Source of the DNA: Parvularcula mediterranea
Lineage (GTDB): Bacteria; Pseudomonadota; Alphaproteobacteria; Caulobacterales; Parvularculaceae
Direction of reading: 5' to 3'
Assembly: GCF_013085255.1 (NCBI RefSeq)
Contig: NZ_JABFCX010000002.1
Location: 1,478,501-1,542,500, forward strand
DNA length: 64,000 nt
Part shown: positions 1 through 64,000 of the stretch, piece after piece
How positions within the stretch are numbered: position 1 is the first letter of the stretch
Layout of the letters: each line of letters starts with the position of its first letter
Notes under the pieces: model-generated
What the model was told of the DNA's origin: nothing
Database searches by the model: none
Seen by the model: only the letters and a program-made list of their open reading frames with translations
Program-made: the position numbers and the translations under genes

Positions 1-755
1 AGCTCTCGGATCGCCAAAGCGCGATCAAGCAGCTTGTCGAGAAGACCGGGTTTGCGACGGTCGCCGAGCTTGCCAGCCTCTATTCGGTGACGACCCAGAC
101 GATCCGGCGCGACGTCAATGCGCTTTGCGACGCCGGGCATCTCGCGAGATTCCACGGCGGGGTTGGCCTGCCCAGCAGCATTGAGAACGAGGACTATACC
201 GATCGGCGGGCCTCGTTTTCAGATGCGAAGGAGAAGATCGGCGCTCTCGTGGCGGAGATTGTCCCCAACCGCGCGTCACTGTTCCTGAACATCGGCACGA
301 CCACTGAAGCTGTCGCAGCGGCGCTTCAGGATCATCGCCAGCTCTCCGTCGTGACGAATAGCCTCCACGTGGCCGGGACGTTGTCGGATCAGGACGGTTT
401 CGAAGTGATGGTCGCAGGTGGCCGCGTCAGAACCGGGGATGGTGGCATCGTCGGCGAGGCGGCGATCGAGTTTCTCCAAGGGTTCCGGCTTGATTTCGGG
501 ATCATCGGGATCAGCGGCATCGACCGGGATGGTGCGCTCCTGGACTTTGACTATCGCGAAGTCCGTGCGGCTCAGGCGATCATCGAGAATGCGCGCCAGG
601 TCATCCTCGTCGCTGACCACAACAAGTTCGGTCGTGCGGCGATGGCGAAGGTTGGTGGTCTCGACTTGGTCGATATTCTCGTCACCGACTGCCCGCCGCC
701 TGACGAGTTCCTGCCCGCCCTGAGAGAGGCGGGCGTGCGGGTGGTCCATCCATGA
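1..755 (+). CDS. glpR: DeoR-family transcriptional repressor, GlpR-like (5' end outside window)
   Basis: The gene is open from the first bases of the window in the frame ending at 755, so its start lies upstream. The visible N terminus holds the second half of the DeoR winged helix-turn-helix, with SVTTQTIRRDVN as recognition helix. A DeoR sensor domain follows, with the NIGTT and ITNSL-type motifs (here VTNSL) and GIDRDGALLDFD, which in this family bind a phosphorylated sugar or polyol. It lies 75 bp upstream of glpD on the same strand, and a GlpR-type operator sits in that gap. It is therefore most likely the glycerol-3-phosphate-responsive repressor of the glp genes. Family assignment is firm; the ligand is inferred from context. 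Confidence 0.88.
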   Translation, partial: LSDRQSAIKQLVEKTGFATVAELASLYSVTTQTIRRDVNALCDAGHLARFHGGVGLPSSIENEDYTDRRASFSDAKEKIGALVAEIVPNRASLFLNIGTTTEAVAAALQDHRQLSVVTNSLHVAGTLSDQDGFEVMVAGGRVRTGDGGIVGEAAIEFLQGFRLDFGIIGISGIDRDGALLDFDYREVRAAQAIIENARQVILVADHNKFGRAAMAKVGGLDLVDILVTDCPPPDEFLPALREAGVRVVHP

Positions 756-799
756 CGGGTTCTGCTGCCTTCTCCCACTTGATTTTCACGTCCGATCTG

Positions 800-821
800 C
801 GATGTTCGCAAGTGAACATCG
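800..821. promoter_or_regulatory. GlpR-type operator in front of glpD
   Basis: Perfect inverted repeat CGATGTTC-N6-GAACATCG. It matches the known E. coli GlpR operator half-site (ATGTTCG / CGAACAT). It ends 9 bp before the glpD start and overlaps its ribosome binding site, so bound repressor would block initiation or elongation. The site is read directly; the assignment to GlpR rests on the half-site match and the adjacent repressor gene. Confidence 0.75.
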
Positions 822-830
822 AGGTGCAAA

Positions 831-2345
831 ATGCGGACGGTTGACCTTCTTGTCGTAGGTGGCGGCATCAACGGTGTCGGCATCGCCAGGGACGCGGCGG
901 GCCGCGGGCTTTCTGTTCTTCTTTGCGAAAAAGATGATCTCGCCAGCCATACATCGTCGTGGAGCACGAAGCTGATCCACGGGGGTCTGCGCTATCTTGA
1001 ACATCGTGAGTTCAGGCTGGTGCGCGAGTCGCTGATCGAGCGCGAGGTGCTGCTGAACGCTGCGCCGCATCTGATCTCTCCGCTGCGCTTCATCCTCCCG
1101 CATCACAAGGGTTTGCGCCCAGGCTGGATGCTTCGCTTTGGGTTATTCCTCTACGATAACATCGGGGGCAGGCGGGCCCTGCCGGGGACAGTCCGCCGCG
1201 ATCTGAAGCAGTCGGTTTATGGCGAGCCTTTGGACCCGGAGTTCGAGTTCGGTTTCGAATATACCGATTGCCGGACCGATGACTCGCGGCTTGTCGTCCT
1301 CAATGCGATCGATGCCCGCGAGCGTGGCGCCGAGATCCGCACACGGACCCGTTGCATTGGCGCCCGTCGCGATGGCGAACTGTGGCACGTCAGTATGCGC
1401 AACGCTGCTGGCGAGGAGGAGACCGTCGCAGCCAAGACGCTGGTCAACGCGGCGGGACCCTGGGTGACGAGCCTGTTCGATGATGTTGAGGATGTCGCTC
1501 CAAGGAAGAAGCTGCGCCTCGTCAAGGGCAGCCATATCATCACGAAAGCTCTCTACGCGCATGATCGTGCCTATATCTTTCAGAACACTGACGGCCGGAT
1601 CGTCTTTGCGATCCCTTATGTCAACGGGACGACCCTGATCGGGACGACAGACGAGCCCTATGAGGGCGATCCTGCGAGCGCTGAGATTTCGGAGGAGGAG
1701 ACGAATTATCTCCTTGATTCAGTGAGCGAATATATGCGGAAGCCCGTGACGCGCGATCAAGTGATCGGGTCATTCTCCGGCGTCAGGCCACTTTACGACG
1801 AGCTCGACAATGCCGAGGCTTCGGCGGTGACGCGAGACTATGCGTTCGATATCGACAGTGAGAACGGTGCACCATTCCTCTCCATCTATGGCGGTAAGCT
1901 GACGACCTACCGGAAGCTTGCTGAGCATGCGGTGGACAAGCTGGTGCCCTGGCTTCCGTCTGCTGACGACAAGGCATGGACCCGCTCGGAGAGCCTGCCG
2001 GGCGGCGAGGCTGATTTTGCCGCATGGCCGGCAGCGCGGGCAAGCTTGCGCGAGCGGTTCGGTTTCCTGCCCGAGGCGGTCTTCGAACGGATGGTCTCGG
2101 CCTATGGCGACCGGCTCCCGGCCGTCCTCGGCGACGCGTCCAGTCTCGAAGAGCTCGGCCGTGATTTCGGACACGGGCTGTTTGAGAATGAACTTCGCTA
2201 CCTGATTCGCGAGGAATGGGCGCTTTCAGCTGACGATGTCCTCTGGCGGCGAAGCAAGCTTGGGCAGATCATGTCTGCTGAACAGATCGAAGCCGTTGGC
2301 CAGTTTATTCGTTCTGAAACAGGCGATTACACCGTAGCCGCCTAA
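831..2345 (+). CDS. glpD: Aerobic glycerol-3-phosphate dehydrogenase
   Basis: FAD-dependent, membrane-associated enzyme that oxidises sn-glycerol 3-phosphate to dihydroxyacetone phosphate and passes electrons to quinone. The 504-residue length is normal for GlpD. The N-terminal FAD-binding Rossmann motif GGGINGVG is at residues 10-17, followed by the GlpD signature SSWSTKLIHGGLRYLE. The middle has NAAGPW and the C-terminal part has SIYGGKLTTYRKLAE. The start follows GAGGTG with good spacing. It is co-directional with the DeoR repressor and preceded by a GlpR-like operator. No glycerol kinase or facilitator gene is visible in the window. Confidence 0.95.
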   Translation: MRTVDLLVVGGGINGVGIARDAAGRGLSVLLCEKDDLASHTSSWSTKLIHGGLRYLEHREFRLVRESLIEREVLLNAAPHLISPLRFILPHHKGLRPGWMLRFGLFLYDNIGGRRALPGTVRRDLKQSVYGEPLDPEFEFGFEYTDCRTDDSRLVVLNAIDARERGAEIRTRTRCIGARRDGELWHVSMRNAAGEEETVAAKTLVNAAGPWVTSLFDDVEDVAPRKKLRLVKGSHIITKALYAHDRAYIFQNTDGRIVFAIPYVNGTTLIGTTDEPYEGDPASAEISEEETNYLLDSVSEYMRKPVTRDQVIGSFSGVRPLYDELDNAEASAVTRDYAFDIDSENGAPFLSIYGGKLTTYRKLAEHAVDKLVPWLPSADDKAWTRSESLPGGEADFAAWPAARASLRERFGFLPEAVFERMVSAYGDRLPAVLGDASSLEELGRDFGHGLFENELRYLIREEWALSADDVLWRRSKLGQIMSAEQIEAVGQFIRSETGDYTVAA

Positions 2346-2399
2346 GGCACAGCAATCCTCCCCACTACCTGTTTTGCTCGCCAGCTGCAGAACGACGAA

Positions 2400-2440
2400 T
2401 ATTTTCGTTTACGAGCAGGAAATGTTCGAATACGAGTATT
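2400..2440. promoter_or_regulatory. Two tandem GlpR-like operators upstream of the TonB receptor
   Basis: The two copies lie at 2400-2417 (TATTTTCGTTTACGAGCA) and 2421-2440 (AATGTTCGAATACGAGTATT). By eye the second matches the E. coli GlpR operator consensus at 16 of 20 positions and the first at 14 of 18. They lie about 80-120 bp upstream of the receptor start, in the right place for a promoter operator. The resemblance is read from sequence; binding is inferred. Confidence 0.6.
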
Positions 2441-2518
2441 TACCATACCGAGCTTGAAAGCGGCGTTTGGGTTTTCCTGAACACAGACCGTGGCTCGGCG
2501 TGGATTACGGAGGAAACC

Positions 2519-5389
2519 ATGAAACGAACGACCGCACTGCTTCTCGGTGCAGCCATCGCCCCAGTCTTCTCAAACATCGCTGTCGCGCAGGACGACGTGG
2601 ACACCATTGTCGTCCGCGGCATCCGCAGCAGCCTCGAAGCCTCGCGTGAGGTCAAAAGGAACGCGTCTGTCGTCGTCGATGCGGTGTCGGCTGAGGATGT
2701 TGGCAAGTTCCCTGACACCAACGTCGCCGAAGCGCTGCAGCGCATCACCGGCGTCGCCATCGACCGTTCAGGCGGTGAGGGTCAGTTCATCACCGTTCGC
2801 GGTCTCGGGCCGGAGTTCAACACTGTTCTGGTCAACGGCCGGACCATCGCAACCGATAATCCGGGCCGCGAGTTTTCCTTCGATGTTCTGTCATCGGACA
2901 TTATCTCTCGTGCAGAAGTCTTCAAGACTTCGTCGTCGGACAAGCAATCAGGTGGGATCGGCTCGCTCGTCAACATCGTGACGGCTCGTCCGTTTGATCG
3001 TCCTGCAGGACCCAGCCTGACCCTCGGCGTCTCGGGTACCTATGATACGCTCCGCGAGGAGACAGGGCCGGAGTTCACTGGCGTGGCATCGTGGTCCAAC
3101 TCCGACAAGTCCCTCGGTATTCTGGTGGGCGCATCCTATTCGGACCGTAAGGTTCAGGTGGACAGTTCGTTCACGAACGGTTTCGCTGATCGCTCGGGCA
3201 ACCCTGCGATCTTCGCTGACGAGGGGTCTTCCGGGCTCCAGGCATCGGACATTGGCGGCCTGCCTGACGGCGCACGCCTCCAGCAGCAGGTGGTCCATAG
3301 CCGCGACATTCAGGACCGTGAGCGCCTGACGATCAACAGTGCCGCTCAGGCCAAGCTCAGCGACACGCTCGAGCTGACGATCGATGGTCTCTACACGGAG
3401 TTCGACATTCAGTCGACGCAGACGCAGTTCTCCGGCTTCTTCAGCCCGCCATTCATCGACCCGATTCTTGATGAGAACGGAACAGTCGTCTCGTTCAGCC
3501 GTCCGGGGCAGGACTTCGCCATGCGCAACCCCGACATTGCGGGTCTCGTGGGGCTGTCCCAGAACGACAATGTTCTGACAGCGGATAATCGTCTTGCCGA
3601 GACTTACCAGTTCGGCGTGAATCTCGAATGGGAAGTCACCGACAGGCTGACTGTCGACTTTGACGTTTCGACCTCGAACGCCACCCGTGACGCGACGAAC
3701 CCGTTCGTGGTGATCGGTGCCCTGGCGCCAACGTCGCCGCTGATCCAGCTGCCCAATGATGATGGCATCTCGACGATCACCAATCTCTCGGGTCTCACGG
3801 ACGCATCGATCCAGCGCCTGCACTTCGTGAACGTCCAGCGTCTCGCCGTAGAAGACGAGGTCTTCGAAGCCCGTGTCGATGGCATCTGGGACGTTGACCG
3901 TGGTCCGCTGAAATCCATCGGTGCAGGTGCTCTGCGTACCGATCGTGAGAAGGCACAGGACTTCTTCGACAACTTCTCGCCAACCCAGGGCGCAGCGGTT
4001 TTCTGTGCCTATTGCGGGTACAATGTCGACGCACCTGATGAGATCCTGTCGGTCTACTCGTTCGACGGCTTCCTTGATGGCGTGTCGGGTTCGGGCGACG
4101 TTCCGGGTCAGATCCTCAACTTCACGTTTGCTGATGCCTTTGCTGCGCTTAACTCAGATGCAGCGATCATGGATCCGAACCGCAACAGCCTGACGGGTGC
4201 TGATCGTGCGGCCAGCGATGCAGACCTCATTGCGCGGAGGAATGCGGCGGGCGACTCGATCTTCGGCTTCTATGAGCCAGCCTTCAACCCAGGCGCCAGC
4301 TTTGCGGTCGAGGAAGAGATCACCTCGTTCTATATCAACTCGGAGTGGGAAGGGGACCTTGATGGTCTTCCGTGGGCTGCCAATATCGGCTTCCGCATCG
4401 CCCAGACCGATGTCGTCTCGAGCGGCTTTGACCAGCCTGTCATCGAGTTCCGCGAGAGTGACGGCGACACCCAGCTCAGCCCGGTCTTCGGTGCAACGAC
4501 GCCTGTGTCGGTAGAGAACGACTACATCAACTTCCTTCCGTCCGTGAACCTCTCGATCGATCCGACGGACGATACGAAGCTGCGCTTCGCCTACACCGAG
4601 ACGGTGACCCGGCCGACGCTGACGTCGCTTGGCGTCAACAACTCCTTCGGTGGCCGATCGAACGCGCCGACATCGACGGGCGGTAACCCGTTCCTCGAAG
4701 CCTTCGAGGCGCAGAACATCGACATCTCCTACGAGTGGTACTTCGACGAAGTCGGGTTCTTCGGCGTCGCGATGTTCCACAAGGAGTTCGAGCAATTCCT
4801 CGAAGTCGCCACCGTGGCCATCCCGCGCGAGGTTGTCTTCCCGGCAGGGAACGGCGGACGCACCGCGGATGAGACCCTTGTCGTTGACTTCCAGGACACG
4901 CGGACCCGCAACGCGGAAAGTGGCCGGATCTCCGGTGTCGAAGTCGCCCTTCAGAAGGCGTTCGTCGAGCTGCCTGCGCCGTTCGACGGCCTCGGTGCTG
5001 CCGCGAACTACACCTACGTGACGAGCGACATCGATCGTGACCAGACGTCGGCTGCCGCGGACTGCGACTACAACGGTCTGTCGCCGCATTCGTTCAACGT
5101 CAGCGGCTTCTACGAGAAGAACGGCATCCAGGCACGCGTCGCCTACAACTACCGCGACGAGTTCCTGTTCCAGTGCCGCTCGAACTTCGAAGAGCCGCGC
5201 GAGCGTGAGGAGTTCGGCCAGCTCGACTTCTCAGCAGCCTACGACATCACCGACCAGTTCCAGGTCTATGTCGAAGGCATCAACGTCCTGGGCGCGGATA
5301 CGAGAGACTTCTCGCGCTTCCAGAACCGGTTCCTGACCTACTCGGATACAGGATCCCGCTACACGGTTGGTCTGCGCGCGCAGTTCTAA
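2519..5389 (+). CDS. TonB-dependent outer-membrane receptor (Caulobacter type)
   Basis: A 956-residue outer-membrane receptor for energised uptake of a ligand too scarce or large for porins. A signal peptide (MKRTTALLLGAAIAPVFSNI, cleaved after AVAQ) is followed by a TonB-box-like DTIVVRG. The plug domain, residues about 35-165, has FPDTNVAEALQRITGVAIDR and the Caulobacter-type TITVRGLG variant. A long beta-barrel ends in the aromatic C terminus LRAQF. The RBS GGAGG lies just before the ATG. The substrate cannot be read from the sequence. Because GlpR-like operators precede it, a glycerol-containing compound (glycerophosphodiester, glycoside or lipid headgroup) is a reasonable inference. A strong terminator follows. 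Confidence 0.9.
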   Translation: MKRTTALLLGAAIAPVFSNIAVAQDDVDTIVVRGIRSSLEASREVKRNASVVVDAVSAEDVGKFPDTNVAEALQRITGVAIDRSGGEGQFITVRGLGPEFNTVLVNGRTIATDNPGREFSFDVLSSDIISRAEVFKTSSSDKQSGGIGSLVNIVTARPFDRPAGPSLTLGVSGTYDTLREETGPEFTGVASWSNSDKSLGILVGASYSDRKVQVDSSFTNGFADRSGNPAIFADEGSSGLQASDIGGLPDGARLQQQVVHSRDIQDRERLTINSAAQAKLSDTLELTIDGLYTEFDIQSTQTQFSGFFSPPFIDPILDENGTVVSFSRPGQDFAMRNPDIAGLVGLSQNDNVLTADNRLAETYQFGVNLEWEVTDRLTVDFDVSTSNATRDATNPFVVIGALAPTSPLIQLPNDDGISTITNLSGLTDASIQRLHFVNVQRLAVEDEVFEARVDGIWDVDRGPLKSIGAGALRTDREKAQDFFDNFSPTQGAAVFCAYCGYNVDAPDEILSVYSFDGFLDGVSGSGDVPGQILNFTFADAFAALNSDAAIMDPNRNSLTGADRAASDADLIARRNAAGDSIFGFYEPAFNPGASFAVEEEITSFYINSEWEGDLDGLPWAANIGFRIAQTDVVSSGFDQPVIEFRESDGDTQLSPVFGATTPVSVENDYINFLPSVNLSIDPTDDTKLRFAYTETVTRPTLTSLGVNNSFGGRSNAPTSTGGNPFLEAFEAQNIDISYEWYFDEVGFFGVAMFHKEFEQFLEVATVAIPREVVFPAGNGGRTADETLVVDFQDTRTRNAESGRISGVEVALQKAFVELPAPFDGLGAAANYTYVTSDIDRDQTSAAADCDYNGLSPHSFNVSGFYEKNGIQARVAYNYRDEFLFQCRSNFEEPREREEFGQLDFSAAYDITDQFQVYVEGINVLGADTRDFSRFQNRFLTYSDTGSRYTVGLRAQF

Positions 5390-5416
5390 CCGTCCTCCCT
5401 ACGGGTTCCTCCCTGA

Positions 5417-5449
5417 AGGCGGGTGCGTTCTGGCGCGCCCGCCTTTTTC
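5417..5449 (+). terminator. Rho-independent terminator after the TonB receptor
   Basis: GC-rich hairpin with arms AGGCGGGTGCG and its near-complement ending CGCCCGCCT, a short loop, then a run of T. It starts 28 bp after the receptor stop codon. Confidence 0.8.
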
Positions 5450-5579
5450 TGATGGGTTTGGCGAGAGGCGAGGAGGATCGAAAAGTCTGGAAAACAGGCG
5501 CGAAAAATATCCATGATCCGCTTGACGGTGCCTCTCCCTATGTCTAATCCCGGCTCTCGCTCCGACATATGGAGCATGC

Positions 5580-5656
5580 GCGGGTGTAGCTCAGTTGGTT
5601 AGAGTGCCGGCCTGTCACGCCGGAGGTCGCGGGTTCGAGCCCCGTCACTCGCGCCA
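5580..5656 (+). tRNA. tRNA-Asp (anticodon GTC)
   Basis: A full 77-nt cloverleaf can be drawn. The acceptor GCGGGTG pairs with CACTCGC (one G-U), the D arm is TAGCTCAGTTGGTTAGA, the anticodon stem is CCGGC/GCCGG with CTGTCAC as loop (anticodon GTC), and the T arm contains GGTTCGAGCC. The discriminator is G and CCA is encoded. Its last 17 bases belong to a 20-bp sequence repeated at 19426-19445, so this tRNA is the integration site of the island that follows. Confidence 0.97.
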
Positions 5657-5659
5657 CTT
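5640..5659 (+). repeat. attL: left 20-bp direct repeat of the island
   Basis: CCCCGTCACTCGCGCCACTT, overlapping the tRNA-Asp 3' end. It is identical to 19426-19445, with mismatches on both flanks of the repeat. Confidence 0.85.
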
Positions 5660-5677
5660 TCCAGGATCTGGAAAGTG
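5655..5677 (+). repeat. Hairpin adjoining attL (10-bp stem, 3-nt loop)
   Basis: CACTTTCCAG-GAT-CTGGAAAGTG is a perfect inverted repeat that begins in the CCA end of the tRNA. A hairpin of the same geometry but different stem sequence adjoins attR at 19441-19463. There is no T-run after it, so it is not a textbook terminator. It may form the 3' processing or termination structure of the tRNA transcript. Confidence 0.6.
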
Positions 5678-5746
5678 TCCAAGTATCTGAAATTCCATTG
5701 AATTTTGATCGTGACGTTTGTAGCCCTAGCGGGGTTCCCGCTGTTT

Positions 5747-5793
5747 GCACCACATTTTGCACCACAAAATGCAAACCGGTCGCACTACAAAAT
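5747..5793. promoter_or_regulatory. Putative integrase arm-type sites, left end
   Basis: Three copies of a 12-mer occur here: GCACCACATTTT at 5747, GCACCACAAAAT at 5759 and GCACTACAAAAT at 5782. The same motif occurs twice just inside the right end of the island, at 19336 and 19359. Position inside both att sites is what is expected of arm sites bound by the integrase N-terminal domain. The third copy directly precedes the ATG at 5796, so the integrase may also control its own promoter. Confidence 0.6.
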
Positions 5794-5855
5794 CGATGAA
5801 CCGATCATTACCCGGAACGAAATTTCTCAAATCCCGCGGTGGGGTCTAGCACTAT

Positions 5856-7208
5856 GTGCGGAGGGTCCCCAAACGCTATCGGGCTTTCGATGACCGGCGC
5901 CTGATCCAGATATCCTTGCGCACGCCGTCCTTAGAAATCGCCAAGATGAGGCGGGACGCCCGAGCCGAAGCCGACCAGCAATTCTGGTCCTCGATGGACC
6001 TCGCTGCCGCGAGCGCGGCCGGGGATAGGAAAGCCGCTCAGGCTGCTGTCAGCTTGCGGTATCAGTCCGCTGTCGCTCGTTCGATGGCTCTTGGTTTCAC
6101 CTACCTACCGGCGGAGGCGGTTGCGGCGCTTCCAGTCGAGGACATCATCGCACGCATTGACGCCTCGGTACCTAACGGCGTTCCGAGACCTTCGACTGCT
6201 GAAGCGCTGCTCGGATCGGCACCTGACCCATCTGAAGCTATCACCGTCAGCGAAGCCTTTGAGGTCTACGTTGAGAAGATCGCCTTCGATGATCAGTTCA
6301 ACAAGTCGGACGCTCAGCGGCGCTCATGGGAGAAGACAAAGCGCACGTCGATCGGTTATTTCATCGAGCGGGTCGGGGACGTGCCACTCGGCTCCATCAC
6401 GCGTGAGCTGGCGACAGAGTATCGGGACTGGTGGCAGGACCGATTGCGGCCCAAAGATCCGGCGACGAAGCCTGTGACGCCGAACACGGCGAACCGGCAC
6501 ATCGGCAATATCCGTTCACTCTACCTGCGTTACCACAAGTATGTCGGAAAGCCGGACATCGTTGATCCGTTCAAGGGCTTTTTCTTCGCCGGGAAATCGG
6601 AGGTGAAGCGGGCAGCCTTCTCCGACGATTGGGTGCGGGACCGAATCCTCAAGCCCGGCCTGTTCGATAGTCTGAACGTCGAACTGAGAACAATTTTCTT
6701 TCTACTGATCGAAACTGGTGCGCGGCTAAGCGAAATCGTCAGTCTGCAGGCAGATGATATCCGATTGGACTGCGAGGTTCCCCATATCCTCATCCGGCCC
6801 GAACAGAACCGGGAGCTGAAGACCAGCGACTCAAGAAGAGAAATTCCGCTTGTCGGTGTCGCGGAGCGGGCGATCACATCGTGTTCTCACGGCTTCCCAA
6901 GGTATTATGATCGATCGACGCTCGTCTCCGCGAATTTGATGAAAGCGTTCAAGACGCGCAAACTCCTGCCCACAAAAGACCACGTCCTCTACTCCTTCCG
7001 GCATGCCTTCGAGGACCGCATGCTCGAAGGGGGCCTCGACTACGGGCTGCGCTGTGCACTCATGGGCCACAAGAACAACCGGCCCGAATATGGCTCCGGC
7101 GGATCGCTTGCCTATCGTCGCGCGGAGCTCCTCAAGATCGCGCATCCCTTCGATCCGGCAATTTTCCGGGCGGAAGTCGACGCTCAGTCGTCGGTTGAGA
7201 GCCCCTGA
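5856..7208 (+). CDS. int: Phage-type tyrosine recombinase (island integrase) with an upstream amber codon
   Basis: Site-specific recombinase expected to insert and excise the island at tRNA-Asp. It has a SAM-like N-terminal core-binding domain (about residues 125-235) and a catalytic domain with the first Arg in ETGARLSEI, the second Arg/His box in LYSFRHAF, LMGHK, and a nucleophile candidate Tyr in SLAYRRAELL. The family usually begins further upstream. Here the same frame is open from an ATG at 5796 (MNRSLPGTKFLKSRGGV) but meets TAG at 5847-5849, just before HYVRRVPKRY. That stop probably replaces a Trp codon. Either translation restarts at GTG 5856, giving this 450-residue product without the first 20 residues, or the gene is inactive. 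Confidence 0.85.
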   Translation: MRRVPKRYRAFDDRRLIQISLRTPSLEIAKMRRDARAEADQQFWSSMDLAAASAAGDRKAAQAAVSLRYQSAVARSMALGFTYLPAEAVAALPVEDIIARIDASVPNGVPRPSTAEALLGSAPDPSEAITVSEAFEVYVEKIAFDDQFNKSDAQRRSWEKTKRTSIGYFIERVGDVPLGSITRELATEYRDWWQDRLRPKDPATKPVTPNTANRHIGNIRSLYLRYHKYVGKPDIVDPFKGFFFAGKSEVKRAAFSDDWVRDRILKPGLFDSLNVELRTIFFLLIETGARLSEIVSLQADDIRLDCEVPHILIRPEQNRELKTSDSRREIPLVGVAERAITSCSHGFPRYYDRSTLVSANLMKAFKTRKLLPTKDHVLYSFRHAFEDRMLEGGLDYGLRCALMGHKNNRPEYGSGGSLAYRRAELLKIAHPFDPAIFRAEVDAQSSVESP

Positions 7209-7383
7209 GATATCGATCCAGGCGATTTGAACGCTGATTGGCTACGTCGAGCTCGTCTTCGAGCCGATCGACGATCACCCAATAGGGGGACGTGAGAGGG
7301 GACTCTGCTGCATCGATCAGAAGCGCGAGCTTATCGAGCGCGTCTAGGATCGAAATATGTTGCTGCGAAAAACGTTGGACCAC
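7132..7383 (-). CDS. Small hypothetical protein next to the integrase
   Basis: An 83-codon frame with a GTG start, convergent with the integrase and overlapping its last 77 bp. The N-terminal 55 residues look like real protein: a leucine-rich helical segment (ILDALDKLALLIDA), then SPYWVIVDRLEDELD. That resembles small helical proteins common next to integrases in alphaproteobacterial islands. The C-terminal part, which overlaps the integrase, is basic and low in information. No function can be given, and the overlap lowers confidence. Confidence 0.4.
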   Translation of the reverse strand: MVQRFSQQHISILDALDKLALLIDAAESPLTSPYWVIVDRLEDELDVANQRSNRLDRYLRGSQPTTERRLPPGKLPDRRDARS

Positions 7384-7648
7384 GTTGTTCGTGCGGCAAG
7401 CGTTGAAGGCTCTCCGACCCTAATGAAAAGCCTGTCGGCGCTGAAAGGGCTACGGATGTCCCCCCGCTCAGGGCTTCATTGTTCGAAGACCAAATATTTT
7501 TGTGGCTTTGATCAAGGGGCCGGGTCACTTCCCCCGAGGATTAGGGCCCGGACAACCGGTTGGGCTCCACCTCTAGCGCGGGCTAATCAGACGCGTGCGA
7601 TGTACTTCTCATCCGCATGCGCGGACAAACCGATTTTATCATCGAACG

Positions 7649-7669
7649 CGGATATTGCGTTTTTATCCG
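7649..7669. promoter_or_regulatory. Candidate HipB operator
   Basis: Inverted repeat CGGATA-N9-TATCCG, 33 bp before the hipB start. The half-sites are those known for E. coli HipB (TATCC and GGATA), but here they face the other way round. Autoregulation by HipB-HipA is usual for this family. The rest of the 318-bp stretch 7384-7701 shows no gene. Confidence 0.4.
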
Positions 7670-7701
7670 TGATCGCGTATATCGAGTGGTGGAGGAACAC
7701 C

Positions 7702-7947
7702 ATGCCGATACGCGATCCACAACAGCTCGGCGCAGCGCTTCAACGGGAGCGAAAGCGGCAGGGCCTGACCCAGACCCAGCTCGCCGAGAAAGCCGGACTG
7801 CGCCAGCAGACGATTTCAGCCGTCGAGGGCGGCAAGCCGCGCTCCGAGCTTCAGGTCATCTTTGACATCATGACCGCCCTTGGCCTTGAGATGGCGCTCA
7901 GCCCGCGGGACGGGAAGACCACGCCGAGCCTTGAGGAATTGTTCTGA
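7702..7947 (+). CDS. hipB: HipB-like antitoxin, helix-turn-helix
   Basis: An 81-residue XRE-type DNA-binding protein (LGAALQRERKRQGLTQTQLA, then QQTISAVEGG as recognition helix). It should neutralise the HipA kinase encoded next and repress their promoter. The reading frame is open further upstream, but ATG 7702 is chosen because GGAGGA lies just before it and the family begins there. The stop overlaps the hipA start by one base (TGATG), which indicates translational coupling. Confidence 0.88.
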   Translation: MPIRDPQQLGAALQRERKRQGLTQTQLAEKAGLRQQTISAVEGGKPRSELQVIFDIMTALGLEMALSPRDGKTTPSLEELF

Positions 7948-9278
7948 TGGGCCGGAAACGCAAATCCGGCGTGCTCACCGTCGCGCTGAACGGACGCGTT
8001 GTGGGCAGGCTTGCGCGCGCCGCCGATGGCGCAACGCGCTTCGACTACGCCCAGGAGTGGCTCGATTGGGAGTATGCGATCCCGGTCTCGCGCTCCATGC
8101 CGCTCGTGGATCGGCCCTTTACCGGCCTCGCTATGAGGGCGGTCTTCGACAATTTGCTTCCCGACGATGATCGCATCCGGGCACGGATCGCGGCAAGAGT
8201 AGGCGCGGACGGGACCGATGCCTTCTCGATGCTCGCCGCGCTTGGCCGCGATTGCGTCGGCGCGCTTCAGTTCCTGCCCGAAGACATGCCGCCCGCGCCG
8301 CCGGGCCCGCCGGAAGGCGAGCCCATAACCGCAGAAGGGATCACCGAGCGCATTCGCTCGCTCAGTGTCGCGCCGCTGGGCATGCGTGGCGGCGATGATG
8401 CGTTCCGCATTTCCCTTGCGGGCGCGCAGAACAAAACCGCGCTTCTTTATCATGAAGGCAAGTGGATGGTGCCGACCGGCACCACCCCGACCACCCATAT
8501 CCTGAAGCCCCAGATAGGGATGGTCCAAACCCCCGATGGTGAGGTGGACCTCACCGACAGCGTGCAGAACGAGCACCTCTCCATGGCGCTTTGCCGTGCC
8601 TTTGGGCTGGACGTGGCCTCGACCGAAATCCTGGAGCTTGAGGACGATCTTCGCGTCCTCAGCATTGAGCGGTTTGATCGCCGCCTCGACAGCAAAGGCC
8701 GTCTCTTGCGGCTTCCCCAGGAAGATATGTGCCAGGCGCTCGGCATCCTGCCGACCGGCAAGTATGAAAGCGATGGCGGCCCCGGCATCGAAGCCTGCCT
8801 TGACCTCCTGAAATCGAGCGATCAACCGGACGCCGACCGGCGGGCGTTCATAAAGGCGCAGATCGTGTTCTGGCTGATCGGCGCGACCGACGGCCACGCC
8901 AAGAATTTTTCCTTGTTTCTTGAACCGCAAGGGCGCTCCAGGCTGACGCCGCTCTACGACATTCTATCGACCCAGTGGCAGCATGACCGCCGCCAAATAG
9001 CGCGCAACGCGTTCCGGCTTGCGATGGCGATCGGCGACAAGCGACGGTACAAGGTGACAGAAATTGCGCCGCGCCATTTTGAGCAGACGGCGAAGCTTGC
9101 AGGCTTCCCGATCGACGCACTGCACGCGGTGATGGGCGAGGTCGTGAGCGAGCTTCCACGGGCCTCGGAAGCCCTGACAGCTCAACGGGATGCCCGCGTA
9201 CCAGCCGCCATGGCAGAGGCTATCGTGGCCGCCGCAACGACGAGAGCCCAGCAGATCGAAGCGTATTTGAATGGCTGA
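7947..9278 (+). CDS. hipA: HipA-like serine/threonine kinase toxin
   Basis: A 443-residue protein kinase of the HipA toxin family. HipA of E. coli phosphorylates glutamyl-tRNA synthetase and causes growth arrest; the target here is unknown. The N-terminal subdomain (about 1-115) is followed by the HipA kinase fold: GAQNKTALLYH, THILKP (ATP contact), IERFDR, the catalytic loop ATDGHAKNF with Asp315, and LYDILST as metal-binding motif. All key residues are present and the length is typical, so the toxin looks intact. It ends 5 bp from the end of the truncated TraD gene on the other strand. The pair may stabilise the island. Confidence 0.9.
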   Translation: MGRKRKSGVLTVALNGRVVGRLARAADGATRFDYAQEWLDWEYAIPVSRSMPLVDRPFTGLAMRAVFDNLLPDDDRIRARIAARVGADGTDAFSMLAALGRDCVGALQFLPEDMPPAPPGPPEGEPITAEGITERIRSLSVAPLGMRGGDDAFRISLAGAQNKTALLYHEGKWMVPTGTTPTTHILKPQIGMVQTPDGEVDLTDSVQNEHLSMALCRAFGLDVASTEILELEDDLRVLSIERFDRRLDSKGRLLRLPQEDMCQALGILPTGKYESDGGPGIEACLDLLKSSDQPDADRRAFIKAQIVFWLIGATDGHAKNFSLFLEPQGRSRLTPLYDILSTQWQHDRRQIARNAFRLAMAIGDKRRYKVTEIAPRHFEQTAKLAGFPIDALHAVMGEVVSELPRASEALTAQRDARVPAAMAEAIVAAATTRAQQIEAYLNG

Positions 9279-9283
9279 ATCAG

Positions 9284-9637
9284 TCACCGGAGGGTCGTCT
9301 TTCGAAAGCCCCGCTCATGCTCGGACACCGCGCTGTTGGTGAGGATCACCGAGAGCGGAAACGGGCGATGCTCGCCCGAGGCGGTGAGCATGTTGAGTTC
9401 GGTATGGAGCGGCGCGCGGAGAAGCCGGTACCCCTGCGCCTCGTACCTCTTCATGGCATAGTGGCGTTCCTCGGGCGAGGTGTTTGCCTTGGTGCCAAGG
9501 TAGGCGATGACCAGCATCAGGCTGATCATCGCGCCGGCCAGGAAGCGGATCACCTGGCCGAACATGCGAAGGGTGTGGAGGGTGACCTGCCCGCCCCGTA
9601 GGAAGGTCTTGAGGGGTCCGTTGGCGTTCGCTGTCAT
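9284..9637 (-). pseudogene. TraD coupling-protein fragment (N terminus only)
   Basis: The 117 residues resemble the beginning of an F-type conjugative coupling protein TraD: LKTFLRGGQVTLHTLRMFGQ, then one membrane segment (VIRFLAGAMISLMLVIAYLG) and a short soluble stretch. TraD proteins are several hundred residues long and carry Walker A and B motifs, which are absent here. The frame stops just before the end of hipA, so the ATPase part has been lost, probably through the event that brought in hipBA. The start overlaps the stop of the upstream gene (ATGA). Homology is by pattern recognition and is fairly but not fully certain. Confidence 0.6.
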
Positions 9638-9939
9638 CAGCTGATCCTCCCGTTACGGAGGATCGAAGCCTCCTGCCGGAGCCTCGTCTTGACGATCTCG
9701 ATGGCGTCATCGAGTTCTCCCGACCGGTCCGACCTTCGGAACAACTGCTCCATGCCGGCCCGGATCACCAGGAGATCATCGGCGAGCTTTTCCGGGGGCA
9801 GGGGGTCTTTCGAGAGGGCCAGCTGAACGAGCTTCTTCGCCATCTGGTTGGGAGCGATGCCGTGGGCTTTGGCGGCCTCTTCGAGGGCAAAGCAGTCCCT
9901 TTTAGGGAGCCAGAACTGGAAGCGGGTACACTCGGTCAT
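9637..9939 (-). CDS. Small conjugation-associated DNA-binding protein (ribbon-helix-helix-like)
   Basis: 100 residues from MTECTRFQFWLPK. The N terminus is compatible with a beta strand followed by two helices (ALEEAAKAHGIAPNQMAKKL), as in the ribbon-helix-helix fold. A longer helical tail ends in DDAIEIVKTRLRQEASI. Such proteins commonly precede traD in mobile elements and help assemble the relaxosome at oriT. Its stop overlaps the TraD fragment start by four bases. A start at 9990 is also open but lacks support. The role is inferred from context. Confidence 0.55.
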   Translation of the reverse strand: MTECTRFQFWLPKRDCFALEEAAKAHGIAPNQMAKKLVQLALSKDPLPPEKLADDLLVIRAGMEQLFRRSDRSGELDDAIEIVKTRLRQEASILRNGRIS

Positions 9940-10362
9940 CGGGTCACCGCCTTTCCGAAACAGGCGCTGGAAGGAGCGCCCTGAAAACACTCACAAGAAC
10001 GTTGTCTGCATTGGCTGCGCGGATCGGAGACACTCCGTATCCGGCGGAAGCCGCGCATACTCTCCGCCAGCGGACCATCTAGATACAGTGCGCCGAAGCA
10101 GCTCGGTTTGGCGGACTTGGCTTCCAACCCAGACGCTGACTGGCTTTGCCGCCCCAAGGCACCCTGTGCGTTGTGTGTGATCAGGCCAGGGCGGCCCCCT
10201 GGCCGTTCTCCGCCCCCACGCCCGATTGTCTTTCCGGGGGTCGCGGTCTCCTCTCTACGGGATGGGCCACGCCCTTCTCGCGCGAGCTGCAGGGAGTCCT
10301 TCTGTAGCCCGCGAAGGACATCGTCTCGCTGTTTAGGTTGGCCTTGAAGCAGCCCGAAGGAC
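9940..10362. other. Non-coding stretch between divergent conjugation genes
   Basis: I see no convincing gene in these 423 bp. They contain a perfect hairpin at 10184-10204 (GGCCAGGG-N5-CCCTGGCC) and several GC-rich inverted repeats. They separate the traD-side operon from the divergent TraC-like gene, which is where oriT often lies in such elements. An oriT is possible but not shown; no relaxase gene is present to match a nic site. Confidence 0.3.
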
Positions 10363-10806
10363 ATGCCCATGCCTCGCACCAAAGACCCTGTCGCCGAACT
10401 TGAAGCCCACCGGAAGAAGGAAGCAGCGTTCAAGGACAAAGCGAAGCTCTTGGAAGAGCAAGCCGCTGCCCATCTCGGCCGTAAGCTGATGGATCGTGGG
10501 ATCCACACCATGGACTCGAAGGAGATAGACATTGTCCTCGACCGTCTCGCCGAACTTGGACCCGAAGAGACTCTGCGGCGTTTGTCGGTGGCGAAGGCGA
10601 AAGTAGCTCCGACTCCGTTGAGGAAGACGGAAGGCAAAGAGGCGAAAAACAGGTCGGTGCGTCGCTCATGCGCTGACCTCCCCGTTCTTCATGCGCTGCC
10701 ATTTGGCGAGGGAGAGGCCGGTGACGGAGGAGGCGATGACGGTGAGGCTCGTCCGCTTCTCGCCGTTTTCGGTTTCCCCAGCGGTTCTGCTGAGGCCGTC
10801 CCTTGA
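10363..10806 (+). CDS. TraC-like small conjugation protein with a doubtful C terminus
   Basis: The first 80 residues are coherent: MPRTKDPVAELEAHRKKEAA, a coiled-coil-like charged helix, then AAHLGRKLMDRGIHTMDSKE and LDRLAELGPEETLRRLS. This resembles the small TraC/DUF6437-type proteins of alphaproteobacterial conjugative elements. The last 60 residues are of a different character and lie antisense to the SSB remnant at 10666-11019, so the original stop codon was probably lost by deletion or frameshift. An AAGGA RBS precedes the ATG. Function is inferred from family and context only. Confidence 0.5.
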   Translation: MPMPRTKDPVAELEAHRKKEAAFKDKAKLLEEQAAAHLGRKLMDRGIHTMDSKEIDIVLDRLAELGPEETLRRLSVAKAKVAPTPLRKTEGKEAKNRSVRRSCADLPVLHALPFGEGEAGDGGGDDGEARPLLAVFGFPSGSAEAVP

Positions 10807-11019
10807 CCGCGATGAGGTCACTCTTGGAGAAGTGCTGCTCGGCGAAGCGTTGGTCAGAACCGTCGAAAACGGTGACGAGGATCCAAACCGTCTCTTTCGA
10901 TACCGACTTGTTGTCCAGAAGGGCGAGGGAGAAACGCGCCAAGCGCTTCGAGCTATCGTCCCGAGAAAAGTTCAGGAGGGTTCACCGCCGAGGCGGCCGC
11001 TCATGTGGAAAGAATTCAT
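10666..11019 (-). pseudogene. ssb: Single-stranded DNA-binding protein remnant with two frameshifts
   Basis: Read on the minus strand in three successive frames, the segment gives an SSB-like chain. MNSFHMSGRLGGEP is at the start, then LARFSLALLDN and ETVWILVTVFDG and AVKGRPQQNRW in a second frame. WETENGEKRTSLTVIASSV and then LAKWQRMKNGEVSA to a stop at 10666 are in a third. The second shift is at a GGGG run, where one G fewer restores the frame. The first lies near 10978. The OB-fold order (strand, W-V-F core, basic loop) is that of SSB. Both shifts could be sequencing errors, but the neighbouring genes are also decayed. Confidence 0.55.
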
Positions 11020-11300
11020 GGGTGCGATCTCCGAGGTAGAGATCGGTCACCGGTCAAAAGCTTTTAAAGCCTATCGCGAAACGCAAGTCCTCACAAACAC
11101 CCGAGGGGGGCCAGCCATTTTGCGTTTATACTCAAGCGCCAGATCATAGTGAGCCGCGGTGGGGTTCTCGCACCCATGCTCTCGCTCCTCTCCGCTCACA
11201 TCCTTTCCCCCGCGAGGGCGGGGGACCGGTAAGCGCTGGAAACCGGAGGGGAGGAGACGGTCAGCACTTGAGATAAAACCGTACAAAGACCGAAACGCCG

Positions 11301-11356
11301 AACCTGTTTCGTAGGAGAACCGCGACAGCTAAGACGCTTCAGTCCCGAAACAGGTT
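11301..11356. repeat. Inverted repeat, 11-bp perfect arms
   Basis: AACCTGTTTCG at 11301-11311 and CGAAACAGGTT at 11346-11356, with 34 bp between. It lies in the 400-bp non-coding stretch 11020-11426, which also holds a CCCCCGC-GAGG-GCGGGGG hairpin near 11207-11224. It could be a structured RNA, an origin of transfer or a replication site of the former element. Nothing decides between these. Confidence 0.4.
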
Positions 11357-11426
11357 GCGGACCGGCGGCCTCCGGTAGCCGAATCAGGCGTCCGGTCCCC
11401 CAAGGCCTCGAAGGGAAAAAATACCA

Positions 11427-12163
11427 TCAGAAGCCGCGCCGGTTTGCGGCGCGTCCCTTGCAGGGCCACCCCCGGCCAAGCGCGAGGAATCCCGACCGGC
11501 CGGTGGTGACTGACGGCGTCCGGATCCGGGCGACGAGGTCGCCTAAAGCCCGGTTCCGCAGAGGGACGCGCGGCGCCCTATGACTTATTGGAGCCGTTGT
11601 TTCTTGACCAGATCGCGGTGGACCGGTCCATCCTTTGGGGGATCTTTGCAGGGACAGAAAAGGCTCATCACAACCTGAGATTATAAAATTTGCGATCCTC
11701 TCTATAGGTTCTTGCCTAGCGAGCGTATCGCCTGGCCCCATCACAAATAGTGCCGCATCAACGCTATCGAGCACATCACGTTTCCACCGCGCCATGCTGC
11801 CGACGACAATTGAGACAGCGGACTTTGAAGCTTCGACAAATCGGAAGTTGGTTACATCTTCCATACGAAACAATATCTTGGTGAGCGATTCACACTCCAT
11901 CTGCTGGTGAGCTTTTTCCGGTATTTTTCTTGAAAGATCGATGCCAATCCCCAGTCTCTTGACGTCGGCAACATCTGAAAGATGGACAAGCTTGTCGTCT
12001 GTTCGGGATCGATGGTCGCGATCTCGGCATTGTTCAGAGAGCGACCCGAGAGGCCCTTACTCGGGACCAAGATCGTTCGGTCCGGACGTTTCACATTAAC
12101 AGCATCGAGTGCCGATAGGGCGCAGTTCAGACCTTTACCCGTTCGAGGGCGGGATGTTGCGCT
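11427..12163 (-). pseudogene. Unidentified degenerate coding sequence
   Basis: Two overlapping minus-strand frames both contain protein-like sequence. The upstream one holds CALSALDAVNVKRPDRTILV and GRSLNNAEIATIDPEQTTSL. The downstream one holds VADVKRLGIGIDLSRKIPEK, TKILFRMEDVTNFRFVEASK and SMARWKRDVLDSVDAALFVM. They read as one product split by a frameshift near 11980-12010. Below about 11640 the frame runs into GC-rich low-information sequence. I do not recognise the family. It is likely another casualty of decay in the conjugation part of the island. Confidence 0.3.
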
Positions 12164-12180
12164 TTCGCGACATCGTCGCC

Positions 12181-12206
12181 ACGAAATACATTGCATTGCA
12201 TTTCGT
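12181..12206. promoter_or_regulatory. Palindromic operator candidate upstream of the island TonB receptor
   Basis: ACGAAATACATTG / CATTGCATTTCGT is a 26-bp imperfect palindrome (22 of 26 positions symmetric) about 90 bp before the receptor start. It shares the core TGCATTG and the following GTGTATTGT with the palindrome between the permease and fructokinase genes at 18100-18133. This suggests both are bound by the LacI-type repressor encoded in the same locus. Confidence 0.5.
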
Positions 12207-12292
12207 GTATTGTTTCCTGTTCACGTTCGGGTAAGCAAGGCTCAGGCGGCGGCTCTGATCGGCGCGAACAAGAACGTTCCAGGGAGGATCCA

Positions 12293-14563
12293 ATGAAGAC
12301 TATTCAACGCAGCCTCATGCTGTCTGCCGCCGTTTGCGCAGTCGCATCGGGCAACGCCTTTGCTCAAGACAATGATGAGGACCGCGGTGACGAGATCATC
12401 GTGACGGGTGTTGCCCGCCCGACCACGCAGCTTGAATCGACCGCCTCGGTTACCTCGCTCTCGCCCGAACAGCTCGATCGCTCCGCGCCGCGCTCCACGG
12501 CCGAGGCATTCCGTGTCCTCCCCGGTATTCAGGTGGAGCCCTCGTCAGGTGACGCGAACACGAACCTCAAGGTTCGTGGCATGCCGATCAGCGCGGGCGG
12601 TTCGCGCTACGTTTCCTTCCAGGAGGATGGCTTCCCGACGCTTCTCGTCGGCGACATCGCCTTCGGTACCGCAGACAGCTTCCTCCGCTTTGACCGCACG
12701 GTCGGCAGCGTTCAGGCCATTCGCGGCGGCTCGGCTTCGACGGCTGCTCCGAACGCTCCGGGCGGTATCATCAACCTCATCTCCAAGACCGGTGAAGACC
12801 AGGGCGGCTCTGTCGCGGTCACCACGGGCCTGAACTACAATTCCGTACGCGGCGATTTCGAATACGGTATGCCGCTGAACGAGACGTGGTCAGCACACAT
12901 TGGCGGCTTCGTTCGTACCGGTGAAGGCGTTCGCGAGGCTGCGGCCGGCACCGAAGAGGGCGGCCAGATCAAGGCAACCCTCGCAGGTGACTTCGACCGT
13001 GGCTCCATGAAGGTTCACTTCAAGCACCTCGACGACAAGGTCCCGACCTATCTCCCCATCCCGGCTCGCTATAACGGCAGCGGCTTTGAGGAAGTTGGCG
13101 TCGACTTTGGCGACGGCACGATTTTCTTCGACCCGACCGACTATGTGAACCGCGTCGACGGTGTTGAGGCGACCGATGGTGACGGCTTCGAAGCCCGCAT
13201 GACCTCGATCGCATTTGTCGGTGAGTACGAGCTGACGGACCACCTTACGGCAAACTTCCGTCACCGGACGGCCAAGGTCGAAGGTAACTTCGCATCGCCG
13301 TTCCCGGCAGGTTCGTTCGACGATCCGCAAGCCGGTCCGTCCACGAACGTTGTGTACTTCAACACCCAGATCCGTGACTTCGACAACAGCTTCACCGAGG
13401 CGAGCCTGACCAAGGACCTCGACTTCATGCAGGTCACTGCTGGCGTGAACTTCGACAGCCAGGACATCAATACGAACTGGAACTTCAACCAGTACAATAT
13501 CCGTCTTGATGGTGACCGTACGTTCTTTGACCAAGGCGACAGCGTTGGTGGTGCTCTGTTCGGCAACCCGGCTTTCGGCAACTGCTGTACCCGTTCATAC
13601 GACTTCGAAGTTGATCTGGTTTCGCCATTCATCGCTCTGACCGGTGAGTTCGAGAACCTCTCCTGGGACCTGAGCTACCGCGACAACCAGTATGACGTGT
13701 CCGGCAGCTTCGCCGAGGCCGCCATTCAGGCACCGCAGGATATCAATGGTGACGGCACGATCGGCGCCAACGAGCAGGCGGTGAACAACTTCGGCGCACC
13801 GCGTCTTGCGAACTACGAAGTTGACTTCGACGCATGGTCGGCTGGTGTGAACTATCAGTTCACACCGGATATCGCAGTCTTCGCCAACATCGCTGAGGGC
13901 GGCTCGCTAAGCTCACCGGACCGCGTGACAGGCAATATCGCTGCGAATGGCACGATCCAGAACGACAGCGCCTACAGCCTCGTCGAGCAGTGGGAGATGG
14001 GCTTTAAGTACTCGACCCGCGACCTCTCGTTCTTCGTCACCTATTTCAACGCTGATACGACCGAAGCGCGCGAGTTCGAGGTGACGACCCAGCAGTTCCG
14101 CGAGAACGCCTATGAGGCTTCAGGCTTCGAAGTCGAAGGTCACTACAAGCACCCGACCGGCTTCGGTCTCCGCGCCACCGCAACCCTGCAAGACGCAGAG
14201 ATCGTCGAGACGGGCTCTGGTGCCAATGTCGGGAACAAGCCGCGTCGCCAGGCTGACTACGTCTTCAACGTCTCGCCTTACTTCGAGGCTGAGCGCTGGA
14301 CGGTCGGCGCCAACGTTTTCGGAACGGACGAGGTGTTCATTCAGGATAACAATGACCTGAGCTTCGATGCCTACAACATCGTCAGCGTCTATGGCCGCTT
14401 CGACATCACTGAGAACATTTCGGTGTCGGCAGACGTGAACAACCTCTTCGACGAAGAAGGCTTCACCGAAGGCGAAGAGGGCTCGGCCGTTGCTGGCGAC
14501 TTTGTGCGGATCCGTCCGATCAATGGCCGCAACGCAAGCCTGACGCTCAGCTATCGCTTCTGA
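12293..14563 (+). CDS. TonB-dependent receptor, probably for a beta-fructoside such as sucrose
   Basis: A 756-residue outer-membrane receptor. The start at 12293 is chosen because GGGAGGA precedes it and a clear signal peptide follows (MKTIQRSLMLSAAVCAVASG, cleavage after AFAQ). The ORF is open from 12191, but that would place the operator inside the gene. The TonB-box-like segment is DEIIVTG. The plug (about 45-165) contains TAEAFRVLPGIQVEP and KVRGMPIS, and the beta-barrel ends in LTLSYRF. It is the first gene of a locus with a LacI repressor, a GH68-like fructosidase, a sugar permease and a fructokinase, which is the basis for the proposed substrate. Confidence 0.9.
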   Translation: MKTIQRSLMLSAAVCAVASGNAFAQDNDEDRGDEIIVTGVARPTTQLESTASVTSLSPEQLDRSAPRSTAEAFRVLPGIQVEPSSGDANTNLKVRGMPISAGGSRYVSFQEDGFPTLLVGDIAFGTADSFLRFDRTVGSVQAIRGGSASTAAPNAPGGIINLISKTGEDQGGSVAVTTGLNYNSVRGDFEYGMPLNETWSAHIGGFVRTGEGVREAAAGTEEGGQIKATLAGDFDRGSMKVHFKHLDDKVPTYLPIPARYNGSGFEEVGVDFGDGTIFFDPTDYVNRVDGVEATDGDGFEARMTSIAFVGEYELTDHLTANFRHRTAKVEGNFASPFPAGSFDDPQAGPSTNVVYFNTQIRDFDNSFTEASLTKDLDFMQVTAGVNFDSQDINTNWNFNQYNIRLDGDRTFFDQGDSVGGALFGNPAFGNCCTRSYDFEVDLVSPFIALTGEFENLSWDLSYRDNQYDVSGSFAEAAIQAPQDINGDGTIGANEQAVNNFGAPRLANYEVDFDAWSAGVNYQFTPDIAVFANIAEGGSLSSPDRVTGNIAANGTIQNDSAYSLVEQWEMGFKYSTRDLSFFVTYFNADTTEAREFEVTTQQFRENAYEASGFEVEGHYKHPTGFGLRATATLQDAEIVETGSGANVGNKPRRQADYVFNVSPYFEAERWTVGANVFGTDEVFIQDNNDLSFDAYNIVSVYGRFDITENISVSADVNNLFDEEGFTEGEEGSAVAGDFVRIRPINGRNASLTLSYRF

Positions 14564-14590
14564 TCTCTCCCTGTTCAATCAGATGCGCCT

Positions 14591-14625
14591 CGGGCCGTTC
14601 CAGTCTTGGAGCGGCCCGTTTTTTT
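14591..14625 (+). terminator. Rho-independent terminator between TonB receptor and LacI gene
   Basis: Hairpin CGGGCCGTTCCA-GTCT-TGGAGCGGCCCG followed by seven T. It lies 28 bp after the receptor stop. Confidence 0.88.
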
Positions 14626-14647
14626 CGGCACAAACGGGGAGACATGA

Positions 14648-15682
14648 GTGAGCGAACGCCTCAATGGAGCTTGGATGAGCGGCAAACCGACCATGGCGGA
14701 TCTCGCCCGTGCGGCGCAGGTGGACGCCTCGACCGTGTCGAGGGCGCTCGCCGATAGTCCGCGTGTGAAGCAAGCGACGAAGGATCATATCAAGGCCATC
14801 GCCGAGAAGATCGGGTATGAGATCAACATTTCGGCCAGCAACCTGCGGAAGCAGGCAACCAAGACAATCGGAGTCGTTGTCCCGATCGACCCCACCCGCG
14901 GGCAGACCATTTCCGACCCGTTCTACCTCGAGATGCTGGGCGCGGTGACGACGGCAGCGGCGGACCGGGACTACGATTTGCTTCTCACGGTGCCGAAAAG
15001 CGACGAGAAAGTCGCAGAGAAGAGGCTCCTTACCACTGGAAAGGTCGATGGGCTCATCATCATCGGCCAGGCGGGGCGAAAGGAACGCCTCAACGCGCTG
15101 GCGCAGTCCACGGACCGTATTGTCGTCTGGGGCGGGGCCCTGGAGGATGCCCGGTATACGATCGTTGGCAGTGACAATGTGGAGGGCGGACGGACGGCTG
15201 GCCGCCATCTTCTCTCGCTCGGTCGCAGGCGGATTCTCTTCATCGGCGATACATCGCTTCCCGAAGTCGCTTTGCGCTACGAAGGCTTCCAGTCGGCGAT
15301 GGCGTCGCAAGGGGTTGAGCACGATCCGGACCTGATGCTGCCGCTCGGGTTCGGAGCGTCAACGACGGTGCGCGATGTGCTCAACCTCGTCGAGGACGGC
15401 CTCAAGTTCGACGCGATCTTCGCCGCCTCTGACGTGCTGGCCATTGCTGCCATGAGTGCGCTTCAGAAGGCGGGACGCGAGATCCCCGAGGATGTCGCCG
15501 TCGTTGGGTACGACAATGTCGGTCAGGCGGCAAACGCGCTTCCCTCGCTCTCCACCATCGACCAGAACATCGCTCTTGGCGGGGAGCTGCTCGTAGAACT
15601 CCTTCTACGGAAGATCAGGGGTGAGAAGGTCCGCTCTGAGCTGACGTCGACCGATCTTATTGTCAGGGCCTCGACGCTTTGA
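14648..15682 (+). CDS. LacI-family repressor of the fructoside locus
   Basis: A LacI/GalR-type regulator of about 344 residues. The HTH is at the N terminus (TMADLARAAQVDASTVSRAL), then the hinge helix NISASNLRKQATKTIGVVVP and a periplasmic-binding-protein-like sensor domain to the end. GTG 14648 has GGGGAGA upstream; ATG 14675, with GGAG upstream, would give 335 residues and is equally plausible. It lies between the receptor gene and the convergent fructosidase gene, and two related palindromes in the locus are candidate binding sites. By analogy with sucrose and fructan regulators the inducer may be sucrose or a fructose phosphate; this is inference. Confidence 0.88.
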   Translation: MSERLNGAWMSGKPTMADLARAAQVDASTVSRALADSPRVKQATKDHIKAIAEKIGYEINISASNLRKQATKTIGVVVPIDPTRGQTISDPFYLEMLGAVTTAAADRDYDLLLTVPKSDEKVAEKRLLTTGKVDGLIIIGQAGRKERLNALAQSTDRIVVWGGALEDARYTIVGSDNVEGGRTAGRHLLSLGRRRILFIGDTSLPEVALRYEGFQSAMASQGVEHDPDLMLPLGFGASTTVRDVLNLVEDGLKFDAIFAASDVLAIAAMSALQKAGREIPEDVAVVGYDNVGQAANALPSLSTIDQNIALGGELLVELLLRKIRGEKVRSELTSTDLIVRASTL

Positions 15683-15683
15683 C

Positions 15684-15718
15684 GCGCCCGCGGTTCAGGC
15701 GGCGGGCGCCGGCTTTTT
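15684..15718. terminator. Hairpin terminator between convergent lacI and fructosidase genes
   Basis: Perfect 8-bp stem GCGCCCGC / GCGGGCGC with a 10-nt loop, followed on the plus strand by CCGGCTTTTT. It begins directly after the LacI stop and overlaps the last codons of the convergent fructosidase gene. Confidence 0.7.
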
Positions 15719-16804
15719 GACGTTCTCAGGCTCGAGAGAAACCTTGCGGATATCGGCGAAGGTGAGTTGCAGCTCCGGTTCGGCCATTTCGGTGTACGGC
15801 GCTATCAGCGAAGCGCGCCTGCTGACGAAATCGACGTCTGAGAACTCGCCGCCGAACAGGTGCCTAATACCCGGCAATGTCGCGCCATCGGCTGCGTATG
15901 GCGTCCACGGACCATCGAAGCCCGGCGCCTGGTAAAGACGAAGCTCTTTCGAGACTTCCTCATCAGGTTGGTCTTCACTGACGCGGTTGCAGGTGGATGT
16001 CAGCATCAGGAGCGAGCCGTCGCGCGGATTGCGGTAGACTTTCGGAACCTCCGACTGCGTGTACTGAGAAACATCGGGCGGTACGATCGGATCATAGAGC
16101 TTGTCCATGACGTAGCCCTCATCGGTCAGTCTCACCCTCCCGGACGCCACCGCTGGCTCCGCAGGTCCGACCTTGCCCGCCCAATAGGCCCGCAGGGTGC
16201 CATCATCTTCAGGGACGAAGAACGGGTCACGCCAGGCGAGGATGGGGCCATCCTCTTCGCCCCCATCGGAGCCGAGCGTCGACCATGGGCCGAGATAATA
16301 GCCCGCCTTGCGGATCGCCTCATAGTCTCGCGACGGATCGGAGAGAACCACCGTATCGGCAAGGTCGGGCGTCGCCTCGGGCGAGGATGTCAGGAGGCAG
16401 ATGGATTGATGAAAGCTGCGCCCGACCCCGGGCTTCGTGACACCCGTGAACCCAAAGAGAAGCTGATCGCCGTGCAGCAGCGCCGAGCCGCTCCAGATAT
16501 TATGCTCGGTGGGTGATCCAGGTCGTTCGTCAGGACACAGATAGGCACCGCAATCCCGCCAGCTCTCACCGCCGTCCCCGGACGAGAAATGGCGCACGTG
16601 GAACGGATAGTCGTTCCGGTCGGCGGGGGTGATGGCCTGCCCGCAGCTGTTGGTCCTGGCGAGAGCCAGGCAGAAGAGGTGGAGGGTGCTCTCATCCGTG
16701 TACGTCCATGCATCCCAGAGCCACAGATCGGGATGTCGGATGCCATGGCGAAAGACCTGAGGGGAGGCCAGCGGGACAGCAACGGTGTGAGAACGAGAAT
16801 TCAT
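15695..16804 (-). CDS. GH68-like beta-fructosidase (cytoplasmic)
   Basis: A 369-residue glycoside hydrolase of the five-blade beta-propeller type. Three marks of GH68 (levansucrase/invertase) can be seen: LWLWDAW near the N terminus with Asp31 as probable nucleophile, EHNIWSGSALL, and LAWRDPFF carrying the RDP transition-state motif. A later SEVPKVYR is a good candidate for the acid/base Glu. No signal peptide is present from MNSRSHTV, so it should act inside the cell on sucrose or short fructans brought in by the adjacent permease. The frame is open up to 16960, but the start at 16804 lies 4 bp after the permease stop, as expected for an operon. Classification against GH32 or GH43 would need a profile search. 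Confidence 0.78.
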   Translation of the reverse strand: MNSRSHTVAVPLASPQVFRHGIRHPDLWLWDAWTYTDESTLHLFCLALARTNSCGQAITPADRNDYPFHVRHFSSGDGGESWRDCGAYLCPDERPGSPTEHNIWSGSALLHGDQLLFGFTGVTKPGVGRSFHQSICLLTSSPEATPDLADTVVLSDPSRDYEAIRKAGYYLGPWSTLGSDGGEEDGPILAWRDPFFVPEDDGTLRAYWAGKVGPAEPAVASGRVRLTDEGYVMDKLYDPIVPPDVSQYTQSEVPKVYRNPRDGSLLMLTSTCNRVSEDQPDEEVSKELRLYQAPGFDGPWTPYAADGATLPGIRHLFGGEFSDVDFVSRRASLIAPYTEMAEPELQLTFADIRKVSLEPENVKKPAPAA

Positions 16805-16808
16805 CCGA

Positions 16809-18053
16809 TCAGTACTCACTCTCGTTGGCTTCGCGGAGTGCCTTGCCGGCCGGGTCCCTGATGAGGTTGAAGAGCGTACCTGCGAAGAGGAGCAGCGCAA
16901 AGCCTGTCGCAAGACCGAAGCCGACCTTGAGGTCGCCGCCGCCGAACCGGTCGCTGGCAAAGGCCATGGCGAGGGGCGCGAGCGCCGCAGCGGCCGCGGT
17001 GAAGAAGAGCGTGACCCCCGCGACGGCGCCGTGGTCGACCTTGGGATAGCAGCTGATCGCCTTGGAATTGAGGGTCGGGTAAATCATCGACATGAAGAGA
17101 CCGGAGAGGGGAAGGAGGTACACGGCCCAAACCTGGCCCCCCACCATACTCCCCGCGAAGCACGCGAAGATGAGACCGGTGAAGAGAACGAGGACGATCT
17201 TCCAGTCGAGGAGGTTGAGCACGAAGACCCCCAAGAAACGCCCCGCAGCGCGCAACACGAAGAAGATCATGACGGCGTAGGCTGCGAAAAAGGCTGTCAT
17301 GCCCGAAGCCTCGAAGCCGTCGAGGAATGTCGGCAACCAGACGAAGATTGCCACCTCCGACGCCACGTAAAGCGCGATCATCATCGAAAAACCGAAGGCA
17401 TAGGGGCTGCGCATCAGGCGCAGGGTGTGGCCGAGCCCGGCCTCGCTCTTTTCCGACTGCACCGTAGGCGGAAAAGTGGCGCGGGACATCGCGACGATCA
17501 TCACGGCACAAAGTGCCGCGGCCACGATGTAAAGCCAGCGCCAGCTCGCGCCTGAATGGTCAAGATAAACGACGAGAGCCGGCCCCGCGATGGCGCCGAC
17601 GCCGAAGAAGCCTTCGACCGCGTTCATTTTCTTGGTGTGGTCGTCGGTCGAGCTAGAAATATCGCCGATGACCGCAAGCCCCGCTGTCTTGAAGATGCCG
17701 ATGGCAAAGCCGGATATGAACAGAAGTACCGTATATAACTGAAAGGATGAGCCAGCGAAGAAGAGAGCACTGGCGACCCCGTAAAGCGCGAGACCGATGA
17801 CGATGGTTCGCTTCCGGCCGATGGAATCCGACAGGAAGCCCAAGGTCACGCCGCTCAGCGCGATGGCAATCATCGTGGCCCAGTGGAACGCAGCCGCTTC
17901 GGTGTTGGTGATCCCAAGCTCACCCCGCGCGATCGAGATGATCTCGCCCACCGCGTCGGTGGTCATGCCGAACATGAAGAACATCGCGAAGACGAGTGCC
18001 GTCACCACGCCATATGTGGCAGCTGGCAATGTGTGCGCAGAGGTCTGGCTCAT
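16809..18053 (-). CDS. MFS sugar permease (FHS/fucose-type family)
   Basis: About 414 residues with 12 predicted membrane helices. The motif between helices 2 and 3 is LSDSIGRKRTIV, as in the major facilitator superfamily. The general pattern (FFMFGMTTDAVGEI in helix 1, EVAIFVWLPTFL in helix 7) resembles the fucose/galactose/glucose:H+ symporter family. The start at 18053 is preferred over upstream ones because GAGG lies 10 bp before it and the upstream codons cover the operator region. It is co-transcribed with the fructosidase and divergent from the fructokinase. Proposed role: inner-membrane import of sucrose or fructose; the exact sugar is not known. Confidence 0.85.
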   Translation of the reverse strand: MSQTSAHTLPAATYGVVTALVFAMFFMFGMTTDAVGEIISIARGELGITNTEAAAFHWATMIAIALSGVTLGFLSDSIGRKRTIVIGLALYGVASALFFAGSSFQLYTVLLFISGFAIGIFKTAGLAVIGDISSSTDDHTKKMNAVEGFFGVGAIAGPALVVYLDHSGASWRWLYIVAAALCAVMIVAMSRATFPPTVQSEKSEAGLGHTLRLMRSPYAFGFSMMIALYVASEVAIFVWLPTFLDGFEASGMTAFFAAYAVMIFFVLRAAGRFLGVFVLNLLDWKIVLVLFTGLIFACFAGSMVGGQVWAVYLLPLSGLFMSMIYPTLNSKAISCYPKVDHGAVAGVTLFFTAAAAALAPLAMAFASDRFGGGDLKVGFGLATGFALLLFAGTLFNLIRDPAGKALREANESEY

Positions 18054-18099
18054 GGTTCGCAATCCTCGCATGTTCGACATCAGAGTCCTACCTAAGCTG

Positions 18100-18133
18100 T
18101 ACACGGCGAGGCAATGCATTGGCAAGCCGTGTA
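18100..18133. promoter_or_regulatory. Palindromic operator candidate between permease and fructokinase genes
   Basis: Nested symmetry about one centre: outer arms TACACGGC / GCCGTGTA and inner palindrome CAATGCATTG. It lies in the 124-bp divergent promoter region and shares TGCATTG and GTGTATTGT with the palindrome at 12181-12206. It is a good site for the local LacI repressor to control both directions. Confidence 0.55.
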
Positions 18134-18177
18134 TTGTGTGATTAGGACAGCGGCGGAGCAGCGTTCAGGATGAGGCT

Positions 18178-19080
18178 ATGACGAAGGAGCTGATCGCCGG
18201 CATCGACGCGGGCGGCACGACGTTCAAGCTTGGTGTGAGTGACCGGGACGGACGCCTCTTGGCCAAGGCGCGCGTGCCGACCACGACACCCGAAGAGACG
18301 GTGGGTGATGCGAGCATGAAGCTTCAGGAGCTGGCGGCGGCTGCCGGAGGCCGGATCGGTCGGCTGGGCGTCGCCACCTTCGGCCCCGTGGACGTCGACG
18401 AGTCGTCCCCAAACTACGGGACAATCCTCGCCACGCCGAAGCCTGGTTGGTCAGGGACGCCCTTGCTGCGCAACCTGTCAAAGGCCCTCGGAGTTCCAGG
18501 TCGTCTCGATACGGACGTCAACGGAGCGCTCGAAGCGGAAATGCAGCTTGGTGCCGGTCGCGGTCTTTCTCGCGTCGCCTATATCACCGTGGGGACGGGG
18601 ATCGGTGTTGGTCTCAAAAGCGAAGGGCAGTTCGCGGGGCGGCCGCTCCATCCTGAACTCGGTCATATTCGCGTGGTGCGCCATCCGGAAGACCAGCACT
18701 ACGAAGGTCGTTGCGCCTTTCACAGGGACTGCCTCGAAGGCCTCAGTGCGGCACCCGCTCTATCCGATAGGTTCGGCGATCTTGAAAGTTTGGGTACAGA
18801 TCATCCAGTCTGGGAAATGGCCGGGCATTACCTTGCGCAGCTTTGCTTGACCCTGGCACTCGGGTCGCGGCTCGAGCGGATCATCTTGGGCGGCGGTGTG
18901 CTCGGTGCGCCGGCGTTGATCAGCTCGGTTCAGCGCCACTTCGCGCGGCTGGATGGGGGCTACCTTCCAGAAGCAGGCCGTCTGCAGGAATTGTTGCAGA
19001 AGGCGCAACTTGGCGATGATGCGGGCCTGCTGGGAAGCTTCCTGATCGCCCAAGGGGTCGATGCGAAGGCTCGGCCGTAG
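18178..19080 (+). CDS. ROK-family fructokinase
   Basis: A 300-residue sugar kinase that should make fructose 6-phosphate from ATP and fructose released by the fructosidase. The phosphate-binding motif DAGGTTFKLGV is at residues 10-20, and the sugar/catalytic region has DTDVNGA and ITVGTGIGVG. The ROK fructokinase signature HPELGHIRV is followed by a Cys/His cluster (GRCAFHRDCLEG) that binds zinc in this family. Glucose ROK kinases have CxCGxxGC instead, which supports fructose. It is divergent from the permease-fructosidase operon across the palindrome at 18100-18133. Confidence 0.87.
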   Translation: MTKELIAGIDAGGTTFKLGVSDRDGRLLAKARVPTTTPEETVGDASMKLQELAAAAGGRIGRLGVATFGPVDVDESSPNYGTILATPKPGWSGTPLLRNLSKALGVPGRLDTDVNGALEAEMQLGAGRGLSRVAYITVGTGIGVGLKSEGQFAGRPLHPELGHIRVVRHPEDQHYEGRCAFHRDCLEGLSAAPALSDRFGDLESLGTDHPVWEMAGHYLAQLCLTLALGSRLERIILGGGVLGAPALISSVQRHFARLDGGYLPEAGRLQELLQKAQLGDDAGLLGSFLIAQGVDAKARP

Positions 19081-19335
19081 TGTAGATTTCGTGCGTCGCG
19101 TACCAGGTGCTATATTCAAGTATCCCGCATCGCCGTTCGAACGATGATGTCGAGAATGCTACATTTCAAGCTCTTGCAAGAAATGAAATAATGGTGCGCA
19201 TTGGCTCTTAGCGACCGCACGATCATGTGTTTTGTGAATATGATTTTGGGCGTCTGCCCTAGAAGTAGATTGCTTGCTGACGATCCTGCCTATAGCGAAA
19301 AAGCGGAGCTGAAGAAGGGCCGTGCGCCGTTTCCT

Positions 19336-19370
19336 GCACTACAAAATGCAAACTTTGTGCACTACAAATT
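19336..19370. promoter_or_regulatory. Putative integrase arm-type sites, right end
   Basis: GCACTACAAAAT at 19336-19347 and GCACTACAAATT at 19359-19370, in the same orientation as the copies at the left end. The first, with its extension GCAAAC, exactly repeats the context seen at 5759-5776 apart from one base. They end 55 bp before attR. Confidence 0.58.
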
Positions 19371-19425
19371 GGGCAAAAACGAAGCTAAACCGCTGTAATA
19401 TATTAGAAATGCTTGTCGTTTTTAA

Positions 19426-19445
19426 CCCCGTCACTCGCGCCACTT
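19426..19445 (+). repeat. attR: right 20-bp direct repeat of the island
   Basis: Identical over 20 bp to the tRNA-Asp 3' end at 5640-5659. No other tRNA sequence adjoins it on the left, so this is the copy displaced by integration. Confidence 0.85.
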
Positions 19446-19463
19446 CTCTCACGGAGAGAAGTG
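19441..19463 (+). repeat. Hairpin adjoining attR (10-bp stem, 3-nt loop)
   Basis: CACTTCTCTC-ACG-GAGAGAAGTG, a perfect inverted repeat starting inside attR. It is the counterpart of the hairpin at 5655-5677 and was presumably next to the tRNA before integration. Confidence 0.6.
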
Positions 19464-19542
19464 AAAGTGACAAAGATCCCAGTCAGTCTGATAAGTTTGG
19501 TCCCTTTGGGGGATTGCCGCTTTTCGTGCTCAGCGCCGAGCG

Positions 19543-20484
19543 CTACCTGACGATCCGGAAGCCAATGTGAGATGTTCCGTAGGCGAGGTTTTGCGCCTGA
19601 CGGGCGGCTGGCCGGAACCGCGCGCAATAGGAGAACGAGCAGAGGTAGGAGCCTCCCTTGATCGTTGCGACGGCGGCTCCGGGTTGATTGGGATCGAAGC
19701 CGATCCTGCCTGCTACCCTCTTGTCGTCCGCCCTGTGGGACGGCGCGTAGGGCGTGGCTGTCCACTCCCAGACGTTCCCCATCATGTCGTGAAGGCCGAA
19801 GGCATTGGCCTCGAAGGATGCCACGGGGGCGAGGCCCTCGAAGCCGTCCTTGCCGGTATCGATGGCGGGGAAGAGCCCCTGCCAGGTGTTGGCGCGCTTG
19901 TTCAGCGCTTCCGCCTCAGCCTTGGTCCATCGCATGACGGAGCCATCGGGCGCGGCCCGGGCGGCAAACTCCCATTCCTCTTCGGTCGGCAAGCGAGCGC
20001 CCGCCCAGTCGGCGTAGGCTTCTGCGTCCTCCCGGGTGACGTGGATGACCGGGAGTTGGCCTGAGGGCCTTGAGCTGCCGGGGCCCTTAGGTGCCTGCCA
20101 GTTGGCGCCCTCTACGAACCGCCACCAGTCGAGCTCTTCCCGCGAAGGCCTGCTGGGCGGTGCGAAGACTGCAGCGCCGGGGGGCATGGCGATACCGGGG
20201 CCGCCGGGCTCATCAGCTTTCCAACCTCGCTCCGCTCGGGTCCTGTAGCCTGTTGCCTCCACAAAGGCCGTGAACTGAGCATTGGTGATTTCAGTTCGGG
20301 AGATGGAGAAAGGCTCGACGCAGGCGGGGACCTGCGGGCGCTCTTCGGGGTTGCCCTCTTCGGCGCCAATGGTGAAGCAGCCTCCTTCGAGGGCGACCCA
20401 ATCTACGTCCTCGCCGCGAGACTGACCGAGAGCCGATAGCGCGACGAGGGCAGCTGTGCATGTGTTGCGAAGTGCAGGGTTCAT
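19543..20484 (-). CDS. Formylglycine-generating enzyme family protein (sulfatase maturase)
   Basis: A 313-residue SUMF1/FGE-domain protein. Enzymes of this family oxidise the active-site Cys of sulfatases to formylglycine. Both copper-binding catalytic cysteines of true FGE are present in GGSYLCSFSYCARFRPAARQ (Cys282 and Cys287), along with the family motifs EITNAQFTAFV, LPTEEEWEFAAR and GNVWEWT. The N terminus looks like a signal peptide (residues 1-24), which would place the enzyme in the periplasm. Its ATG overlaps the stop of the sulfatase gene (ATGA), so the two are translationally coupled and the sulfatase is the obvious client. Confidence 0.88.
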   Translation of the reverse strand: MNPALRNTCTAALVALSALGQSRGEDVDWVALEGGCFTIGAEEGNPEERPQVPACVEPFSISRTEITNAQFTAFVEATGYRTRAERGWKADEPGGPGIAMPPGAAVFAPPSRPSREELDWWRFVEGANWQAPKGPGSSRPSGQLPVIHVTREDAEAYADWAGARLPTEEEWEFAARAAPDGSVMRWTKAEAEALNKRANTWQGLFPAIDTGKDGFEGLAPVASFEANAFGLHDMMGNVWEWTATPYAPSHRADDKRVAGRIGFDPNQPGAAVATIKGGSYLCSFSYCARFRPAARQAQNLAYGTSHIGFRIVR

Positions 20485-22004
20485 CCGCGTTCGTACTGTT
20501 CCTGCCAGTCCTCAATGTCCGACTTGAAGGTTGAAATCAGCTCCGGGTTCTCCTCTGACACGTCAGCCAGCTGTCCGGGGTCGTTCTCAAGGTCGTAGAG
20601 CGCGGTCTCGCCGGTTTCAGGCAGCCAGACGAAGTGCCAGCGTAGGTCCCGGCGATAATAACCGCTCCTTGCTGCTCCCATGTGATCGTCGGTGAAGTCA
20701 TCGGGCTCACCGCGGAAGTTCGTACCCGCACGATGCTGGGTCATCCTGCCGATGAAGTACTCGCGGGGCGCGGGCAGGCTGCCTGCTTCAATGGCTGGAC
20801 GCAGGGAATAGCCGGGGAGGTCTTCGGGCGCCTCAACGCCGACGTAGTCGAGGATCGTCGGCATGATATCGAGTGCGCTGGCAAGGTTCGCCGTATCGCG
20901 CATCGCCGTGATCTTGCCCTGCCAATAGAAGATGATCGGTGTACGGAACCCTGTTTCGAAGAAGGAGCCTTTGCCTCGCGGACCGCCATTGGCGAAGGTG
21001 ATGTTATCGTCCGTATACTCAACATCGGCATCCTGCTCCCAGCCATTGTCGTTGATGTAGACGATGAGTGTGTTGTCCATGACCCGCTGGTCGTGGAGTG
21101 TGTCGAGGATCTTCCCGACGCCCCAGTCGAACCATGCGATGTTAGCGTAATAGAGCTTTGCGGACTGGGAGAGGTCATCCCGCTCTGCGAAATACTTGTA
21201 GAACTCGTTCGGTGCGTTGAGCGGGGTATGCGGAAGAGCCGGACCGTACCAGACGAAAAACGGTTGGTCCGCATGCTCTTCAATGAAGGTCTCCAGCGGC
21301 TCCATTGTCTCGCGGCCGATCTTCTGGCCCTGGCCGCCCATGAAGGTGAAGAACCATCGATCGCCAAGGTCGACGGCGTCCTGTACGTCCCAGCTCTCGG
21401 TCATGCCGTGGGTGAACCCGCCATGGGCGTAGGACTGCTCCCACCATTTGCCGCTCTGATGCGAGACGTAGCCCTGGTCCTGCAGGATACGCGGGAGCGT
21501 CTTGAACTGCTCAATGGCGGAGGTGTGGAGCTTCTGCCGGTACATGGACTGCTCGCGCTGACTGTCGAGGCTGTCCGGGACACCATCCGTGGCGAGAGCA
21601 TTCTCGACAATCTCGTTCGCCCTCTGATCATATTGGACAGGGTAGAGGCCAGTGATCAGGGTCTGGAGTGTGGGTCTGCAGAAGTTTGATGTCGCATGGC
21701 CCACCTCAAAGACCGTTCCGCCATTGCCGATGATATCCATGTTCGGCGTGACGACATTCTCGTCCCCTAAGAAGCCCAGGTAGGGCCAGCCGAGATCATC
21801 CGCGATGATGAGGACGACGTTGGGCGGGCCATCAGGGCGCCGGGGCTCAACGGTGCGGTCGATCTCTCCTGCATAGGTGTCGTCGAAGACGCCGCCGAAG
21901 TCGAAGGCTTCGGTTTTGGCTTCGGACTCTGGCTGGGTCGCCTCATGTCCTTCGCATGCGGAGAGGAGGAGGGCTAGGATACTCGCTGAGATCTTGCGGT
22001 GCAT
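20481..22004 (-). CDS. Arylsulfatase-type S1 sulfatase, lipoprotein
   Basis: A 507-residue sulfatase that should remove sulfate esters from a saccharide. The lipobox LLLSAC gives Cys17 as lipid anchor. Metal site DD is at residues 69-70. The maturation motif is CRPTLQTLITG starting at Cys109; FGE clients usually have C-x-P-x-R, and here Leu113 stands in the Arg position. Further motifs are PALPHTPLN, INDNGWEQD (metal site DN) and KGSFFETGFRTP. It is third in an operon after the AraC regulator and the amylase, and overlaps the FGE gene. The substrate is unknown; the amylase next to it suggests a sulfated alpha-glucoside or glucan. Confidence 0.9.
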   Translation of the reverse strand: MHRKISASILALLLSACEGHEATQPESEAKTEAFDFGGVFDDTYAGEIDRTVEPRRPDGPPNVVLIIADDLGWPYLGFLGDENVVTPNMDIIGNGGTVFEVGHATSNFCRPTLQTLITGLYPVQYDQRANEIVENALATDGVPDSLDSQREQSMYRQKLHTSAIEQFKTLPRILQDQGYVSHQSGKWWEQSYAHGGFTHGMTESWDVQDAVDLGDRWFFTFMGGQGQKIGRETMEPLETFIEEHADQPFFVWYGPALPHTPLNAPNEFYKYFAERDDLSQSAKLYYANIAWFDWGVGKILDTLHDQRVMDNTLIVYINDNGWEQDADVEYTDDNITFANGGPRGKGSFFETGFRTPIIFYWQGKITAMRDTANLASALDIMPTILDYVGVEAPEDLPGYSLRPAIEAGSLPAPREYFIGRMTQHRAGTNFRGEPDDFTDDHMGAARSGYYRRDLRWHFVWLPETGETALYDLENDPGQLADVSEENPELISTFKSDIEDWQEQYERG

Positions 22005-22048
22005 TGAGTCATCCTGCTCTTTGGACGGAGGGAAGTGGATTGCTGGCG

Positions 22049-23680
22049 CTAGTCACTTGTGGCTTCGCCTTGCGCTGTCGGGACCGCGGCGATGGCCACG
22101 CCGTAGGCGCTGAGGACAGCAGAGCCTGCGCTTGGGCCAACGGAACCTGTGACGGGCATCCAGTCGGCGTCTTGTATTGCGAGGGGTGCTTCCACGGCCC
22201 CGAAGTTGAAGGCGACGAGGACGCTGCCTTCGAGGTGCTCGCGTCTCAGGACGACAGTGTCACCGCTGGTCTCCGCAACTGCTGTCGAGCCGTTAGCGAG
22301 GGCCGGATGGTTGGCTCTGAGGCGCGTGAGACGTCGATAGAACGCGAGGAGCGAGCCTTCGTCAGCTTCCTGAACGTCCACCCATTCGGGGCCATCGAGA
22401 GCGTGGGCGCTGGGTAGGTCGTATGCTGAGGGGTCACTGAGATACCAGTCGGCGAGGGCGTCAGGCTGCTGGCTGTCCCAACGCATGGCTTCTCTGATGG
22501 GGATATCGCGCACATCATGCTGGGAGGAGAGGAGGGCGTCGGGAAGGTCGCCTTCAAGCTTTTCGCCGCGCATTCCGAGTTCCTGGCCGTAGTAGAGGAT
22601 CGGCGTCCATCCGGTGAGTAGGTTTGATGCCGCAGCAAGGCGGAGAGCCCTTGGGTCCTCAAGGTGGGAAGCTATTCGGTCCGTGTCGTGATTTTCTACG
22701 AACACGAACTGGCCGTGGTCACTGCCAAGGACAGCGTTCGTCTCGCTCACAGCGTCAGCAAAGCCTGCCCCATCAAGATCAAGGATGGCCCCCCGGATCG
22801 GGAAGCCAAAGACCATGTCGGCTTCGCCTTGATTGACGAATGCCTCGCCATAGCCCCAGTCCGCCTGCTCTGCGATGATCTTGATGTCTGGCTTGGCTTC
22901 ACGGAGTTCGTCAAATATTGGTACCCAGAACGCATCGAATAGACCAGTCAGTACACCAGCATTATCGAGATCATCCATCATGTGGTCGATCCGGTATCCA
23001 TCGGCACCGTCTGAGAAGTGACCGTCTCCGTTGGGATCGAGCCAGAACAGGAGGTACTCGGTGAAGTAGGCGCGCGCCTTTTCGCTGAGCAGGTCGACGG
23101 TGTAGATGTTCTGCTTCTGGCTGGGCCAGACGTCGAACTCCGTCAGGTTGAAAAGCGTCCCTACCGGTCGAGTGTTCTGCTCGTCGTCGAACAGGACGTA
23201 GCCGTCAGACGGTGAGCCAGGATTGCCGGACGCCTCCTTGAACCATTCATGCTGTCCACTGACATATTGGATTTCCTGATCGAGGATGATCGTCATGCCG
23301 CGTTGGTGGATCTCCTCGACGAGTGCGACGTAGTCCTCCATCGAGCCGAACTCCGGGTCGATCCCATAGAAGTCGTTGGCGAAGTAATTGTGGTAGAACT
23401 GGGATGGATAGAGCGGCGTCAGGAGGATGCCTGTCACGCCAAGCGATTGAAGAAAATCGAGCTTTTGGCGGATTCCATCCAGATCTCCCTGTCGGTCGCC
23501 ATCGCTGTCTGCGAAGCTCCTGACGAAGATGTGGTAGTAAAGCTCTGGCTGCGGAGGTTCCTGCTGTTCCGGTGTGTTGGGAGTTTTGGACGAAAGAGGT
23601 GCCTGCGTGTCTGCAGGTTCTGTCCTCTGCGAACAGCTGGCGATCAGGATGGCGAGGAAGAGCGCGGGAATGAGCTTCAT
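22049..23680 (-). CDS. GH13 alpha-amylase family lipoprotein
   Basis: A 543-residue glycoside hydrolase of family 13. The lipobox LIASC gives Cys16 as lipid anchor, so it acts at the outer membrane or in the periplasm. The (beta/alpha)8 barrel begins at LYYHIFVRSFADSDGDRQGD. The catalytic triad is complete: Asp in DGYRIDHM, Glu in IIAEQADW and Asp in FVENHDTDR. The C-terminal beta domain has HLEGSVLVAFNFG. The start overlaps the AraC stop by one base (TAATG), and the sulfatase follows after 44 bp. It presumably cleaves alpha-1,4 linkages in an oligosaccharide; linkage and substrate cannot be read off. Confidence 0.92.
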   Translation of the reverse strand: MKLIPALFLAILIASCSQRTEPADTQAPLSSKTPNTPEQQEPPQPELYYHIFVRSFADSDGDRQGDLDGIRQKLDFLQSLGVTGILLTPLYPSQFYHNYFANDFYGIDPEFGSMEDYVALVEEIHQRGMTIILDQEIQYVSGQHEWFKEASGNPGSPSDGYVLFDDEQNTRPVGTLFNLTEFDVWPSQKQNIYTVDLLSEKARAYFTEYLLFWLDPNGDGHFSDGADGYRIDHMMDDLDNAGVLTGLFDAFWVPIFDELREAKPDIKIIAEQADWGYGEAFVNQGEADMVFGFPIRGAILDLDGAGFADAVSETNAVLGSDHGQFVFVENHDTDRIASHLEDPRALRLAAASNLLTGWTPILYYGQELGMRGEKLEGDLPDALLSSQHDVRDIPIREAMRWDSQQPDALADWYLSDPSAYDLPSAHALDGPEWVDVQEADEGSLLAFYRRLTRLRANHPALANGSTAVAETSGDTVVLRREHLEGSVLVAFNFGAVEAPLAIQDADWMPVTGSVGPSAGSAVLSAYGVAIAAVPTAQGEATSD

Positions 23681-24549
23681 TAATAGAAAGCCTCTGCTGA
23701 TGTTGGGGCTTCATGAGATGCTCTGAACCCTGACGGTGTGACCCCGAATCTCTTGTGAAAGGACGCGGTGAAGTGTGATGGGCTGCGGAAGCCGTGCTCG
23801 TAGGCGATGTCTGAGATCGGCTGTGCACTGCTGGATATGCGCAGGGCGGCGCGGCGCAACCGGTAATGGCGTTCATACTCCGCGAAGCCGGACCCGAAAG
23901 CCTGTTTGAAACTTCGCGAGAAATAGTGCCGGGACAGGTGACAGCGCGCCGCGGCTTCCTCCACGCTCACCGTCCGGTGCGCGGTATCCGCGACGAGTTC
24001 CAGCGCAGGTCGCAGCCGTGAGCGGAACGTCTCTCTTTGGACGGGCACAGTGCTGTGCACATCATCCGAAGTCATTAGCGCGGCGAGAAGCGTTGCGAAA
24101 AGGCGCGGGGGGAGGGCGGAATGGCAACGGCCCTCAAGCGCTTCCGCCGTCCATGCGATCAGCGTCCGGAACCTCTCGCGTTCAGTGCCCTGAGCTTGGA
24201 GAACGAATGCATCGTCCGGTGGAGCGATGCCGTCCTTGCGCAGAAGCTCTGCAACAAGGCCGGCATCGGCGTGGAGGACTGTCCAATCCCTCGGCCCAGC
24301 CTCAAGGGAGAAGTCGTGGAAACGCATCGAAGGGACGTACACGATGCACCCGGAGCTGATGGGATAGTCGCCGCCGAGCGTGTGAAGGGTGCCTTTCGCC
24401 TGTTCGAAGAAGATGAACTCGTGGGCATCGTGGAAGTGCGGGAAGAGGCGTTCCTCAGCAGGCCCGTGCGCGTCGGAGACCGTCTCCGCTCGCAGCGCGA
24501 TGGCCGGGTCGAGTGCGACTGGCTCGCAGAGTGTCGGTTTCGAACTCAT
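23680..24549 (-). CDS. AraC-family transcriptional regulator
   Basis: 289 residues. The N-terminal half is a cupin-like sensor (HFHDAHEFIFFEQAKGTLHT), and the C-terminal half carries two helix-turn-helix motifs: VSVEEAAARCHLSRHYFSRS and ISDIAYEHGFRSPSHFTASF. It is first in the operon with the amylase, sulfatase and FGE genes, so it is probably their activator and autoregulated. The promoter lies in the 157-bp gap shared with the divergent dioxygenase gene, which has an inverted repeat TCGCA-CAGA-TGCGA near 24623. The inducer is probably the sugar handled by the operon. Confidence 0.9.
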   Translation of the reverse strand: MSSKPTLCEPVALDPAIALRAETVSDAHGPAEERLFPHFHDAHEFIFFEQAKGTLHTLGGDYPISSGCIVYVPSMRFHDFSLEAGPRDWTVLHADAGLVAELLRKDGIAPPDDAFVLQAQGTERERFRTLIAWTAEALEGRCHSALPPRLFATLLAALMTSDDVHSTVPVQRETFRSRLRPALELVADTAHRTVSVEEAAARCHLSRHYFSRSFKQAFGSGFAEYERHYRLRRAALRISSSAQPISDIAYEHGFRSPSHFTASFHKRFGVTPSGFRASHEAPTSAEAFY

Positions 24550-24706
24550 CGCACGGGTTTTATACTGCCTAGGCAGGCCTGGGAACCAGACCCTTCTGTC
24601 AAACAGCAGTCATTCCGCAGGATCGCACAGATGCGATAGCTAATCACTGGTGCTACGATAGTGGCGCTACTCGAAACTGTTGTGATTGGAGGGCTAGATC
24701 TTCTCT

Positions 24707-25549
24707 ATGTCGGACCCTGAGCCTCCTTCTGACCTCGCTGACCTTGATTGGGTCGATGAGCCGGTCACGCTCGATCGAGATGCGTGCGCGCGGTTCGATC
24801 GTGACGGGTTCGTCCTCCTTCGCGACGTTCTTCCTGCGGAGAAGCTTGCGAGGATCGGCGAGGAGATCACGGCGCTGACGCTGGCGCTGAACGAGGAAGA
24901 CAGGCCCCTCGAAGAGCGCGATACCTACGATCGCGCGTTTCTTCAGGTGATGAACCTTTGGCGTCATTCCGAGCGTGTGAAGCGGTTCGTGTTCGGGAGG
25001 CGGCTGGCGGGGCTGGCCGCTGAGCTTCTCGGCAAGGATGGTGTTCGTCTGTACCACGATCAATCGCTCTACAAGGAGCCGTCGGGCGGCATCACCCCTG
25101 CGCATGCGGACCAGTACTACTGGCCCCTGTCATCGGATCGTACGGTGACAGCTTGGATCCCGCTTCAGCCGGTCCCGGAGGAGATGGGACCTCTCGCCTT
25201 CTTTGCGGGCAGTCAGCATGCGGAGCTAGGACGGGACCTACCGATTTCTGATGAAAGCGAGGCGACCATCCGCCGGGAGATGCAGGCCCAGGGCTTTCCT
25301 CTGGTTCAAAGCCCCTTCGCCCTCGGCGATGTCAGTTTCCATGCCGGTTGGACATTCCACCTCGCTGGCGCGAACCAGTCTGACCGTCCACGTTCCGTGA
25401 TGACGATGATCTACATGGACAAGGACATCAGGCTCGCGGCGCCGACGAACAGCTTTCAGGAAAATGACCGGGCAACCTGGATGCCGGGCGCGAGGGTCGG
25501 GGAGGTGGTGGATACTCCGCTCAACCCGATCTTGATCGACAAGGGCTAA
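24707..25549 (+). CDS. PhyH-family Fe(II)/2-oxoglutarate dioxygenase
   Basis: A 280-residue protein of the phytanoyl-CoA dioxygenase superfamily. The non-heme iron ligands are visible: His133 and Asp135 in TPAHADQYYWPL and His218 in WTFHLAGAN, with Arg in SDRPRSVMTMIY as probable 2-oxoglutarate contact. It therefore looks catalytically complete. Members hydroxylate many substrates, and nothing here names one. It is divergent from the AraC-amylase-sulfatase-FGE operon and may be controlled with it. Confidence 0.87.
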   Translation: MSDPEPPSDLADLDWVDEPVTLDRDACARFDRDGFVLLRDVLPAEKLARIGEEITALTLALNEEDRPLEERDTYDRAFLQVMNLWRHSERVKRFVFGRRLAGLAAELLGKDGVRLYHDQSLYKEPSGGITPAHADQYYWPLSSDRTVTAWIPLQPVPEEMGPLAFFAGSQHAELGRDLPISDESEATIRREMQAQGFPLVQSPFALGDVSFHAGWTFHLAGANQSDRPRSVMTMIYMDKDIRLAAPTNSFQENDRATWMPGARVGEVVDTPLNPILIDKG

Positions 25550-25630
25550 GCCCGCCTGAGGCCCACGTCGCTCGAAGGATTGGAAACAACGTATACGGAG
25601 TGGAAGTGCCGTTCTTCGCTGGAAGAGCGC

Positions 25631-26044
25631 TCAACGAACTGCGGCTGTAGCGTCGCTCGTGCCACCTGATGGCGCTGAAGTGTTGTCCCCGAGGACCTGC
25701 GCCAGGGCAGCTTCGAGGTCTTCGCGGTTCATCGGCTTCTGCACCACCGGGTAGGCGTGGAACTCACCGGGCAGTTCCTTGGCGTTGTAGCCAGTGAGGA
25801 AAACCACGGCCGTTCCGTCTGCGATCAGGTCCCTTGCAAGCTCAAAGCTTGTGACGTTGGAGCCGAGATGGATGTCGAGGATCGCAAGGTCGAAGTGCTC
25901 GTCGCCAGCGCGTTTCACCTGCTTCAGTGAGGCTGCGGAGACGATGTCCTTGAACCCGATCTGACCGAGAGTGAGTTCCCCATCGAGCGCGACAAGTGTT
26001 TCGTCCTCGAGATAGAGTACGCGCAGATCAGAATAATTTTCCAC
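25631..26044 (-). CDS. Single-domain response regulator
   Basis: A 137-residue receiver domain without an output domain. Acidic pocket EDE is at residues 13-15, the phosphoacceptor is Asp57 in LAILDIHLG, Thr is in VFLTGYNA and Lys104 in VVQKPMN. The GTG at 26044 is chosen: it has GAGGAT upstream and the family begins there. The frame is open up to 26131 but would run into the kinase gene. With this start it overlaps the kinase 3' end by 17 bp, so the pair is coupled. It is the likely phosphate acceptor of the HWE kinase. Confidence 0.85.
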   Translation of the reverse strand: MENYSDLRVLYLEDETLVALDGELTLGQIGFKDIVSAASLKQVKRAGDEHFDLAILDIHLGSNVTSFELARDLIADGTAVVFLTGYNAKELPGEFHAYPVVQKPMNREDLEAALAQVLGDNTSAPSGGTSDATAAVR

Positions 26045-29000
26045 TGATATCCTCGTCGAACTCCGTGATACTCTCACTAGGAACAGTGATAACACAGCGC
26101 AGACCGCTTGGTTCCCAGAAAAGTTCCACATTTCCGTCGAGGGTTCGTTCGATGGTCGATTTGATGAGCGTCGATCCGAAGCCTTCCCTCGTGGGGGGCT
26201 CGATCTGCTCTGGGCAGGTCTCCTGCCAGTTCATGCGGAAGACCTCGCCATCGCCTTCGTCGGTGCGGGACCAGCTGACGTCTAGCTTGCCGTCCGGCTG
26301 GGCGAGGCAGCCATACTTCGCGGCGTTGGTCGCAAGCTCATGAACGGCCATGCCGAGCGCGAGGGTCGCTTTTGAATTGCAGCGGATCGACGGGCCACGC
26401 AGGGACACGATGTCGTCGCCGTAGACGCGCGTGAGCTCCGGTTCGATGAGCTCCCTGAACGTTGCCGAGTGCCAGTTCTCCTGGGTGAGCAACTGGTGCG
26501 TTTTTCCGAGCGCCGTGATCCGGTTGAAGAGGGTGTGGAGGACCTGCTCGGCATCGCCTTCTTCGAGGCGCGCCCGATTCACGAGCGCCGCGACGTTGGC
26601 CAGCATGTTCTTCACCCGATGCTGCAGCTCGAGCATGACGCGGCGAAGCTCTTCCTGAACCTCCTTATACGCCGTAACGTCCCGGACGTTGACGCCCACG
26701 GCAGCCACGTCACCCGCGACGTGGAGAGGATACCAGTCGACGATCCAGGTCAGGTCCCGGTCAGGGTTTGCAGGCGTCCTACCGACGACTTCCTGGTTGA
26801 GGATCGCTTTGCCGGTTTCGAAGACTTTCCGCACCGGTTCGATGACGGTCTGGCCAAGCTCGGGAACGATCTCGTCTATGCGCTTGCCGAAATGATCCTC
26901 AATCGGAATACCGTTGATTTCTGCAAGGCCCTTATTGGCGCGAATGTAGGTGAGGTCAGGGCCGAAGAGCGCCATCGCCACAGGGCTGACCCGATAGAGC
27001 TCATTAACCTCCGCCAGACGCTGCTGCGCTTCGAGCTTCGCCACGTCGAGCTCGCGAGCATTGCGGCGCATCTCAGTGACATCAATCAGTGTGAAGATCA
27101 CGCCTAGGTCGCTATCGTCACTGTCCCTGGACGCTGCCGCGCGGAGGATGAATTCGAACTCTTCGTCAAAAGACTTCAGGTCAGTTTCGATCATCTCGCC
27201 GGTATCAAGAACGCTCTTGCACAGCGGGGCCAACGCTCCGACCGGGAAGATTGAAGCTATATCGTCGAGCGGCCTGCCGATGTCCGCCTCAACGAAACGG
27301 AAATACTTGAGCGATTCTTCCGTATACCGCTTAACGGCGAGCTTGTCATCGAGGAAAACCGTCGCGAGGCTCGTGCTTGCGACGAAGCCATTGAGATCCG
27401 CGTTGAGCTCATTGAGCTCTGAGATCTTCGCCTGAAGCTCTTCATTGATCGTCGACAGCTCTTCGTTCGAGGACTGAAGTTCCTCGTTCATCGACATCAT
27501 TTCTTCGTTGGAGCTTTTCAGCTCCTCGTTCGATGTCTCGAGCTCTTCGATCGTCGTCCTGACGGTCTGGCGCGCGTCGTCCAGCTCCTGTTCGAGTTCC
27601 CGGACATACTCGCTTTCATCGCCGCTCGATGCTGCCAGGGTGCGGTCGACGGAAGGGATCTCATCGCCCTTCTGGTGGAAGACGAAGAACCGCTCGCCTG
27701 TGCTCAGCCGTTCACTCGTGACCTCGAGATCAAGGGCCTCGCCATCGATCTCACCGGTGAAGGATGCTGAACTGACTTCGCCATCCCGCTCCGTAGCCTG
27801 ATTGTTCAGCCTGCGGATTGTACTCTCGAGGCTGGGGTGGATGAGGTTGCTGAGGGTGACCTGCATGTCGCCAGAGCGAAGCTTGCAGAACTTCTCTGCC
27901 CCGGGGGACAGCCTAGTAACCGTACCGCCCGGTGCGGTGGCGATGAATGGCGGGGAGTGGCGCTCGAGGATTGCGTCCCGGACGGCGTCACTCGATTGGC
28001 GCGAATAGCCCGAGGACTGGTCCCCGTGCGTGTCGAGCCGCCGGTTGAGCCCAATCGGCGAGAGCGGGAGGCTCAAAGGTTCCGAAGGGCGCCCGTCGCG
28101 CTCATAGATATGATGTGCGGTACTGAAATCCGAGAAACCGGGGTGTACGGATTGGGGTGTTTCGCTTGTCCCAAGAAACAGGTACCGACCCGGCTTGAGC
28201 GAGTAGTGGAACACCTTGAAGGCGTGCTCCTGCAGAGGCTTCTCAAAATAGATCAGCAGGTTCCGGCAAGAGATCAGGTCGAGCTTGGAGAAGGGCGGGT
28301 CCTTGATGAGGCTGTGTTCCGAGAAGCGGACGAGGGACCGCAGCTTCTTCCCCACTTCGAAACCTGCTTGCGTGGGCTGCATGTAGCGCTGCAGCAGGTC
28401 CTCGGGGATCTTCTCCGCGGCGATGTTTCCATACTGGCCTGCACGTGCGACCTGCAGGGCCTCGTCGTCGATATCGGTCCCAAAGATCGTGACCAGCGGC
28501 TTGCCATCGGACCGCTCGAGCTCTGCGGCGATCAGCATGCCGATCGAATAAGCCTCCTCGCCGGTGGAGCAGCCGGGAACCCATACGCGGACTTCGTCGC
28601 TCTTGCCCTTGCCGCGGACGATGCTCGGTATGACGTGTGTTTTCAGGGTCTCGAACGCGTCGGGATCACGGAAGAAGCCCGTGACGTTGATGAGGACATC
28701 GCGTTGAAGCTTCACCGCTTCCTGACGATCCTGGATCAGCTTCTCGAGATATTGGGAGGGGCTGACCGTTCCGAGCGCCGACATGCGCACCGCGAGACGG
28801 CGCAGCAACGTGGATTGTTTGTAGTCGGAGAAATCATGCCCGGTGTGATAGCGGACATGCTTGAAGACTCGCGAGACGAACTCGTAATTGTTGTCGATCG
28901 TCGGCCCGATGCCTGTACGCCGCTGGCGATAGTCGCGCAGGACGTCGGCCATCTCGGCGATGGTCAGGGTGAGGTCGACCGCGCCGCTCGCAATCGCGCT

Positions 29001-29507
29001 CTTCGGCATTCCGTCATAGGAAGCCTCGGTGGGGTTCTGCGCGAGGACGAGACCACCGGCTTCCTTGATCGCCTTGATGCCGTCCGAGCCGTCGCTGCCC
29101 GTGCCGGACAGGATAATCCCGACGCAGTCTTCGCCCTGGTCCTCGGCGAGGGAGCGGAAGAAGGTATCGATGGGACGGCGCTGCCCGCGTGGGCTATCGA
29201 AGTCTGCGAGGTGCAGCTCGCGGTCCTTGATCGTGAGGGAGGCGCCTGGCGGGATCAGGTAGATGTTGCCGCTTTCGACCCGCATGCCTTCTTCTGCCGT
29301 GTGAACGGGGGTGCTGGTGCGCTTCGTCAGCAGTTCCTGAAGCAGGCTCCGGTGATCGGGGTCGAGGTGCTGCACGAGGATGATGGCCAGCTTCTCGTTC
29401 GCGGAGAGCCTCGCAAACAGGTCGCGAAAGGCTTCGAACCCTCCGGCCGAGGCGCCGACGCCCACGACAAGTTCGCGGCTATCCTGATTCATTTCGGAGT
29501 TGTTCAT
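26028..29507 (-). CDS. CheB-CheR-PAS-HWE histidine kinase fusion protein
   Basis: A very large 1159-residue signalling protein. Order of parts: a CheB methylesterase domain (about 10-195, active-site Ser20 in GASAGG, GTGSDGSDG); a CheR methyltransferase domain (about 215-480, VPGCSTGEEAYSIG for SAM binding); a coiled coil rich in SNEEL repeats (about 640-710); two PAS domains (about 720-960); and an HWE kinase with phosphoacceptor His963 in LQHRVKNML, N box HELATNAAKYG and a short Trp-x-Glu motif. No membrane segments are seen. Fusions of this layout are known in alphaproteobacteria and are thought to work outside classical chemotaxis. It is coupled to the response regulator and divergent from the LOV gene. 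Confidence 0.92.
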   Translation of the reverse strand: MNNSEMNQDSRELVVGVGASAGGFEAFRDLFARLSANEKLAIILVQHLDPDHRSLLQELLTKRTSTPVHTAEEGMRVESGNIYLIPPGASLTIKDRELHLADFDSPRGQRRPIDTFFRSLAEDQGEDCVGIILSGTGSDGSDGIKAIKEAGGLVLAQNPTEASYDGMPKSAIASGAVDLTLTIAEMADVLRDYRQRRTGIGPTIDNNYEFVSRVFKHVRYHTGHDFSDYKQSTLLRRLAVRMSALGTVSPSQYLEKLIQDRQEAVKLQRDVLINVTGFFRDPDAFETLKTHVIPSIVRGKGKSDEVRVWVPGCSTGEEAYSIGMLIAAELERSDGKPLVTIFGTDIDDEALQVARAGQYGNIAAEKIPEDLLQRYMQPTQAGFEVGKKLRSLVRFSEHSLIKDPPFSKLDLISCRNLLIYFEKPLQEHAFKVFHYSLKPGRYLFLGTSETPQSVHPGFSDFSTAHHIYERDGRPSEPLSLPLSPIGLNRRLDTHGDQSSGYSRQSSDAVRDAILERHSPPFIATAPGGTVTRLSPGAEKFCKLRSGDMQVTLSNLIHPSLESTIRRLNNQATERDGEVSSASFTGEIDGEALDLEVTSERLSTGERFFVFHQKGDEIPSVDRTLAASSGDESEYVRELEQELDDARQTVRTTIEELETSNEELKSSNEEMMSMNEELQSSNEELSTINEELQAKISELNELNADLNGFVASTSLATVFLDDKLAVKRYTEESLKYFRFVEADIGRPLDDIASIFPVGALAPLCKSVLDTGEMIETDLKSFDEEFEFILRAAASRDSDDSDLGVIFTLIDVTEMRRNARELDVAKLEAQQRLAEVNELYRVSPVAMALFGPDLTYIRANKGLAEINGIPIEDHFGKRIDEIVPELGQTVIEPVRKVFETGKAILNQEVVGRTPANPDRDLTWIVDWYPLHVAGDVAAVGVNVRDVTAYKEVQEELRRVMLELQHRVKNMLANVAALVNRARLEEGDAEQVLHTLFNRITALGKTHQLLTQENWHSATFRELIEPELTRVYGDDIVSLRGPSIRCNSKATLALGMAVHELATNAAKYGCLAQPDGKLDVSWSRTDEGDGEVFRMNWQETCPEQIEPPTREGFGSTLIKSTIERTLDGNVELFWEPSGLRCVITVPSESITEFDEDISGKLF

Positions 29508-29569
29508 CGGGACGCCTGCTCTACCATCCCCAAGGGCATAACGAAGTTCTACCGGGAAAGCACCACGGT

Positions 29570-30100
29570 ATGCTGCCTAAACGTCTGAGAAGCTTCATCG
29601 AAGACGCGGACATCCCGCTGAGCCTTGCCGATGCGCAGACGCCGGACATGCCGCTTGTGCTCGTGAACGCTGCGTTTGAGCGGCTCACCGGCTATCTTTC
29701 GGAGGAAGTCGTCGGGCAGAACTGCAGGTTTCTTCAGGGAAATACGGACCAGCCCGAGGCGCGATCGGAGGTCAGGGCGCTTCTGTCGGGGCGTGCCGAC
29801 GGGCAGGTCGTCCTCAAAAACTACCGCAAGAACGGCGAGCGGTTCGACAACCTGCTCTTCCTGTTTCCGATCGAAATTGGCGGGAAGCTGGCCTATTTCC
29901 TTGGCTCTCAGTTCGAGGCGACCGGAGAGGACACCCTGAGCGATTCGGCTGCGCGGGGCGGTTATCTCAAGGCGCACCTCGCGACGCTCCAAACCGACAC
30001 GCGCATCCTGAAAGCCCAGACCCGCCGGACCACGTCGGAATCGATCGCGATAGCCGCGCGAACGCTCGTGACGCTCTCGACGACAAGAGGCGCGCGCTAG
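29570..30100 (+). CDS. Short LOV blue-light photoreceptor
   Basis: 176 residues. The LOV core has the diagnostic GQNCRFLQG, with Cys52 as the residue that forms the flavin adduct in light, and NYRKNGERFDNLLFLFPI. A C-terminal helical tail of about 65 residues carries no recognised output domain, as in short LOV proteins. The start follows the kinase gene start by 62 bp on the opposite strand. The shared promoter region and lack of an output domain suggest that it signals to the neighbouring CheB-CheR-HWE kinase system; this is inference. Confidence 0.88.
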   Translation: MLPKRLRSFIEDADIPLSLADAQTPDMPLVLVNAAFERLTGYLSEEVVGQNCRFLQGNTDQPEARSEVRALLSGRADGQVVLKNYRKNGERFDNLLFLFPIEIGGKLAYFLGSQFEATGEDTLSDSAARGGYLKAHLATLQTDTRILKAQTRRTTSESIAIAARTLVTLSTTRGAR

Positions 30101-30181
30101 CCGCTGCAACAGGGCTTGTCATCGTTGTCAGAAATGGTGGTAGGAAGGTTCCCTCGCTTTAGCTGACCGGGGCCACTGACC

Positions 30182-31174
30182 ATGATCTTCGACCGCCGTA
30201 CCTTCCTGCTCGCCAGTGCCGCGAGTGTGGCTGCCTGCTCTCGCGAGACCCCTTCGACAGAGGCTGCGGCATCGCCGAAGAGCATCCTGGCGGCCGGGGC
30301 AGAACTCGAAGTCCTGGCGGAAGGCTATGGTTGGTCCGAGGGGCCGACCTGGGACTATGACCGAGGCGCGCTCTACTTCACCGACGTCCCCGGAAACACG
30401 GCTTATCAGTGGACGCGCGCGAGCGGCGTCGAGGTCTTTCTCCAGCCCTCAGGGACCGACAGCGCAGAGGGTTTCCGCGAGCCGGGGGCGAACGGGCTCT
30501 GCTATGAAGGGGAGGGCAAGCTCCTCGTCTGCAATCATGGCCTGAGGCGCGTCGAGCGGTTGGACATCGCAACGGGCGAGCGGACGCCGCTGGCTTCGAG
30601 CTACAATGGCGAGCCGTTCAACTCGCCGAATGATATCTGCAAGGCGGCAGACGGCACGATCTACTTCACCGATCCGCCCTACGGCCTTCAGGGTCAGGAC
30701 GATTCCCCGATGAAGCGGCAGGACTCTAACGGCGTCTATCGTCTGAAGACGGACGGAACGGTCGAGCGGCTTCTCTCGGATATGGTCAGGCCCAACGGCA
30801 TTGCACTCTCGCCTGACGAAAGCACCCTCTACATCACCCAGTCCGACCGGGTACAGCCGATCCTCAGGCGCGCAACACCGACTGCGGCTGGGCTTGATGA
30901 CGTCAGGACGCTGATGGATATTTCGCCCTATATGGGTGAGGACACGCCGGGCTACGCCGACGGCATGGCCATCGCGGCGAGCGGCGAGGTGCTTGTCGCA
31001 GGTCCCGGCGGGGTTCTGGTCATCTCGCCCGAAGGCGAGCTTGTCGAGCGGATCATGACGGACAGCGCAGCGGCGAACTGCTGCTTCGGTGAGGACGGCA
31101 CGACGCTCTTCATCACAGCGCACAAGCGCCTCCTCCGCGTGCGCACGACCCTCACGGGCGCCAAGTTCGCCTGA
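30182..31174 (+). CDS. Gluconolactonase (SMP-30 family), Tat-exported lipoprotein
   Basis: A 330-residue six-blade beta-propeller lactonase. The N terminus has a twin-arginine motif (DRRTFLLASA) and a lipobox ending at Cys19. Family motifs are EGPTWDYDRGALYFTDV, NGLCYEGEGKLLVC, SPNDICKAADGTIYFTDPPY and PNGIALSPDESTLY, including the metal-binding Glu and Asn/Asp residues. It should hydrolyse aldonolactones, such as gluconolactone, to the free acids in the periplasm. Its stop overlaps the start of the GntP permease gene (TGATG), which would import the product. Confidence 0.87.
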   Translation: MIFDRRTFLLASAASVAACSRETPSTEAAASPKSILAAGAELEVLAEGYGWSEGPTWDYDRGALYFTDVPGNTAYQWTRASGVEVFLQPSGTDSAEGFREPGANGLCYEGEGKLLVCNHGLRRVERLDIATGERTPLASSYNGEPFNSPNDICKAADGTIYFTDPPYGLQGQDDSPMKRQDSNGVYRLKTDGTVERLLSDMVRPNGIALSPDESTLYITQSDRVQPILRRATPTAAGLDDVRTLMDISPYMGEDTPGYADGMAIAASGEVLVAGPGGVLVISPEGELVERIMTDSAAANCCFGEDGTTLFITAHKRLLRVRTTLTGAKFA

Positions 31175-32493
31175 TGGAAGGGCAGCAGGCGATCATCGCC
31201 ACAGGGTTAGGGGTCGCGGTCCTCCTGCTCCTGATCCTCCGCTTCCGGATGAATGCCTTCGTCGCGCTCCTTTCGGTGGCGCTTGGCACGGCACTGCTTG
31301 CAGGGCTGCCTGTCACCGAAGCGCTGGCCGCCGTGCAGGCCGGAATGGGCGGGACCCTTGGCTTCATCGCGCCGATCGTCGGGCTCGGCGCACTCTTCGG
31401 TGCGATGCTCGAAGCGTCTGGCGGGATCGAGGCGCTGGGCCGGGTTGTTGGCGATCCGAAGAAGCTGTTCCGGACGCAAGTCACCGTCGCAGTCATCGGT
31501 CTCGTGGCGTCCACGCCTGTCTTCTTCGACGTGGGTCTCCTCATCCTCTTGCCGCTGGTCATTGGCCTTGCGCGGGCGGGGGCCAAGCCAGCGCTGGCGT
31601 TCGGCCTGCCTCTGGCAGCGGGCCTCGCGGTCGGGCACGGCTTCGTGCCGCCGACGCCGGGGCCTATGGCGATTGCGGATCTCATTGGCGCTGAGGTCGG
31701 ATGGGTTGCGATCTTCGGCATACTGACGGGACTTGTCGCCGTCATCGTTTCAGGCCCGGTCTTCGCGTCATTTCTCGCAAGCCGTGGCGCGCTCCCTGAA
31801 GGCAAGGTGCAGGAGCCCCAGCGATCAGCGACAGCCACCATGCCGCCGGGGCAGGCCATGGCGCTGATCGTCCTGCCGCTGCTCCTCATTCTCCTCGCTG
31901 CCGCGTGGCCGGGGGAGAAGCCGGGTGCAGTCACGCTGATTGGCCATCCGTTCACGGCGCTTATCATTGCCTGCGCAGCAGCTGCGCTGGTGCTGAGGAC
32001 CAAGGACGAGGAGGCGAGGAAGCAGCGCGACCGCATCCTCGCGGGCGCGCTCCTGCCAACCGGGTCCATCATCCTCGTCACAGGCGCAGGGGGCTCGTTC
32101 AAGCAGGTGCTGGTGGAGACCGGCGCTGGCGAGATCATCGGGCAGGGCGTTGCCGGCCTTGCGCTCTCTCCGGTCATAGCGAGCTTCGTCCTCGCGCTGA
32201 TCCTCAGGGTTTCGCAGGGGAGCGCCACGGTCGCGATGGTCACGGCGAGCGGGCTGGCAGCCCCGATTATCGCAGCCGCTGACCCGAGCGCGGCGGGCCT
32301 CGGTGTGCTGACGATTGCGATTGCCGCCGGGGCGACCGGGTTCAGCCATGTCAACGATTCAGGTTTCTGGCTCGTCCGAGAGCTTTTCGGCCTGACGACC
32401 GGCGAGACCTTGAGGACCTGGACGCTCCTTACGGGGATTATCGCGATCGTGGGCCTCATCGCCTGCCTGATCCTCTATCCGATCGTGGCATGA
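31174..32493 (+). CDS. GntP-family gluconate/aldonate permease
   Basis: A 439-residue membrane protein with about 12-14 hydrophobic helices and the GntP pattern: a MNAFVALLSVALGT start, FIAPIVGLGALFGAMLEASGG, TPVFFDVGLLILLP and FSHVNDSGFWLVRELF near the C terminus. It imports gluconate or a related sugar acid with protons. It overlaps the upstream lactonase gene by one base and the next transporter gene by four (ATGA), so the three genes are translationally coupled. Confidence 0.9.
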   Translation: MEGQQAIIATGLGVAVLLLLILRFRMNAFVALLSVALGTALLAGLPVTEALAAVQAGMGGTLGFIAPIVGLGALFGAMLEASGGIEALGRVVGDPKKLFRTQVTVAVIGLVASTPVFFDVGLLILLPLVIGLARAGAKPALAFGLPLAAGLAVGHGFVPPTPGPMAIADLIGAEVGWVAIFGILTGLVAVIVSGPVFASFLASRGALPEGKVQEPQRSATATMPPGQAMALIVLPLLLILLAAAWPGEKPGAVTLIGHPFTALIIACAAAALVLRTKDEEARKQRDRILAGALLPTGSIILVTGAGGSFKQVLVETGAGEIIGQGVAGLALSPVIASFVLALILRVSQGSATVAMVTASGLAAPIIAAADPSAAGLGVLTIAIAAGATGFSHVNDSGFWLVRELFGLTTGETLRTWTLLTGIIAIVGLIACLILYPIVA

Positions 32494-33881
32494 CGGTGAG
32501 CAGCGCAGCCGCGCAGAAGAGCAGGGGGTGGGCAGAGCGTTTCTCCCGCCTTGCTGCTTATGGCGTGGGCGATTTCGGGCTCAACATCTACTGGAACACG
32601 CTCTCGCTGTTCCTCGTCTTCTTCTACACGGTGGTCGTGGGCATCCCTCCAGGGGTCGCCGGTATCATCTACTCAATAGGCATGGCGTGGGATGCGCTCA
32701 GTGATCCTGTCATCGCGAGTTTCGCAGAGCGGGCGCGGACGCGGCACGGGACGTACAGGCCCTTCCTCCTCTTCGGCGCGCCGATCGTGGCGGCAGCCTT
32801 CGTGCTTCTCTTCTGGGTCCCGCCATTCGATGGCGCGGTGCTTCTCGCTGTCCTGCTGGTCGTCGGGATCATCTTCAGGACAAGCTATACGCTTGTGGCT
32901 ATTCCGTATGCAGCGCTTTCGGCGAGGCTGACCTTCAACAGCCAGGAGCGCGTAGAGCTGACGGGCGTCAGGATGTTTTTCGCGTTCGGCGGGCTGCTTC
33001 TGGTCTCGGGAGGGTTTCCGTTTCTCCTCAAGGCCTTCTCAGGCGGCGACGACTATCAGGCCCCGGCCTTCCTGCTGACCGCGCTCCTCGGCGGCATCGC
33101 AGCCACGGCAGCGCTCCTTCTCTGCTTCGCGAGGACGGAGGAGCAACCCCTCATCCGAGGAACCAAGGTGGCGGAGCTGAGCCCCCGAGCCTTTGCCAAG
33201 GCTTTCACGAGCAACTCCGCACTCCTCATTCTTCTGGGCACGGTGTTTCTCCAGTCGCTGGGGAGCGCCAGCCTCATGGTCTCGCTGCTCTTCTTCCTCG
33301 AGACGCAGGAGGGCCTTGCTAGCGAGGGGACCGTCCTTACCGCCTTCGCCGTGGCGACCATGCTCGGCGTGCCGCTCTGGACCCTCGTCATCCGCGCGAT
33401 CGGCAAGAAACGCTGCTGGGTCCTCGCGGCAATCATCATGTCCCTCGCAGGGCTGTCGATGCTGGTCTTCGGCACGCTGCCGGTCATGGGGCTACCGGTG
33501 CCGATCATCGTCTACGGCTTCGCCATGGGCAGCTTCGGCGTGATGCTCTGGTCCTTCGTTCCGGATACGGTGGAGTTTGGCCAGCTCAAGACAGGCGAGC
33601 GGGCCGAGGCCGTGAGCTTCGGCGCGGTGCTGATCTCGCAAAAGATGGCAGGCGCTGCGATGGGGTTCCTCGTCGGGCAGGTCCTGGGCCTTGTCGGCTT
33701 TGACGCACGGCTGGGAGAGCAAGGGGCGGGCACGAGCGAGGGGATCCTGATCTTCCTCGCGGTCGTCCCGGGTGCTGCCTATCTCATCAGCGCGATCCCA
33801 GTGGCGTTTTTACCTCTCAACAGGCAGAGCCATGCTGATATGGTCTCGGAACTTGAAAGGAGCGGCCGGGAAGGCGCGTAA
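32490..33881 (+). CDS. GPH-family sugar:cation symporter
   Basis: A 463-residue MFS protein with 12 membrane helices. It resembles the glycoside-pentoside-hexuronide symporters: YGVGDFGLNIYWNTLSLFLV in helix 1 and AWDALSDPVIASFAERARTR with the family's Asp-x-x-Asp-Pro pattern in loop 2/3. Substrates of the family include melibiose, xylosides and glucuronides; the one here is unknown. Its position after the lactonase and GntP genes points to a sugar or sugar-acid conjugate. Confidence 0.87.
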   Translation: MTVSSAAAQKSRGWAERFSRLAAYGVGDFGLNIYWNTLSLFLVFFYTVVVGIPPGVAGIIYSIGMAWDALSDPVIASFAERARTRHGTYRPFLLFGAPIVAAAFVLLFWVPPFDGAVLLAVLLVVGIIFRTSYTLVAIPYAALSARLTFNSQERVELTGVRMFFAFGGLLLVSGGFPFLLKAFSGGDDYQAPAFLLTALLGGIAATAALLLCFARTEEQPLIRGTKVAELSPRAFAKAFTSNSALLILLGTVFLQSLGSASLMVSLLFFLETQEGLASEGTVLTAFAVATMLGVPLWTLVIRAIGKKRCWVLAAIIMSLAGLSMLVFGTLPVMGLPVPIIVYGFAMGSFGVMLWSFVPDTVEFGQLKTGERAEAVSFGAVLISQKMAGAAMGFLVGQVLGLVGFDARLGEQGAGTSEGILIFLAVVPGAAYLISAIPVAFLPLNRQSHADMVSELERSGREGA

Positions 33882-33890
33882 GGTTGGTCT

Positions 33891-34916
33891 ATGGTCCGGA
33901 TGGTGGATGTTGCGAAGGAGGCTGGCGTCTCGATCAAGACGGTGAGCCGTGTTCTCAACAACGAGCCCCACGTGCAGGACGCCATGCGCCAGAAGGTGCG
34001 CAGCGCGGTTGAGCGGCTCGGTTACATCCCGTCAGCTTCCGCAAGGAGCCTCAGGAGCAATCGCAGCTACTCGATCATGCTGCTGATCCACGACGTCCGA
34101 TCGATGTTCGTCAGCACGGTGCAGTTCGGGGCTCTGCAAAAGTGCCAAAAGCTCGGCTACCACCTCCAGCTCTCGATGATCGGTTCGGACCAGCTGAAGG
34201 ATGAGGAGACGCTCAAGGCCTGGTTCGCGGAGAACCTGCGCGGCGGGCACCCCGATGGCCTTGTCCTGGTTCCTCCGATGGCGAACAATCCGGTGATGGA
34301 GAGGGTGGTGAAGTCCCTTGGCCTCAACACCATCCGCGTGGGACCAAACGAAATTCCGCACACGGCCCGTACCGCGAGCGTGATGATCGACGACCGTCAG
34401 GCAGCCCACGACATGACGGCGCACCTGATCGGCCTCGGCCACCGCAGGATCGGCTTCATCCGGGGCAAGGAAGATCAGGACGCGACCCACCGGCGGTTCG
34501 ACGGCTACGCCTCGGCGCTGGCTGGGGCCGGGATCGCGATGGACGAGAGCATCGTTCTTCCCGGTTCGTTCGATTTCAACTCAGGCCTGGAGCAGGGCGA
34601 TGTACTCCTCGCCATGAAGGACCGCCCGACCGCTGTCTTCGCCTCGAACGACGACATGGCCGCGGGGGTCATCATGGCGGCGCATCAGGCCGGGGTTTCG
34701 GTCCCCGGTGAGCTCTCCGTCGCAGGCTTTGACGACAACGAAATCGCTGAGCGGACCCTGCCGACCATCACGACGATCAGGCAGCCGCTCGAAGAGATCG
34801 GCATGGTGGCGATCGAAGCGCTGGTGACGGCGGCAGGCGCTTCGCTGGAGGAGCTGACGTCCCACGTCCTGCCCTATGAGCTGGTTGAGCGACGCTCCAC
34901 CGCAGCACCAGCATAG
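33891..34916 (+). CDS. LacI-family transcriptional regulator
   Basis: 341 residues with the classic N-terminal HTH (MVDVAKEAGVSIKTVSRVLN) and hinge helix (GYIPSASARSLRSNRSYSIM), then a sugar-sensing domain. It follows the GPH symporter by 9 bp and is followed by a carboxylesterase gene after 80 bp, all on the same strand. It probably represses this catabolic cluster. No clear palindromic operator was picked out by eye upstream of 30182. Confidence 0.9.
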   Translation: MVRMVDVAKEAGVSIKTVSRVLNNEPHVQDAMRQKVRSAVERLGYIPSASARSLRSNRSYSIMLLIHDVRSMFVSTVQFGALQKCQKLGYHLQLSMIGSDQLKDEETLKAWFAENLRGGHPDGLVLVPPMANNPVMERVVKSLGLNTIRVGPNEIPHTARTASVMIDDRQAAHDMTAHLIGLGHRRIGFIRGKEDQDATHRRFDGYASALAGAGIAMDESIVLPGSFDFNSGLEQGDVLLAMKDRPTAVFASNDDMAAGVIMAAHQAGVSVPGELSVAGFDDNEIAERTLPTITTIRQPLEEIGMVAIEALVTAAGASLEELTSHVLPYELVERRSTAAPA

Positions 34917-34996
34917 GGGCTCGCCAAGCGGGCCGCTCTCTGCCTAAGGTTCCCGCAAAATCGTCCGGCCCCGATGCGCCGGAGCGGGGAGGCATC

Positions 34997-36718
34997 ATGT
35001 CGATCATCAGAACCCTGGCCCTGACGGGGCTGTCCGCCGCAACGCTTGCTGCCTGCGAACAGCAGGCCGAGCCTGAAGCAACGCCCGAGGCCAACGCAGC
35101 CACGGCGCGCACCCTCGATACAGGCGAGGTCGTCGGCTTTATCGAAGAGAACGGCGCGCATGTCTGGCGCGGGCTTCCCTACGCCGCCGACACCTCGGGC
35201 GAGAACCGCTGGCGTGCGCCTCAGCCGGTCGGGGCGTGGGAAGGCACCCGCGAGGCGCTCACCTTCTCCGAGCCATGCCCGCAGATCGCGACGCCCTTCA
35301 CCCAGCTTCCGGGCTTCGTGAACGGAGAGCTTGAGGGCAGCGAGGACTGCCTCGCCCTCGACGTTTACACGCCCGGCGATGTGGGCGAGGGCGACTTGCC
35401 GGTCATGGTCTGGATCCACGGCGGCTCAAACGTTTCGGGCGCATCGCAGCTCTATCGCGGCCACAATCTCGCGGTGAATGAGAACGTCATCGTTATCTCC
35501 GTTCAGTACCGCCTCGGCCCACTCGGTTTCTTCAGTCATCCGGGCCTCGATGACGATGCGCAGGAGCTGAAAGGCGCGGCAAACTTCGCGATCCTCGACC
35601 TCATCGCCGCTCTCGAATGGGTCCAGCGGAACGCTGAAGCCTTCGGTGGCGACCCCGACAATGTCACGATCTTTGGCGAGAGCGCGGGCGCACACAACGT
35701 CAATGCGCTGCTCGTCAGCCCACTGAGCGATGACCTCTTCCACGGCGCTATCATCCAGTCGGGTCTCGTCAGCAGCACCACGATCCCTGAGGCTCGCGGT
35801 CAGACGGGCGAAGAGCCCAATCCATCCGATATCGTCGTCGATGCGCTCGGTGGTGCCGACAAGCTCCGTACCGTGACGGTCGATGATGTCTTCGCGGCCT
35901 ATGAGAAGGAAGACGGCCAGTGGATGAACCTGCCGCGAATGATCGAAGATGGCGTCACGATCCCGGCCGAGCCTATGGCTGGTCTCGTCAAGGATCCGTC
36001 GGCGATCAAGGACGTGCCGATCATCACCGGCACCAACCGCGATGAGATGAAGCTCTTCTTCGCCTTCGACGAGCGCCTGACCAAGTCAGTGCTCGGCGTC
36101 TTCCGTGTGCCCCGTGACAAGGACCTCTATAACGCGGCGTCAGAATACTCCTCCCGCGTCTGGCGAACCCTTGCGGTGCATCAGGTCGCCGGCGCGCTGG
36201 TCGATCAAGGCAAGTACGACGTCTACACCTACCGCTTCGATTGGGACGAGGGCGGCAAGTTCCTGATCATGGACCTTGGCGAGCTTCTGGGAGCAGGCCA
36301 CGCGATCGAGATCCCCTTCGTGTTCAACCGCTTTGACCTCCTTGGCGATGCCGACGGCATCATGTTCAACGACAAGAACAAGGAAGGCCGCGAGGGCCTC
36401 AGCCGTGCGATGGGCAGCTACTGGGCCAACTTCGCCCGTGGCGGCATCCCCCGGTCCCGTGCAGGCAGTTGGCGCCCCTATGGCGCGGTGGGCGGCTCGA
36501 TCGTCCTCGACAGCGAGAATGATGGCGGCATCTCGATGCAGCTCGACGGCGAGACCCTTGAGGACATCAAGGCAGACCTGCTGGTCGACCAGCGCATCAC
36601 CGATGAGGAACGCTGCGAGATCGCAGGTTCTCTCCTCGGCTGGAGCGACGACAGTGCTGAGGTCTTCGCGCTAGAGAGCTGTCAGTCAGCGGACGATACC
36701 CCGATGGCGGCTCGCTAG
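34997..36718 (+). CDS. Type-B carboxylesterase lipoprotein
   Basis: A 573-residue alpha/beta hydrolase of the carboxylesterase/cholinesterase family. The lipobox TLAAC gives lipid-anchored Cys20. The oxyanion motif is VWIHGGSN, the nucleophile is Ser229 in FGESAGAHNV, and GTNRDEMKLFF contains the Glu/Asp region. The His of the triad is probably in LGAGHAIEIPFVF. It hydrolyses carboxylic esters, perhaps acylated sugars or phenolic esters of plant or algal material, given the surrounding sugar genes. GGGGAGG lies before the start. Confidence 0.88.
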   Translation: MSIIRTLALTGLSAATLAACEQQAEPEATPEANAATARTLDTGEVVGFIEENGAHVWRGLPYAADTSGENRWRAPQPVGAWEGTREALTFSEPCPQIATPFTQLPGFVNGELEGSEDCLALDVYTPGDVGEGDLPVMVWIHGGSNVSGASQLYRGHNLAVNENVIVISVQYRLGPLGFFSHPGLDDDAQELKGAANFAILDLIAALEWVQRNAEAFGGDPDNVTIFGESAGAHNVNALLVSPLSDDLFHGAIIQSGLVSSTTIPEARGQTGEEPNPSDIVVDALGGADKLRTVTVDDVFAAYEKEDGQWMNLPRMIEDGVTIPAEPMAGLVKDPSAIKDVPIITGTNRDEMKLFFAFDERLTKSVLGVFRVPRDKDLYNAASEYSSRVWRTLAVHQVAGALVDQGKYDVYTYRFDWDEGGKFLIMDLGELLGAGHAIEIPFVFNRFDLLGDADGIMFNDKNKEGREGLSRAMGSYWANFARGGIPRSRAGSWRPYGAVGGSIVLDSENDGGISMQLDGETLEDIKADLLVDQRITDEERCEIAGSLLGWSDDSAEVFALESCQSADDTPMAAR

Positions 36719-36766
36719 ACGGAACGAGCGCTCCGGGCTATCTGGCGATCAAGCAAGGAGCGCAGC

Positions 36767-37990
36767 ATGGCAGACGCAGGCATCGTCATTGTCGGGGCAG
36801 GGCAGGCAGGGGCCGCCGCCGCGACCAAGCTTCGCCAGATGAAGGTGGACGCACCGATCACTGTGATCGGTGCGGAGCCGGACCCGCCTTACGAGCGGCC
36901 TCCGCTGTCCAAGGATTATCTCTCCGGCGAGAGGAGCTTTGACAGGCTGCTCATCCGTCCTGAGACGTTCTGGGCGAATCAGGACGTGGCATTCAAGCTG
37001 GGCGCGCCGGTTACGGCTGTCGATGCCGAGGCCAAGACGGTGACGCTCGAGGGTGGCGAGACTGTCCCCTACGACACGCTGATCTGGGCCACCGGCGGCT
37101 CGCCGCGCAAGCTGGCCTGCCAGGGCGGTGACCTGCCAGGCGTTCATACCGTCCGTTCCCGGATAGATGCCGACCGGATGAAGACCGAGCTTCCGACCGT
37201 GAAGCGCGCCATCGTCATCGGCGGCGGCTACATCGGCCTCGAAGCCGCAGCGGTCTTGAGAAAGCATGGCCGGGAGGTGGTCCTCCTTGAAGCCGCGCCG
37301 CGTCTTCTCTCTCGGGTGGCAGGCGAAGCGCTTTCTTCCTTCTTTGCAGAAGAGCACGCGCGGCAGGGCGTCGATCTCAGGATCGAGACAACGGCTGACT
37401 GCATCGTTGGTGATGCCAAAGCTGAGGGCGTCCACCTTGCTGACGGCTCCGGGATCGAAGGCCAGATGGTGGTCGTCGGCATAGGGATCATTCCCGACGT
37501 TGCGCCTTTGGCCGACGCGGGCGCAGAGGTCTCGAATGGCGTCCATGTCGATGCTGAGTGCCGGACCAACCTGCCTGACGTCTTCGCCATCGGCGACTGT
37601 GCGCTGCATCCGAACGGCTTTGCTGGCGGAGAGATGATCCGCCTCGAGAGCGTCCAGAACGCCAACGACCAGGCAGCGACCGTCGCCAAGATCCTCGCAG
37701 GCAGAGGCGGGGCTTACGAAGCTTTCCCCTGGTTCTGGTCGGACCAGTACGACCTCAAGCTCCAGACCGCTGGACTGAACTTAGGCTATGACGAGGAAGT
37801 CCTGCGCGGCGATCCCGACAGCCGCCAGTTCTCCGTGGGCTACTTCCGCGAGGGTCGCATCCTCGCCGTCGATTGCGTCAATGACCCCCAGACCTATGTG
37901 GCGGGACGGAAGCTCATTACGGACAGGGTTTCGCCGGATCTCGAAAAGTTCGCCGACCCCAACGTTCCGCTCAAGGAGCTTCTTGGCTGA
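36767..37990 (+). CDS. FAD-dependent ferredoxin/rubredoxin-type reductase
   Basis: 407 residues with two dinucleotide-binding motifs, GAGQAGAAAATKL for FAD near the N terminus and GGGYIGLEAAAVL for NAD(P)H near the middle, plus PYERPPLSKDYL and DVFAIGDCALHPN. This is the pattern of reductases that feed electrons to ferredoxins in dioxygenase or cytochrome P450 systems. No partner ferredoxin or P450 is in the window. The 3' end overlaps the convergent trehalase gene by 20 bp. Confidence 0.88.
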   Translation: MADAGIVIVGAGQAGAAAATKLRQMKVDAPITVIGAEPDPPYERPPLSKDYLSGERSFDRLLIRPETFWANQDVAFKLGAPVTAVDAEAKTVTLEGGETVPYDTLIWATGGSPRKLACQGGDLPGVHTVRSRIDADRMKTELPTVKRAIVIGGGYIGLEAAAVLRKHGREVVLLEAAPRLLSRVAGEALSSFFAEEHARQGVDLRIETTADCIVGDAKAEGVHLADGSGIEGQMVVVGIGIIPDVAPLADAGAEVSNGVHVDAECRTNLPDVFAIGDCALHPNGFAGGEMIRLESVQNANDQAATVAKILAGRGGAYEAFPWFWSDQYDLKLQTAGLNLGYDEEVLRGDPDSRQFSVGYFREGRILAVDCVNDPQTYVAGRKLITDRVSPDLEKFADPNVPLKELLG

Positions 37991-39602
37991 TCAGATCCGC
38001 GCACTGATCTGAGCCAAGAGCGAGTTCGCCATAGGCTGCCAGCGCTTCGTCCTGCGCCATCAGGGCCTTCGTCACGCCGTTGGTCCAGCCAAAGCCGTCC
38101 TGATTCGGATATTCCCCGCCGCCAGCAGGTTTCCGCTCGGTCACGTCATACTTCTCGACCAGCTTGCCGTCTGTGCAGAAAGTCAGCGCCACGGTCCTTA
38201 CCCAACGCTCCGCAATCTGATCGCTTAGCTCCGGTGCCACATCCTCGAGCCCCTGCGTCGCCAGCCAGTGAAGCGGTGCCCAGCCATTGGGCGCATCCCA
38301 CTGCTGGCCACTGCGATAGGGCGTCGTAAGAAGGCCGTAGGGCGCCAGAAGGTGCGCTCGAACGGCCTCGGCTACCTGCTGCGCACGCCCTGAAGCATCG
38401 GCTGCGAAGAAGAGCGGATAGACCATCGCAGCCGTGATCCGAGAAGACTGCTGCCCACGGACGAAGTCGTAATCCGTATAGGTCCCAAGCTCTTCATTCC
38501 AGAAAGTCTCGTCCATCGCTGCCGCCCGGTCGCGCGCACGGCCTGCGAAAGCCCTTGCACAGCCTGCGTCACGGACCCGCGCACACCCTTGCGCAATCGC
38601 ATTCTCCAGCCCGTAAAGAAGGCTGTTGAGATCGACGGGCAGCATGTCTGCCGTCTTGGTCGCCGACAGGTCTTGGCCCTCATCGTACCAGCGTGAGGAA
38701 AAGTCCCAACCGCTCTCTGCCCCTGCACGCAGGTTGCGATAAACGATGGGAAGCGCACGATCTGTATGCTGAGCGGTCTCGACATCGGCAAGGTAGCTCT
38801 CGTCCCTCGGAACCTCGCGGTCGTCGAAGTATCGGTTGAGGATGGAGCCGCCTTCAAGCCGAACCACCCGTGCGCTCGGTGCACCGGGACGGGCGTCTTC
38901 CTCGCCGGCCATCCAGAACGCATGCTCGGTCATGAGCGCGTCCAAAAACTCCGCATACGCTGCTGCCGGATCCTCTGGGTCAAGCAGGCTGACCATCATG
39001 AAGAAGAAAGGCGGCTGGGAGCGGCTGAGATAGTAGCTCCTGTTGCCGTTCGGGATGAGCCCATAGGCTTCAAGCTCCGCCGCGAAGTTCTCCACCATGG
39101 AGCGCCGCAGGGGTGCCTCGTCGCCATCGAGACCAAGCATCGTGAAATAGCTGTCCCAGTAGTAGATCTCCCGGAACCTGCCGCCCGGGACGACATAGGG
39201 CTCAGGCAGGGGCAGGAGCGATGCGTAAGGTCCCGCAGCTTCATCGGACTGCCGCGTCAGGACCTCCCACAGCATTCCAATATGCTCCGTAGGCGTACGG
39301 CCCTCTGGAAGCGTCAGTTCAGAAGCCCCGACCTCTGCAGGCAGAACAAACCATCCGTCTACGAAGCTCAACAGCTCCGCATCGCTCGACGGAGAGGTCC
39401 TGGCATAGTCAGCGAGGATCGCCGACGGCTCCGCGCGCGGCACGGCATCGACCCAGTCCTTGGCGGGAATGATGTCCGCGAGCGCCACCGCTTCGAAGAG
39501 CCCCGGGTAGAGTTCCGAAGGCGGCGTCTTCGCCTCCTGCGCGAAGGCGGGGATGCCGGCCAATGCAAAGACCATGGCGATGATGGCAGTCATCTGGCGC
39601 AT
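37971..39602 (-). CDS. treA: Periplasmic alpha,alpha-trehalase (GH37)
   Basis: A 543-residue enzyme that hydrolyses trehalose to two glucose molecules. Both GH37 signatures are present: PGGRFREIYYWDSYF and QWDAPNGWAPLHWL. The signal peptide starts at MRQMTAIIAMVFALAGIPAF with cleavage after AFAQ, so it acts in the periplasm. ATG 39602 is chosen since GGGAG precedes it; the frame is open to 39704. It is convergent with the reductase gene and not part of an evident operon. Confidence 0.92.
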   Translation of the reverse strand: MRQMTAIIAMVFALAGIPAFAQEAKTPPSELYPGLFEAVALADIIPAKDWVDAVPRAEPSAILADYARTSPSSDAELLSFVDGWFVLPAEVGASELTLPEGRTPTEHIGMLWEVLTRQSDEAAGPYASLLPLPEPYVVPGGRFREIYYWDSYFTMLGLDGDEAPLRRSMVENFAAELEAYGLIPNGNRSYYLSRSQPPFFFMMVSLLDPEDPAAAYAEFLDALMTEHAFWMAGEEDARPGAPSARVVRLEGGSILNRYFDDREVPRDESYLADVETAQHTDRALPIVYRNLRAGAESGWDFSSRWYDEGQDLSATKTADMLPVDLNSLLYGLENAIAQGCARVRDAGCARAFAGRARDRAAAMDETFWNEELGTYTDYDFVRGQQSSRITAAMVYPLFFAADASGRAQQVAEAVRAHLLAPYGLLTTPYRSGQQWDAPNGWAPLHWLATQGLEDVAPELSDQIAERWVRTVALTFCTDGKLVEKYDVTERKPAGGGEYPNQDGFGWTNGVTKALMAQDEALAAYGELALGSDQCADLISQEAP

Positions 39603-39687
39603 CGCTAACTCCCGGAATTCGTCTCTTTGACGTTCGACCCTTCCAGAGAAGATAGTGCCAACGCAACGCCTTTCGATCATCGCCTCG

Positions 39688-40935
39688 TCAGGCGAGCGCA
39701 GCATGCCTCCGGAAGATCGCGGAACGCTCTTTGTAGTCGGCGTGGGGAGGCTCGCTCGGCGCTGCTGGTGAGAAGAGGATCACACCGTCCTCAGGGCAGG
39801 CTTCCTCAGCCTTGGCGATGGCATCTTCAAGCGAGTTCGCCGTCACGCTGGTGGTCATCCGTTGCGCCGCCTCTCCGTAGCCGATCGCCGTGACCTGCGA
39901 TGCTGCCATGAGGTGCTTGTTGAGCGGCGCATAGTCGATGCCCCGGTCAGCGCCGCCGAGGATCAGGGCGACGGGTTTGCCTGCGAACCGGGCGAGCACC
40001 GCGAGGGTCGCTTCAGGGATCGTGGCGAGGGTGTCGTCGATCCACAGGCGCCCATCCTTTGTCGGCACGATCTCCTGCCGATGCGGCAACCCCGTGAAGG
40101 CGTGCACGGTTTTCTCCACCGCTTCGCGGAGGTGGTCTTCGCTGAGGAATGCCGTTCCTGCTGCGATGGCTGCGACGAGCGCCTGGCGGAGGGGGCCTGA
40201 TTGGAAGCCCAGCGCCGGGTCACCGAGATCCGCCGGCTCACCGCCGAGCATCAGGACGCCCTCCGCCGCAGCGACGCTCTCAAGCGGTTTGACGCTTGAG
40301 GGGAGTTGATAGCGGTCGATGACGTTCTGAGGCGCCCAGCCCGCAGCGGGTCGCTCCCTCAGGAACGGCCTGAGCTTGGCGAGGTGATAGGCCTCGCGGC
40401 TGCCGTGCCATGTGAGGTGGTCTTCGAAGAGACAGGTGATGATGTGCAGATGCTCCGCCTTGGGAAGATCGTGCATCATGTAGGAGGAGAGCTCGAGGAT
40501 CGGATGCTCTTCCTGCGGAAGGTCCCCGGACAGTGGCGGCTCCCCGATATTGCCGTATCCCGCAGCGGAGAGGCCCGCCTCCTTGAACAGAAGAGTGGTG
40601 AGTGCCGTGGTGGTGCTCTTTCCCTTGGTCCCCGTGATGGTCACCGTACCCTTGGGCGCTAGGTCCGCGAGCCACAGCCCAGTCGGGGTCGTGGCTCTCA
40701 GGGCGCTGTCGGTCGCAGCGGCGACGATTTCATTCGTAGGCGGAACGCCGGGAGAGCGGAGATAGGTCGCGCCGGGAAGTATCGCGAGCACTTCATCATG
40801 GCTGACCGATGGCACGCCCTCAATCGAGCCTCCCCGGTCATCGAAGCAGGACACCTCGTCATCGGTATGCCGAGCAAAGTACCGCGCCGCCGCCTGCGCC
40901 TCCGTCCCCGCGCCGTGAAGCAGCACCTTGGTCAT
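39688..40935 (-). CDS. murD2: UDP-N-acetylmuramoyl-L-alanine--L-glutamate ligase (MurD2)
   Basis: A 415-residue Mur ligase. The ATP-binding loop is GTKGKSTTT at 102-110, the middle domain has HLTWHGSREAYHLAKLRPF, and the C-terminal domain has GADRGIDYAPL. General family is MurD. The assignment to MurD2, which adds L-Glu instead of D-Glu, rests on its coupling with a MurL epimerase gene: the start overlaps the MurL stop (ATGA). The start at 40935 is chosen for that reason; the frame is open to 41127. MurD2 proteins are also shorter than ordinary MurD, as here. The product would be UDP-MurNAc-L-Ala-L-Glu. Confidence 0.85.
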   Translation of the reverse strand: MTKVLLHGAGTEAQAAARYFARHTDDEVSCFDDRGGSIEGVPSVSHDEVLAILPGATYLRSPGVPPTNEIVAAATDSALRATTPTGLWLADLAPKGTVTITGTKGKSTTTALTTLLFKEAGLSAAGYGNIGEPPLSGDLPQEEHPILELSSYMMHDLPKAEHLHIITCLFEDHLTWHGSREAYHLAKLRPFLRERPAAGWAPQNVIDRYQLPSSVKPLESVAAAEGVLMLGGEPADLGDPALGFQSGPLRQALVAAIAAGTAFLSEDHLREAVEKTVHAFTGLPHRQEIVPTKDGRLWIDDTLATIPEATLAVLARFAGKPVALILGGADRGIDYAPLNKHLMAASQVTAIGYGEAAQRMTTSVTANSLEDAIAKAEEACPEDGVILFSPAAPSEPPHADYKERSAIFRRHAALA

Positions 40936-42260
40936 GAGAGCTTCAGCGCCGCGTCGTAGAGCTCCTGGGGCAGGGCTCCGCGAGGCATGGGTGCCAGCGC
41001 GTCCTCGGCAAGCTTCGCTAGCTCCGCTTCGCTCACTTCTGAGAGCAGCTTTGGGATGATGGTCCTGACCGCCAGCGTCTCTGCGAAGGCCGGCGTCCGT
41101 GACGCAAGCGCCAGCGCAGCGCGACATTCATTGATCGTGCCCACACAGTCCCAGGGCTTGTGATCTGACAGGCCACACAGCTCTTCATAGACGGGAAGCA
41201 ATCCTTCAACGTTGAGCATGATCCGCCCAAAGATCACCTGAGCTTGTTCAGCGCTGATAAATGGCGCGAGGATCAGGGATGTGAAGGCACACTTGGCACA
41301 GTCACCGCACCAGCGCTTGTCAGCGTCTCCGGCGAGCCGGAAGTTCCGGTTGCAGCTGGTGAAGCGCGGAAAAGCCTCCTCGATGCGGGCAAACGCCCGT
41401 CCGATCCAAAGCTCTGAGAAGGGCCTCAGCACACTGAAGGTCGGTGGTGCGTCGGGCGCTGCCTCCGTGACGGCTGCGCGCACGAGTGCTTCAAACGTGG
41501 AGGACTTCGAAAACTGATGGTTCGCGACAACGCCATCGACGTCGAATGTCGGCTCGTCTGCGGAGCGTTCATTGGCGAAGAGGATAGGCCCTGATCCCGT
41601 CAGGTAGCCTTCGATCGTCAGTGTCAGGATATTGATCGCGGTGATCGGGACGTGCCCGCTGAACGCATCTTCGAGGGAAAGGAGCTTGGGGTCGAGGCTC
41701 CTCCGGACGAGGAGGAGGGGCGAGGGCGCGGTCTTCTGGAGAACCTCCGCTACGGGGTCTGCGAGGTATACGGAGGCGAATTGCGGTGCGCTCCCGGTCG
41801 CCAGTTCAACGATCCGCCCGGCGACATAGCTGTCCTTGCCCCCACCGAACGCCACGATGGGCTGCCCGCTTTCAGACTGCGTGCCGAACACCTGAGCTTC
41901 GGTGACGTGGCCTTCAAAGACCGTCTGGGGCGGGTAGGTGAGGCCGCTCCTGACGAAGAACTCCGCGAGACCGTCGGTGTAAAGTGCCTCGGCCATGGCC
42001 CGGCCGTGTTGTCCGAGAGGCGGGAAAACCACCGTCGTGGCCGCAGCCGCCTTATAGGTACTCACCCCGAGCGCGACCTGTAGGAGGGCGAGGAGCGCCT
42101 CCGAAACAGGCTCTCCCGACGAAAAGACCACGCTTTCCGTGAACTTACCGTGGCGAGAGCACACGAACGTGAACCGCGCTTCGTTGCCCTGCCGCTCTAT
42201 CGGCCCGAAGGAAAAACGGTCGCTTCGCGAGGCTGGGGGGTCTGCAGGACGTGATGCCAT
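40932..42260 (-). CDS. murL: UDP-MurNAc-L-Ala-L-Glu epimerase (MurL)
   Basis: A 442-residue protein that inverts the terminal L-Glu of UDP-MurNAc-L-Ala-L-Glu to D-Glu using ATP, a route first described in Xanthomonas. Recognised features are GVSTYKAAA, a PP-loop-like GGGKDS at about 139-144, GHVPITAIN, ANERSAD, NHQFSKSSTFE, LRPFSELWIG, and a Cys cluster FTSCNRNF and RWCGDCAKCAF. This order of motifs is characteristic of MurL. ATG 42260 is preferred; GTG 42287 is in frame. It is the first gene of a two-gene operon with murD2. Confidence 0.87.
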   Translation of the reverse strand: MASRPADPPASRSDRFSFGPIERQGNEARFTFVCSRHGKFTESVVFSSGEPVSEALLALLQVALGVSTYKAAAATTVVFPPLGQHGRAMAEALYTDGLAEFFVRSGLTYPPQTVFEGHVTEAQVFGTQSESGQPIVAFGGGKDSYVAGRIVELATGSAPQFASVYLADPVAEVLQKTAPSPLLLVRRSLDPKLLSLEDAFSGHVPITAINILTLTIEGYLTGSGPILFANERSADEPTFDVDGVVANHQFSKSSTFEALVRAAVTEAAPDAPPTFSVLRPFSELWIGRAFARIEEAFPRFTSCNRNFRLAGDADKRWCGDCAKCAFTSLILAPFISAEQAQVIFGRIMLNVEGLLPVYEELCGLSDHKPWDCVGTINECRAALALASRTPAFAETLAVRTIIPKLLSEVSEAELAKLAEDALAPMPRGALPQELYDAALKLS

Positions 42261-42531
42261 GAAACTCTGAGACGCGCTTCGTCCCACCGGGTCAAGGCCT
42301 TGGGAGCTTTCGGAGTCTTACAGAGTCAAGATCGTGTCGGAACAAAGACAAAAGACTGCACTTCGCCCTTGCAGCAAGTGTTACAATATCGCCTGCGTAA
42401 ATGAAACTTGTATGACATCACACCTATTCAGGGGTGATATTCCAAAACAAGATAACAGTTTGGCAGATTCTTATGGACAAGCGCCTTCCTGAGCGGATAT
42501 GACGCTTCTTGTCTGAAGGGAGGCACGGGTA

Positions 42532-42726
42532 ATGTCTGATTTCTGTTCAAACGACGGTGCAGTTCGGCTCCAATCACTGATCCGCGAATACTGGAAGAAG
42601 CAAGGATTCGAGGTGGATGTCCGCCTCGTGCAGGAAGGCTTCGTCTCCACCATGCGGTCCTCGCGCTTCGATGTCCGGAGCAACATGGTTAACGGCATGC
42701 CGCGCCGTGAGGAATTCCGGGTCTAA
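42532..42726 (+). CDS. Conserved small hypothetical protein (64 residues)
   Basis: The predicted protein has the character of a real gene. QSLIREYWKKQGFEVDVRLV is a helix-strand segment, followed by EGFVSTMRSSRFDVRSNMVNGMP. I recall small proteins with similar W-x-x-x-G and RSDMVNG-like segments in alphaproteobacteria, but no function for them. GGGAGG lies 12 bp before the ATG. The 271 bp upstream hold no other gene; they include an imperfect inverted repeat GACAAGCG...CGCTTCTTGTC at about 42477-42516, just ahead of the RBS. The gene overlaps the end of gph by four bases. Confidence 0.65.
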   Translation: MSDFCSNDGAVRLQSLIREYWKKQGFEVDVRLVQEGFVSTMRSSRFDVRSNMVNGMPRREEFRV

Positions 42727-43400
42727 GCACCCTGCGGCAAGGCGAGGACGAGTTCGGGGAGAGCTTCGTAATCGTCAAATACTGGGGCGCCTGCAATCCT
42801 CGGATCGCCGGCGCCATATCCTTCTTTGAAGATGAGGCACGGCATCCCGGCAGCTTCCGCCGCGAGAAAGTCCGTCGCCGTATCCCCCAACATGACGCCC
42901 CGCTCAGCACCTGTCCGCTCCTTGATGGTCAGAAGAGGAAGAGCTGAAGGCTTTTTCTCCGGCAGGCTGTCAGCGGAAACGATTTCCGCGAACCGGTCCC
43001 AGAGGCCGAGATCCTTGAGAAGCGGCTCCGTCAGCCGCTCCACCTTGTTCGTGCAGATCGCGAGGGTCGCTCCGAGGTCGGACAGGCGATCGAGCGCGTC
43101 TTCCACGCCGGGGAAGGCATGGGAGTGCTCGCTGATCCTGCTCGCATAATCATCGATATAGTCGAGGACGAGGCGGTCGGCCTCCTCGCCATCCGGGAAC
43201 ACCCTGTCCTGCATCGCGAAACCCCGGGTCAGGAGGGCCCTCGCGCCTTCGCCGACAAGGCCCCGGACCTTGCTCTCATCGATTTCCTTGAGGCCCTCCC
43301 GGAGGAGCGCTCGATTCAATGCCGCCGTCAGGTCTGGCGCCGAATTCACGAGCGTGCCGTCGAGGTCGAAGATGCAGACGGTTCCGGAGAGCTTGGCCAT
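42723..43400 (-). CDS. gph: Phosphoglycolate phosphatase (HAD family)
   Basis: A 225-residue haloacid-dehalogenase-type phosphatase. Motif I is FDLDGTLVNSAPD (nucleophile Asp), motif II is CTNK, motif III Lys lies in SLPEKKPSALPL, and motif IV is MLGDTATDFLAA. The cap domain is of the Gph type. The enzyme removes phosphoglycolate formed in DNA repair or by oxygenase side reactions. Related NagA/MupP-type phosphatases that act on MurNAc 6-phosphate are hard to tell apart, and the envelope context makes that alternative worth noting. The start at 43400 has GAGGAG just before it. Confidence 0.82.
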   Translation of the reverse strand: MAKLSGTVCIFDLDGTLVNSAPDLTAALNRALLREGLKEIDESKVRGLVGEGARALLTRGFAMQDRVFPDGEEADRLVLDYIDDYASRISEHSHAFPGVEDALDRLSDLGATLAICTNKVERLTEPLLKDLGLWDRFAEIVSADSLPEKKPSALPLLTIKERTGAERGVMLGDTATDFLAAEAAGMPCLIFKEGYGAGDPRIAGAPVFDDYEALPELVLALPQGA

Positions 43401-43503
43401 GGCTCCTCTATGCCCCTGTTTTTTCCCGTAGCAAGCATTCACAGCTTGTGAGGCGACGCCAACTGGGAAAAAGCCCTATCCCACGCATCCCAAGGGAGCT
43501 TTC

Positions 43504-44844
43504 ATGACCAAGGTCGCCGCCATCATCCTCGCCGCCGGACACGGCACCCGTATGCGTTCGGAAACGCCGAAGGTTCTCCACGAGGTCGCGCACCTGCCGA
43601 TGCTGGGCCACTGTCTCAGGACCGCGCGGACCTTGGGCGCGGAGAACGTCTCCGTCGTCATCGGCGCAGGCGGAGAGAAAGTGCGCAAGGCGCTTGAGAC
43701 GCTCGATGCCGATGCAGGGGTCGCGGTTCAGGACCCGCCCCAGGGCACAGGCGATGCGGTTACCGCCGCCCTGCCGCTGCTTGAAGGTTTCGAAGGCCAC
43801 GTCTTGGTCCTCTACGGCGACACCCCGCTCATCACCGCCGATACGTTGGGGCGTCTCCTCGCAGAGCTCGACCAGGGCGCCGAAGTGGCCGTCCTTGGCT
43901 TCGAGCCCGAGGATCCCGGCCCCTATGGCCGCCTGATCACCGATGAGAGCGGCGCGCTTCTCCGCATCGTCGAGGCGAAGGATGCAAGCCCTGAAGAGCT
44001 GGCGGTCCGCCTGAGCAACTCCGGCGTCATGGCGATGACCAGCCGCGCATTGCGTGAACATCTTCCGCGCATCACCAACGACAATGCCAAGGGCGAATAC
44101 TACCTCACCGACCTTGTCGGTCTCGCAGGCGAGGCGGGCGGCAAGCTCGCAGCGCTCAAAGGCGATGAGGACGAGGTGCTGGGCGTCAACAACCGGGTCG
44201 AGCTGGCCGAGGCCGAGCGTCTCTGGCAGGCGCGGGCGCGCCGGTCCTTCATGGAGGAGGGGGTGACCCTCCGCGATCCGGACACGGTCTATTTTGCTTA
44301 CGACACCGAGATCGGGACCGACTGCGTCATTGGCCAGAACGTCGTCTTCGGTCCGGGGGTGAAGCTTGAGCCGGGCGTCACGGTGAAGCCCTTCTCCCAC
44401 CTCGAAGGCGCCACCATGCGTGAAGGCTCTGACGCGGGTCCCTTCGCAAGGCTTCGTCCGGGTGCGGATCTTGGCAAGGGTGCCCATGTCGGCAATTTCG
44501 TTGAGATCAAGAAGTCGGTCCTTGGCGAGGGGGTCAAGGTCGGGCACCTCACCTATCTTGGTGACGCAACAATCGGTGCGCGGACGAATATCGGCGCAGG
44601 GACGATCACCTGCAATTATGACGGTTTCAACAAGTCGAAGACTGAGGTCGGTGAGGACGCTTTCATCGGTTCGAACACCATGCTCGTCGCGCCAATCTCG
44701 GTCGGGAAGGGTGCTTTCACAGGTTCTGGTTCTGTCATCACCAAAAACGTTACCGCAGACGCGCTCGCCGTCGCGCGGGGCAAGCAATTCGAGAAGGCTG
44801 GCTGGGCCAATTCCTTCCGTAAAAAGAATAATAAGGGTAGCTAA
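43504..44844 (+). CDS. glmU: Bifunctional UDP-GlcNAc pyrophosphorylase / GlcN-1-P acetyltransferase
   Basis: 446 residues. The N-terminal uridyltransferase domain has AAGHGTRMRSETPKVLHEVA and DPPQGTGDAV. The C-terminal left-handed beta-helix acetyltransferase domain has NFVEIKKSVLGEGVKVGHLT, YLGDATIG and NIGAGTITCNYDGFNKSKT. It makes UDP-GlcNAc from glucosamine 1-phosphate for peptidoglycan and lipopolysaccharide. Two bases separate it from glmS, the enzyme that makes glucosamine 6-phosphate, so the pathway steps are encoded as one operon. The promoter must lie in the 103-bp gap to the divergent gph. Confidence 0.95.
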   Translation: MTKVAAIILAAGHGTRMRSETPKVLHEVAHLPMLGHCLRTARTLGAENVSVVIGAGGEKVRKALETLDADAGVAVQDPPQGTGDAVTAALPLLEGFEGHVLVLYGDTPLITADTLGRLLAELDQGAEVAVLGFEPEDPGPYGRLITDESGALLRIVEAKDASPEELAVRLSNSGVMAMTSRALREHLPRITNDNAKGEYYLTDLVGLAGEAGGKLAALKGDEDEVLGVNNRVELAEAERLWQARARRSFMEEGVTLRDPDTVYFAYDTEIGTDCVIGQNVVFGPGVKLEPGVTVKPFSHLEGATMREGSDAGPFARLRPGADLGKGAHVGNFVEIKKSVLGEGVKVGHLTYLGDATIGARTNIGAGTITCNYDGFNKSKTEVGEDAFIGSNTMLVAPISVGKGAFTGSGSVITKNVTADALAVARGKQFEKAGWANSFRKKNNKGS

Positions 44845-44846
44845 TC

Positions 44847-46676
44847 ATGTGTGGTATTGTTGGGATCGTCAGCGATCATGGGGTTGCCTCGCGTCTCGTC
44901 GAGGGGCTCAGGCGACTTGAGTATCGCGGGTACGACTCCGCGGGCATCGCAACCCTGATCGATGGAGAGATCCACAGGAAGCGCGCCGTTGGTAAGCTTT
45001 CCGCCCTCGAAACGAAGCTTGAGGCAGAACCCCTCGCGGGCACCACGGGTATTGGCCACACCCGCTGGGCCACCCATGGCAAGCCGACCGAGAAGAACGC
45101 CCACCCGCACGGCGGGGCCAAGGTTGCGGTTGTCCACAACGGCATCATCGAAAACTTCAGCCCCCTGAGGAACGACCTCAAAGACAAGGGTGTCACCTTC
45201 GAGAGCGAGACCGACAGTGAGGTCATCGCGCGTCTCCTCGAAGACGAACTGGCGCAGGGAAGCGACCCGATGCGCGCGTTCCGCGAGGTTCTCGCCAAGC
45301 TTGAAGGTGCCTTCGCCCTCGGCGTTCTCTTCGCAGGTGAGCCGGACGCTATTTTCTGTGCACGGAAAGGGAGCCCCCTCGCGCTCGGCAAGGGCGAAGG
45401 CGAGATGTTCATCGGTTCGGATGCGCTGGCGCTTGCTCCGTTCACGAACCGCATCACCTATCTGGAGGAAGGTGACTGGGCTGTGCTTTCTCGCGAGACT
45501 GTCGCCATTTTTGACGGCGCAGGCACGCCGGTTGAGCGCGAAGAGACGATCTCTGACGCTTCCGCAGCGCTCGTCGGCAAGGGCCGTCACCGCCACTTCA
45601 TGGCCAAGGAGATCGAGGAGCAGCCCGAGGTCGTAGCCCATACGCTGACCACCTATCTGAACCCCTCCGAGGGGACGGTGAATCTGCCCGAAACCGGCAT
45701 CGATTTCTCGAATATCAGCCGACTGACCATATCGGCTTGCGGCACGGCTTATCTCGCTGGCCTGATCTCGAAGTATTGGTTCGAGACCCTCGCCAGGCTC
45801 CCGGTCGAGATCGATATCGCGTCCGAGCTCCGCTACCGCGACGTGCCCTACCAGAAGGGCGAGGCGGCGCTGTTCGTCAGCCAGTCAGGCGAAACCGCCG
45901 ACACCCTCGCAGCCATGCGGCACGCCGCCGAAGCAGGGGTCACGGTGGGCGCTGTCGTCAACGTCACCCAGTCGACCATGGCCCGCGAGGCGGACGCGGT
46001 CTTCCCGATCAAGGCTGGCCCAGAGATCGGTGTCGCGTCGACCAAGGCTTTCACCTGCCAGCTCGCAACCCTTGCCTGCCTTGCGATCGCAGCAGGCCGC
46101 GCCCGCGGCTACGTCACGCCGGAGCGCGAGGCCGAGCTTTGCGAGAGCCTCCTCAAGCTTCCGCGCCTGATGAACGACGTCCTCGCCCATGCAGAAGAGT
46201 TCGACCGCCTCGGCACGCTTCTCCAGCCTGCGCGTGATGTCCTCTATCTCGGCCGCGGTGTCAGCTTCCCGATGGCCCTTGAAGGGGCGCTGAAGCTCAA
46301 GGAAATCAGCTATATCCACGCGGAGGGCTATGCCGCCGGCGAGCTGAAGCACGGCCCAATCGCCCTTGTGGATGAGCATGTCCCCGTGATCGTCATCGCG
46401 CCCCGCGACGCACATTTCGAGAAGACCGTCTCGAACATGCACGAAGTCATGGCGCGTGGCGGCAAGTGCCTGCTGTTGGCGACAGAAAAGGGCCTCGAGG
46501 CTGCGAAAACCGATGAACCGCTCCTTGGCAGCTTCGCGATGCCCGACGTTGATCCGCTCTTCTCGCCGCTGATCTACGCCCTGCCGATCCAGCTCCTCGC
46601 CTATCACACGGCCGTTCACAAAGGGACGGACGTCGACCAGCCACGAAATCTCGCCAAGTCCGTCACGGTCGAGTGA
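44847..46676 (+). CDS. glmS: Glutamine--fructose-6-phosphate aminotransferase
   Basis: 609 residues, the usual length. The N-terminal glutaminase begins MCGIVGIVSD, so Cys becomes the catalytic residue after Met removal. HTRWATHGKPTEKNAHPH and HNGIIENF follow. Two SIS isomerase domains hold SACGTAYLAG, SQSGETADT, STKAFTCQ and ALKLKEISYIHAEGYAAGELKHG. The C terminus is LAKSVTVE. It catalyses the first step of the hexosamine pathway, making glucosamine 6-phosphate. I see no glmS ribozyme upstream, only the 2-bp gap to glmU. Confidence 0.96.
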   Translation: MCGIVGIVSDHGVASRLVEGLRRLEYRGYDSAGIATLIDGEIHRKRAVGKLSALETKLEAEPLAGTTGIGHTRWATHGKPTEKNAHPHGGAKVAVVHNGIIENFSPLRNDLKDKGVTFESETDSEVIARLLEDELAQGSDPMRAFREVLAKLEGAFALGVLFAGEPDAIFCARKGSPLALGKGEGEMFIGSDALALAPFTNRITYLEEGDWAVLSRETVAIFDGAGTPVEREETISDASAALVGKGRHRHFMAKEIEEQPEVVAHTLTTYLNPSEGTVNLPETGIDFSNISRLTISACGTAYLAGLISKYWFETLARLPVEIDIASELRYRDVPYQKGEAALFVSQSGETADTLAAMRHAAEAGVTVGAVVNVTQSTMAREADAVFPIKAGPEIGVASTKAFTCQLATLACLAIAAGRARGYVTPEREAELCESLLKLPRLMNDVLAHAEEFDRLGTLLQPARDVLYLGRGVSFPMALEGALKLKEISYIHAEGYAAGELKHGPIALVDEHVPVIVIAPRDAHFEKTVSNMHEVMARGGKCLLLATEKGLEAAKTDEPLLGSFAMPDVDPLFSPLIYALPIQLLAYHTAVHKGTDVDQPRNLAKSVTVE

Positions 46677-46792
46677 GGTAAATCAAGGCTCCGGGAGTAT
46701 TTCGAGGCAGTGTAACAGCGGGAAACAAACAGTCACTTCGATTGGCCGGTTTCTCCATACATAAGACACACTGCAGGGTTTAGGGGTCTTCC

Positions 46793-47713
46793 ATGTTTGA
46801 TGAACCGGCCAACGATTTGAGGGCAGCAGCCACCGTGCGCGGAACCGTCCGTCTTGTGGGCGTGGGTCTGCACACGGGTGAAGACTGCGAACTCATCATC
46901 GAGCCGGTTCCCGCAGGCCAGGGCATCCGCTTTATCCGTTCGGATCTCGAAGGCCCGATGGCCCAGCGAACCATTGCCGCTGACCCGGCCCTCGTGACCA
47001 AGACCCAGCTCGGCACGGTCCTCACAAACGCCCACGGCGCCTCGATCTCGACGGTTGAGCACCTGATGGCTGCGTTTGCGATGCTCGGCATCACCGAAGC
47101 TGACGTCTTCATCGACGGCCCGGAAATTCCCATCCTCGACGGCTCCTCCAAGAATTTCCTCGAAGCCATCGAGAAGGTCGGCGTCCGCGTCTACCCGCAC
47201 ACGATCGAGCCGATCGCTCCCAAAGGCGAAGTCACCGTGGCCCAGGGCGACAGCTGGGCGATTGCCGAGCCGCTTCCCGAGGGCTCGGGCGCCGAGGTCA
47301 TCCTCGACGTGACCATCGACTTCGATCATCCCTCGATTGGCCTTCAGCGCATCATCATCGAAGGCGACCGCGAGACCATCCTCAAAGAGGTGGCCGAGGC
47401 CCGCACCTTCACCGAGCTCCGCCATGTCGAAGCTTTGCGTGAGATCGGTCTTGCCCGTGGGGGTTCGCTCGAGAACGCCATCGTCCTCAACGATGAGGGC
47501 GTGATGAACGAAGGCGGCATCCGCATGGAGCGTGAGTTCGTGCGTCACAAGGCGCTCGACCTCGTCGGCGACCTCTACCTTCTTGGCGCGCCGCTCGGCT
47601 GCAAGATCACGGCGCACAAGCCGGGTCACACGCTGAACACGGCCCTCGCCAATGCCCTCGCAGCGGACGAGCGTGAGAGCTTCGCCCGCGAGCCGATGGT
47701 CGCCACGGCCTGA
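46793..47713 (+). CDS. lpxC: UDP-3-O-acyl-N-acetylglucosamine deacetylase
   Basis: A 306-residue zinc enzyme for the committed step of lipid A synthesis in the cytoplasm. Zinc and catalytic motifs are visible: TVEHLMAAF (His), ILDGSS (Asp of the active site), REFVRHKALDLVGDLYL (His and Asp) and AHKPGHTLN. The length is typical. It uses the product line of glmU-glmS directly upstream, so the four genes from 43504 to 48781 form an envelope-synthesis group. Confidence 0.95.
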   Translation: MFDEPANDLRAAATVRGTVRLVGVGLHTGEDCELIIEPVPAGQGIRFIRSDLEGPMAQRTIAADPALVTKTQLGTVLTNAHGASISTVEHLMAAFAMLGITEADVFIDGPEIPILDGSSKNFLEAIEKVGVRVYPHTIEPIAPKGEVTVAQGDSWAIAEPLPEGSGAEVILDVTIDFDHPSIGLQRIIIEGDRETILKEVAEARTFTELRHVEALREIGLARGGSLENAIVLNDEGVMNEGGIRMEREFVRHKALDLVGDLYLLGAPLGCKITAHKPGHTLNTALANALAADERESFAREPMVATA

Positions 47714-47833
47714 GGCCCTTCAAAATCCTAACCCTTCGACGGCTTCACTTTGCATTTGATGCGATGTGACTCTACACCGTCTCGGCACGACGTCTGCAGG
47801 CGTCTGGCGGGTAGGTAGGCTAAGGGGTTCTTC

Positions 47834-48781
47834 ATGTACGTATCGCGTCTCGCATTGGTTGCCGCTGTCGCGCTGGGGCTTTCCGCCTGCGCTGACGACC
47901 GGACCGGCACCAACCGTTTCGCCTATGTCGAAGAGCCGGTGGAGCAGCTCTACCGCAACGGCACCGAGAGCCTCGAGACCCGCCGTTACGAAGATGCCAT
48001 CGCCTATTTCGCAGAGGTCGAGCGCCAGCACCCATACTCCGCCTGGGCTCGCCGTGCGATGCTGATGACGGCGTACACGGAATACCTCACCAACGATTTC
48101 GACGCCTCGCTTGAGTCGATCGACCGCTTCCTTGCGATCCACCCCGGCAACAAGGACGCCGGCTACGCCTACTACCTGCGTGCCATGAACCACTATGAGC
48201 GCATCCGCGACGTGAAGCGCGACCAGGGGATCACCCGCGATGCCCGCGATGCGCTGATCGACGTCATCCGTCGATATCCGGGTACGGAATATGCTCGGGA
48301 TGCTCAGCTCAAGCTCGACCTGACCCTCGACCACCTCGCGGGCAAGGAGATGGATATCGGCCGCTGGTATCTCGAAAGGAACCAGCACGTCGCCGCTCTC
48401 GGCCGTTTCTCGAACGTCCTCGACAAGTACCAGACGACGTCGCACACGGAGGAAGCTCTCCACCGTTCGGTCGAGGCCTACCTTGAGCTTGGCCTTGTGG
48501 AAGAAGCCCGCCGTCACGCGGCATGGCTCGGCCACAATTATCCGAACTCGGAATGGTACGAGGACACCTACCGCGTCTTCCGACGTCACGGGCAGGAGCT
48601 TCTGGACCTTCAAGCCGCGAATGCTGGCAATGAGGAAGAACGAGAAGAGCTGACGCCAGAGCAGAAGCTCGAGCGCGCCGGCCGCATCCGCGACCTCGAC
48701 AACGCGCCGGAAGTCCTCTCGCCGCAAGACGAAGTCGACGTCACCCCGCCGACGATCCCCGGCCAGCCCCCGACGAACTAA
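47834..48781 (+). CDS. bamD: Outer-membrane protein assembly factor BamD
   Basis: A 315-residue lipoprotein (lipobox LSAC, Cys19) of the BAM complex that folds beta-barrel proteins into the outer membrane. The TPR-like helical repeats fit BamD: LYRNGTESLETRRYEDAIAYF, AEVERQHPYSAWARRAMLM, ESIDRFLAIHPGNKDAGYAY, YLRAMNHYERIRDVKRDQGI. The last 60 residues are a low-complexity tail rich in Glu and Pro, longer than in E. coli BamD. It is commonly near lpxC in alphaproteobacteria. Confidence 0.93.
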   Translation: MYVSRLALVAAVALGLSACADDRTGTNRFAYVEEPVEQLYRNGTESLETRRYEDAIAYFAEVERQHPYSAWARRAMLMTAYTEYLTNDFDASLESIDRFLAIHPGNKDAGYAYYLRAMNHYERIRDVKRDQGITRDARDALIDVIRRYPGTEYARDAQLKLDLTLDHLAGKEMDIGRWYLERNQHVAALGRFSNVLDKYQTTSHTEEALHRSVEAYLELGLVEEARRHAAWLGHNYPNSEWYEDTYRVFRRHGQELLDLQAANAGNEEEREELTPEQKLERAGRIRDLDNAPEVLSPQDEVDVTPPTIPGQPPTN

Positions 48782-48853
48782 GACTAGGTCGGTCGATCTG
48801 CTCTCTTGTTTTTGCGCGATCCCAACTGCTTAATGGGAAGTCGGGAGGCACTC

Positions 48854-49378
48854 ATGGCGAAGAAATTCAAAGAAGCGCAGCCGAGCAAGCTCGTCCGCGT
48901 AGATGAGCTGGAGGGGATGCACGAACTAACTGTTTGGCGCTCACGCGGCTTCTTTCAGACTCTTGGGCTTCTCCTGGGACCCGGCCTTCTCATCCTCGGA
49001 GGCTTCATTACTCCTTACACACCGGGCGGCCTCGTCGTGCTTCTGGTCGGTGCGGTCGTGTTATTCCTGTCTTGGAAGAAGCCGAAAGAGAAGATCGGCT
49101 TCGACGATGTGGGGATCAGTAAAGGAAGCAAGCGCTACCGCTATGAGCTGATTGAAGACCTCAAGCTTTCACATGCCTATTCTGAGGGCGTGATCGTCCC
49201 GCGGGGGAACATGGCGGCCGCTGCTGCGATGCACACGTCGCAGAATGGGTACTATGTCGCTCTCACCTATGGTGGCACCGAAATCCGCTTAGTCACCGGT
49301 CTTCAGCGCACCCCAGGGGAATACGTTTTCCGCGAGATTCTGCGGCTCGCTGAGAATTACGGATTTGTCGAGGCCTAA
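48854..49378 (+). CDS. Hypothetical membrane protein with PH-like C terminus
   Basis: 174 residues from ATG 48854, which has GGGAGG 9 bp before it; the frame is open from 48806. Two membrane helices at about 40-80 (TLGLLLGPGLLILGGFITPY and VVLLVGAVVLFLSW) are followed by about 95 soluble residues of beta-rich sequence (KIGFDDVGISKGSKRYRYEL and YYVALTYGGTEIRLVTGL) that suggest a PH-like fold. No function is known to me. It lies after bamD and is convergent with purS. Confidence 0.6.
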   Translation: MAKKFKEAQPSKLVRVDELEGMHELTVWRSRGFFQTLGLLLGPGLLILGGFITPYTPGGLVVLLVGAVVLFLSWKKPKEKIGFDDVGISKGSKRYRYELIEDLKLSHAYSEGVIVPRGNMAAAAAMHTSQNGYYVALTYGGTEIRLVTGLQRTPGEYVFREILRLAENYGFVEA

Positions 49379-49380
49379 AC

Positions 49381-49632
49381 TCAGGCCGCGTCCATGACCT
49401 CGATGGTGTAGCTCTCCATCACAGGGTTCGCGAGGAGGCGGTCGCACATGGCCTTTGCCTTTTCCTCAGCGTCCGCAGCGTTGGCCGCGTCAGTGATGTC
49501 GAGCTCGATCAGCTTGCCCTGACGGACGCCAGCTGCGCCTTCGAAGCCCATGCCGTGGAGGGCGCCTTCGATGGCTTTGCCCTGCGGGTCGAGGACACCG
49601 TTCTTCAGGGTGATCAGGACACGGACCTTCAT
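49381..49632 (-). CDS. purS: Phosphoribosylformylglycinamidine synthase subunit PurS
   Basis: An 83-residue small subunit of the PurLQS complex for step 4 of purine synthesis. Family features: [20 protein letters not shown], then [20 protein letters not shown]. Its ATG overlaps the purC stop by four bases (ATGA). The usual next genes purQ and purL do not follow; the operon ends here and a convergent gene lies 2 bp on. Confidence 0.93.
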
Positions 49633-50420
49633 GACGGAGCCTCTCCATTGTTCCTGACGAGCTTCGGCCCGGACTTGTCGCCGGTGCCCTCGTCATCATT
49701 GCGCAGGACGCCGAGACGGCGTGCCACTTCGCGATAGCCTTCGACCACGTCACCGAGGTCCTTGCGGAAGCGGTCCTTGTCCATGACTTCGCCGGTGTCG
49801 AGGTCCCAGAGGCGGCAGCCATCGGGGCTAATCTCATCGGCGAGGATCAGGCGGACCATATCGTTCTCATACTGACGACCGAACTCCAGCTTGAAGTCGA
49901 TCAGGCGGATATGCGCCGCTGCGAAGAGACCCGAGAGATAGTCGTTCACGCGCAGCGCATAGGCCATCATGTCGTCAATCTCCTGCGGGCTGGCCCAGCC
50001 CCAGGCGGTGATGTGATCTTCAGAGATCATCGGATCGCCGAGCTTGTCGTCCTTGTAGTAGAACTCGACCACGGACCGGGGCAGGGGATCACCCTCCTTG
50101 AGGCCCAGCCGCTTGCAGATCGAGCCGGCGGCGACGTTCCGCACGACCACTTCGAGCGGCACGATCTCCACATGGCGGATCAGCTGCTCGCGCATGTTGA
50201 TGCGCTTGATGAAGTGGGTCGGGATGCCGATGCGCTCGAGGCCCAGCATCACGAACTCTGAGATGCGGTTGTTGAGGACACCCTTGCCCTCCAGCACGGC
50301 CTTCTTCTGCGCGTTGAAGGCGGTCGCATCGTCCTTGAAGAACTGGATGAGCGTGCCCGGCTCAGGACCCTCATAGAGGATCTTGGCCTTGCCTTCGTAG
50401 ATTTGCTTGCCGCGGGCCAT
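49629..50420 (-). CDS. purC: SAICAR synthetase
   Basis: A 263-residue enzyme that joins aspartate to CAIR in purine synthesis. [20 protein letters not shown] is the classical start, and [20 protein letters not shown] and [15 protein letters not shown] are family motifs. ATG 50420 is chosen as the conserved start; the frame is open to 50513. It is translationally coupled to purS. The C terminus has about 20 additional charged residues ([18 protein letters not shown]). Confidence 0.95.
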
Positions 50421-50577
50421 GTCTGGCTCCTTCGTCGAATCTTGGAAAGAGCGGGGGCCGATGCCCGTCGCTCCGGAGCGAGCGCTGCTAACACGCATGG
50501 CGGATGCGAGCAAAGCGCTTTCATGCGAGGCCGCTGCGCCCTACGTAAGGGGTCAAGAAACGCCACGGGAGCGCGCC

Positions 50578-50892
50578 ATGTCCACCTTCGAAGATCGCAA
50601 GAACCGCTTCGAATCGAAGTTCGCCAACGACCAGGAACTGAAGTTCAAGGTCGAAGCCAAGCGCAACCGGAAGGTCGGCCTCTGGGCCGCAGAAAAGCTC
50701 GGCAAGACCGCCGACGAAGCTGCCGCCTACGCCAAGGACGTCCAGAAAGCCGACTTCGAGGAAGCCGGTGACGAAGACGTCTTCCGCAAACTCCGCGCCG
50801 ACCTTCCCAAGGGCGACGTCAGCGACGACGACATCCGCCAGGCCATGAGCGAAGCCCTCGCCGAAGCGATGGACGAAGTTCAGAACGGCTGA
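50578..50892 (+). CDS. F1F0-ATPase inhibitor, zeta-subunit type (DUF1476)
   Basis: 104 residues starting MSTFEDRKNRFESKFANDQE, which is the hallmark of the DUF1476 family found in alphaproteobacteria. The Paracoccus denitrificans member is the zeta subunit, whose N terminus blocks ATP hydrolysis by F1. The four-helix bundle pattern (LWAAEKLGKTADEAAAYAKD and the acidic C-terminal helix) is present. The gene is divergent from purC, as is common for this family in the class. Confidence 0.9.
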   Translation: MSTFEDRKNRFESKFANDQELKFKVEAKRNRKVGLWAAEKLGKTADEAAAYAKDVQKADFEEAGDEDVFRKLRADLPKGDVSDDDIRQAMSEALAEAMDEVQNG

Positions 50893-50894
50893 GG

Positions 50895-51365
50895 GTGAGG
50901 CTTTTCGAGCGGATATTCGGCACCAAGGACTATCGCCTGCGCCTGACCGAGGAGTTGAGGGGACATCCGCTCCGCCTCATTGCTCCATTCATAAGTCTGG
51001 CGTTTTTCGTCGGTTTGGGGGGAGCTATGCTCTTCGATATGACCGAGGTTTTTCAACACTGGGTCGACGACGCTTACCAGCTGATACTCCGGAAAACATT
51101 CCTCTGGCTCTTTGTGGTCGGACTATCCTTGCTCTCAACCTACATGGCCCTCAGTATGAGGATCATTTGGCGAGTAAAGAACGAGTTCCACGGGCGTCCG
51201 AGCTGGGCTCGTCGCGCTTTCAGGAGGTTGGGGCTCAGTTACGCACTTGCCATTCCAGCAGTCATCGTTGGATCCATTCTCACCAGCGTCATCAGGGGCG
51301 AAGAAGTATTTCCACACCCCGACCCCTATAGGAATGAATATGGTTCTCATTCATCCGTAGACTAA
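50895..51365 (+). CDS. Hypothetical inner-membrane protein
   Basis: A 156-residue frame with GTG start 2 bp after the ATPase inhibitor gene. Hydrophobic helices lie at about 24-48, 60-85 and 110-132 (LIAPFISLAFFVGLGGAMLF; TFLWLFVVGLSLLSTYMALS; LSYALAIPAVIVGSILTSVI). No family is recognised. Its codon use looks a little less GC-rich than its neighbours. The gene is plausible but not certain. Confidence 0.5.
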   Translation: MRLFERIFGTKDYRLRLTEELRGHPLRLIAPFISLAFFVGLGGAMLFDMTEVFQHWVDDAYQLILRKTFLWLFVVGLSLLSTYMALSMRIIWRVKNEFHGRPSWARRAFRRLGLSYALAIPAVIVGSILTSVIRGEEVFPHPDPYRNEYGSHSSVD

Positions 51366-51455
51366 TCGTTGCGCGATAGTCGCTGACGAGATTAAGATCA
51401 GAACGACAAGCCACGCTGTCCCAAGGAGGGCGGCTTAACGATATGAGGAAACACC

Positions 51456-52232
51456 ATGGGCAACCGACTAAAGGGCAAAAAAGCCTTCATCACTGGCGGG
51501 GCGCAGGGCCTCGGCCTTGCCATGGGCAAGATGTTCATGGCTGAGGGCGCCGATGTGACGCTTACGGACATTCAGGTCGACAAGGTCGCTGATGCTGCTG
51601 AGGAAATCGGCGCCGCGGCGGGGATTGAGCATGACGTCACCGACCCCTTCGCGTGGAAAGCGGCCCTCGAGGCTGCCAACGAGCAGATGGACGGCATCAA
51701 CGTCCTCGTCCACAACGCAGGGATCGGCAGCTTCGGCAATGTCGAGACCGAGACCTACGAGATGTATCGCAAGGTCTGCGCCATCGACATGGACTCGGTC
51801 TTCCTCGGCACGCAGGCAGCCATGCCTTACCTGAAGGAGCACCAGCCAAGCTCGATCATCGTCATCTCCTCCGTGGCCGGACTGATGGCCGATGGCAACT
51901 TCCTCAGCTATAACGTCGCCAAGGCTGGCGTTGCAATGATGACCAAATCGATCGCGCTCCACTGTGCCCGCAATGGCATGCAGATCACGGCCAACTCGAT
52001 CCACCCAGTCTTTACACGGACGGCCATCATCGACCCGATGATCCAGATCAAGGGTTCGCAGGAAGAGGGTGAGAAAGCACTCACCCGCAACATCCCGATG
52101 AAACGCCTCGGTGAGCCTGAAGAAGTCGCCTCGATGGCGACCTATCTTGCTTCTGACGAAGCCAAGTTCGTGACGGGCTCGGAGTTCCGCATCGACGGCG
52201 GCATTACCGCCTGCGGTCTGGGGTCGAAGTAG
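51456..52232 (+). CDS. Short-chain dehydrogenase/reductase
   Basis: A 258-residue NAD(P)-dependent oxidoreductase. Cofactor motif TGGAQGLGLAMG lies near the N terminus, NAG in LVHNAGIGSFGN, the catalytic Ser in SSVAGLMADG and Tyr-x-x-x-Lys in YNVAK. Asp in TDIQVDKV after the second strand points to NAD(H). The C terminus has TGSEFRIDGGITACG as in the classical FabG-like group. The substrate is unknown. Confidence 0.88.
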   Translation: MGNRLKGKKAFITGGAQGLGLAMGKMFMAEGADVTLTDIQVDKVADAAEEIGAAAGIEHDVTDPFAWKAALEAANEQMDGINVLVHNAGIGSFGNVETETYEMYRKVCAIDMDSVFLGTQAAMPYLKEHQPSSIIVISSVAGLMADGNFLSYNVAKAGVAMMTKSIALHCARNGMQITANSIHPVFTRTAIIDPMIQIKGSQEEGEKALTRNIPMKRLGEPEEVASMATYLASDEAKFVTGSEFRIDGGITACGLGSK

Positions 52233-52238
52233 GAACGG

Positions 52239-52257
52239 AGCGCTCCGCGCGCTTTTT
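52239..52257 (+). terminator. Weak terminator after the SDR gene
   Basis: AGCGC-TCCGC-GCGCT followed by TTTT, starting 7 bp after the stop codon. The stem is short. Confidence 0.4.
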
Positions 52258-52261
52258 CGTC

Positions 52262-52346
52262 GATGGGTCCTGGGCCAAGCCCAGGATGACGATATCTGAG
52301 AGCATGTCTCTCCATCCGTCATCCTGAACTCGATTCAGGATCCATC
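52262..52346. repeat. Intergenic palindromic repeat (two inverted 30-bp units)
   Basis: Unit 1 at 52262-52291 and unit 2 at 52317-52346 are inverted copies of GATGGRTCCTGRRYCRAG..CAGGATGACG. Each also contains its own hairpin (CCTGGGC-CAA-GCCCAGG in unit 1). The sequence type, with CAGGATGACG ends, is a dispersed intergenic repeat in alphaproteobacterial genomes. It could fold into a long RNA hairpin between two convergent genes. Function unknown. Confidence 0.65.
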
Positions 52347-52352
52347 AGAAAA

Positions 52353-53102
52353 CTAAAGCAGCGACCCCTGCTCGGGCTTGCGCACCTTGAGCGGAGCCCG
52401 GTCATCCCGCTTCATGCTCTCGATCTCCGCTGAGTACCGAATGTCGGGATCACGATCCGTCAGGAACGGGATCAGCTGCAGGTCTGTCAGCTCACCCCAT
52501 TTCTTTCCCTTGAACTCTCCCCGAGGCACGCGCGGCAACTTGCCGGGCAGGGTGGTCCAGTCAATCAGCGTCTGTGCACCTTCCAGGTTCAGCATGTCCC
52601 TCAGGTGAAACGCCGTCGTATAGGCGTCAGGGTACGCACGATGCACCGGCAGCGCCCGCTCGCGGTCGAGGCCCTTAGGCTTTCGCCAGTACTTCAGCAC
52701 CTGATTGGAGAAGGACGGGCTGTCCGGAAAGCACCGGAGCGCCGTTTTCCACGTGCAGATCCAGGGCAGGCCGCCCGTCAGCTCCGGCGTGCAGTAACGG
52801 CTCTCGAAAGATGCCCTATGCGCCGCTAGCGCAATGCAGCCTTCCCCAGGGCGAAGGATATCCTTCGCGATATCCCGAAAGACCGGTGCACCGACCACAT
52901 CTTCATCCGTGATGTGATGAACCGCCTGCGTCATTGCGGGAATAGGGCGCTCGGGATTGCAAAGTTGCGCACCGTCCGCTCCGCCGATCTTCCAGCCCTT
53001 GGGGGTCTCGACGACGTCCTGCCAGCCAATCTCGCACACCGCATGGGCAGGTGGGCGCGAGCCGGTTGTCTCGAGGTCAATGACGCGAACGAAGCGTTGC
53101 AT
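52353..53102 (-). CDS. DnaQ-like 3'-5' exonuclease (ExoX type)
   Basis: A 249-residue DEDD-superfamily nuclease. Exo I is VIDLETTG near the N terminus, Exo II region is ALAAHRASFESRY and the third motif has H-x-A-x-x-D-A (VHRAYPDAYTT), as in DEDDh enzymes. HHITDEDV between I and II is typical of DnaQ/ExoX. The C-terminal 90 residues (LTDLQLIPFLTDRDPDIRYS) resemble the small C-terminal domain of ExoX-like proteins. A role in DNA repair or RNA trimming is likely; the substrate is not known. Confidence 0.85.
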   Translation of the reverse strand: MQRFVRVIDLETTGSRPPAHAVCEIGWQDVVETPKGWKIGGADGAQLCNPERPIPAMTQAVHHITDEDVVGAPVFRDIAKDILRPGEGCIALAAHRASFESRYCTPELTGGLPWICTWKTALRCFPDSPSFSNQVLKYWRKPKGLDRERALPVHRAYPDAYTTAFHLRDMLNLEGAQTLIDWTTLPGKLPRVPRGEFKGKKWGELTDLQLIPFLTDRDPDIRYSAEIESMKRDDRAPLKVRKPEQGSLL

Positions 53103-53196
53103 CGGAGGAGCTTAGCACTCCCGCCCACTGCACCTCAACGCGGCGAAAAGGTTGGAACGCAGCGGCTCTCGGCGTACCGTTCAGGCAGGAGGCCCC

Positions 53197-53637
53197 ATGC
53201 AATATCTTCACACAATGGTCCGCGTCAGCGACCTTGATAGCTCACTCCGCTTCTTCTGCGACGGCCTCGGCCTTGTTGAGACCAACCGCTACGAAAACGA
53301 GAAGGGTCGCTTCACGCTCGTCTTCCTCGCAGCGCCCGATGACCTCGACTCCGCTAAGGAGAAGAAAGCGCCGCTGGTCGAGCTGACCTACAATTGGGAC
53401 CCTGAGGAGTATGGCGGCGGGCGGAACTTCGGCCATCTCGCCTATCGCGTGGATGATGTCTATGCTCTGTGCACGCATCTTCAGGAGATGGGCGTGACCA
53501 TCAACCGTCCGCCCCGCGACGGACACATGGCGTTTGTCCGTTCACCTGACGGGATCTCCGTCGAACTCCTGCAGAAGGGCGAAGACCTCCCGCCGCAGGA
53601 GCCGTGGGCGTCGATGGAGAACACCGGCAGCTGGTAG
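53197..53637 (+). CDS. gloA: Lactoylglutathione lyase (glyoxalase I)
   Basis: 146 residues of the vicinal-oxygen-chelate fold in two repeats: [20 protein letters not shown] and [20 protein letters not shown]. Metal ligands are His5, Glu in VELTYNWD, His in GHLAYRVDD and Glu in [10 protein letters not shown]. It converts the methylglyoxal-glutathione adduct to S-lactoylglutathione. ATG 53197 is chosen: GGAGG lies just before it and the family begins there. Confidence 0.9.
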
Positions 53638-53647
53638 GGAGCGAGCG

Positions 53648-54313
53648 ATGTTCGTCGGACACTATGCAGCAGCATTCGCAGGCCGGGCCGCATCCGTGGC
53701 CGTGCCGCTCTGGGTTCTCTTCTTTGGTGTGCAGTTTGTCGATTTTCTCTGGGCGGGTTTCATCCTGACGGGGATCGAAGAGGCGCGGGTGGTGGACGGA
53801 TTTGTCGAAGCCTCGAACCTTGACCTCCACCATATGCCGTACACCCACAGCCTTGTCGGGTCGCTCTTCTGGTCCGTGATTTTCGCGGCGGGATATGTGT
53901 TGATTGCGAGGCCGCAGAACTGGAAGCTCGCGGCGCTCCTAACCGGCGGGGCTGTCTTTTCGCACTGGCTGACGGATCTCATCGTCCATGTGCCGGACCT
54001 GCCGCTGGTCTATGGCGAGCCGAAGGTCGGCTTCGGGTTATGGCGGAGCCTCCTCTGGTCGCAAGCTTTGGAGGTCACGATCCTCCTTGCAGGGACGATT
54101 TGGTTCGTCAGGCGGACGGTGCCGAATGGTATCGTAGGCAGGCTTTCGCCATGGCTTTTGCTTGGCGTCCTCCTGGTCATGCAGCTCGTCAGCCACCTGC
54201 CGGCAGAGGAGCTGCCATCCATCCAAGCCTTCGCGGTGCAAGCGCTTATCGCCTTCACCGTCCCTGTTCTGATCGCTGCCCTCGTCGACGCGACGCGGGC
54301 AGCGAAGCCTTGA
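53648..54313 (+). CDS. Membrane protein resembling DUF457/YdjM-type hydrolases
   Basis: 221 residues with six or so membrane helices. It has His-rich motifs typical of membrane-bound metal-dependent hydrolase-like proteins: MFVGHYAAAF, LHHMPYTHSLVGSLFW and FSHWLTDLIVHVPDLPL. The true start is the ATG at 53648, 11 bp after gloA. No defined reaction is known for these proteins. Confidence 0.7.
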   Translation: MFVGHYAAAFAGRAASVAVPLWVLFFGVQFVDFLWAGFILTGIEEARVVDGFVEASNLDLHHMPYTHSLVGSLFWSVIFAAGYVLIARPQNWKLAALLTGGAVFSHWLTDLIVHVPDLPLVYGEPKVGFGLWRSLLWSQALEVTILLAGTIWFVRRTVPNGIVGRLSPWLLLGVLLVMQLVSHLPAEELPSIQAFAVQALIAFTVPVLIAALVDATRAAKP

Positions 54314-54316
54314 GGC

Positions 54317-55624
54317 TTAGCTCTCGCCGAACACCCGCTCGAAGATCGTGTCGACATGCTTGGTGTGGTAGCCCATGTCAAACATCGCCTCGAGTTTCTC
54401 CGTGTCGAGAGCATTCATCACCTCGTCGTCCTTCTTGAGGTAGTCGAGGAAGTGCCCGCCATCGTCCCAGACCTTCATGGCGTTGCGCTGGACGAGCCGG
54501 TAGGCGTCCTCACGGCTGACACCCTCTTGGGTCAGCGCCAGCAGCACGCGCTGGGAGAAGGTGAGACCGCCAAGCTGGTCGAGGTTCTTCTGCATGTTCT
54601 CGGGGTAGACGAGCAGCTTCTCGATCACCCCTGCGAGGCGGTGAAGCGCGAAGTCGAGGTGTCCTGTCGCATCAGGGCCGATCCCTCTTTCCACGGAGGA
54701 GTGGCTGATATCCCGCTCATGCCAGAGGGCGACATTTTCCATCGCCGGAACCACGGCCGAGCGGACCAGGCGGGCAAGACCCGTCAGGTTCTCGGTCAGG
54801 ATCGGGTTCTTCTTGTGCGGCATCGCCGAGGAGCCCTTCTGGCCCTTCGAGAAGTATTCCGAGGCTTCGAGAACTTCCGTGCGCTGAAGGTGGCGAATTT
54901 CTGTCGCCAGCCGTTCGACTGACGACGCGATGACGCCGAGCGCTGCGAAGTAGGCAGCATGGCGGTCGCGCGGGATCACTTGCGTTGAGACAGGCTCAGG
55001 CGTGAGGCCGAGCTTCTCCGCGACATAGACCTCCACCTCAGGCTTGGTGTTCGCGAAGGTGCCGACAGCGCCGGAGAGGGCGCAGGTGGCGATCTCTTCC
55101 CGCGCAGCCTTCAGCCTCGTCAGTCCACGGTCGAACTCGGCGTAGAACGTGGCCAGCGTCACACCGAAGGTCGTCGGCTCGGCATGGATGCCGTGGCTGC
55201 GGCCGATCTTGATCGTGTTCTTGTGCTCGAAGGCCCGCTTCTTGAGCGCGGCCAGAACCCGCTCCATACCTTCGATCAAGAGGTCCGACGCGCGGGCCAG
55301 CTGCACGGCGAGCTGGGTGTCGAGGATGTCTGAGGAGGTCAGGCCCTGGTGCACGAAGCGTGCATCGTCGCCCACGAACTCCGCCAAGTGTGTCAGGAAG
55401 GCGATGACATCGTGCTTGGTCTCAGCCTCGATCTCGTGGATCCGCTCGACAGAGAACTCAGCCTGCGAACCTTTCTCCCAGATCGTCTTCGCAGCGCCTT
55501 CAGGGATGATGCCTTCTTTCGCCATCGCTTCGGCGGCGTAGGCCTCGATCTCGAACCAGATGCGGTACTTCGTAGCGTCGGACCAGAGTTCCTGCATGGC
55601 GGGGCGGGTATAGCGGGGGATCAT
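54317..55624 (-). CDS. purB: Adenylosuccinate lyase
   Basis: A 435-residue homotetrameric enzyme that releases fumarate in two steps of purine synthesis: SAICAR to AICAR, and adenylosuccinate to AMP. The fumarase/lyase signature SSAMPHKKNP is present with HERDISHSSVERGIGPDATG, RSHGIHAEPTTFG and TSSDILDTQLAVQ. The start MIPRYTRPAMQ is conserved. It is near purC and purS but not in the same operon. Confidence 0.95.
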   Translation of the reverse strand: MIPRYTRPAMQELWSDATKYRIWFEIEAYAAEAMAKEGIIPEGAAKTIWEKGSQAEFSVERIHEIEAETKHDVIAFLTHLAEFVGDDARFVHQGLTSSDILDTQLAVQLARASDLLIEGMERVLAALKKRAFEHKNTIKIGRSHGIHAEPTTFGVTLATFYAEFDRGLTRLKAAREEIATCALSGAVGTFANTKPEVEVYVAEKLGLTPEPVSTQVIPRDRHAAYFAALGVIASSVERLATEIRHLQRTEVLEASEYFSKGQKGSSAMPHKKNPILTENLTGLARLVRSAVVPAMENVALWHERDISHSSVERGIGPDATGHLDFALHRLAGVIEKLLVYPENMQKNLDQLGGLTFSQRVLLALTQEGVSREDAYRLVQRNAMKVWDDGGHFLDYLKKDDEVMNALDTEKLEAMFDMGYHTKHVDTIFERVFGES

Positions 55625-55702
55625 TTTTTCATGTCCTTGTCATCTGAAGCGAGCAGTGCTGACTATCTTTGACGAACAAAGCACCGCAAGGATGCCCTGC
55701 GG

Positions 55703-56101
55703 TTGAACCGAAAGAGCCTGACGATCAAGACCCAGTACGACTGCCTGAAATGCCCGGCTTATTGCTGCTCCTACGAGCACATCCCGGTGACGGGAGGCGA
55801 CATCAAGCGCCTCGCCAAACACTTCGACCTGCCTGCCGACGAGGCAAAGAAGAAGTTCACCAAGAAGGGCGACGAGGAAAACCCCCGCGTCCTGAGGCAC
55901 AAAGCCGACGAGCATTTTGGCACGATCTGCCGTTTCATTGATACCGAGACCCGTGGCTGCACCGTCTACGAGGCAAGGCCTGAGATCTGCCGGGATTTCC
56001 CGAACCGAAAGCGCTGCGGCTACTACGAATTTCTCCTCCATGAACGGGAGACGCAGGAGGACGAGGAATGGGTCTCAACGACGGGCAATTACGGCCGTTA
56101 G
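55703..56101 (+). CDS. YkgJ-type cysteine-cluster protein
   Basis: A 132-residue protein with a putative zinc- or iron-chelating cysteine cluster: CLKCPAYCCSYE at the N terminus, then GTICRFIDTETRGCTVYEAR and PEICRDFP. The arrangement C-x2-C-x3-CC...C...C...C is that of the YkgJ/CxxCxxCC family. Function is not established. The start is TTG at 55703, 78 bp from the divergent purB. The end overlaps the next gene, convergent, by four bases. Confidence 0.75.
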   Translation: MNRKSLTIKTQYDCLKCPAYCCSYEHIPVTGGDIKRLAKHFDLPADEAKKKFTKKGDEENPRVLRHKADEHFGTICRFIDTETRGCTVYEARPEICRDFPNRKRCGYYEFLLHERETQEDEEWVSTTGNYGR

Positions 56102-56541
56102 GCGAGGGCCGCTGCCTTCCTGCGATGGTCTAGCACCCGGAGCGTAAGCCAGAAGCCTGCGCCTGCCGATGCGCCGGCCAGCGTAAAGGCCGCCACTGAG
56201 CGCAGACCGAGAACAGCGTGCCAAGCTAGGGAACCAAGGCCTTGAGGCCCATGCTGCGCGAAGAACGCATCTGCTCTCAGGATCCCGAACAGCAGGACCA
56301 GCGGTACGGTGCCTATCACGGCTCCAGCGCCGACGCACCGCCATAGGGTCAGCCCGAACCGCTCCTCAACGCCAAGCGCGAGCGGATAGCCAATCAGCAC
56401 GGCGATGATGAAGCAGAGCGGCCCGATAACCAGCGCCGCGGGTGCCATGACAACGGTTAGGAGAAAGGGAAGAGCCCCGAAAAACGCTGCGGCGATACAG
56501 GCAAGAAGCTTGTCTCCATTATCCGTACCGGTGAGCGTCAC
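56098..56541 (-). CDS. Hypothetical four-helix membrane protein
   Basis: 147 residues with four hydrophobic helices: about 12-33, 36-58, 68-90 and 112-132. No family is recognised. It follows the lysozyme gene by 11 bp on the same strand and may be transcribed with it. Helix-rich small proteins next to lysozyme genes can be holins, but its length and four helices do not suit a typical holin. Confidence 0.5.
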   Translation of the reverse strand: MTLTGTDNGDKLLACIAAAFFGALPFLLTVVMAPAALVIGPLCFIIAVLIGYPLALGVEERFGLTLWRCVGAGAVIGTVPLVLLFGILRADAFFAQHGPQGLGSLAWHAVLGLRSVAAFTLAGASAGAGFWLTLRVLDHRRKAAALA

Positions 56542-56552
56542 GGGCTATCCTC

Positions 56553-57557
56553 CTACCGCTTATGGTTCCGCCAGTCGTCGACCCTCGCGATGACGATGTA
56601 GATGGCTGCGATGATGGCGATGACGCCTGCAGCAATGACGATCGCGTCTAGCGCTTCGTCCGAGCCGACTGCCGAGACGAAGACTTCCTCGGCTTTTTCG
56701 ATAGTGGAGACAGGCTCCGCCGGCGTTTCGGTCTCGGGGACGTCCACGACCTCTGGCGTCTCTTCTTCGGCCAGCTCGCACTCGGCCAGCTCCGTGTCGG
56801 TCAGCTCTTCGCCTTCCTCCAGCGGTTCCTGGCAGTTCGGCGGGTCACCGTCGTCGGTGCTCGTGCCGCCGTCGCCGGCGCTCGCGTCACCATCTCCGGG
56901 AGTTTCGCCGCCAGCGGTGTCTTCAGAGCCTGACTCCTCGTTGGCGTCGTTACGATTATCGAGAAAGACCGAGCCCGCAGCGACAGCGCCTGCGCCGCCT
57001 GCTGCCGTCGCACCGCCCACGGTCCGCGACTCGCCAAGGTTTCCGCGCCGCGGGGAGTTCTCCTCGATCGGCGCACCGCGCTGATCATCGAGAATGTCGG
57101 TGTCTTCTGGGCTGTAGCCTTCGAGGAAGAGCGCAGCTTCCGCCTCGCGGCGGCGCTTCAGGCCAGCCACCACGCGGCCGCCAGCCTTGTTCCACCACTT
57201 CATCGCCTCCGCCGCGCCTTCATAGTCGCGGTTGTTGATGCGTTTGATGAAGGTCGAACCCTTCATCGCGTTGACGCCGATATTGTAGGTCAGGGAGACC
57301 AGGGCATCGAACATATTCTGGGTGATTTCGACCTTCACGGCCCGCTCGACGCCGTTCTCATACTGGCCAAGGTCGCGGCGCAGGATTTCAGAAGCCTCGG
57401 CTTCTGTAATCTCCATGCCCGGTTTGACCTCGGGCGGACCGGCCATTGACGTATGGCCGTAGCCGATCGTCCAGACACCAACGATGTCTTGATAGGCCTC
57501 AAGCTCAAGGCCTTCGAACTCCTTGATTAAGTTCAGCCCTCGATTGGAAATATCCAT
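56553..57557 (-). CDS. T4-type lysozyme (GH24) with acidic linker and C-terminal membrane anchor
   Basis: 334 residues. The first 150 form a phage-type lysozyme with the T4 catalytic triad at the exact T4 spacing: Glu15 (EFEG), Asp24 (AYQD) and Thr30 (WTIGYGHT). MFDALVSLTYNIGVNAMKGS and RINNRDYEGAAEAMKWWNKA follow. Residues about 165-300 are a low-complexity acidic linker rich in Glu, Asp, Gly, Thr and Pro. A single hydrophobic helix at about 303-323 (DAIVIAAGVIAIIAAIYIVI) ends in the basic tail WRNHKR. No N-terminal signal peptide is seen. No phage structural genes are nearby, so this is probably a cellular muralytic enzyme. Confidence 0.82.
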   Translation of the reverse strand: MDISNRGLNLIKEFEGLELEAYQDIVGVWTIGYGHTSMAGPPEVKPGMEITEAEASEILRRDLGQYENGVERAVKVEITQNMFDALVSLTYNIGVNAMKGSTFIKRINNRDYEGAAEAMKWWNKAGGRVVAGLKRRREAEAALFLEGYSPEDTDILDDQRGAPIEENSPRRGNLGESRTVGGATAAGGAGAVAAGSVFLDNRNDANEESGSEDTAGGETPGDGDASAGDGGTSTDDGDPPNCQEPLEEGEELTDTELAECELAEEETPEVVDVPETETPAEPVSTIEKAEEVFVSAVGSDEALDAIVIAAGVIAIIAAIYIVIARVDDWRNHKR

Positions 57558-57761
57558 TCCTAGCCCCAGTCACACCCACAGGTGCGGAGAGAATAACACA
57601 GGTCGGAACCCGGGTCAGCTTTTCCCTTTAACGAAAACTAGAGCCTTATCGCGCGAAACAACTTGTTGGTTTCATGAGCGCTGTTGTCGTTCCCCGTGAC
57701 CGCCGTTAATGGCTGCATGTAGGCCCCGAAAAGTGGGTGCGGGGAGACCAGGGAGGCGGCT

Positions 57762-58178
57762 GTGTCTGTTGCCGAGCAAGAAGAGTATCGTCCGAGCGAT
57801 GATGAGCCGTTCATGAATGAGCGGCAGCTGGAGTATTTTCGCAAGAAACTCCAGGACTGGAAGAACGACATCCTTGAGCAGAGCAAGCTGACGATCGGTC
57901 AGATGCAGGACGCGACGCTCCATGCGCCTGACGCCGTGGACCGCGCCTCGTCGGAGACCGACCACGCGCTCGAGCTCAGGACCCGCGACCGGCAGCGCAA
58001 GCTGATCGCCAAGATCGACTCGGCCCTGCGCCGCATCGATGAAGGCGAGTACGGCTACTGCACCGAGACGGGGGACCCGATCTCACTTCAACGACTGGAA
58101 GCCCGTCCCACGGCGACCATGTCTCTCGAAGCACAAGAGCGCCACGAACGGCGCGAGAAGGTCCACCGCGACGACTGA
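57762..58178 (+). CDS. dksA: DksA/TraR-family transcription factor (alpha type)
   Basis: A 138-residue coiled-coil protein that binds RNA polymerase in the secondary channel and, with ppGpp, tunes promoters. The coiled coil spans about 20-95 (LEYFRKKLQDWKNDILEQSK; DRASSETDHALELRTRDRQR). The C-terminal finger is YGYCTETGDPISLQRLEARP: only one of the four zinc cysteines remains, as is common in alphaproteobacterial members. The start is GTG at 57762 with GGAGGCG upstream. The 204 bp before it contain no other gene. Confidence 0.88.
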   Translation: MSVAEQEEYRPSDDEPFMNERQLEYFRKKLQDWKNDILEQSKLTIGQMQDATLHAPDAVDRASSETDHALELRTRDRQRKLIAKIDSALRRIDEGEYGYCTETGDPISLQRLEARPTATMSLEAQERHERREKVHRDD

Positions 58179-58224
58179 CGCGGGGGCACGGAACTTGCGC
58201 TGGAAGGCGCGAACAGAACGGGTG

Positions 58225-58854
58225 ATGACCATGCTGAGACCTCAAGCCATTTTCCTGACACTCGGCGCGCTCATGCTCGCTGCCTGTGCCGGCATCACGC
58301 CGCCGCCGAGCGAGGGCATTTCCCGCGCTGAGCTGCAGGGCCAGGAATATCCCGAATATGTGATCGGCCCGTATGACGAGCTCCAGGTCTTCGTCTGGCA
58401 GGCGCCCGAGCTCTCCCAGCAGGCCCGCGTCCGTCCCGATGGCCGTATCTCGACCCCGCTGGTCGAGGACATGGTCGCAGCAGGCAAGTCGCCGACCGAG
58501 CTCGCCGCTGACATCGAGGACCGCCTCACCGAATTTGTCCGCACGCCGGAAGTCACGGTCATCGTCACGGGCTTCAGCTCGACCTTCGACCAGCAGATCC
58601 GCGTCCTTGGCGAGGCCCAGCGTCCCGCTGCGCTGCCTTATCAGGCAGGCATGACCACCCTCGACGTGATGATCGCTGTCGGCGGCCTGACCGAATTCGC
58701 TGCAGGCAACCGCGCCAAGCTCATTCGTGGCCGCGATGGCGAGAAGCAGACCTACAAGCTGCGCCTCGGCGACCTTCTCCGGAAGGGCGACGTCACCGCT
58801 GACGTGCCGCTCCAGCCAGGCGATGTGATCCTCATCCCGGACTCGATCTTCTAG
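58225..58854 (+). CDS. Polysaccharide export lipoprotein (Wza/BexD-like)
   Basis: 209 residues. A signal peptide and lipobox (LMLAAC) begin from MTMLRPQAIFLTLGA. The poly-export domain has YVIGPYDELQVFVWQAPELS and RVRPDGRISTPLVEDM, and a SLBB-type domain has QIRVLGEAQRPAALPYQAGM and LQPGDVILIPDSIF. It forms or lines the outer-membrane pore for exopolysaccharide. ATG 58225 is chosen to suit the signal peptide. The next gene follows closely and encodes a beta-barrel protein, so the two probably form an export module. Confidence 0.88.
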   Translation: MTMLRPQAIFLTLGALMLAACAGITPPPSEGISRAELQGQEYPEYVIGPYDELQVFVWQAPELSQQARVRPDGRISTPLVEDMVAAGKSPTELAADIEDRLTEFVRTPEVTVIVTGFSSTFDQQIRVLGEAQRPAALPYQAGMTTLDVMIAVGGLTEFAAGNRAKLIRGRDGEKQTYKLRLGDLLRKGDVTADVPLQPGDVILIPDSIF

Positions 58855-58873
58855 GGTGCGGGCCGGTCAGCCG

Positions 58874-60838
58874 ATGCCGCGCGCCATGAGCCGTTTCCTG
58901 ACAGCCACCTCGGCTATCGCCCTCCTCGCAGGGGGCGAAGCCCTCGCGTTCCAGCGCGGTGCACCCGCCGCCGATGGCGAGGTGCGCCGGATTGCAGGGA
59001 ACAGCTGGTCCATCACGGCTTCGGTTAACCATTCCGATAACTTCTCGCGTCTCCCCGAGGGAAACTACGAGCGCCGCTTCATCCTCGATGATGAGTTCCT
59101 CGCGGCGCTGCCGATCATCGAAGAGTTCGAGCCGGGCCGCTTCCGCATCGTGCCGGAAATCATCAGCGACACGATCGAAGTCGACAACATTCCCAAGACC
59201 TCCGCTTCGCTGACCTTCAGCGGAACGTCGGTCTACTCCCGTCCGGGCCTCGAGGGCATCCTCCGCGGCCAGGTGCGTGTGGGCCATTTCTTCGATGGCG
59301 ACGGCTTCAACGAAGAGATCGCGGACGAGCTGAACAACGGGTTCCCGCAGGAGCTCCTCGACGAGTTTCCCGACAGCGAGATCACGCCAACGGTCGCGAT
59401 CCCGAACTTCTTCGAGCAGACCTTCATCGACCCGAATATCTCGGGGCTCGGGACGGTCGAGCTCGCGGGGCGTCGCCTGTTCCTCGAGGCTGGCGGCTTC
59501 GTCACCGAACAGTCCCGCGGCGGTGGAGGCGGTGCGCTTCTCCAGCAGGCCCCCGGCGCGAACATCAACGAGCTGATCGTCGGCGGCTTCTTCGTAACCC
59601 CGGTCAGCCAGTGGCGCCTCGCAGGCGACCAGATGGTCGAGCTGCGGGCCAGCCATTCCGCGGTCTATGCCCTCGATGAGCCCGATGAAGAACTCTTCGT
59701 CGGCAGACAGATCGAATTTGGATCGAGCTTCAACAATGAGGCCGGCGTCCTTTACACCACCGGTGGGCTCTTCTCGAACCTGACCGCTGAGCTTGAAGCT
59801 TCGGGACGCTACTTCGAGGAAGAGGAAACCGAGACGAACCCGGAGCAGACCTTCGAGCAGCTCTCTGGCGCGCTCAATATGAGCTACGCCCTAACGACGA
59901 CCTTCGCCCTGACGGGATCCGTCGGCTACGATGATGCCGAGCTCGAAACGGGACCGCTGCCTGAGATCTTCCTGCCGGAGGTGGATGATCCGGACGATCC
60001 GTTCGTCAACGACCCGCGCGTTCAGGACCTGTCAGCCGTCTTCTACAATGTCGGCTTCGACTACAAACCTCGCCCTGACATCCGCATCGCGGCTGGGGTT
60101 GGTGAGCGCTACAATCAGTTCACCGTTCGCTCCAACGTCAGCTTTCCGATTACCCCGAGGATGCGCTTCGATGCGTCGGCGCAACGGAGGGTGACCTCAG
60201 GTTTCCAGGAAGCTCAGGAAGGCGCCCGTTTCGGAAACGCTCAGGGCCTCCAGTTCGTCCAGCAGCTTCGAAGCCAGAACCGCTCGCTGTCGAGCAGGGA
60301 CATTGAGCGGATCTCGAGCCTGAACGCCGGTGGTAACCAACTCGGTGGTCTGGCAAACTTCAACATCCAGACGGTGCAGAGCTACCGCGCCCGGCTGCAG
60401 GGGACCTATGGTCGGACCACGTGGGCACTCTCGGCAGATTTGCTGCAGAACGACCCGGAGTTCGAAGAGGATGATGGGCGCCTGGGGCTTGTCAGGCAGG
60501 GGGATCAGTACCGCGCCGACGCCTTTATCGAGCGCCGGGTGAACCGGCGGCTGACGGTTTCCGCAAGGTCGCAGGCTCTGGCAACAGAAGTGATCCCGCC
60601 CGAAAACCCAGCAGCGGAGCCTGTCATATTCGGCCGTCTCCGTGACGACTTTGTCGAACATCTCCATTCGGTTTCCGCGAACTATCAGTTCGGTCGCAAC
60701 TGGTCGATCAATGCCCGTTACTCCCACCTGCGCCGCGACATTCGCGGGGCGGAGCCTGATCCGATAAGCTTCTTCGATGGCGTGCTTTTTGAATATCAGG
60801 AGAACCAGTACCGCATCGGGATGCGGCGACAGTTCTAG
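58874..60838 (+). CDS. Outer-membrane beta-barrel protein of the polysaccharide module
   Basis: About 654 residues with a signal peptide (MSRFLTATSAIALLAGGEAL, cleavage after ALAF) and a long succession of amphipathic beta strands. The C terminus YRIGMRRQF has the terminal Phe typical of BAM substrates. The pattern resembles the beta-barrel proteins found beside Wza-like genes in exosortase-type and related exopolysaccharide clusters. In-frame starts at 58856 (GTG), 58874 and 58886 are possible. No catalytic motif is seen. Role in polymer export is inferred from position. Confidence 0.75.
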   Translation: MPRAMSRFLTATSAIALLAGGEALAFQRGAPAADGEVRRIAGNSWSITASVNHSDNFSRLPEGNYERRFILDDEFLAALPIIEEFEPGRFRIVPEIISDTIEVDNIPKTSASLTFSGTSVYSRPGLEGILRGQVRVGHFFDGDGFNEEIADELNNGFPQELLDEFPDSEITPTVAIPNFFEQTFIDPNISGLGTVELAGRRLFLEAGGFVTEQSRGGGGGALLQQAPGANINELIVGGFFVTPVSQWRLAGDQMVELRASHSAVYALDEPDEELFVGRQIEFGSSFNNEAGVLYTTGGLFSNLTAELEASGRYFEEEETETNPEQTFEQLSGALNMSYALTTTFALTGSVGYDDAELETGPLPEIFLPEVDDPDDPFVNDPRVQDLSAVFYNVGFDYKPRPDIRIAAGVGERYNQFTVRSNVSFPITPRMRFDASAQRRVTSGFQEAQEGARFGNAQGLQFVQQLRSQNRSLSSRDIERISSLNAGGNQLGGLANFNIQTVQSYRARLQGTYGRTTWALSADLLQNDPEFEEDDGRLGLVRQGDQYRADAFIERRVNRRLTVSARSQALATEVIPPENPAAEPVIFGRLRDDFVEHLHSVSANYQFGRNWSINARYSHLRRDIRGAEPDPISFFDGVLFEYQENQYRIGMRRQF

Positions 60839-60849
60839 CAGGAGGTGAC

Positions 60850-61950
60850 ATGGTCGAGGCGCAAGGAGGAAACCCCCCGGCGCCTTTTGCCAGGGCACGT
60901 CAGAACGGCTTCCTCTTTCAGTCAGGCGCCCTTTCGCGCACCTTCGAGAGTTTCGCCGAGACGCTCATGCGTTGCGAAGAACCCTCGGTGATCGCTGGCC
61001 GTCCCGGGATCGGAAAACGCACCATCCTCGAAGCGTTCGCCAGCCTCCGCGCCCGCGAAGGCGATACCCCTGTCATGCTTGCGGCGCGGGCACTCCGTCC
61101 GGGCCTCGTCGCTGAGCAGGTCCTCGCGGCCTTCGGCCAGCAGCCTGCAGAGGGCTCATCCGCGCTTCTCGGTCTCGCCGACTATCTCGCTGACGCACGT
61201 GAGGCACGAGAGACGCTCTTCGCCGTCGTGCCGAACCTTCAGACCGCCCAGCCCGAATGCCGCGAAGAGCTCGCTGAGCTCTGCAGGCCAATGGACGAGG
61301 GAGGCGCAGGCCTCTGCGCACTGATCAGCACGTCAGACCCTACACTGGCGCGTGCCTTCGGCGTTCCGGCGCTGATTATCGGAGCTATGCAGCCCGGCGA
61401 GATGCGCCGCTTTATCGAGAGCGTCTTGGCAGCCTCGGGCCTCGCCATCCGGGTCTCGGACGATGCCATCGACGCATTCTCGATCGCGAGTGACAGCCTG
61501 ATTGGCAAGGCAGGCAGCCTCCTTGACGACGCCATCGCGCGGCTCGTGCGGGAGGAAGGCAGCACCCTCGAAGCCCGCCACGTCATGCCCGATGCGTCGG
61601 GAGCAGACGTTCCATCCGCCAGCGATATCGAGCGCGCGCTCCTCGACCTTGGCTCCGAAGCCGCCGGGGCACCCAGCAGGTCCTTCCCACGTTTCGGCGA
61701 AGGCCAGCCAAGGCTTCCGGAGCAGGGTCCCGCCAACGACATCCCGCCCGCGGTCGACCCCCGCGTCTTCTCGGCGCTCGAAGACATCCGAGGCGACATC
61801 GCTCATATTCAGGGGCGTCTGGAGCTTGCGAAGACCCGGCTTTCCTCGCTTTACGACCGCCATGCAGACAGGCGGCAGCGCATAGGCGACTCGTCCGAAA
61901 CGCTCGTCTCCGACATGCGAAATCTCAGCGGCGACAGCATCAGGCGCTAG
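60850..61950 (+). CDS. ExeA-like AAA ATPase of the polysaccharide module
   Basis: 366 residues. The N-terminal AAA domain has Walker A IAGRPGIGKRTI at about 49-60 and, in place of a canonical Walker B, ETLFAVVPNLQTA. CALISTSDPTLAR is sensor-like, and the region up to residue 230 resembles ExeA/GspA-type ATPases. The C-terminal 100 residues are Pro-rich and end in a helical segment (EDIRGDIAHIQGRLELAKTR). The related ATPase in exosortase exopolysaccharide clusters occupies the same position. It starts 12 bp after the beta-barrel gene, with AGGAGG before the ATG. Confidence 0.7.
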   Translation: MVEAQGGNPPAPFARARQNGFLFQSGALSRTFESFAETLMRCEEPSVIAGRPGIGKRTILEAFASLRAREGDTPVMLAARALRPGLVAEQVLAAFGQQPAEGSSALLGLADYLADAREARETLFAVVPNLQTAQPECREELAELCRPMDEGGAGLCALISTSDPTLARAFGVPALIIGAMQPGEMRRFIESVLAASGLAIRVSDDAIDAFSIASDSLIGKAGSLLDDAIARLVREEGSTLEARHVMPDASGADVPSASDIERALLDLGSEAAGAPSRSFPRFGEGQPRLPEQGPANDIPPAVDPRVFSALEDIRGDIAHIQGRLELAKTRLSSLYDRHADRRQRIGDSSETLVSDMRNLSGDSIRR

Positions 61951-62005
61951 AGCGCGCGGTCTCAATAGGTTAATGCTCCCCGGTCTTTCCGTGGGGGTCA
62001 CGCCG

Positions 62006-62434
62006 ATGATCAGGGTCTTTCTGCCGCTCGTTCTTGCGCTCGTCGCCTATGCAGGCCCTTGGACGGGAGCGGGCGAAGGCCAGGTCTACGGCTATGATCT
62101 CGCCGAGACGACGAAGGACTGCTTCCTCGATCTCAACCCGAGCTTCACCGGCGAGTGCGCGCCGACGGGTAGCCTCAGGGACCGTCTCGTCACCTACACC
62201 GTGATCGGAGGAGCCATCGCCGCCGTCCTCTCGGTCTTTGGCCTCCTGCCTCTCATCGGCAGGCTCACGAGCCTCGTCGTGCTGATCGTCGGGGCTGCTG
62301 GCGCGGTCGCAGCGGTCCTGACCCTGCTTGAAAGCAGCGCCCAGCTCATGGGCTGGGGCGCATGGGGGAGCCTTGCGGCAGGGGTCGCCTGCATTGCTGG
62401 TGGGCTCGACGGCCTCCGCGGAGGCAGGGACTAG
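62006..62434 (+). CDS. Hypothetical membrane protein
   Basis: 142 residues. An N-terminal hydrophobic segment ([20 protein letters not shown]) is followed by a short loop with two Cys ([18 protein letters not shown]) and then three membrane helices. The two cysteines may form a disulfide in the periplasm. It follows the ATPase gene on the same strand. An in-frame ATG at 61973 is an alternative start. No family is recognised. Confidence 0.55.
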
Positions 62435-63303
62435 CGCGAGCGCCAGGTCGCCACAGGCGGCAGGCTCGACAGGATCGACTTCACATTGCCTCCGGTCTTG
62501 AGCCCAAAGGTCGTGCCGCGATCGTAGAGCAGGTTGAACTCCGCATACCGGCCGCGCTGAAACATCTGCTCCTCGCGCTCATCATCCGTCCACGGCTGGT
62601 CCATCCGCTTGGCGACAAGGGCAGGGTAGGCGGCGAGGAACTGCTCGCCCGTCGCCTTGGTGAAGGCGAAGTCCGCCTCCCAGTCACCCGTGTTCAGCCG
62701 GTCGTAGAAGATGCCGCCGATGCCCCGGGGCTCGTCCCGGTGGGGCAGCCAGAAGTAGGTGTCGCACCACTCCTTGAACCGTGGATAGTCGCCTGACGCG
62801 CTGGCCGCGCAGGCTTTCTCCATGGCCTCATGGAAAAAGACCGAATCGTCGTGCTCTTGCGTTCGATAGGCTGACAGCATCGGGTTGAGGTCTCCGCCGC
62901 CGCCGAACCACTGCTTCGACGTGACCACCATCCGGGTGTTCATGTGCGCGGCAGGGGCATGGGGGTTGCGGGTGTGGGCAATCAAGCTGACCCCGCAGGC
63001 CCAGAAGCGCGGGTCCTCTTCAGCACCGGGGATCTGCGCCCGGAACTCCTCGGAAAACTCTCCGTGCACTTCGGAGAAATGGATGCCAGCCTTCTCGAAG
63101 ACCCGGCCTTCGATGAGGCCCATGCGGCCGCCGCCTTGCTCAGGACCGCGCTCCCATTCCTCGAGCTCGAATCGCCCGGGCTCCATCCCGTCATAGAGAT
63201 CGCCGCCATCGTCCTCGAGCTTCTCGAAGGCTGCGATGAGCTGCTCCTGAAGAGAGCGGAACCACTGGCTGGCGCGAGATTTCTGAAGGTCGAGGTCTGT
63301 CAT
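62431..63303 (-). CDS. hemF: Oxygen-dependent coproporphyrinogen III oxidase
   Basis: A 290-residue enzyme of heme synthesis that decarboxylates two propionates of coproporphyrinogen III using O2. Motifs: [14 protein letters not shown]-like start of the core (here [16 protein letters not shown]), [40 protein letters not shown] and [23 protein letters not shown] 63303 is chosen as the conserved start. The last four bases overlap the convergent hypothetical gene. Confidence 0.95.
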
Positions 63304-63680
63304 GGCGGGACGGGTAGGGGAGACCCTGAAGCACCACAACTCAGGAATGTCTCGTATGCAGCCGAGGCCGCAGACCACCTTTGACGCAGGCGCCGCGCCT
63401 CCAAATGAACAGCTGAGCTCTTACCTGAAGCATGCTCGTCAGGGACTGCGGGTTTTATGGGGTTCAGCGAGGCCGAGGCGCACAGGCGAGACGCCGGATC
63501 ATTTTGCCTTCTGGCCCTAAGTTCACCGCAATATCTGGCAGATATGTCATCCCGGAGCGCGGGTCGCGCGACCACCCGGCACATTTACAAAAGGGCGGCA
63601 ATCCCGCACCTGCACACTAGACCTCGCGGGCGCTTCGTGGCACCTGCGGCAGGAAAATTTAGAAGGTATTGTAGGCAACG
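63304..63680. other. Intergenic region between hemF and petA
   Basis: 377 bp between divergent genes. Only short frames of low quality are present. Promoters for hemF and for the cytochrome bc1 operon should lie here, but I could not pick out a convincing -35/-10 pair or regulator box. Confidence 0.5.
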
Positions 63681-64000
63681 ATGAGTTCCACGACCGAAGA
63701 CCAGGGCGAACTGATCAACCAGCACCGGCCGAAAGGCGACTGGGTCCAGCCCGACTCGAACGAACCCACCAAGCGTGAGTTCATTCACCTGCTCGCAGCA
63801 GGCACCGCGGCGGCGGCAGGCGCAGGGATCGTGATCCCGCTCGTCAGCCAGCTCGCACCCGATGCCGCCGTCCGCGCGCTCGCCCAAAAAGAGGTCAGCG
63901 TGGCTGGCGTCGAGCCGGGTCAGGCCGTGAAGACGATCTGGCAGGGCAAGCCTGTGTTCATCCGCCGCCTGACGGAAGACGAGCAGGCCACCGACGACGG
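63681..64000 (+). CDS. petA: Ubiquinol-cytochrome c reductase iron-sulfur subunit (Rieske), 3' end outside window
   Basis: The first 106 codons of the Rieske subunit of the cytochrome bc1 complex. The N terminus MSSTTEDQGELINQHRP is followed by a Tat-like anchor (TKREFIHLLAAGTAAAAGAG), then PLVSQLAPDAAVRALA and VSVAGVEPGQAVKTIWQGKP, which are typical of alphaproteobacterial Rieske proteins. VFIRRLTEDE continues to the window end. The cluster-binding cysteines and histidines are beyond the window. Confidence 0.92.
   Translation, partial: MSSTTEDQGELINQHRPKGDWVQPDSNEPTKREFIHLLAAGTAAAAGAGIVIPLVSQLAPDAAVRALAQKEVSVAGVEPGQAVKTIWQGKPVFIRRLTEDEQATDD

Follow-up and report, generated by a model that had tools for sequence, protein, structure and literature searches.

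A GH13–sulfatase–FGE operon with a divergent PhyH gene in Parvularcula mediterranea: a possible system for a sulfated, O-methylated alpha-glucoside

The closest described system for oxidative demethylation of a sugar is that acting on 6-O-methyl-D-galactose in porphyran use by Formosa and Zobellia, which employs a CYP236A P450, its redox partners, an ADH and an esterase. The ADHs of this system, FoADH and ZoADH, correspond to 8h2a/8h2b in PMC10033563, which also reports that knock-out of such an ADH impairs growth on 6-O-methyl-galactose and that the enzyme is inactive in formaldehyde detoxification. A second point of reference is the bacterial starch or maltodextrin locus, which brings together a regulator, a TonB receptor, GH13 enzymes and a maltose ABC or MFS transporter. 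PMC11239784 places the CSR-I histidine among the most conserved positions of GH13 and describes the NH pair that closes CSR-I as typical of most GH13 subfamilies. Finally, in the S1 (FGly-dependent) sulfatases formylglycine formation is directed by the consensus C/SxPxR, and His113 is conserved across the solved sulfatases that are tabulated, both according to PMC8746622.

How does the present locus compare with these systems? The window, which is the whole stretch of 64,000 nucleotides of the Parvularcula mediterranea genome that was analysed, contains the following features:

19543-20484, minus strand: FGE, a formylglycine-generating enzyme (sulfatase maturase) with a Sec-like leader (PF03781 2e-65; PDB 5nxl 3.9e-56 and 6s07, an FGE, 4.5e-56)
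20481-22004, minus strand: S1-type sulfatase with a lipobox-like N-terminus (PF00884 2.9e-44; alignment)
22049-23680, minus strand: GH13 enzyme with a lipobox-like N-terminus (Alpha-amylase PF00128 2.1e-51; alignments)
23680-24549, minus strand: AraC-type regulator that opens the operon (AraC-type HTH PF12833 7.2e-20)
24550-24706, no strand: divergent AraC/PhyH intergenic region of 157 bp (sequence)
24707-25549, plus strand: PhyH-family Fe(II)/2-oxoglutarate dioxygenase, divergent from AraC (PF05721 1.2e-28; alignment)

The AraC, GH13, sulfatase and FGE genes form one minus-strand operon, as read from the ORF coordinates and the junctions. The AraC and GH13 genes overlap by one base at TAATG, a gap of 44 bp separates the GH13 and sulfatase genes, and the sulfatase and FGE genes overlap by four bases at ATGA, so that the four-gene coupling of the original prediction is borne out by both coordinates and sequence. 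The families that it had named, AraC, GH13, sulfatase and FGE with a nearby PhyH, all return Pfam matches, and the lipoprotein nature that it had assigned to the GH13 enzyme and the sulfatase agrees with the lipobox-like LIASC and LLSAC, recognised by eye, as was the leader of FGE. The 157-bp intergenic region is likely a shared control region. FGE keeps its paired active-site cysteines in GGSYLCSFSYC when aligned with 5nxl and 6s07, which we take to be the two copper-binding residues.

The explanation that we tentatively prefer, with a confidence that falls a little below even, is that the operon and the divergent PhyH gene constitute the locally encoded share of a system that breaks down a sulfated, O-methylated (most likely at O6) alpha-glucoside, oligosaccharide or polysaccharide. 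In such a system AraC would sense a breakdown product, while the two lipoproteins would work at the cell envelope, the sulfatase, after maturation by the exported FGE, taking off the sulfate and the GH13 enzyme cleaving alpha-glycosidic bonds. The sugar would then be imported and the cytoplasmic PhyH protein would use O2 and 2-oxoglutarate to oxidise the methyl group, releasing formaldehyde and the free hexose. This last task would belong to a CYP236-type P450 in relatives, for which PhyH may stand in. The genes, their operon and families, the co-occurrences and neighbourhoods, the lack of any tested genome with both P450 and PhyH, and the atypical active-site residues are read from sequence; the substrate, its O6 methylation, demethylation by PhyH and the order and place of the steps are inferred.

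With regard to the pairing of sulfatase and GH13, the original prediction of a sulfated alpha-glucan pathway is upheld in part. Orthologues of the sulfatase (E<=1e-200) and of the GH13 enzyme (E<=1e-60) occur in an identical set of three of the 62 family genomes, on different contigs in G041, where the sulfatase has an alpha-glucosidase-type gene some 8 kb away (L122). In G446 (titled Henriciella; L032/L143) and G056 (L123) the sulfatase lies within a maltose/alpha-glucan locus, and a single contig of G446 holds the sulfatase, MalEFGK-type genes, two GH13s and the orthologous AraC, then P450, ADH and esterase. Against the prediction, GH13 is present in four of the ten close sulfatase genomes and absent from the other six; sulfatase and FGE make the commoner pair, being neighbours in six of the ten. 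A GH127-like enzyme often takes the partner's place in Bacteroidota, and the substrate may therefore not be purely a glucan. Conservation of the four-gene set, which had been put forward as a check, was not borne out, in that the operon as such is not kept in the relatives' loci examined and the four-gene order appears in none of the loci read. The gene content is not random, though that order is unseen in the relatives examined. The likeness to starch and maltodextrin loci lies in the GH13s and maltose- or sugar-type transporters of G446 and G056, and in the structural neighbours of the window's GH13, which are alpha-glucan hydrolases. The differences are that the locus includes a sulfatase, AraC and demethylase-candidate genes, and that the window's GH13 lacks the CSR-I histidine.

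What is new here is the presence in relatives of a CYP236-type P450 near the sulfatase, the GH13 enzyme or the orthologous AraC, twice with an ADH and then an esterase; this was missed in the first reading, as were the mutual exclusion of P450 and PhyH and the atypical active sites of the sulfatase and the GH13 enzyme. The P450 adjoins the sulfatase in L033 and L034, is one gene away in L048 and adjoins GH13 in G041 and G454, and P450, ADH and esterase stand in a row in L143 and L144. The two P450s searched find their best PDB match in 6g5o/6g5q (1.5e-85 and 1.1e-99; next 2.5e-29 and 1.6e-34), with an identity to the 6g5o P450 of 38-44% in the alpha/gamma group (n=6) and 66-72% in Bacteroidota (n=2). 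The ADH of L143 is closest to FoADH/ZoADH, matching 8h2a/8h2b at 3.4e-129 (next distinct protein 3.1e-52). The idea that the P450-linked ADH and esterase serve to detoxify formaldehyde was considered and rejected because PMC10033563 reports no such activity for its ADH, and the ADH is for that reason taken solely to flag the demethylation module. Unlike the porphyran system, (i) the neighbouring glycosidases of the relatives are GH13 or GH127-like, with no agarase or porphyranase noticed in the loci read, (ii) the module ADH (at least 54% identical to that of L143) is found in three of the eight P450 genomes (G446, G449 and G455), and (iii) the window's genome has PhyH rather than the P450. 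Of the loci read, just two, L145 and L146, have a ferredoxin reductase near the P450.

Across 21 sulfatase-clade genomes, a tally outside which the genomes of L052-L111 fall, the P450 (E<=1e-40) is found in eight and PhyH (E<=1e-20) in six, with both in none and neither in seven. The hypergeometric P for this exclusion is 0.03, a value that ignores kinship although some of these genomes are close relatives of one another. The close sulfatase genomes G450 and G452 have neither gene. In the background the P450 (E<=1e-70) is found in 0/385 genomes of the class and 1/62 of the family (G041), while PhyH (E<=1e-60) occurs in 1/385, the window's own genome, in a count that covers the class and not the 62 family genomes; where candidates were many, the class searches scored only a few per genome. 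Together, the CYP236-type P450 of the relatives and its exclusion with PhyH suggest that the substrate may carry an O-methyl group. It counts against this that the P450 and ADH evidence comes from relatives and that the window's genome (G000) lacks both, having no CYP236-type P450 at E<=1e-40 and no close module ADH (best match 33% identical).

The PhyH protein itself has HxD (H133, D135), H212/H218 and R229, all invariant in six aligned sequences. Presumably the HxD and a later histidine, H212 or H218, are the iron ligands and Arg229 binds 2-oxoglutarate. Its nearest solved relatives are SnoN/SnoK, we know of no activity for this PhyH group, and the predicted structure has a mean pLDDT of 61 (from six sequences). 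The window's AraC shares 43% identity with the one that neighbours PhyH in G056 and 39% with the one that neighbours the P450 in G446; its orthology with the AraC genes of the Bacteroidota loci L040 and L048 is not evident (26% over 104 aa and 21% over 251 aa). A sulfated alpha-glucan without methyl groups, the reading of the original prediction, on which sulfatase and GH13 would both act while PhyH is an unrelated neighbour or has a different substrate, fits the co-occurrence of sulfatase and GH13 and the placing of the sulfatase inside the maltose/alpha-glucan loci of G446 and G056. Nevertheless it seems unlikely, given that PhyH is still divergent from AraC-GH13 in G056 as in the window (with two more GH13s, a transporter and the sulfatase on the same contig), that it follows the sulfatase in the Bacteroidota locus L041, and that no genome tested has it together with the P450.

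It is decidedly unlikely that the genes are merely loose neighbours, with a sulfatase that scavenges sulfate from many esters, an ordinary amylase and an unrelated PhyH. Such an arrangement would agree with the lack of the four-gene order in any relative examined and of GH13 in six close genomes, but is at odds with the translational coupling, the shared 3/62 genomes, the special residues conserved in five GH13s of two phyla and, in two relatives, an AraC orthologue adjacent to GH13 or P450. A sulfated glycoconjugate (sterol, lipid or saponin), with P450 or PhyH hydroxylating the aglycone and with GH13 and sulfatase stripping away its sugar and its sulfate, is very improbable: lipids or terpenoids are frequent substrates of both oxygenase families, but for the two P450s searched 6g5o stands well clear of every other PDB P450, one is accompanied by a FoADH/ZoADH-type ADH, and two sugar- or solute-type transporters flank PhyH in L140 and L141.

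Returning to the sulfated, O-methylated alpha-glucoside, the GH13 enzyme has its catalytic triad (D232/E271/D332), invariant in the five aligned sequences. Its CSR-I, however, ends in QY (138-139) instead of NH, with Tyr in place of His, and this too is invariant in the five, which come from two phyla. The predicted model (mean pLDDT 65) gives Z scores of 24.6-27.3 among the 50 structural matches listed, nearly all of which are titled amylases, glucosidases or related alpha-glucan enzymes; the model informs on fold and not on specificity.

The sulfatase scores 152 bits against a curated PF00884 cut-off of 25 and is the sole PF00884 match in the window's genome (E<=0.001). As in other S1 sulfatases, the metal-binding Asp/Asn, the Cys, the two Lys and the later His are conserved in the alignment. 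It differs in that C109 lies in C-R-P-T-L, where Leu113 replaces the Arg of CxPxR, and in that GKWWE has Trp188 in place of the active-site His of GKWH, which is taken to be the His113 of PMC8746622. Of the 94 aligned sulfatases, 81 carry both replacements. For this alignment 104 matching loci were reduced to 95 by removal of short (<400 query residues) or identical ones, the window's own was added to give 96 rows, and two window copies were then removed; the 13 canonical (Arg/His) sulfatases came from a family search, and the scan part represents the best 80 of 521 matches to short peptides that included HQSGKWWE. The scan thus favoured Trp188; none of the peptides covers Leu113. With the usual Arg and His both absent, the residues raise doubt as to whether the sulfatase functions in the usual way.

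A more far-reaching proposal joins these features into a sulfated, O6-methylated alpha-glucan pathway, in which PhyH would be a new sugar O-demethylase interchangeable with CYP236 P450s, the GH13 clade would have given up its CSR-I His to make room in subsite -1 for a 6-O-methyl sugar, and a sulfatase clade of wide distribution would operate with a rebuilt formylglycine site, with Leu/Trp for Arg/His. Taken whole, this is doubtful. We know of no description of a sulfated 6-O-methyl alpha-glucan; nor did the open-licence PMC literature searched yield a recognised match to an alpha-glucan with sulfate or methyl groups, to a set of sulfatase, GH13 and P450, or to a role of PhyH in sugar use. If it is true, oxidative demethylation of sugars would no longer be confined to red-algal galactans but would reach an alpha-glucan, the reaction would gain a candidate 2-oxoglutarate dioxygenase, and there would be reason to expect an as yet undescribed glucan that is both methylated and sulfated. 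The Leu/Trp sulfatases, for their part, test how far the formylglycine mechanism and recognition by FGE can be altered. Most loci of this clade from the scan (best 80 of 521) are titled Planctomycetota, Verrucomicrobiota or Bacteroidota.

The five genes at issue are those for an AraC-type regulator, a GH13 enzyme, a sulfatase, a formylglycine-generating enzyme (FGE, the sulfatase maturase) and a divergently transcribed PhyH-type Fe(II)/2-oxoglutarate dioxygenase, all with clear Pfam assignments:

23680-24549, minus strand, AraC regulator
22049-23680, minus strand, GH13 enzyme
20481-22004, minus strand, sulfatase (PF00884)
19543-20484, minus strand, FGE
24707-25549, divergent from the operon with 157 bp between, PhyH dioxygenase

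The original prediction, of an amylase-sulfatase-FGE operon under an AraC regulator, is borne out in its layout, with all four genes on the minus strand: AraC and GH13 overlap at TAATG, 44 bp separate GH13 from the sulfatase, and sulfatase and FGE overlap at ATGA. The four-gene order is not conserved among the loci compared, being seen in the window only; one relative's locus (L050) is cut inside the sulfatase and its upstream side is not visible. The sulfatase is the single PF00884 match in its genome (G000), and by eye the N-termini of the GH13 enzyme and sulfatase are lipobox-like and the FGE leader is Sec-like.

Sulfatase orthologues (E<=1e-200) occur in three of the 62 Parvularculaceae genomes, G000, G041 and G056 (in G056 with a further homologue, at 48%), and the identical trio has GH13 orthologues (E<=1e-60); the chance of the other two genomes coinciding is 1 in 1830, assuming independent genomes. 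The two genes are on separate contigs in G041. Among 385 genomes sampled from the Alphaproteobacteria the sulfatase (E<=1e-60) is found once, in the window's own genome. A scan of genome contigs retained the best 80 of 521 sulfatase loci, and the close-sulfatase set (54% or more) comprises ten distinct genomes (G000, G041, G056, G446, G447, G448, G449, G450, G452 and G454), with G451 (L037) and G453 (L039) counted as the same assemblies as G056 and G041, their places and scores being identical. An FGE homologue (E<=1e-30) is present in all ten, sulfatase and FGE are adjacent in six (the window, L033, L034, L036, L122 and L050), and GH13 orthologues are present in four; absences in genomes reached through scan loci, mostly titled MAG, may represent assembly gaps.

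The region-I His of GH13 enzymes contacts O6 of the -1 glucose. In a group of five GH13 sequences, from Proteobacteria and one Bacteroidota, the catalytic triad is kept and region I ends in QY, not NH; because this His is replaced, the substrate could be O6-methylated. The same His is kept in all five of the other GH13s aligned from these loci, and PMC11239784 places it among the most conserved GH13 positions. The sulfatase also departs from its consensus, given in PMC8746622 as (C/S)xPxR, with one His completely conserved in the table there. Leu replaces the Arg of CxPxR and Trp the His of GKWH in 81 of 94 aligned sulfatases, both canonical residues stand in 13 and none is mixed, the scan peptide HQSGKWWE biasing the sample toward Trp and not toward Leu. 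The Cys and first Lys are invariant (94/94), and so, among the 82 sequences counted (window, scan loci, and L030 and L031 from the family search), are the Asp-Asp and Asp-Asn residues, the second Lys and the later His. A PDB search found no close solved relative, the top match having just 122.5 bits.

Relatives carry a CYP236-type cytochrome P450 (~380 aa), which is divergent from the sulfatase in L033, immediately 3' of it in L034 and one gene off in L048. In G041 and G454 it stands just upstream of GH13, 3 bp away in the first and, by crude ORF calls, 0 bp in the second, where the P450 is incomplete and extends past the contig end. For both P450s searched the top PDB match is 6g5o/6g5q (1.5e-85 and 1.1e-99; runners-up 2.5e-29 and 1.6e-34), and identity to 6g5o is 38-44% in six alpha/gamma proteins and 66-72% in G455 and G463. 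We take 6g5o to be FoCYP236A2, the 6-O-methyl-galactose demethylase from Formosa agariphila. The alcohol dehydrogenase (ADH) of L143 matches PDB 8h2a/8h2b at 3.4e-129 and 1.4e-128 (next 3.1e-52). PMC10033563 and PMC8360166 give the P450 demethylation of 6-O-methyl-galactose, and the former assigns the codes 8h2a/8h2b to FoADH and ZoADH and describes an arrangement of CYP, redox partners, esterase and ADH in polysaccharide-degrading marine bacteria. L143 and L144 resemble this module in running P450, ADH, esterase; unlike it, only three of eight P450 genomes (G446, G449, G455) have the ADH (54% identity or more), and, of the loci compared, just L145 and L146 have a ferredoxin reductase beside the P450.

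Across 21 sulfatase-clade genomes (G000, G041, G056 and the genomes that carry 18 scan loci out of the 80, for the most part the closest ones, with those of L052-L111 left out) the P450 (E<=1e-40) is found in eight, PhyH (E<=1e-20) in six, neither in seven and both in none, a lack of overlap with a hypergeometric P of 0.03 when kinship is ignored. Within the ten close-sulfatase genomes the P450 is found in six, PhyH in two and neither in two (G450, G452). Background is low, with the P450 (E<=1e-70) in 0/385 class genomes and PhyH (E<=1e-60) in 1/385, the window's own, part of the candidates having been scored; at E<=1e-70 the P450 is found in one of the 62 family genomes, the sulfatase-bearing G041, a hit showing too that the query is able to match. 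PhyH lies 30 bp 3' of the sulfatase in L041; in L140 and L141 it is flanked by two transporters, a sugar-porter and one of SSS type (families checked on L140 only), and in L142, from the third related genome, it is followed by the SSS-type gene alone. From this non-overlap, the low background and the position of PhyH beside sulfatase or transporters, we infer that PhyH substitutes for the P450 and would thus be a sugar O-demethylase.

The sulfatase also has alpha-glucan-type neighbours, the Mal-type and alpha-glucosidase-type labels used here having been assigned by reading sequences. In G056 (L123) PhyH and divergent AraC-GH13 share a single 13.3-kb contig with the sulfatase, a sugar-type MFS transporter and two further GH13s, one alpha-glucosidase-type and the other large and ending in a C-terminal module of glucodextranase type. 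Both of these further GH13 types recur on a single 32-kb contig of G446 (L032/L143, titled Henriciella), together with sulfatase, MalK/G/F/E-type genes, P450-ADH-esterase and an AraC 39% identical to that of the window. Beyond the far side of FGE-sulfatase in L122 (G041) lie an alpha-glucosidase-type GH13, some 8 kb away, a TonB receptor and, adjoining these two, a pair of tryptophan-halogenase-family genes (1530-3047 and 7118-8620). In Bacteroidota loci L040, L042, L043 and L048 a GH127-like enzyme stands alongside the sulfatase, and the substrate may therefore vary.

Other clusters surround the operon. Window 12191-19080 encodes a TonB receptor, a LacI regulator, a 421-aa ORF without a match in Pfam, NCBIfam (E<=0.001) or PDB, an MFS transporter and a ROK kinase closest to fructokinase ScrK, under the ScrK cut-off; it is a separate, adjoining sugar cluster, possibly for sucrose/fructan. 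By eye, a 1159-aa ORF (26028-29507) resembles a CheB/CheR-PAS-histidine kinase fusion and is followed by a small response-regulator-like ORF (25631-26131). A further sugar-use cluster (30182-39704) encodes a gluconolactonase-like protein, a GntP permease, an MFS_2 transporter, LacI and a carboxylesterase, as well as enzymes of ferredoxin-reductase type and of the trehalase family (PF01204).
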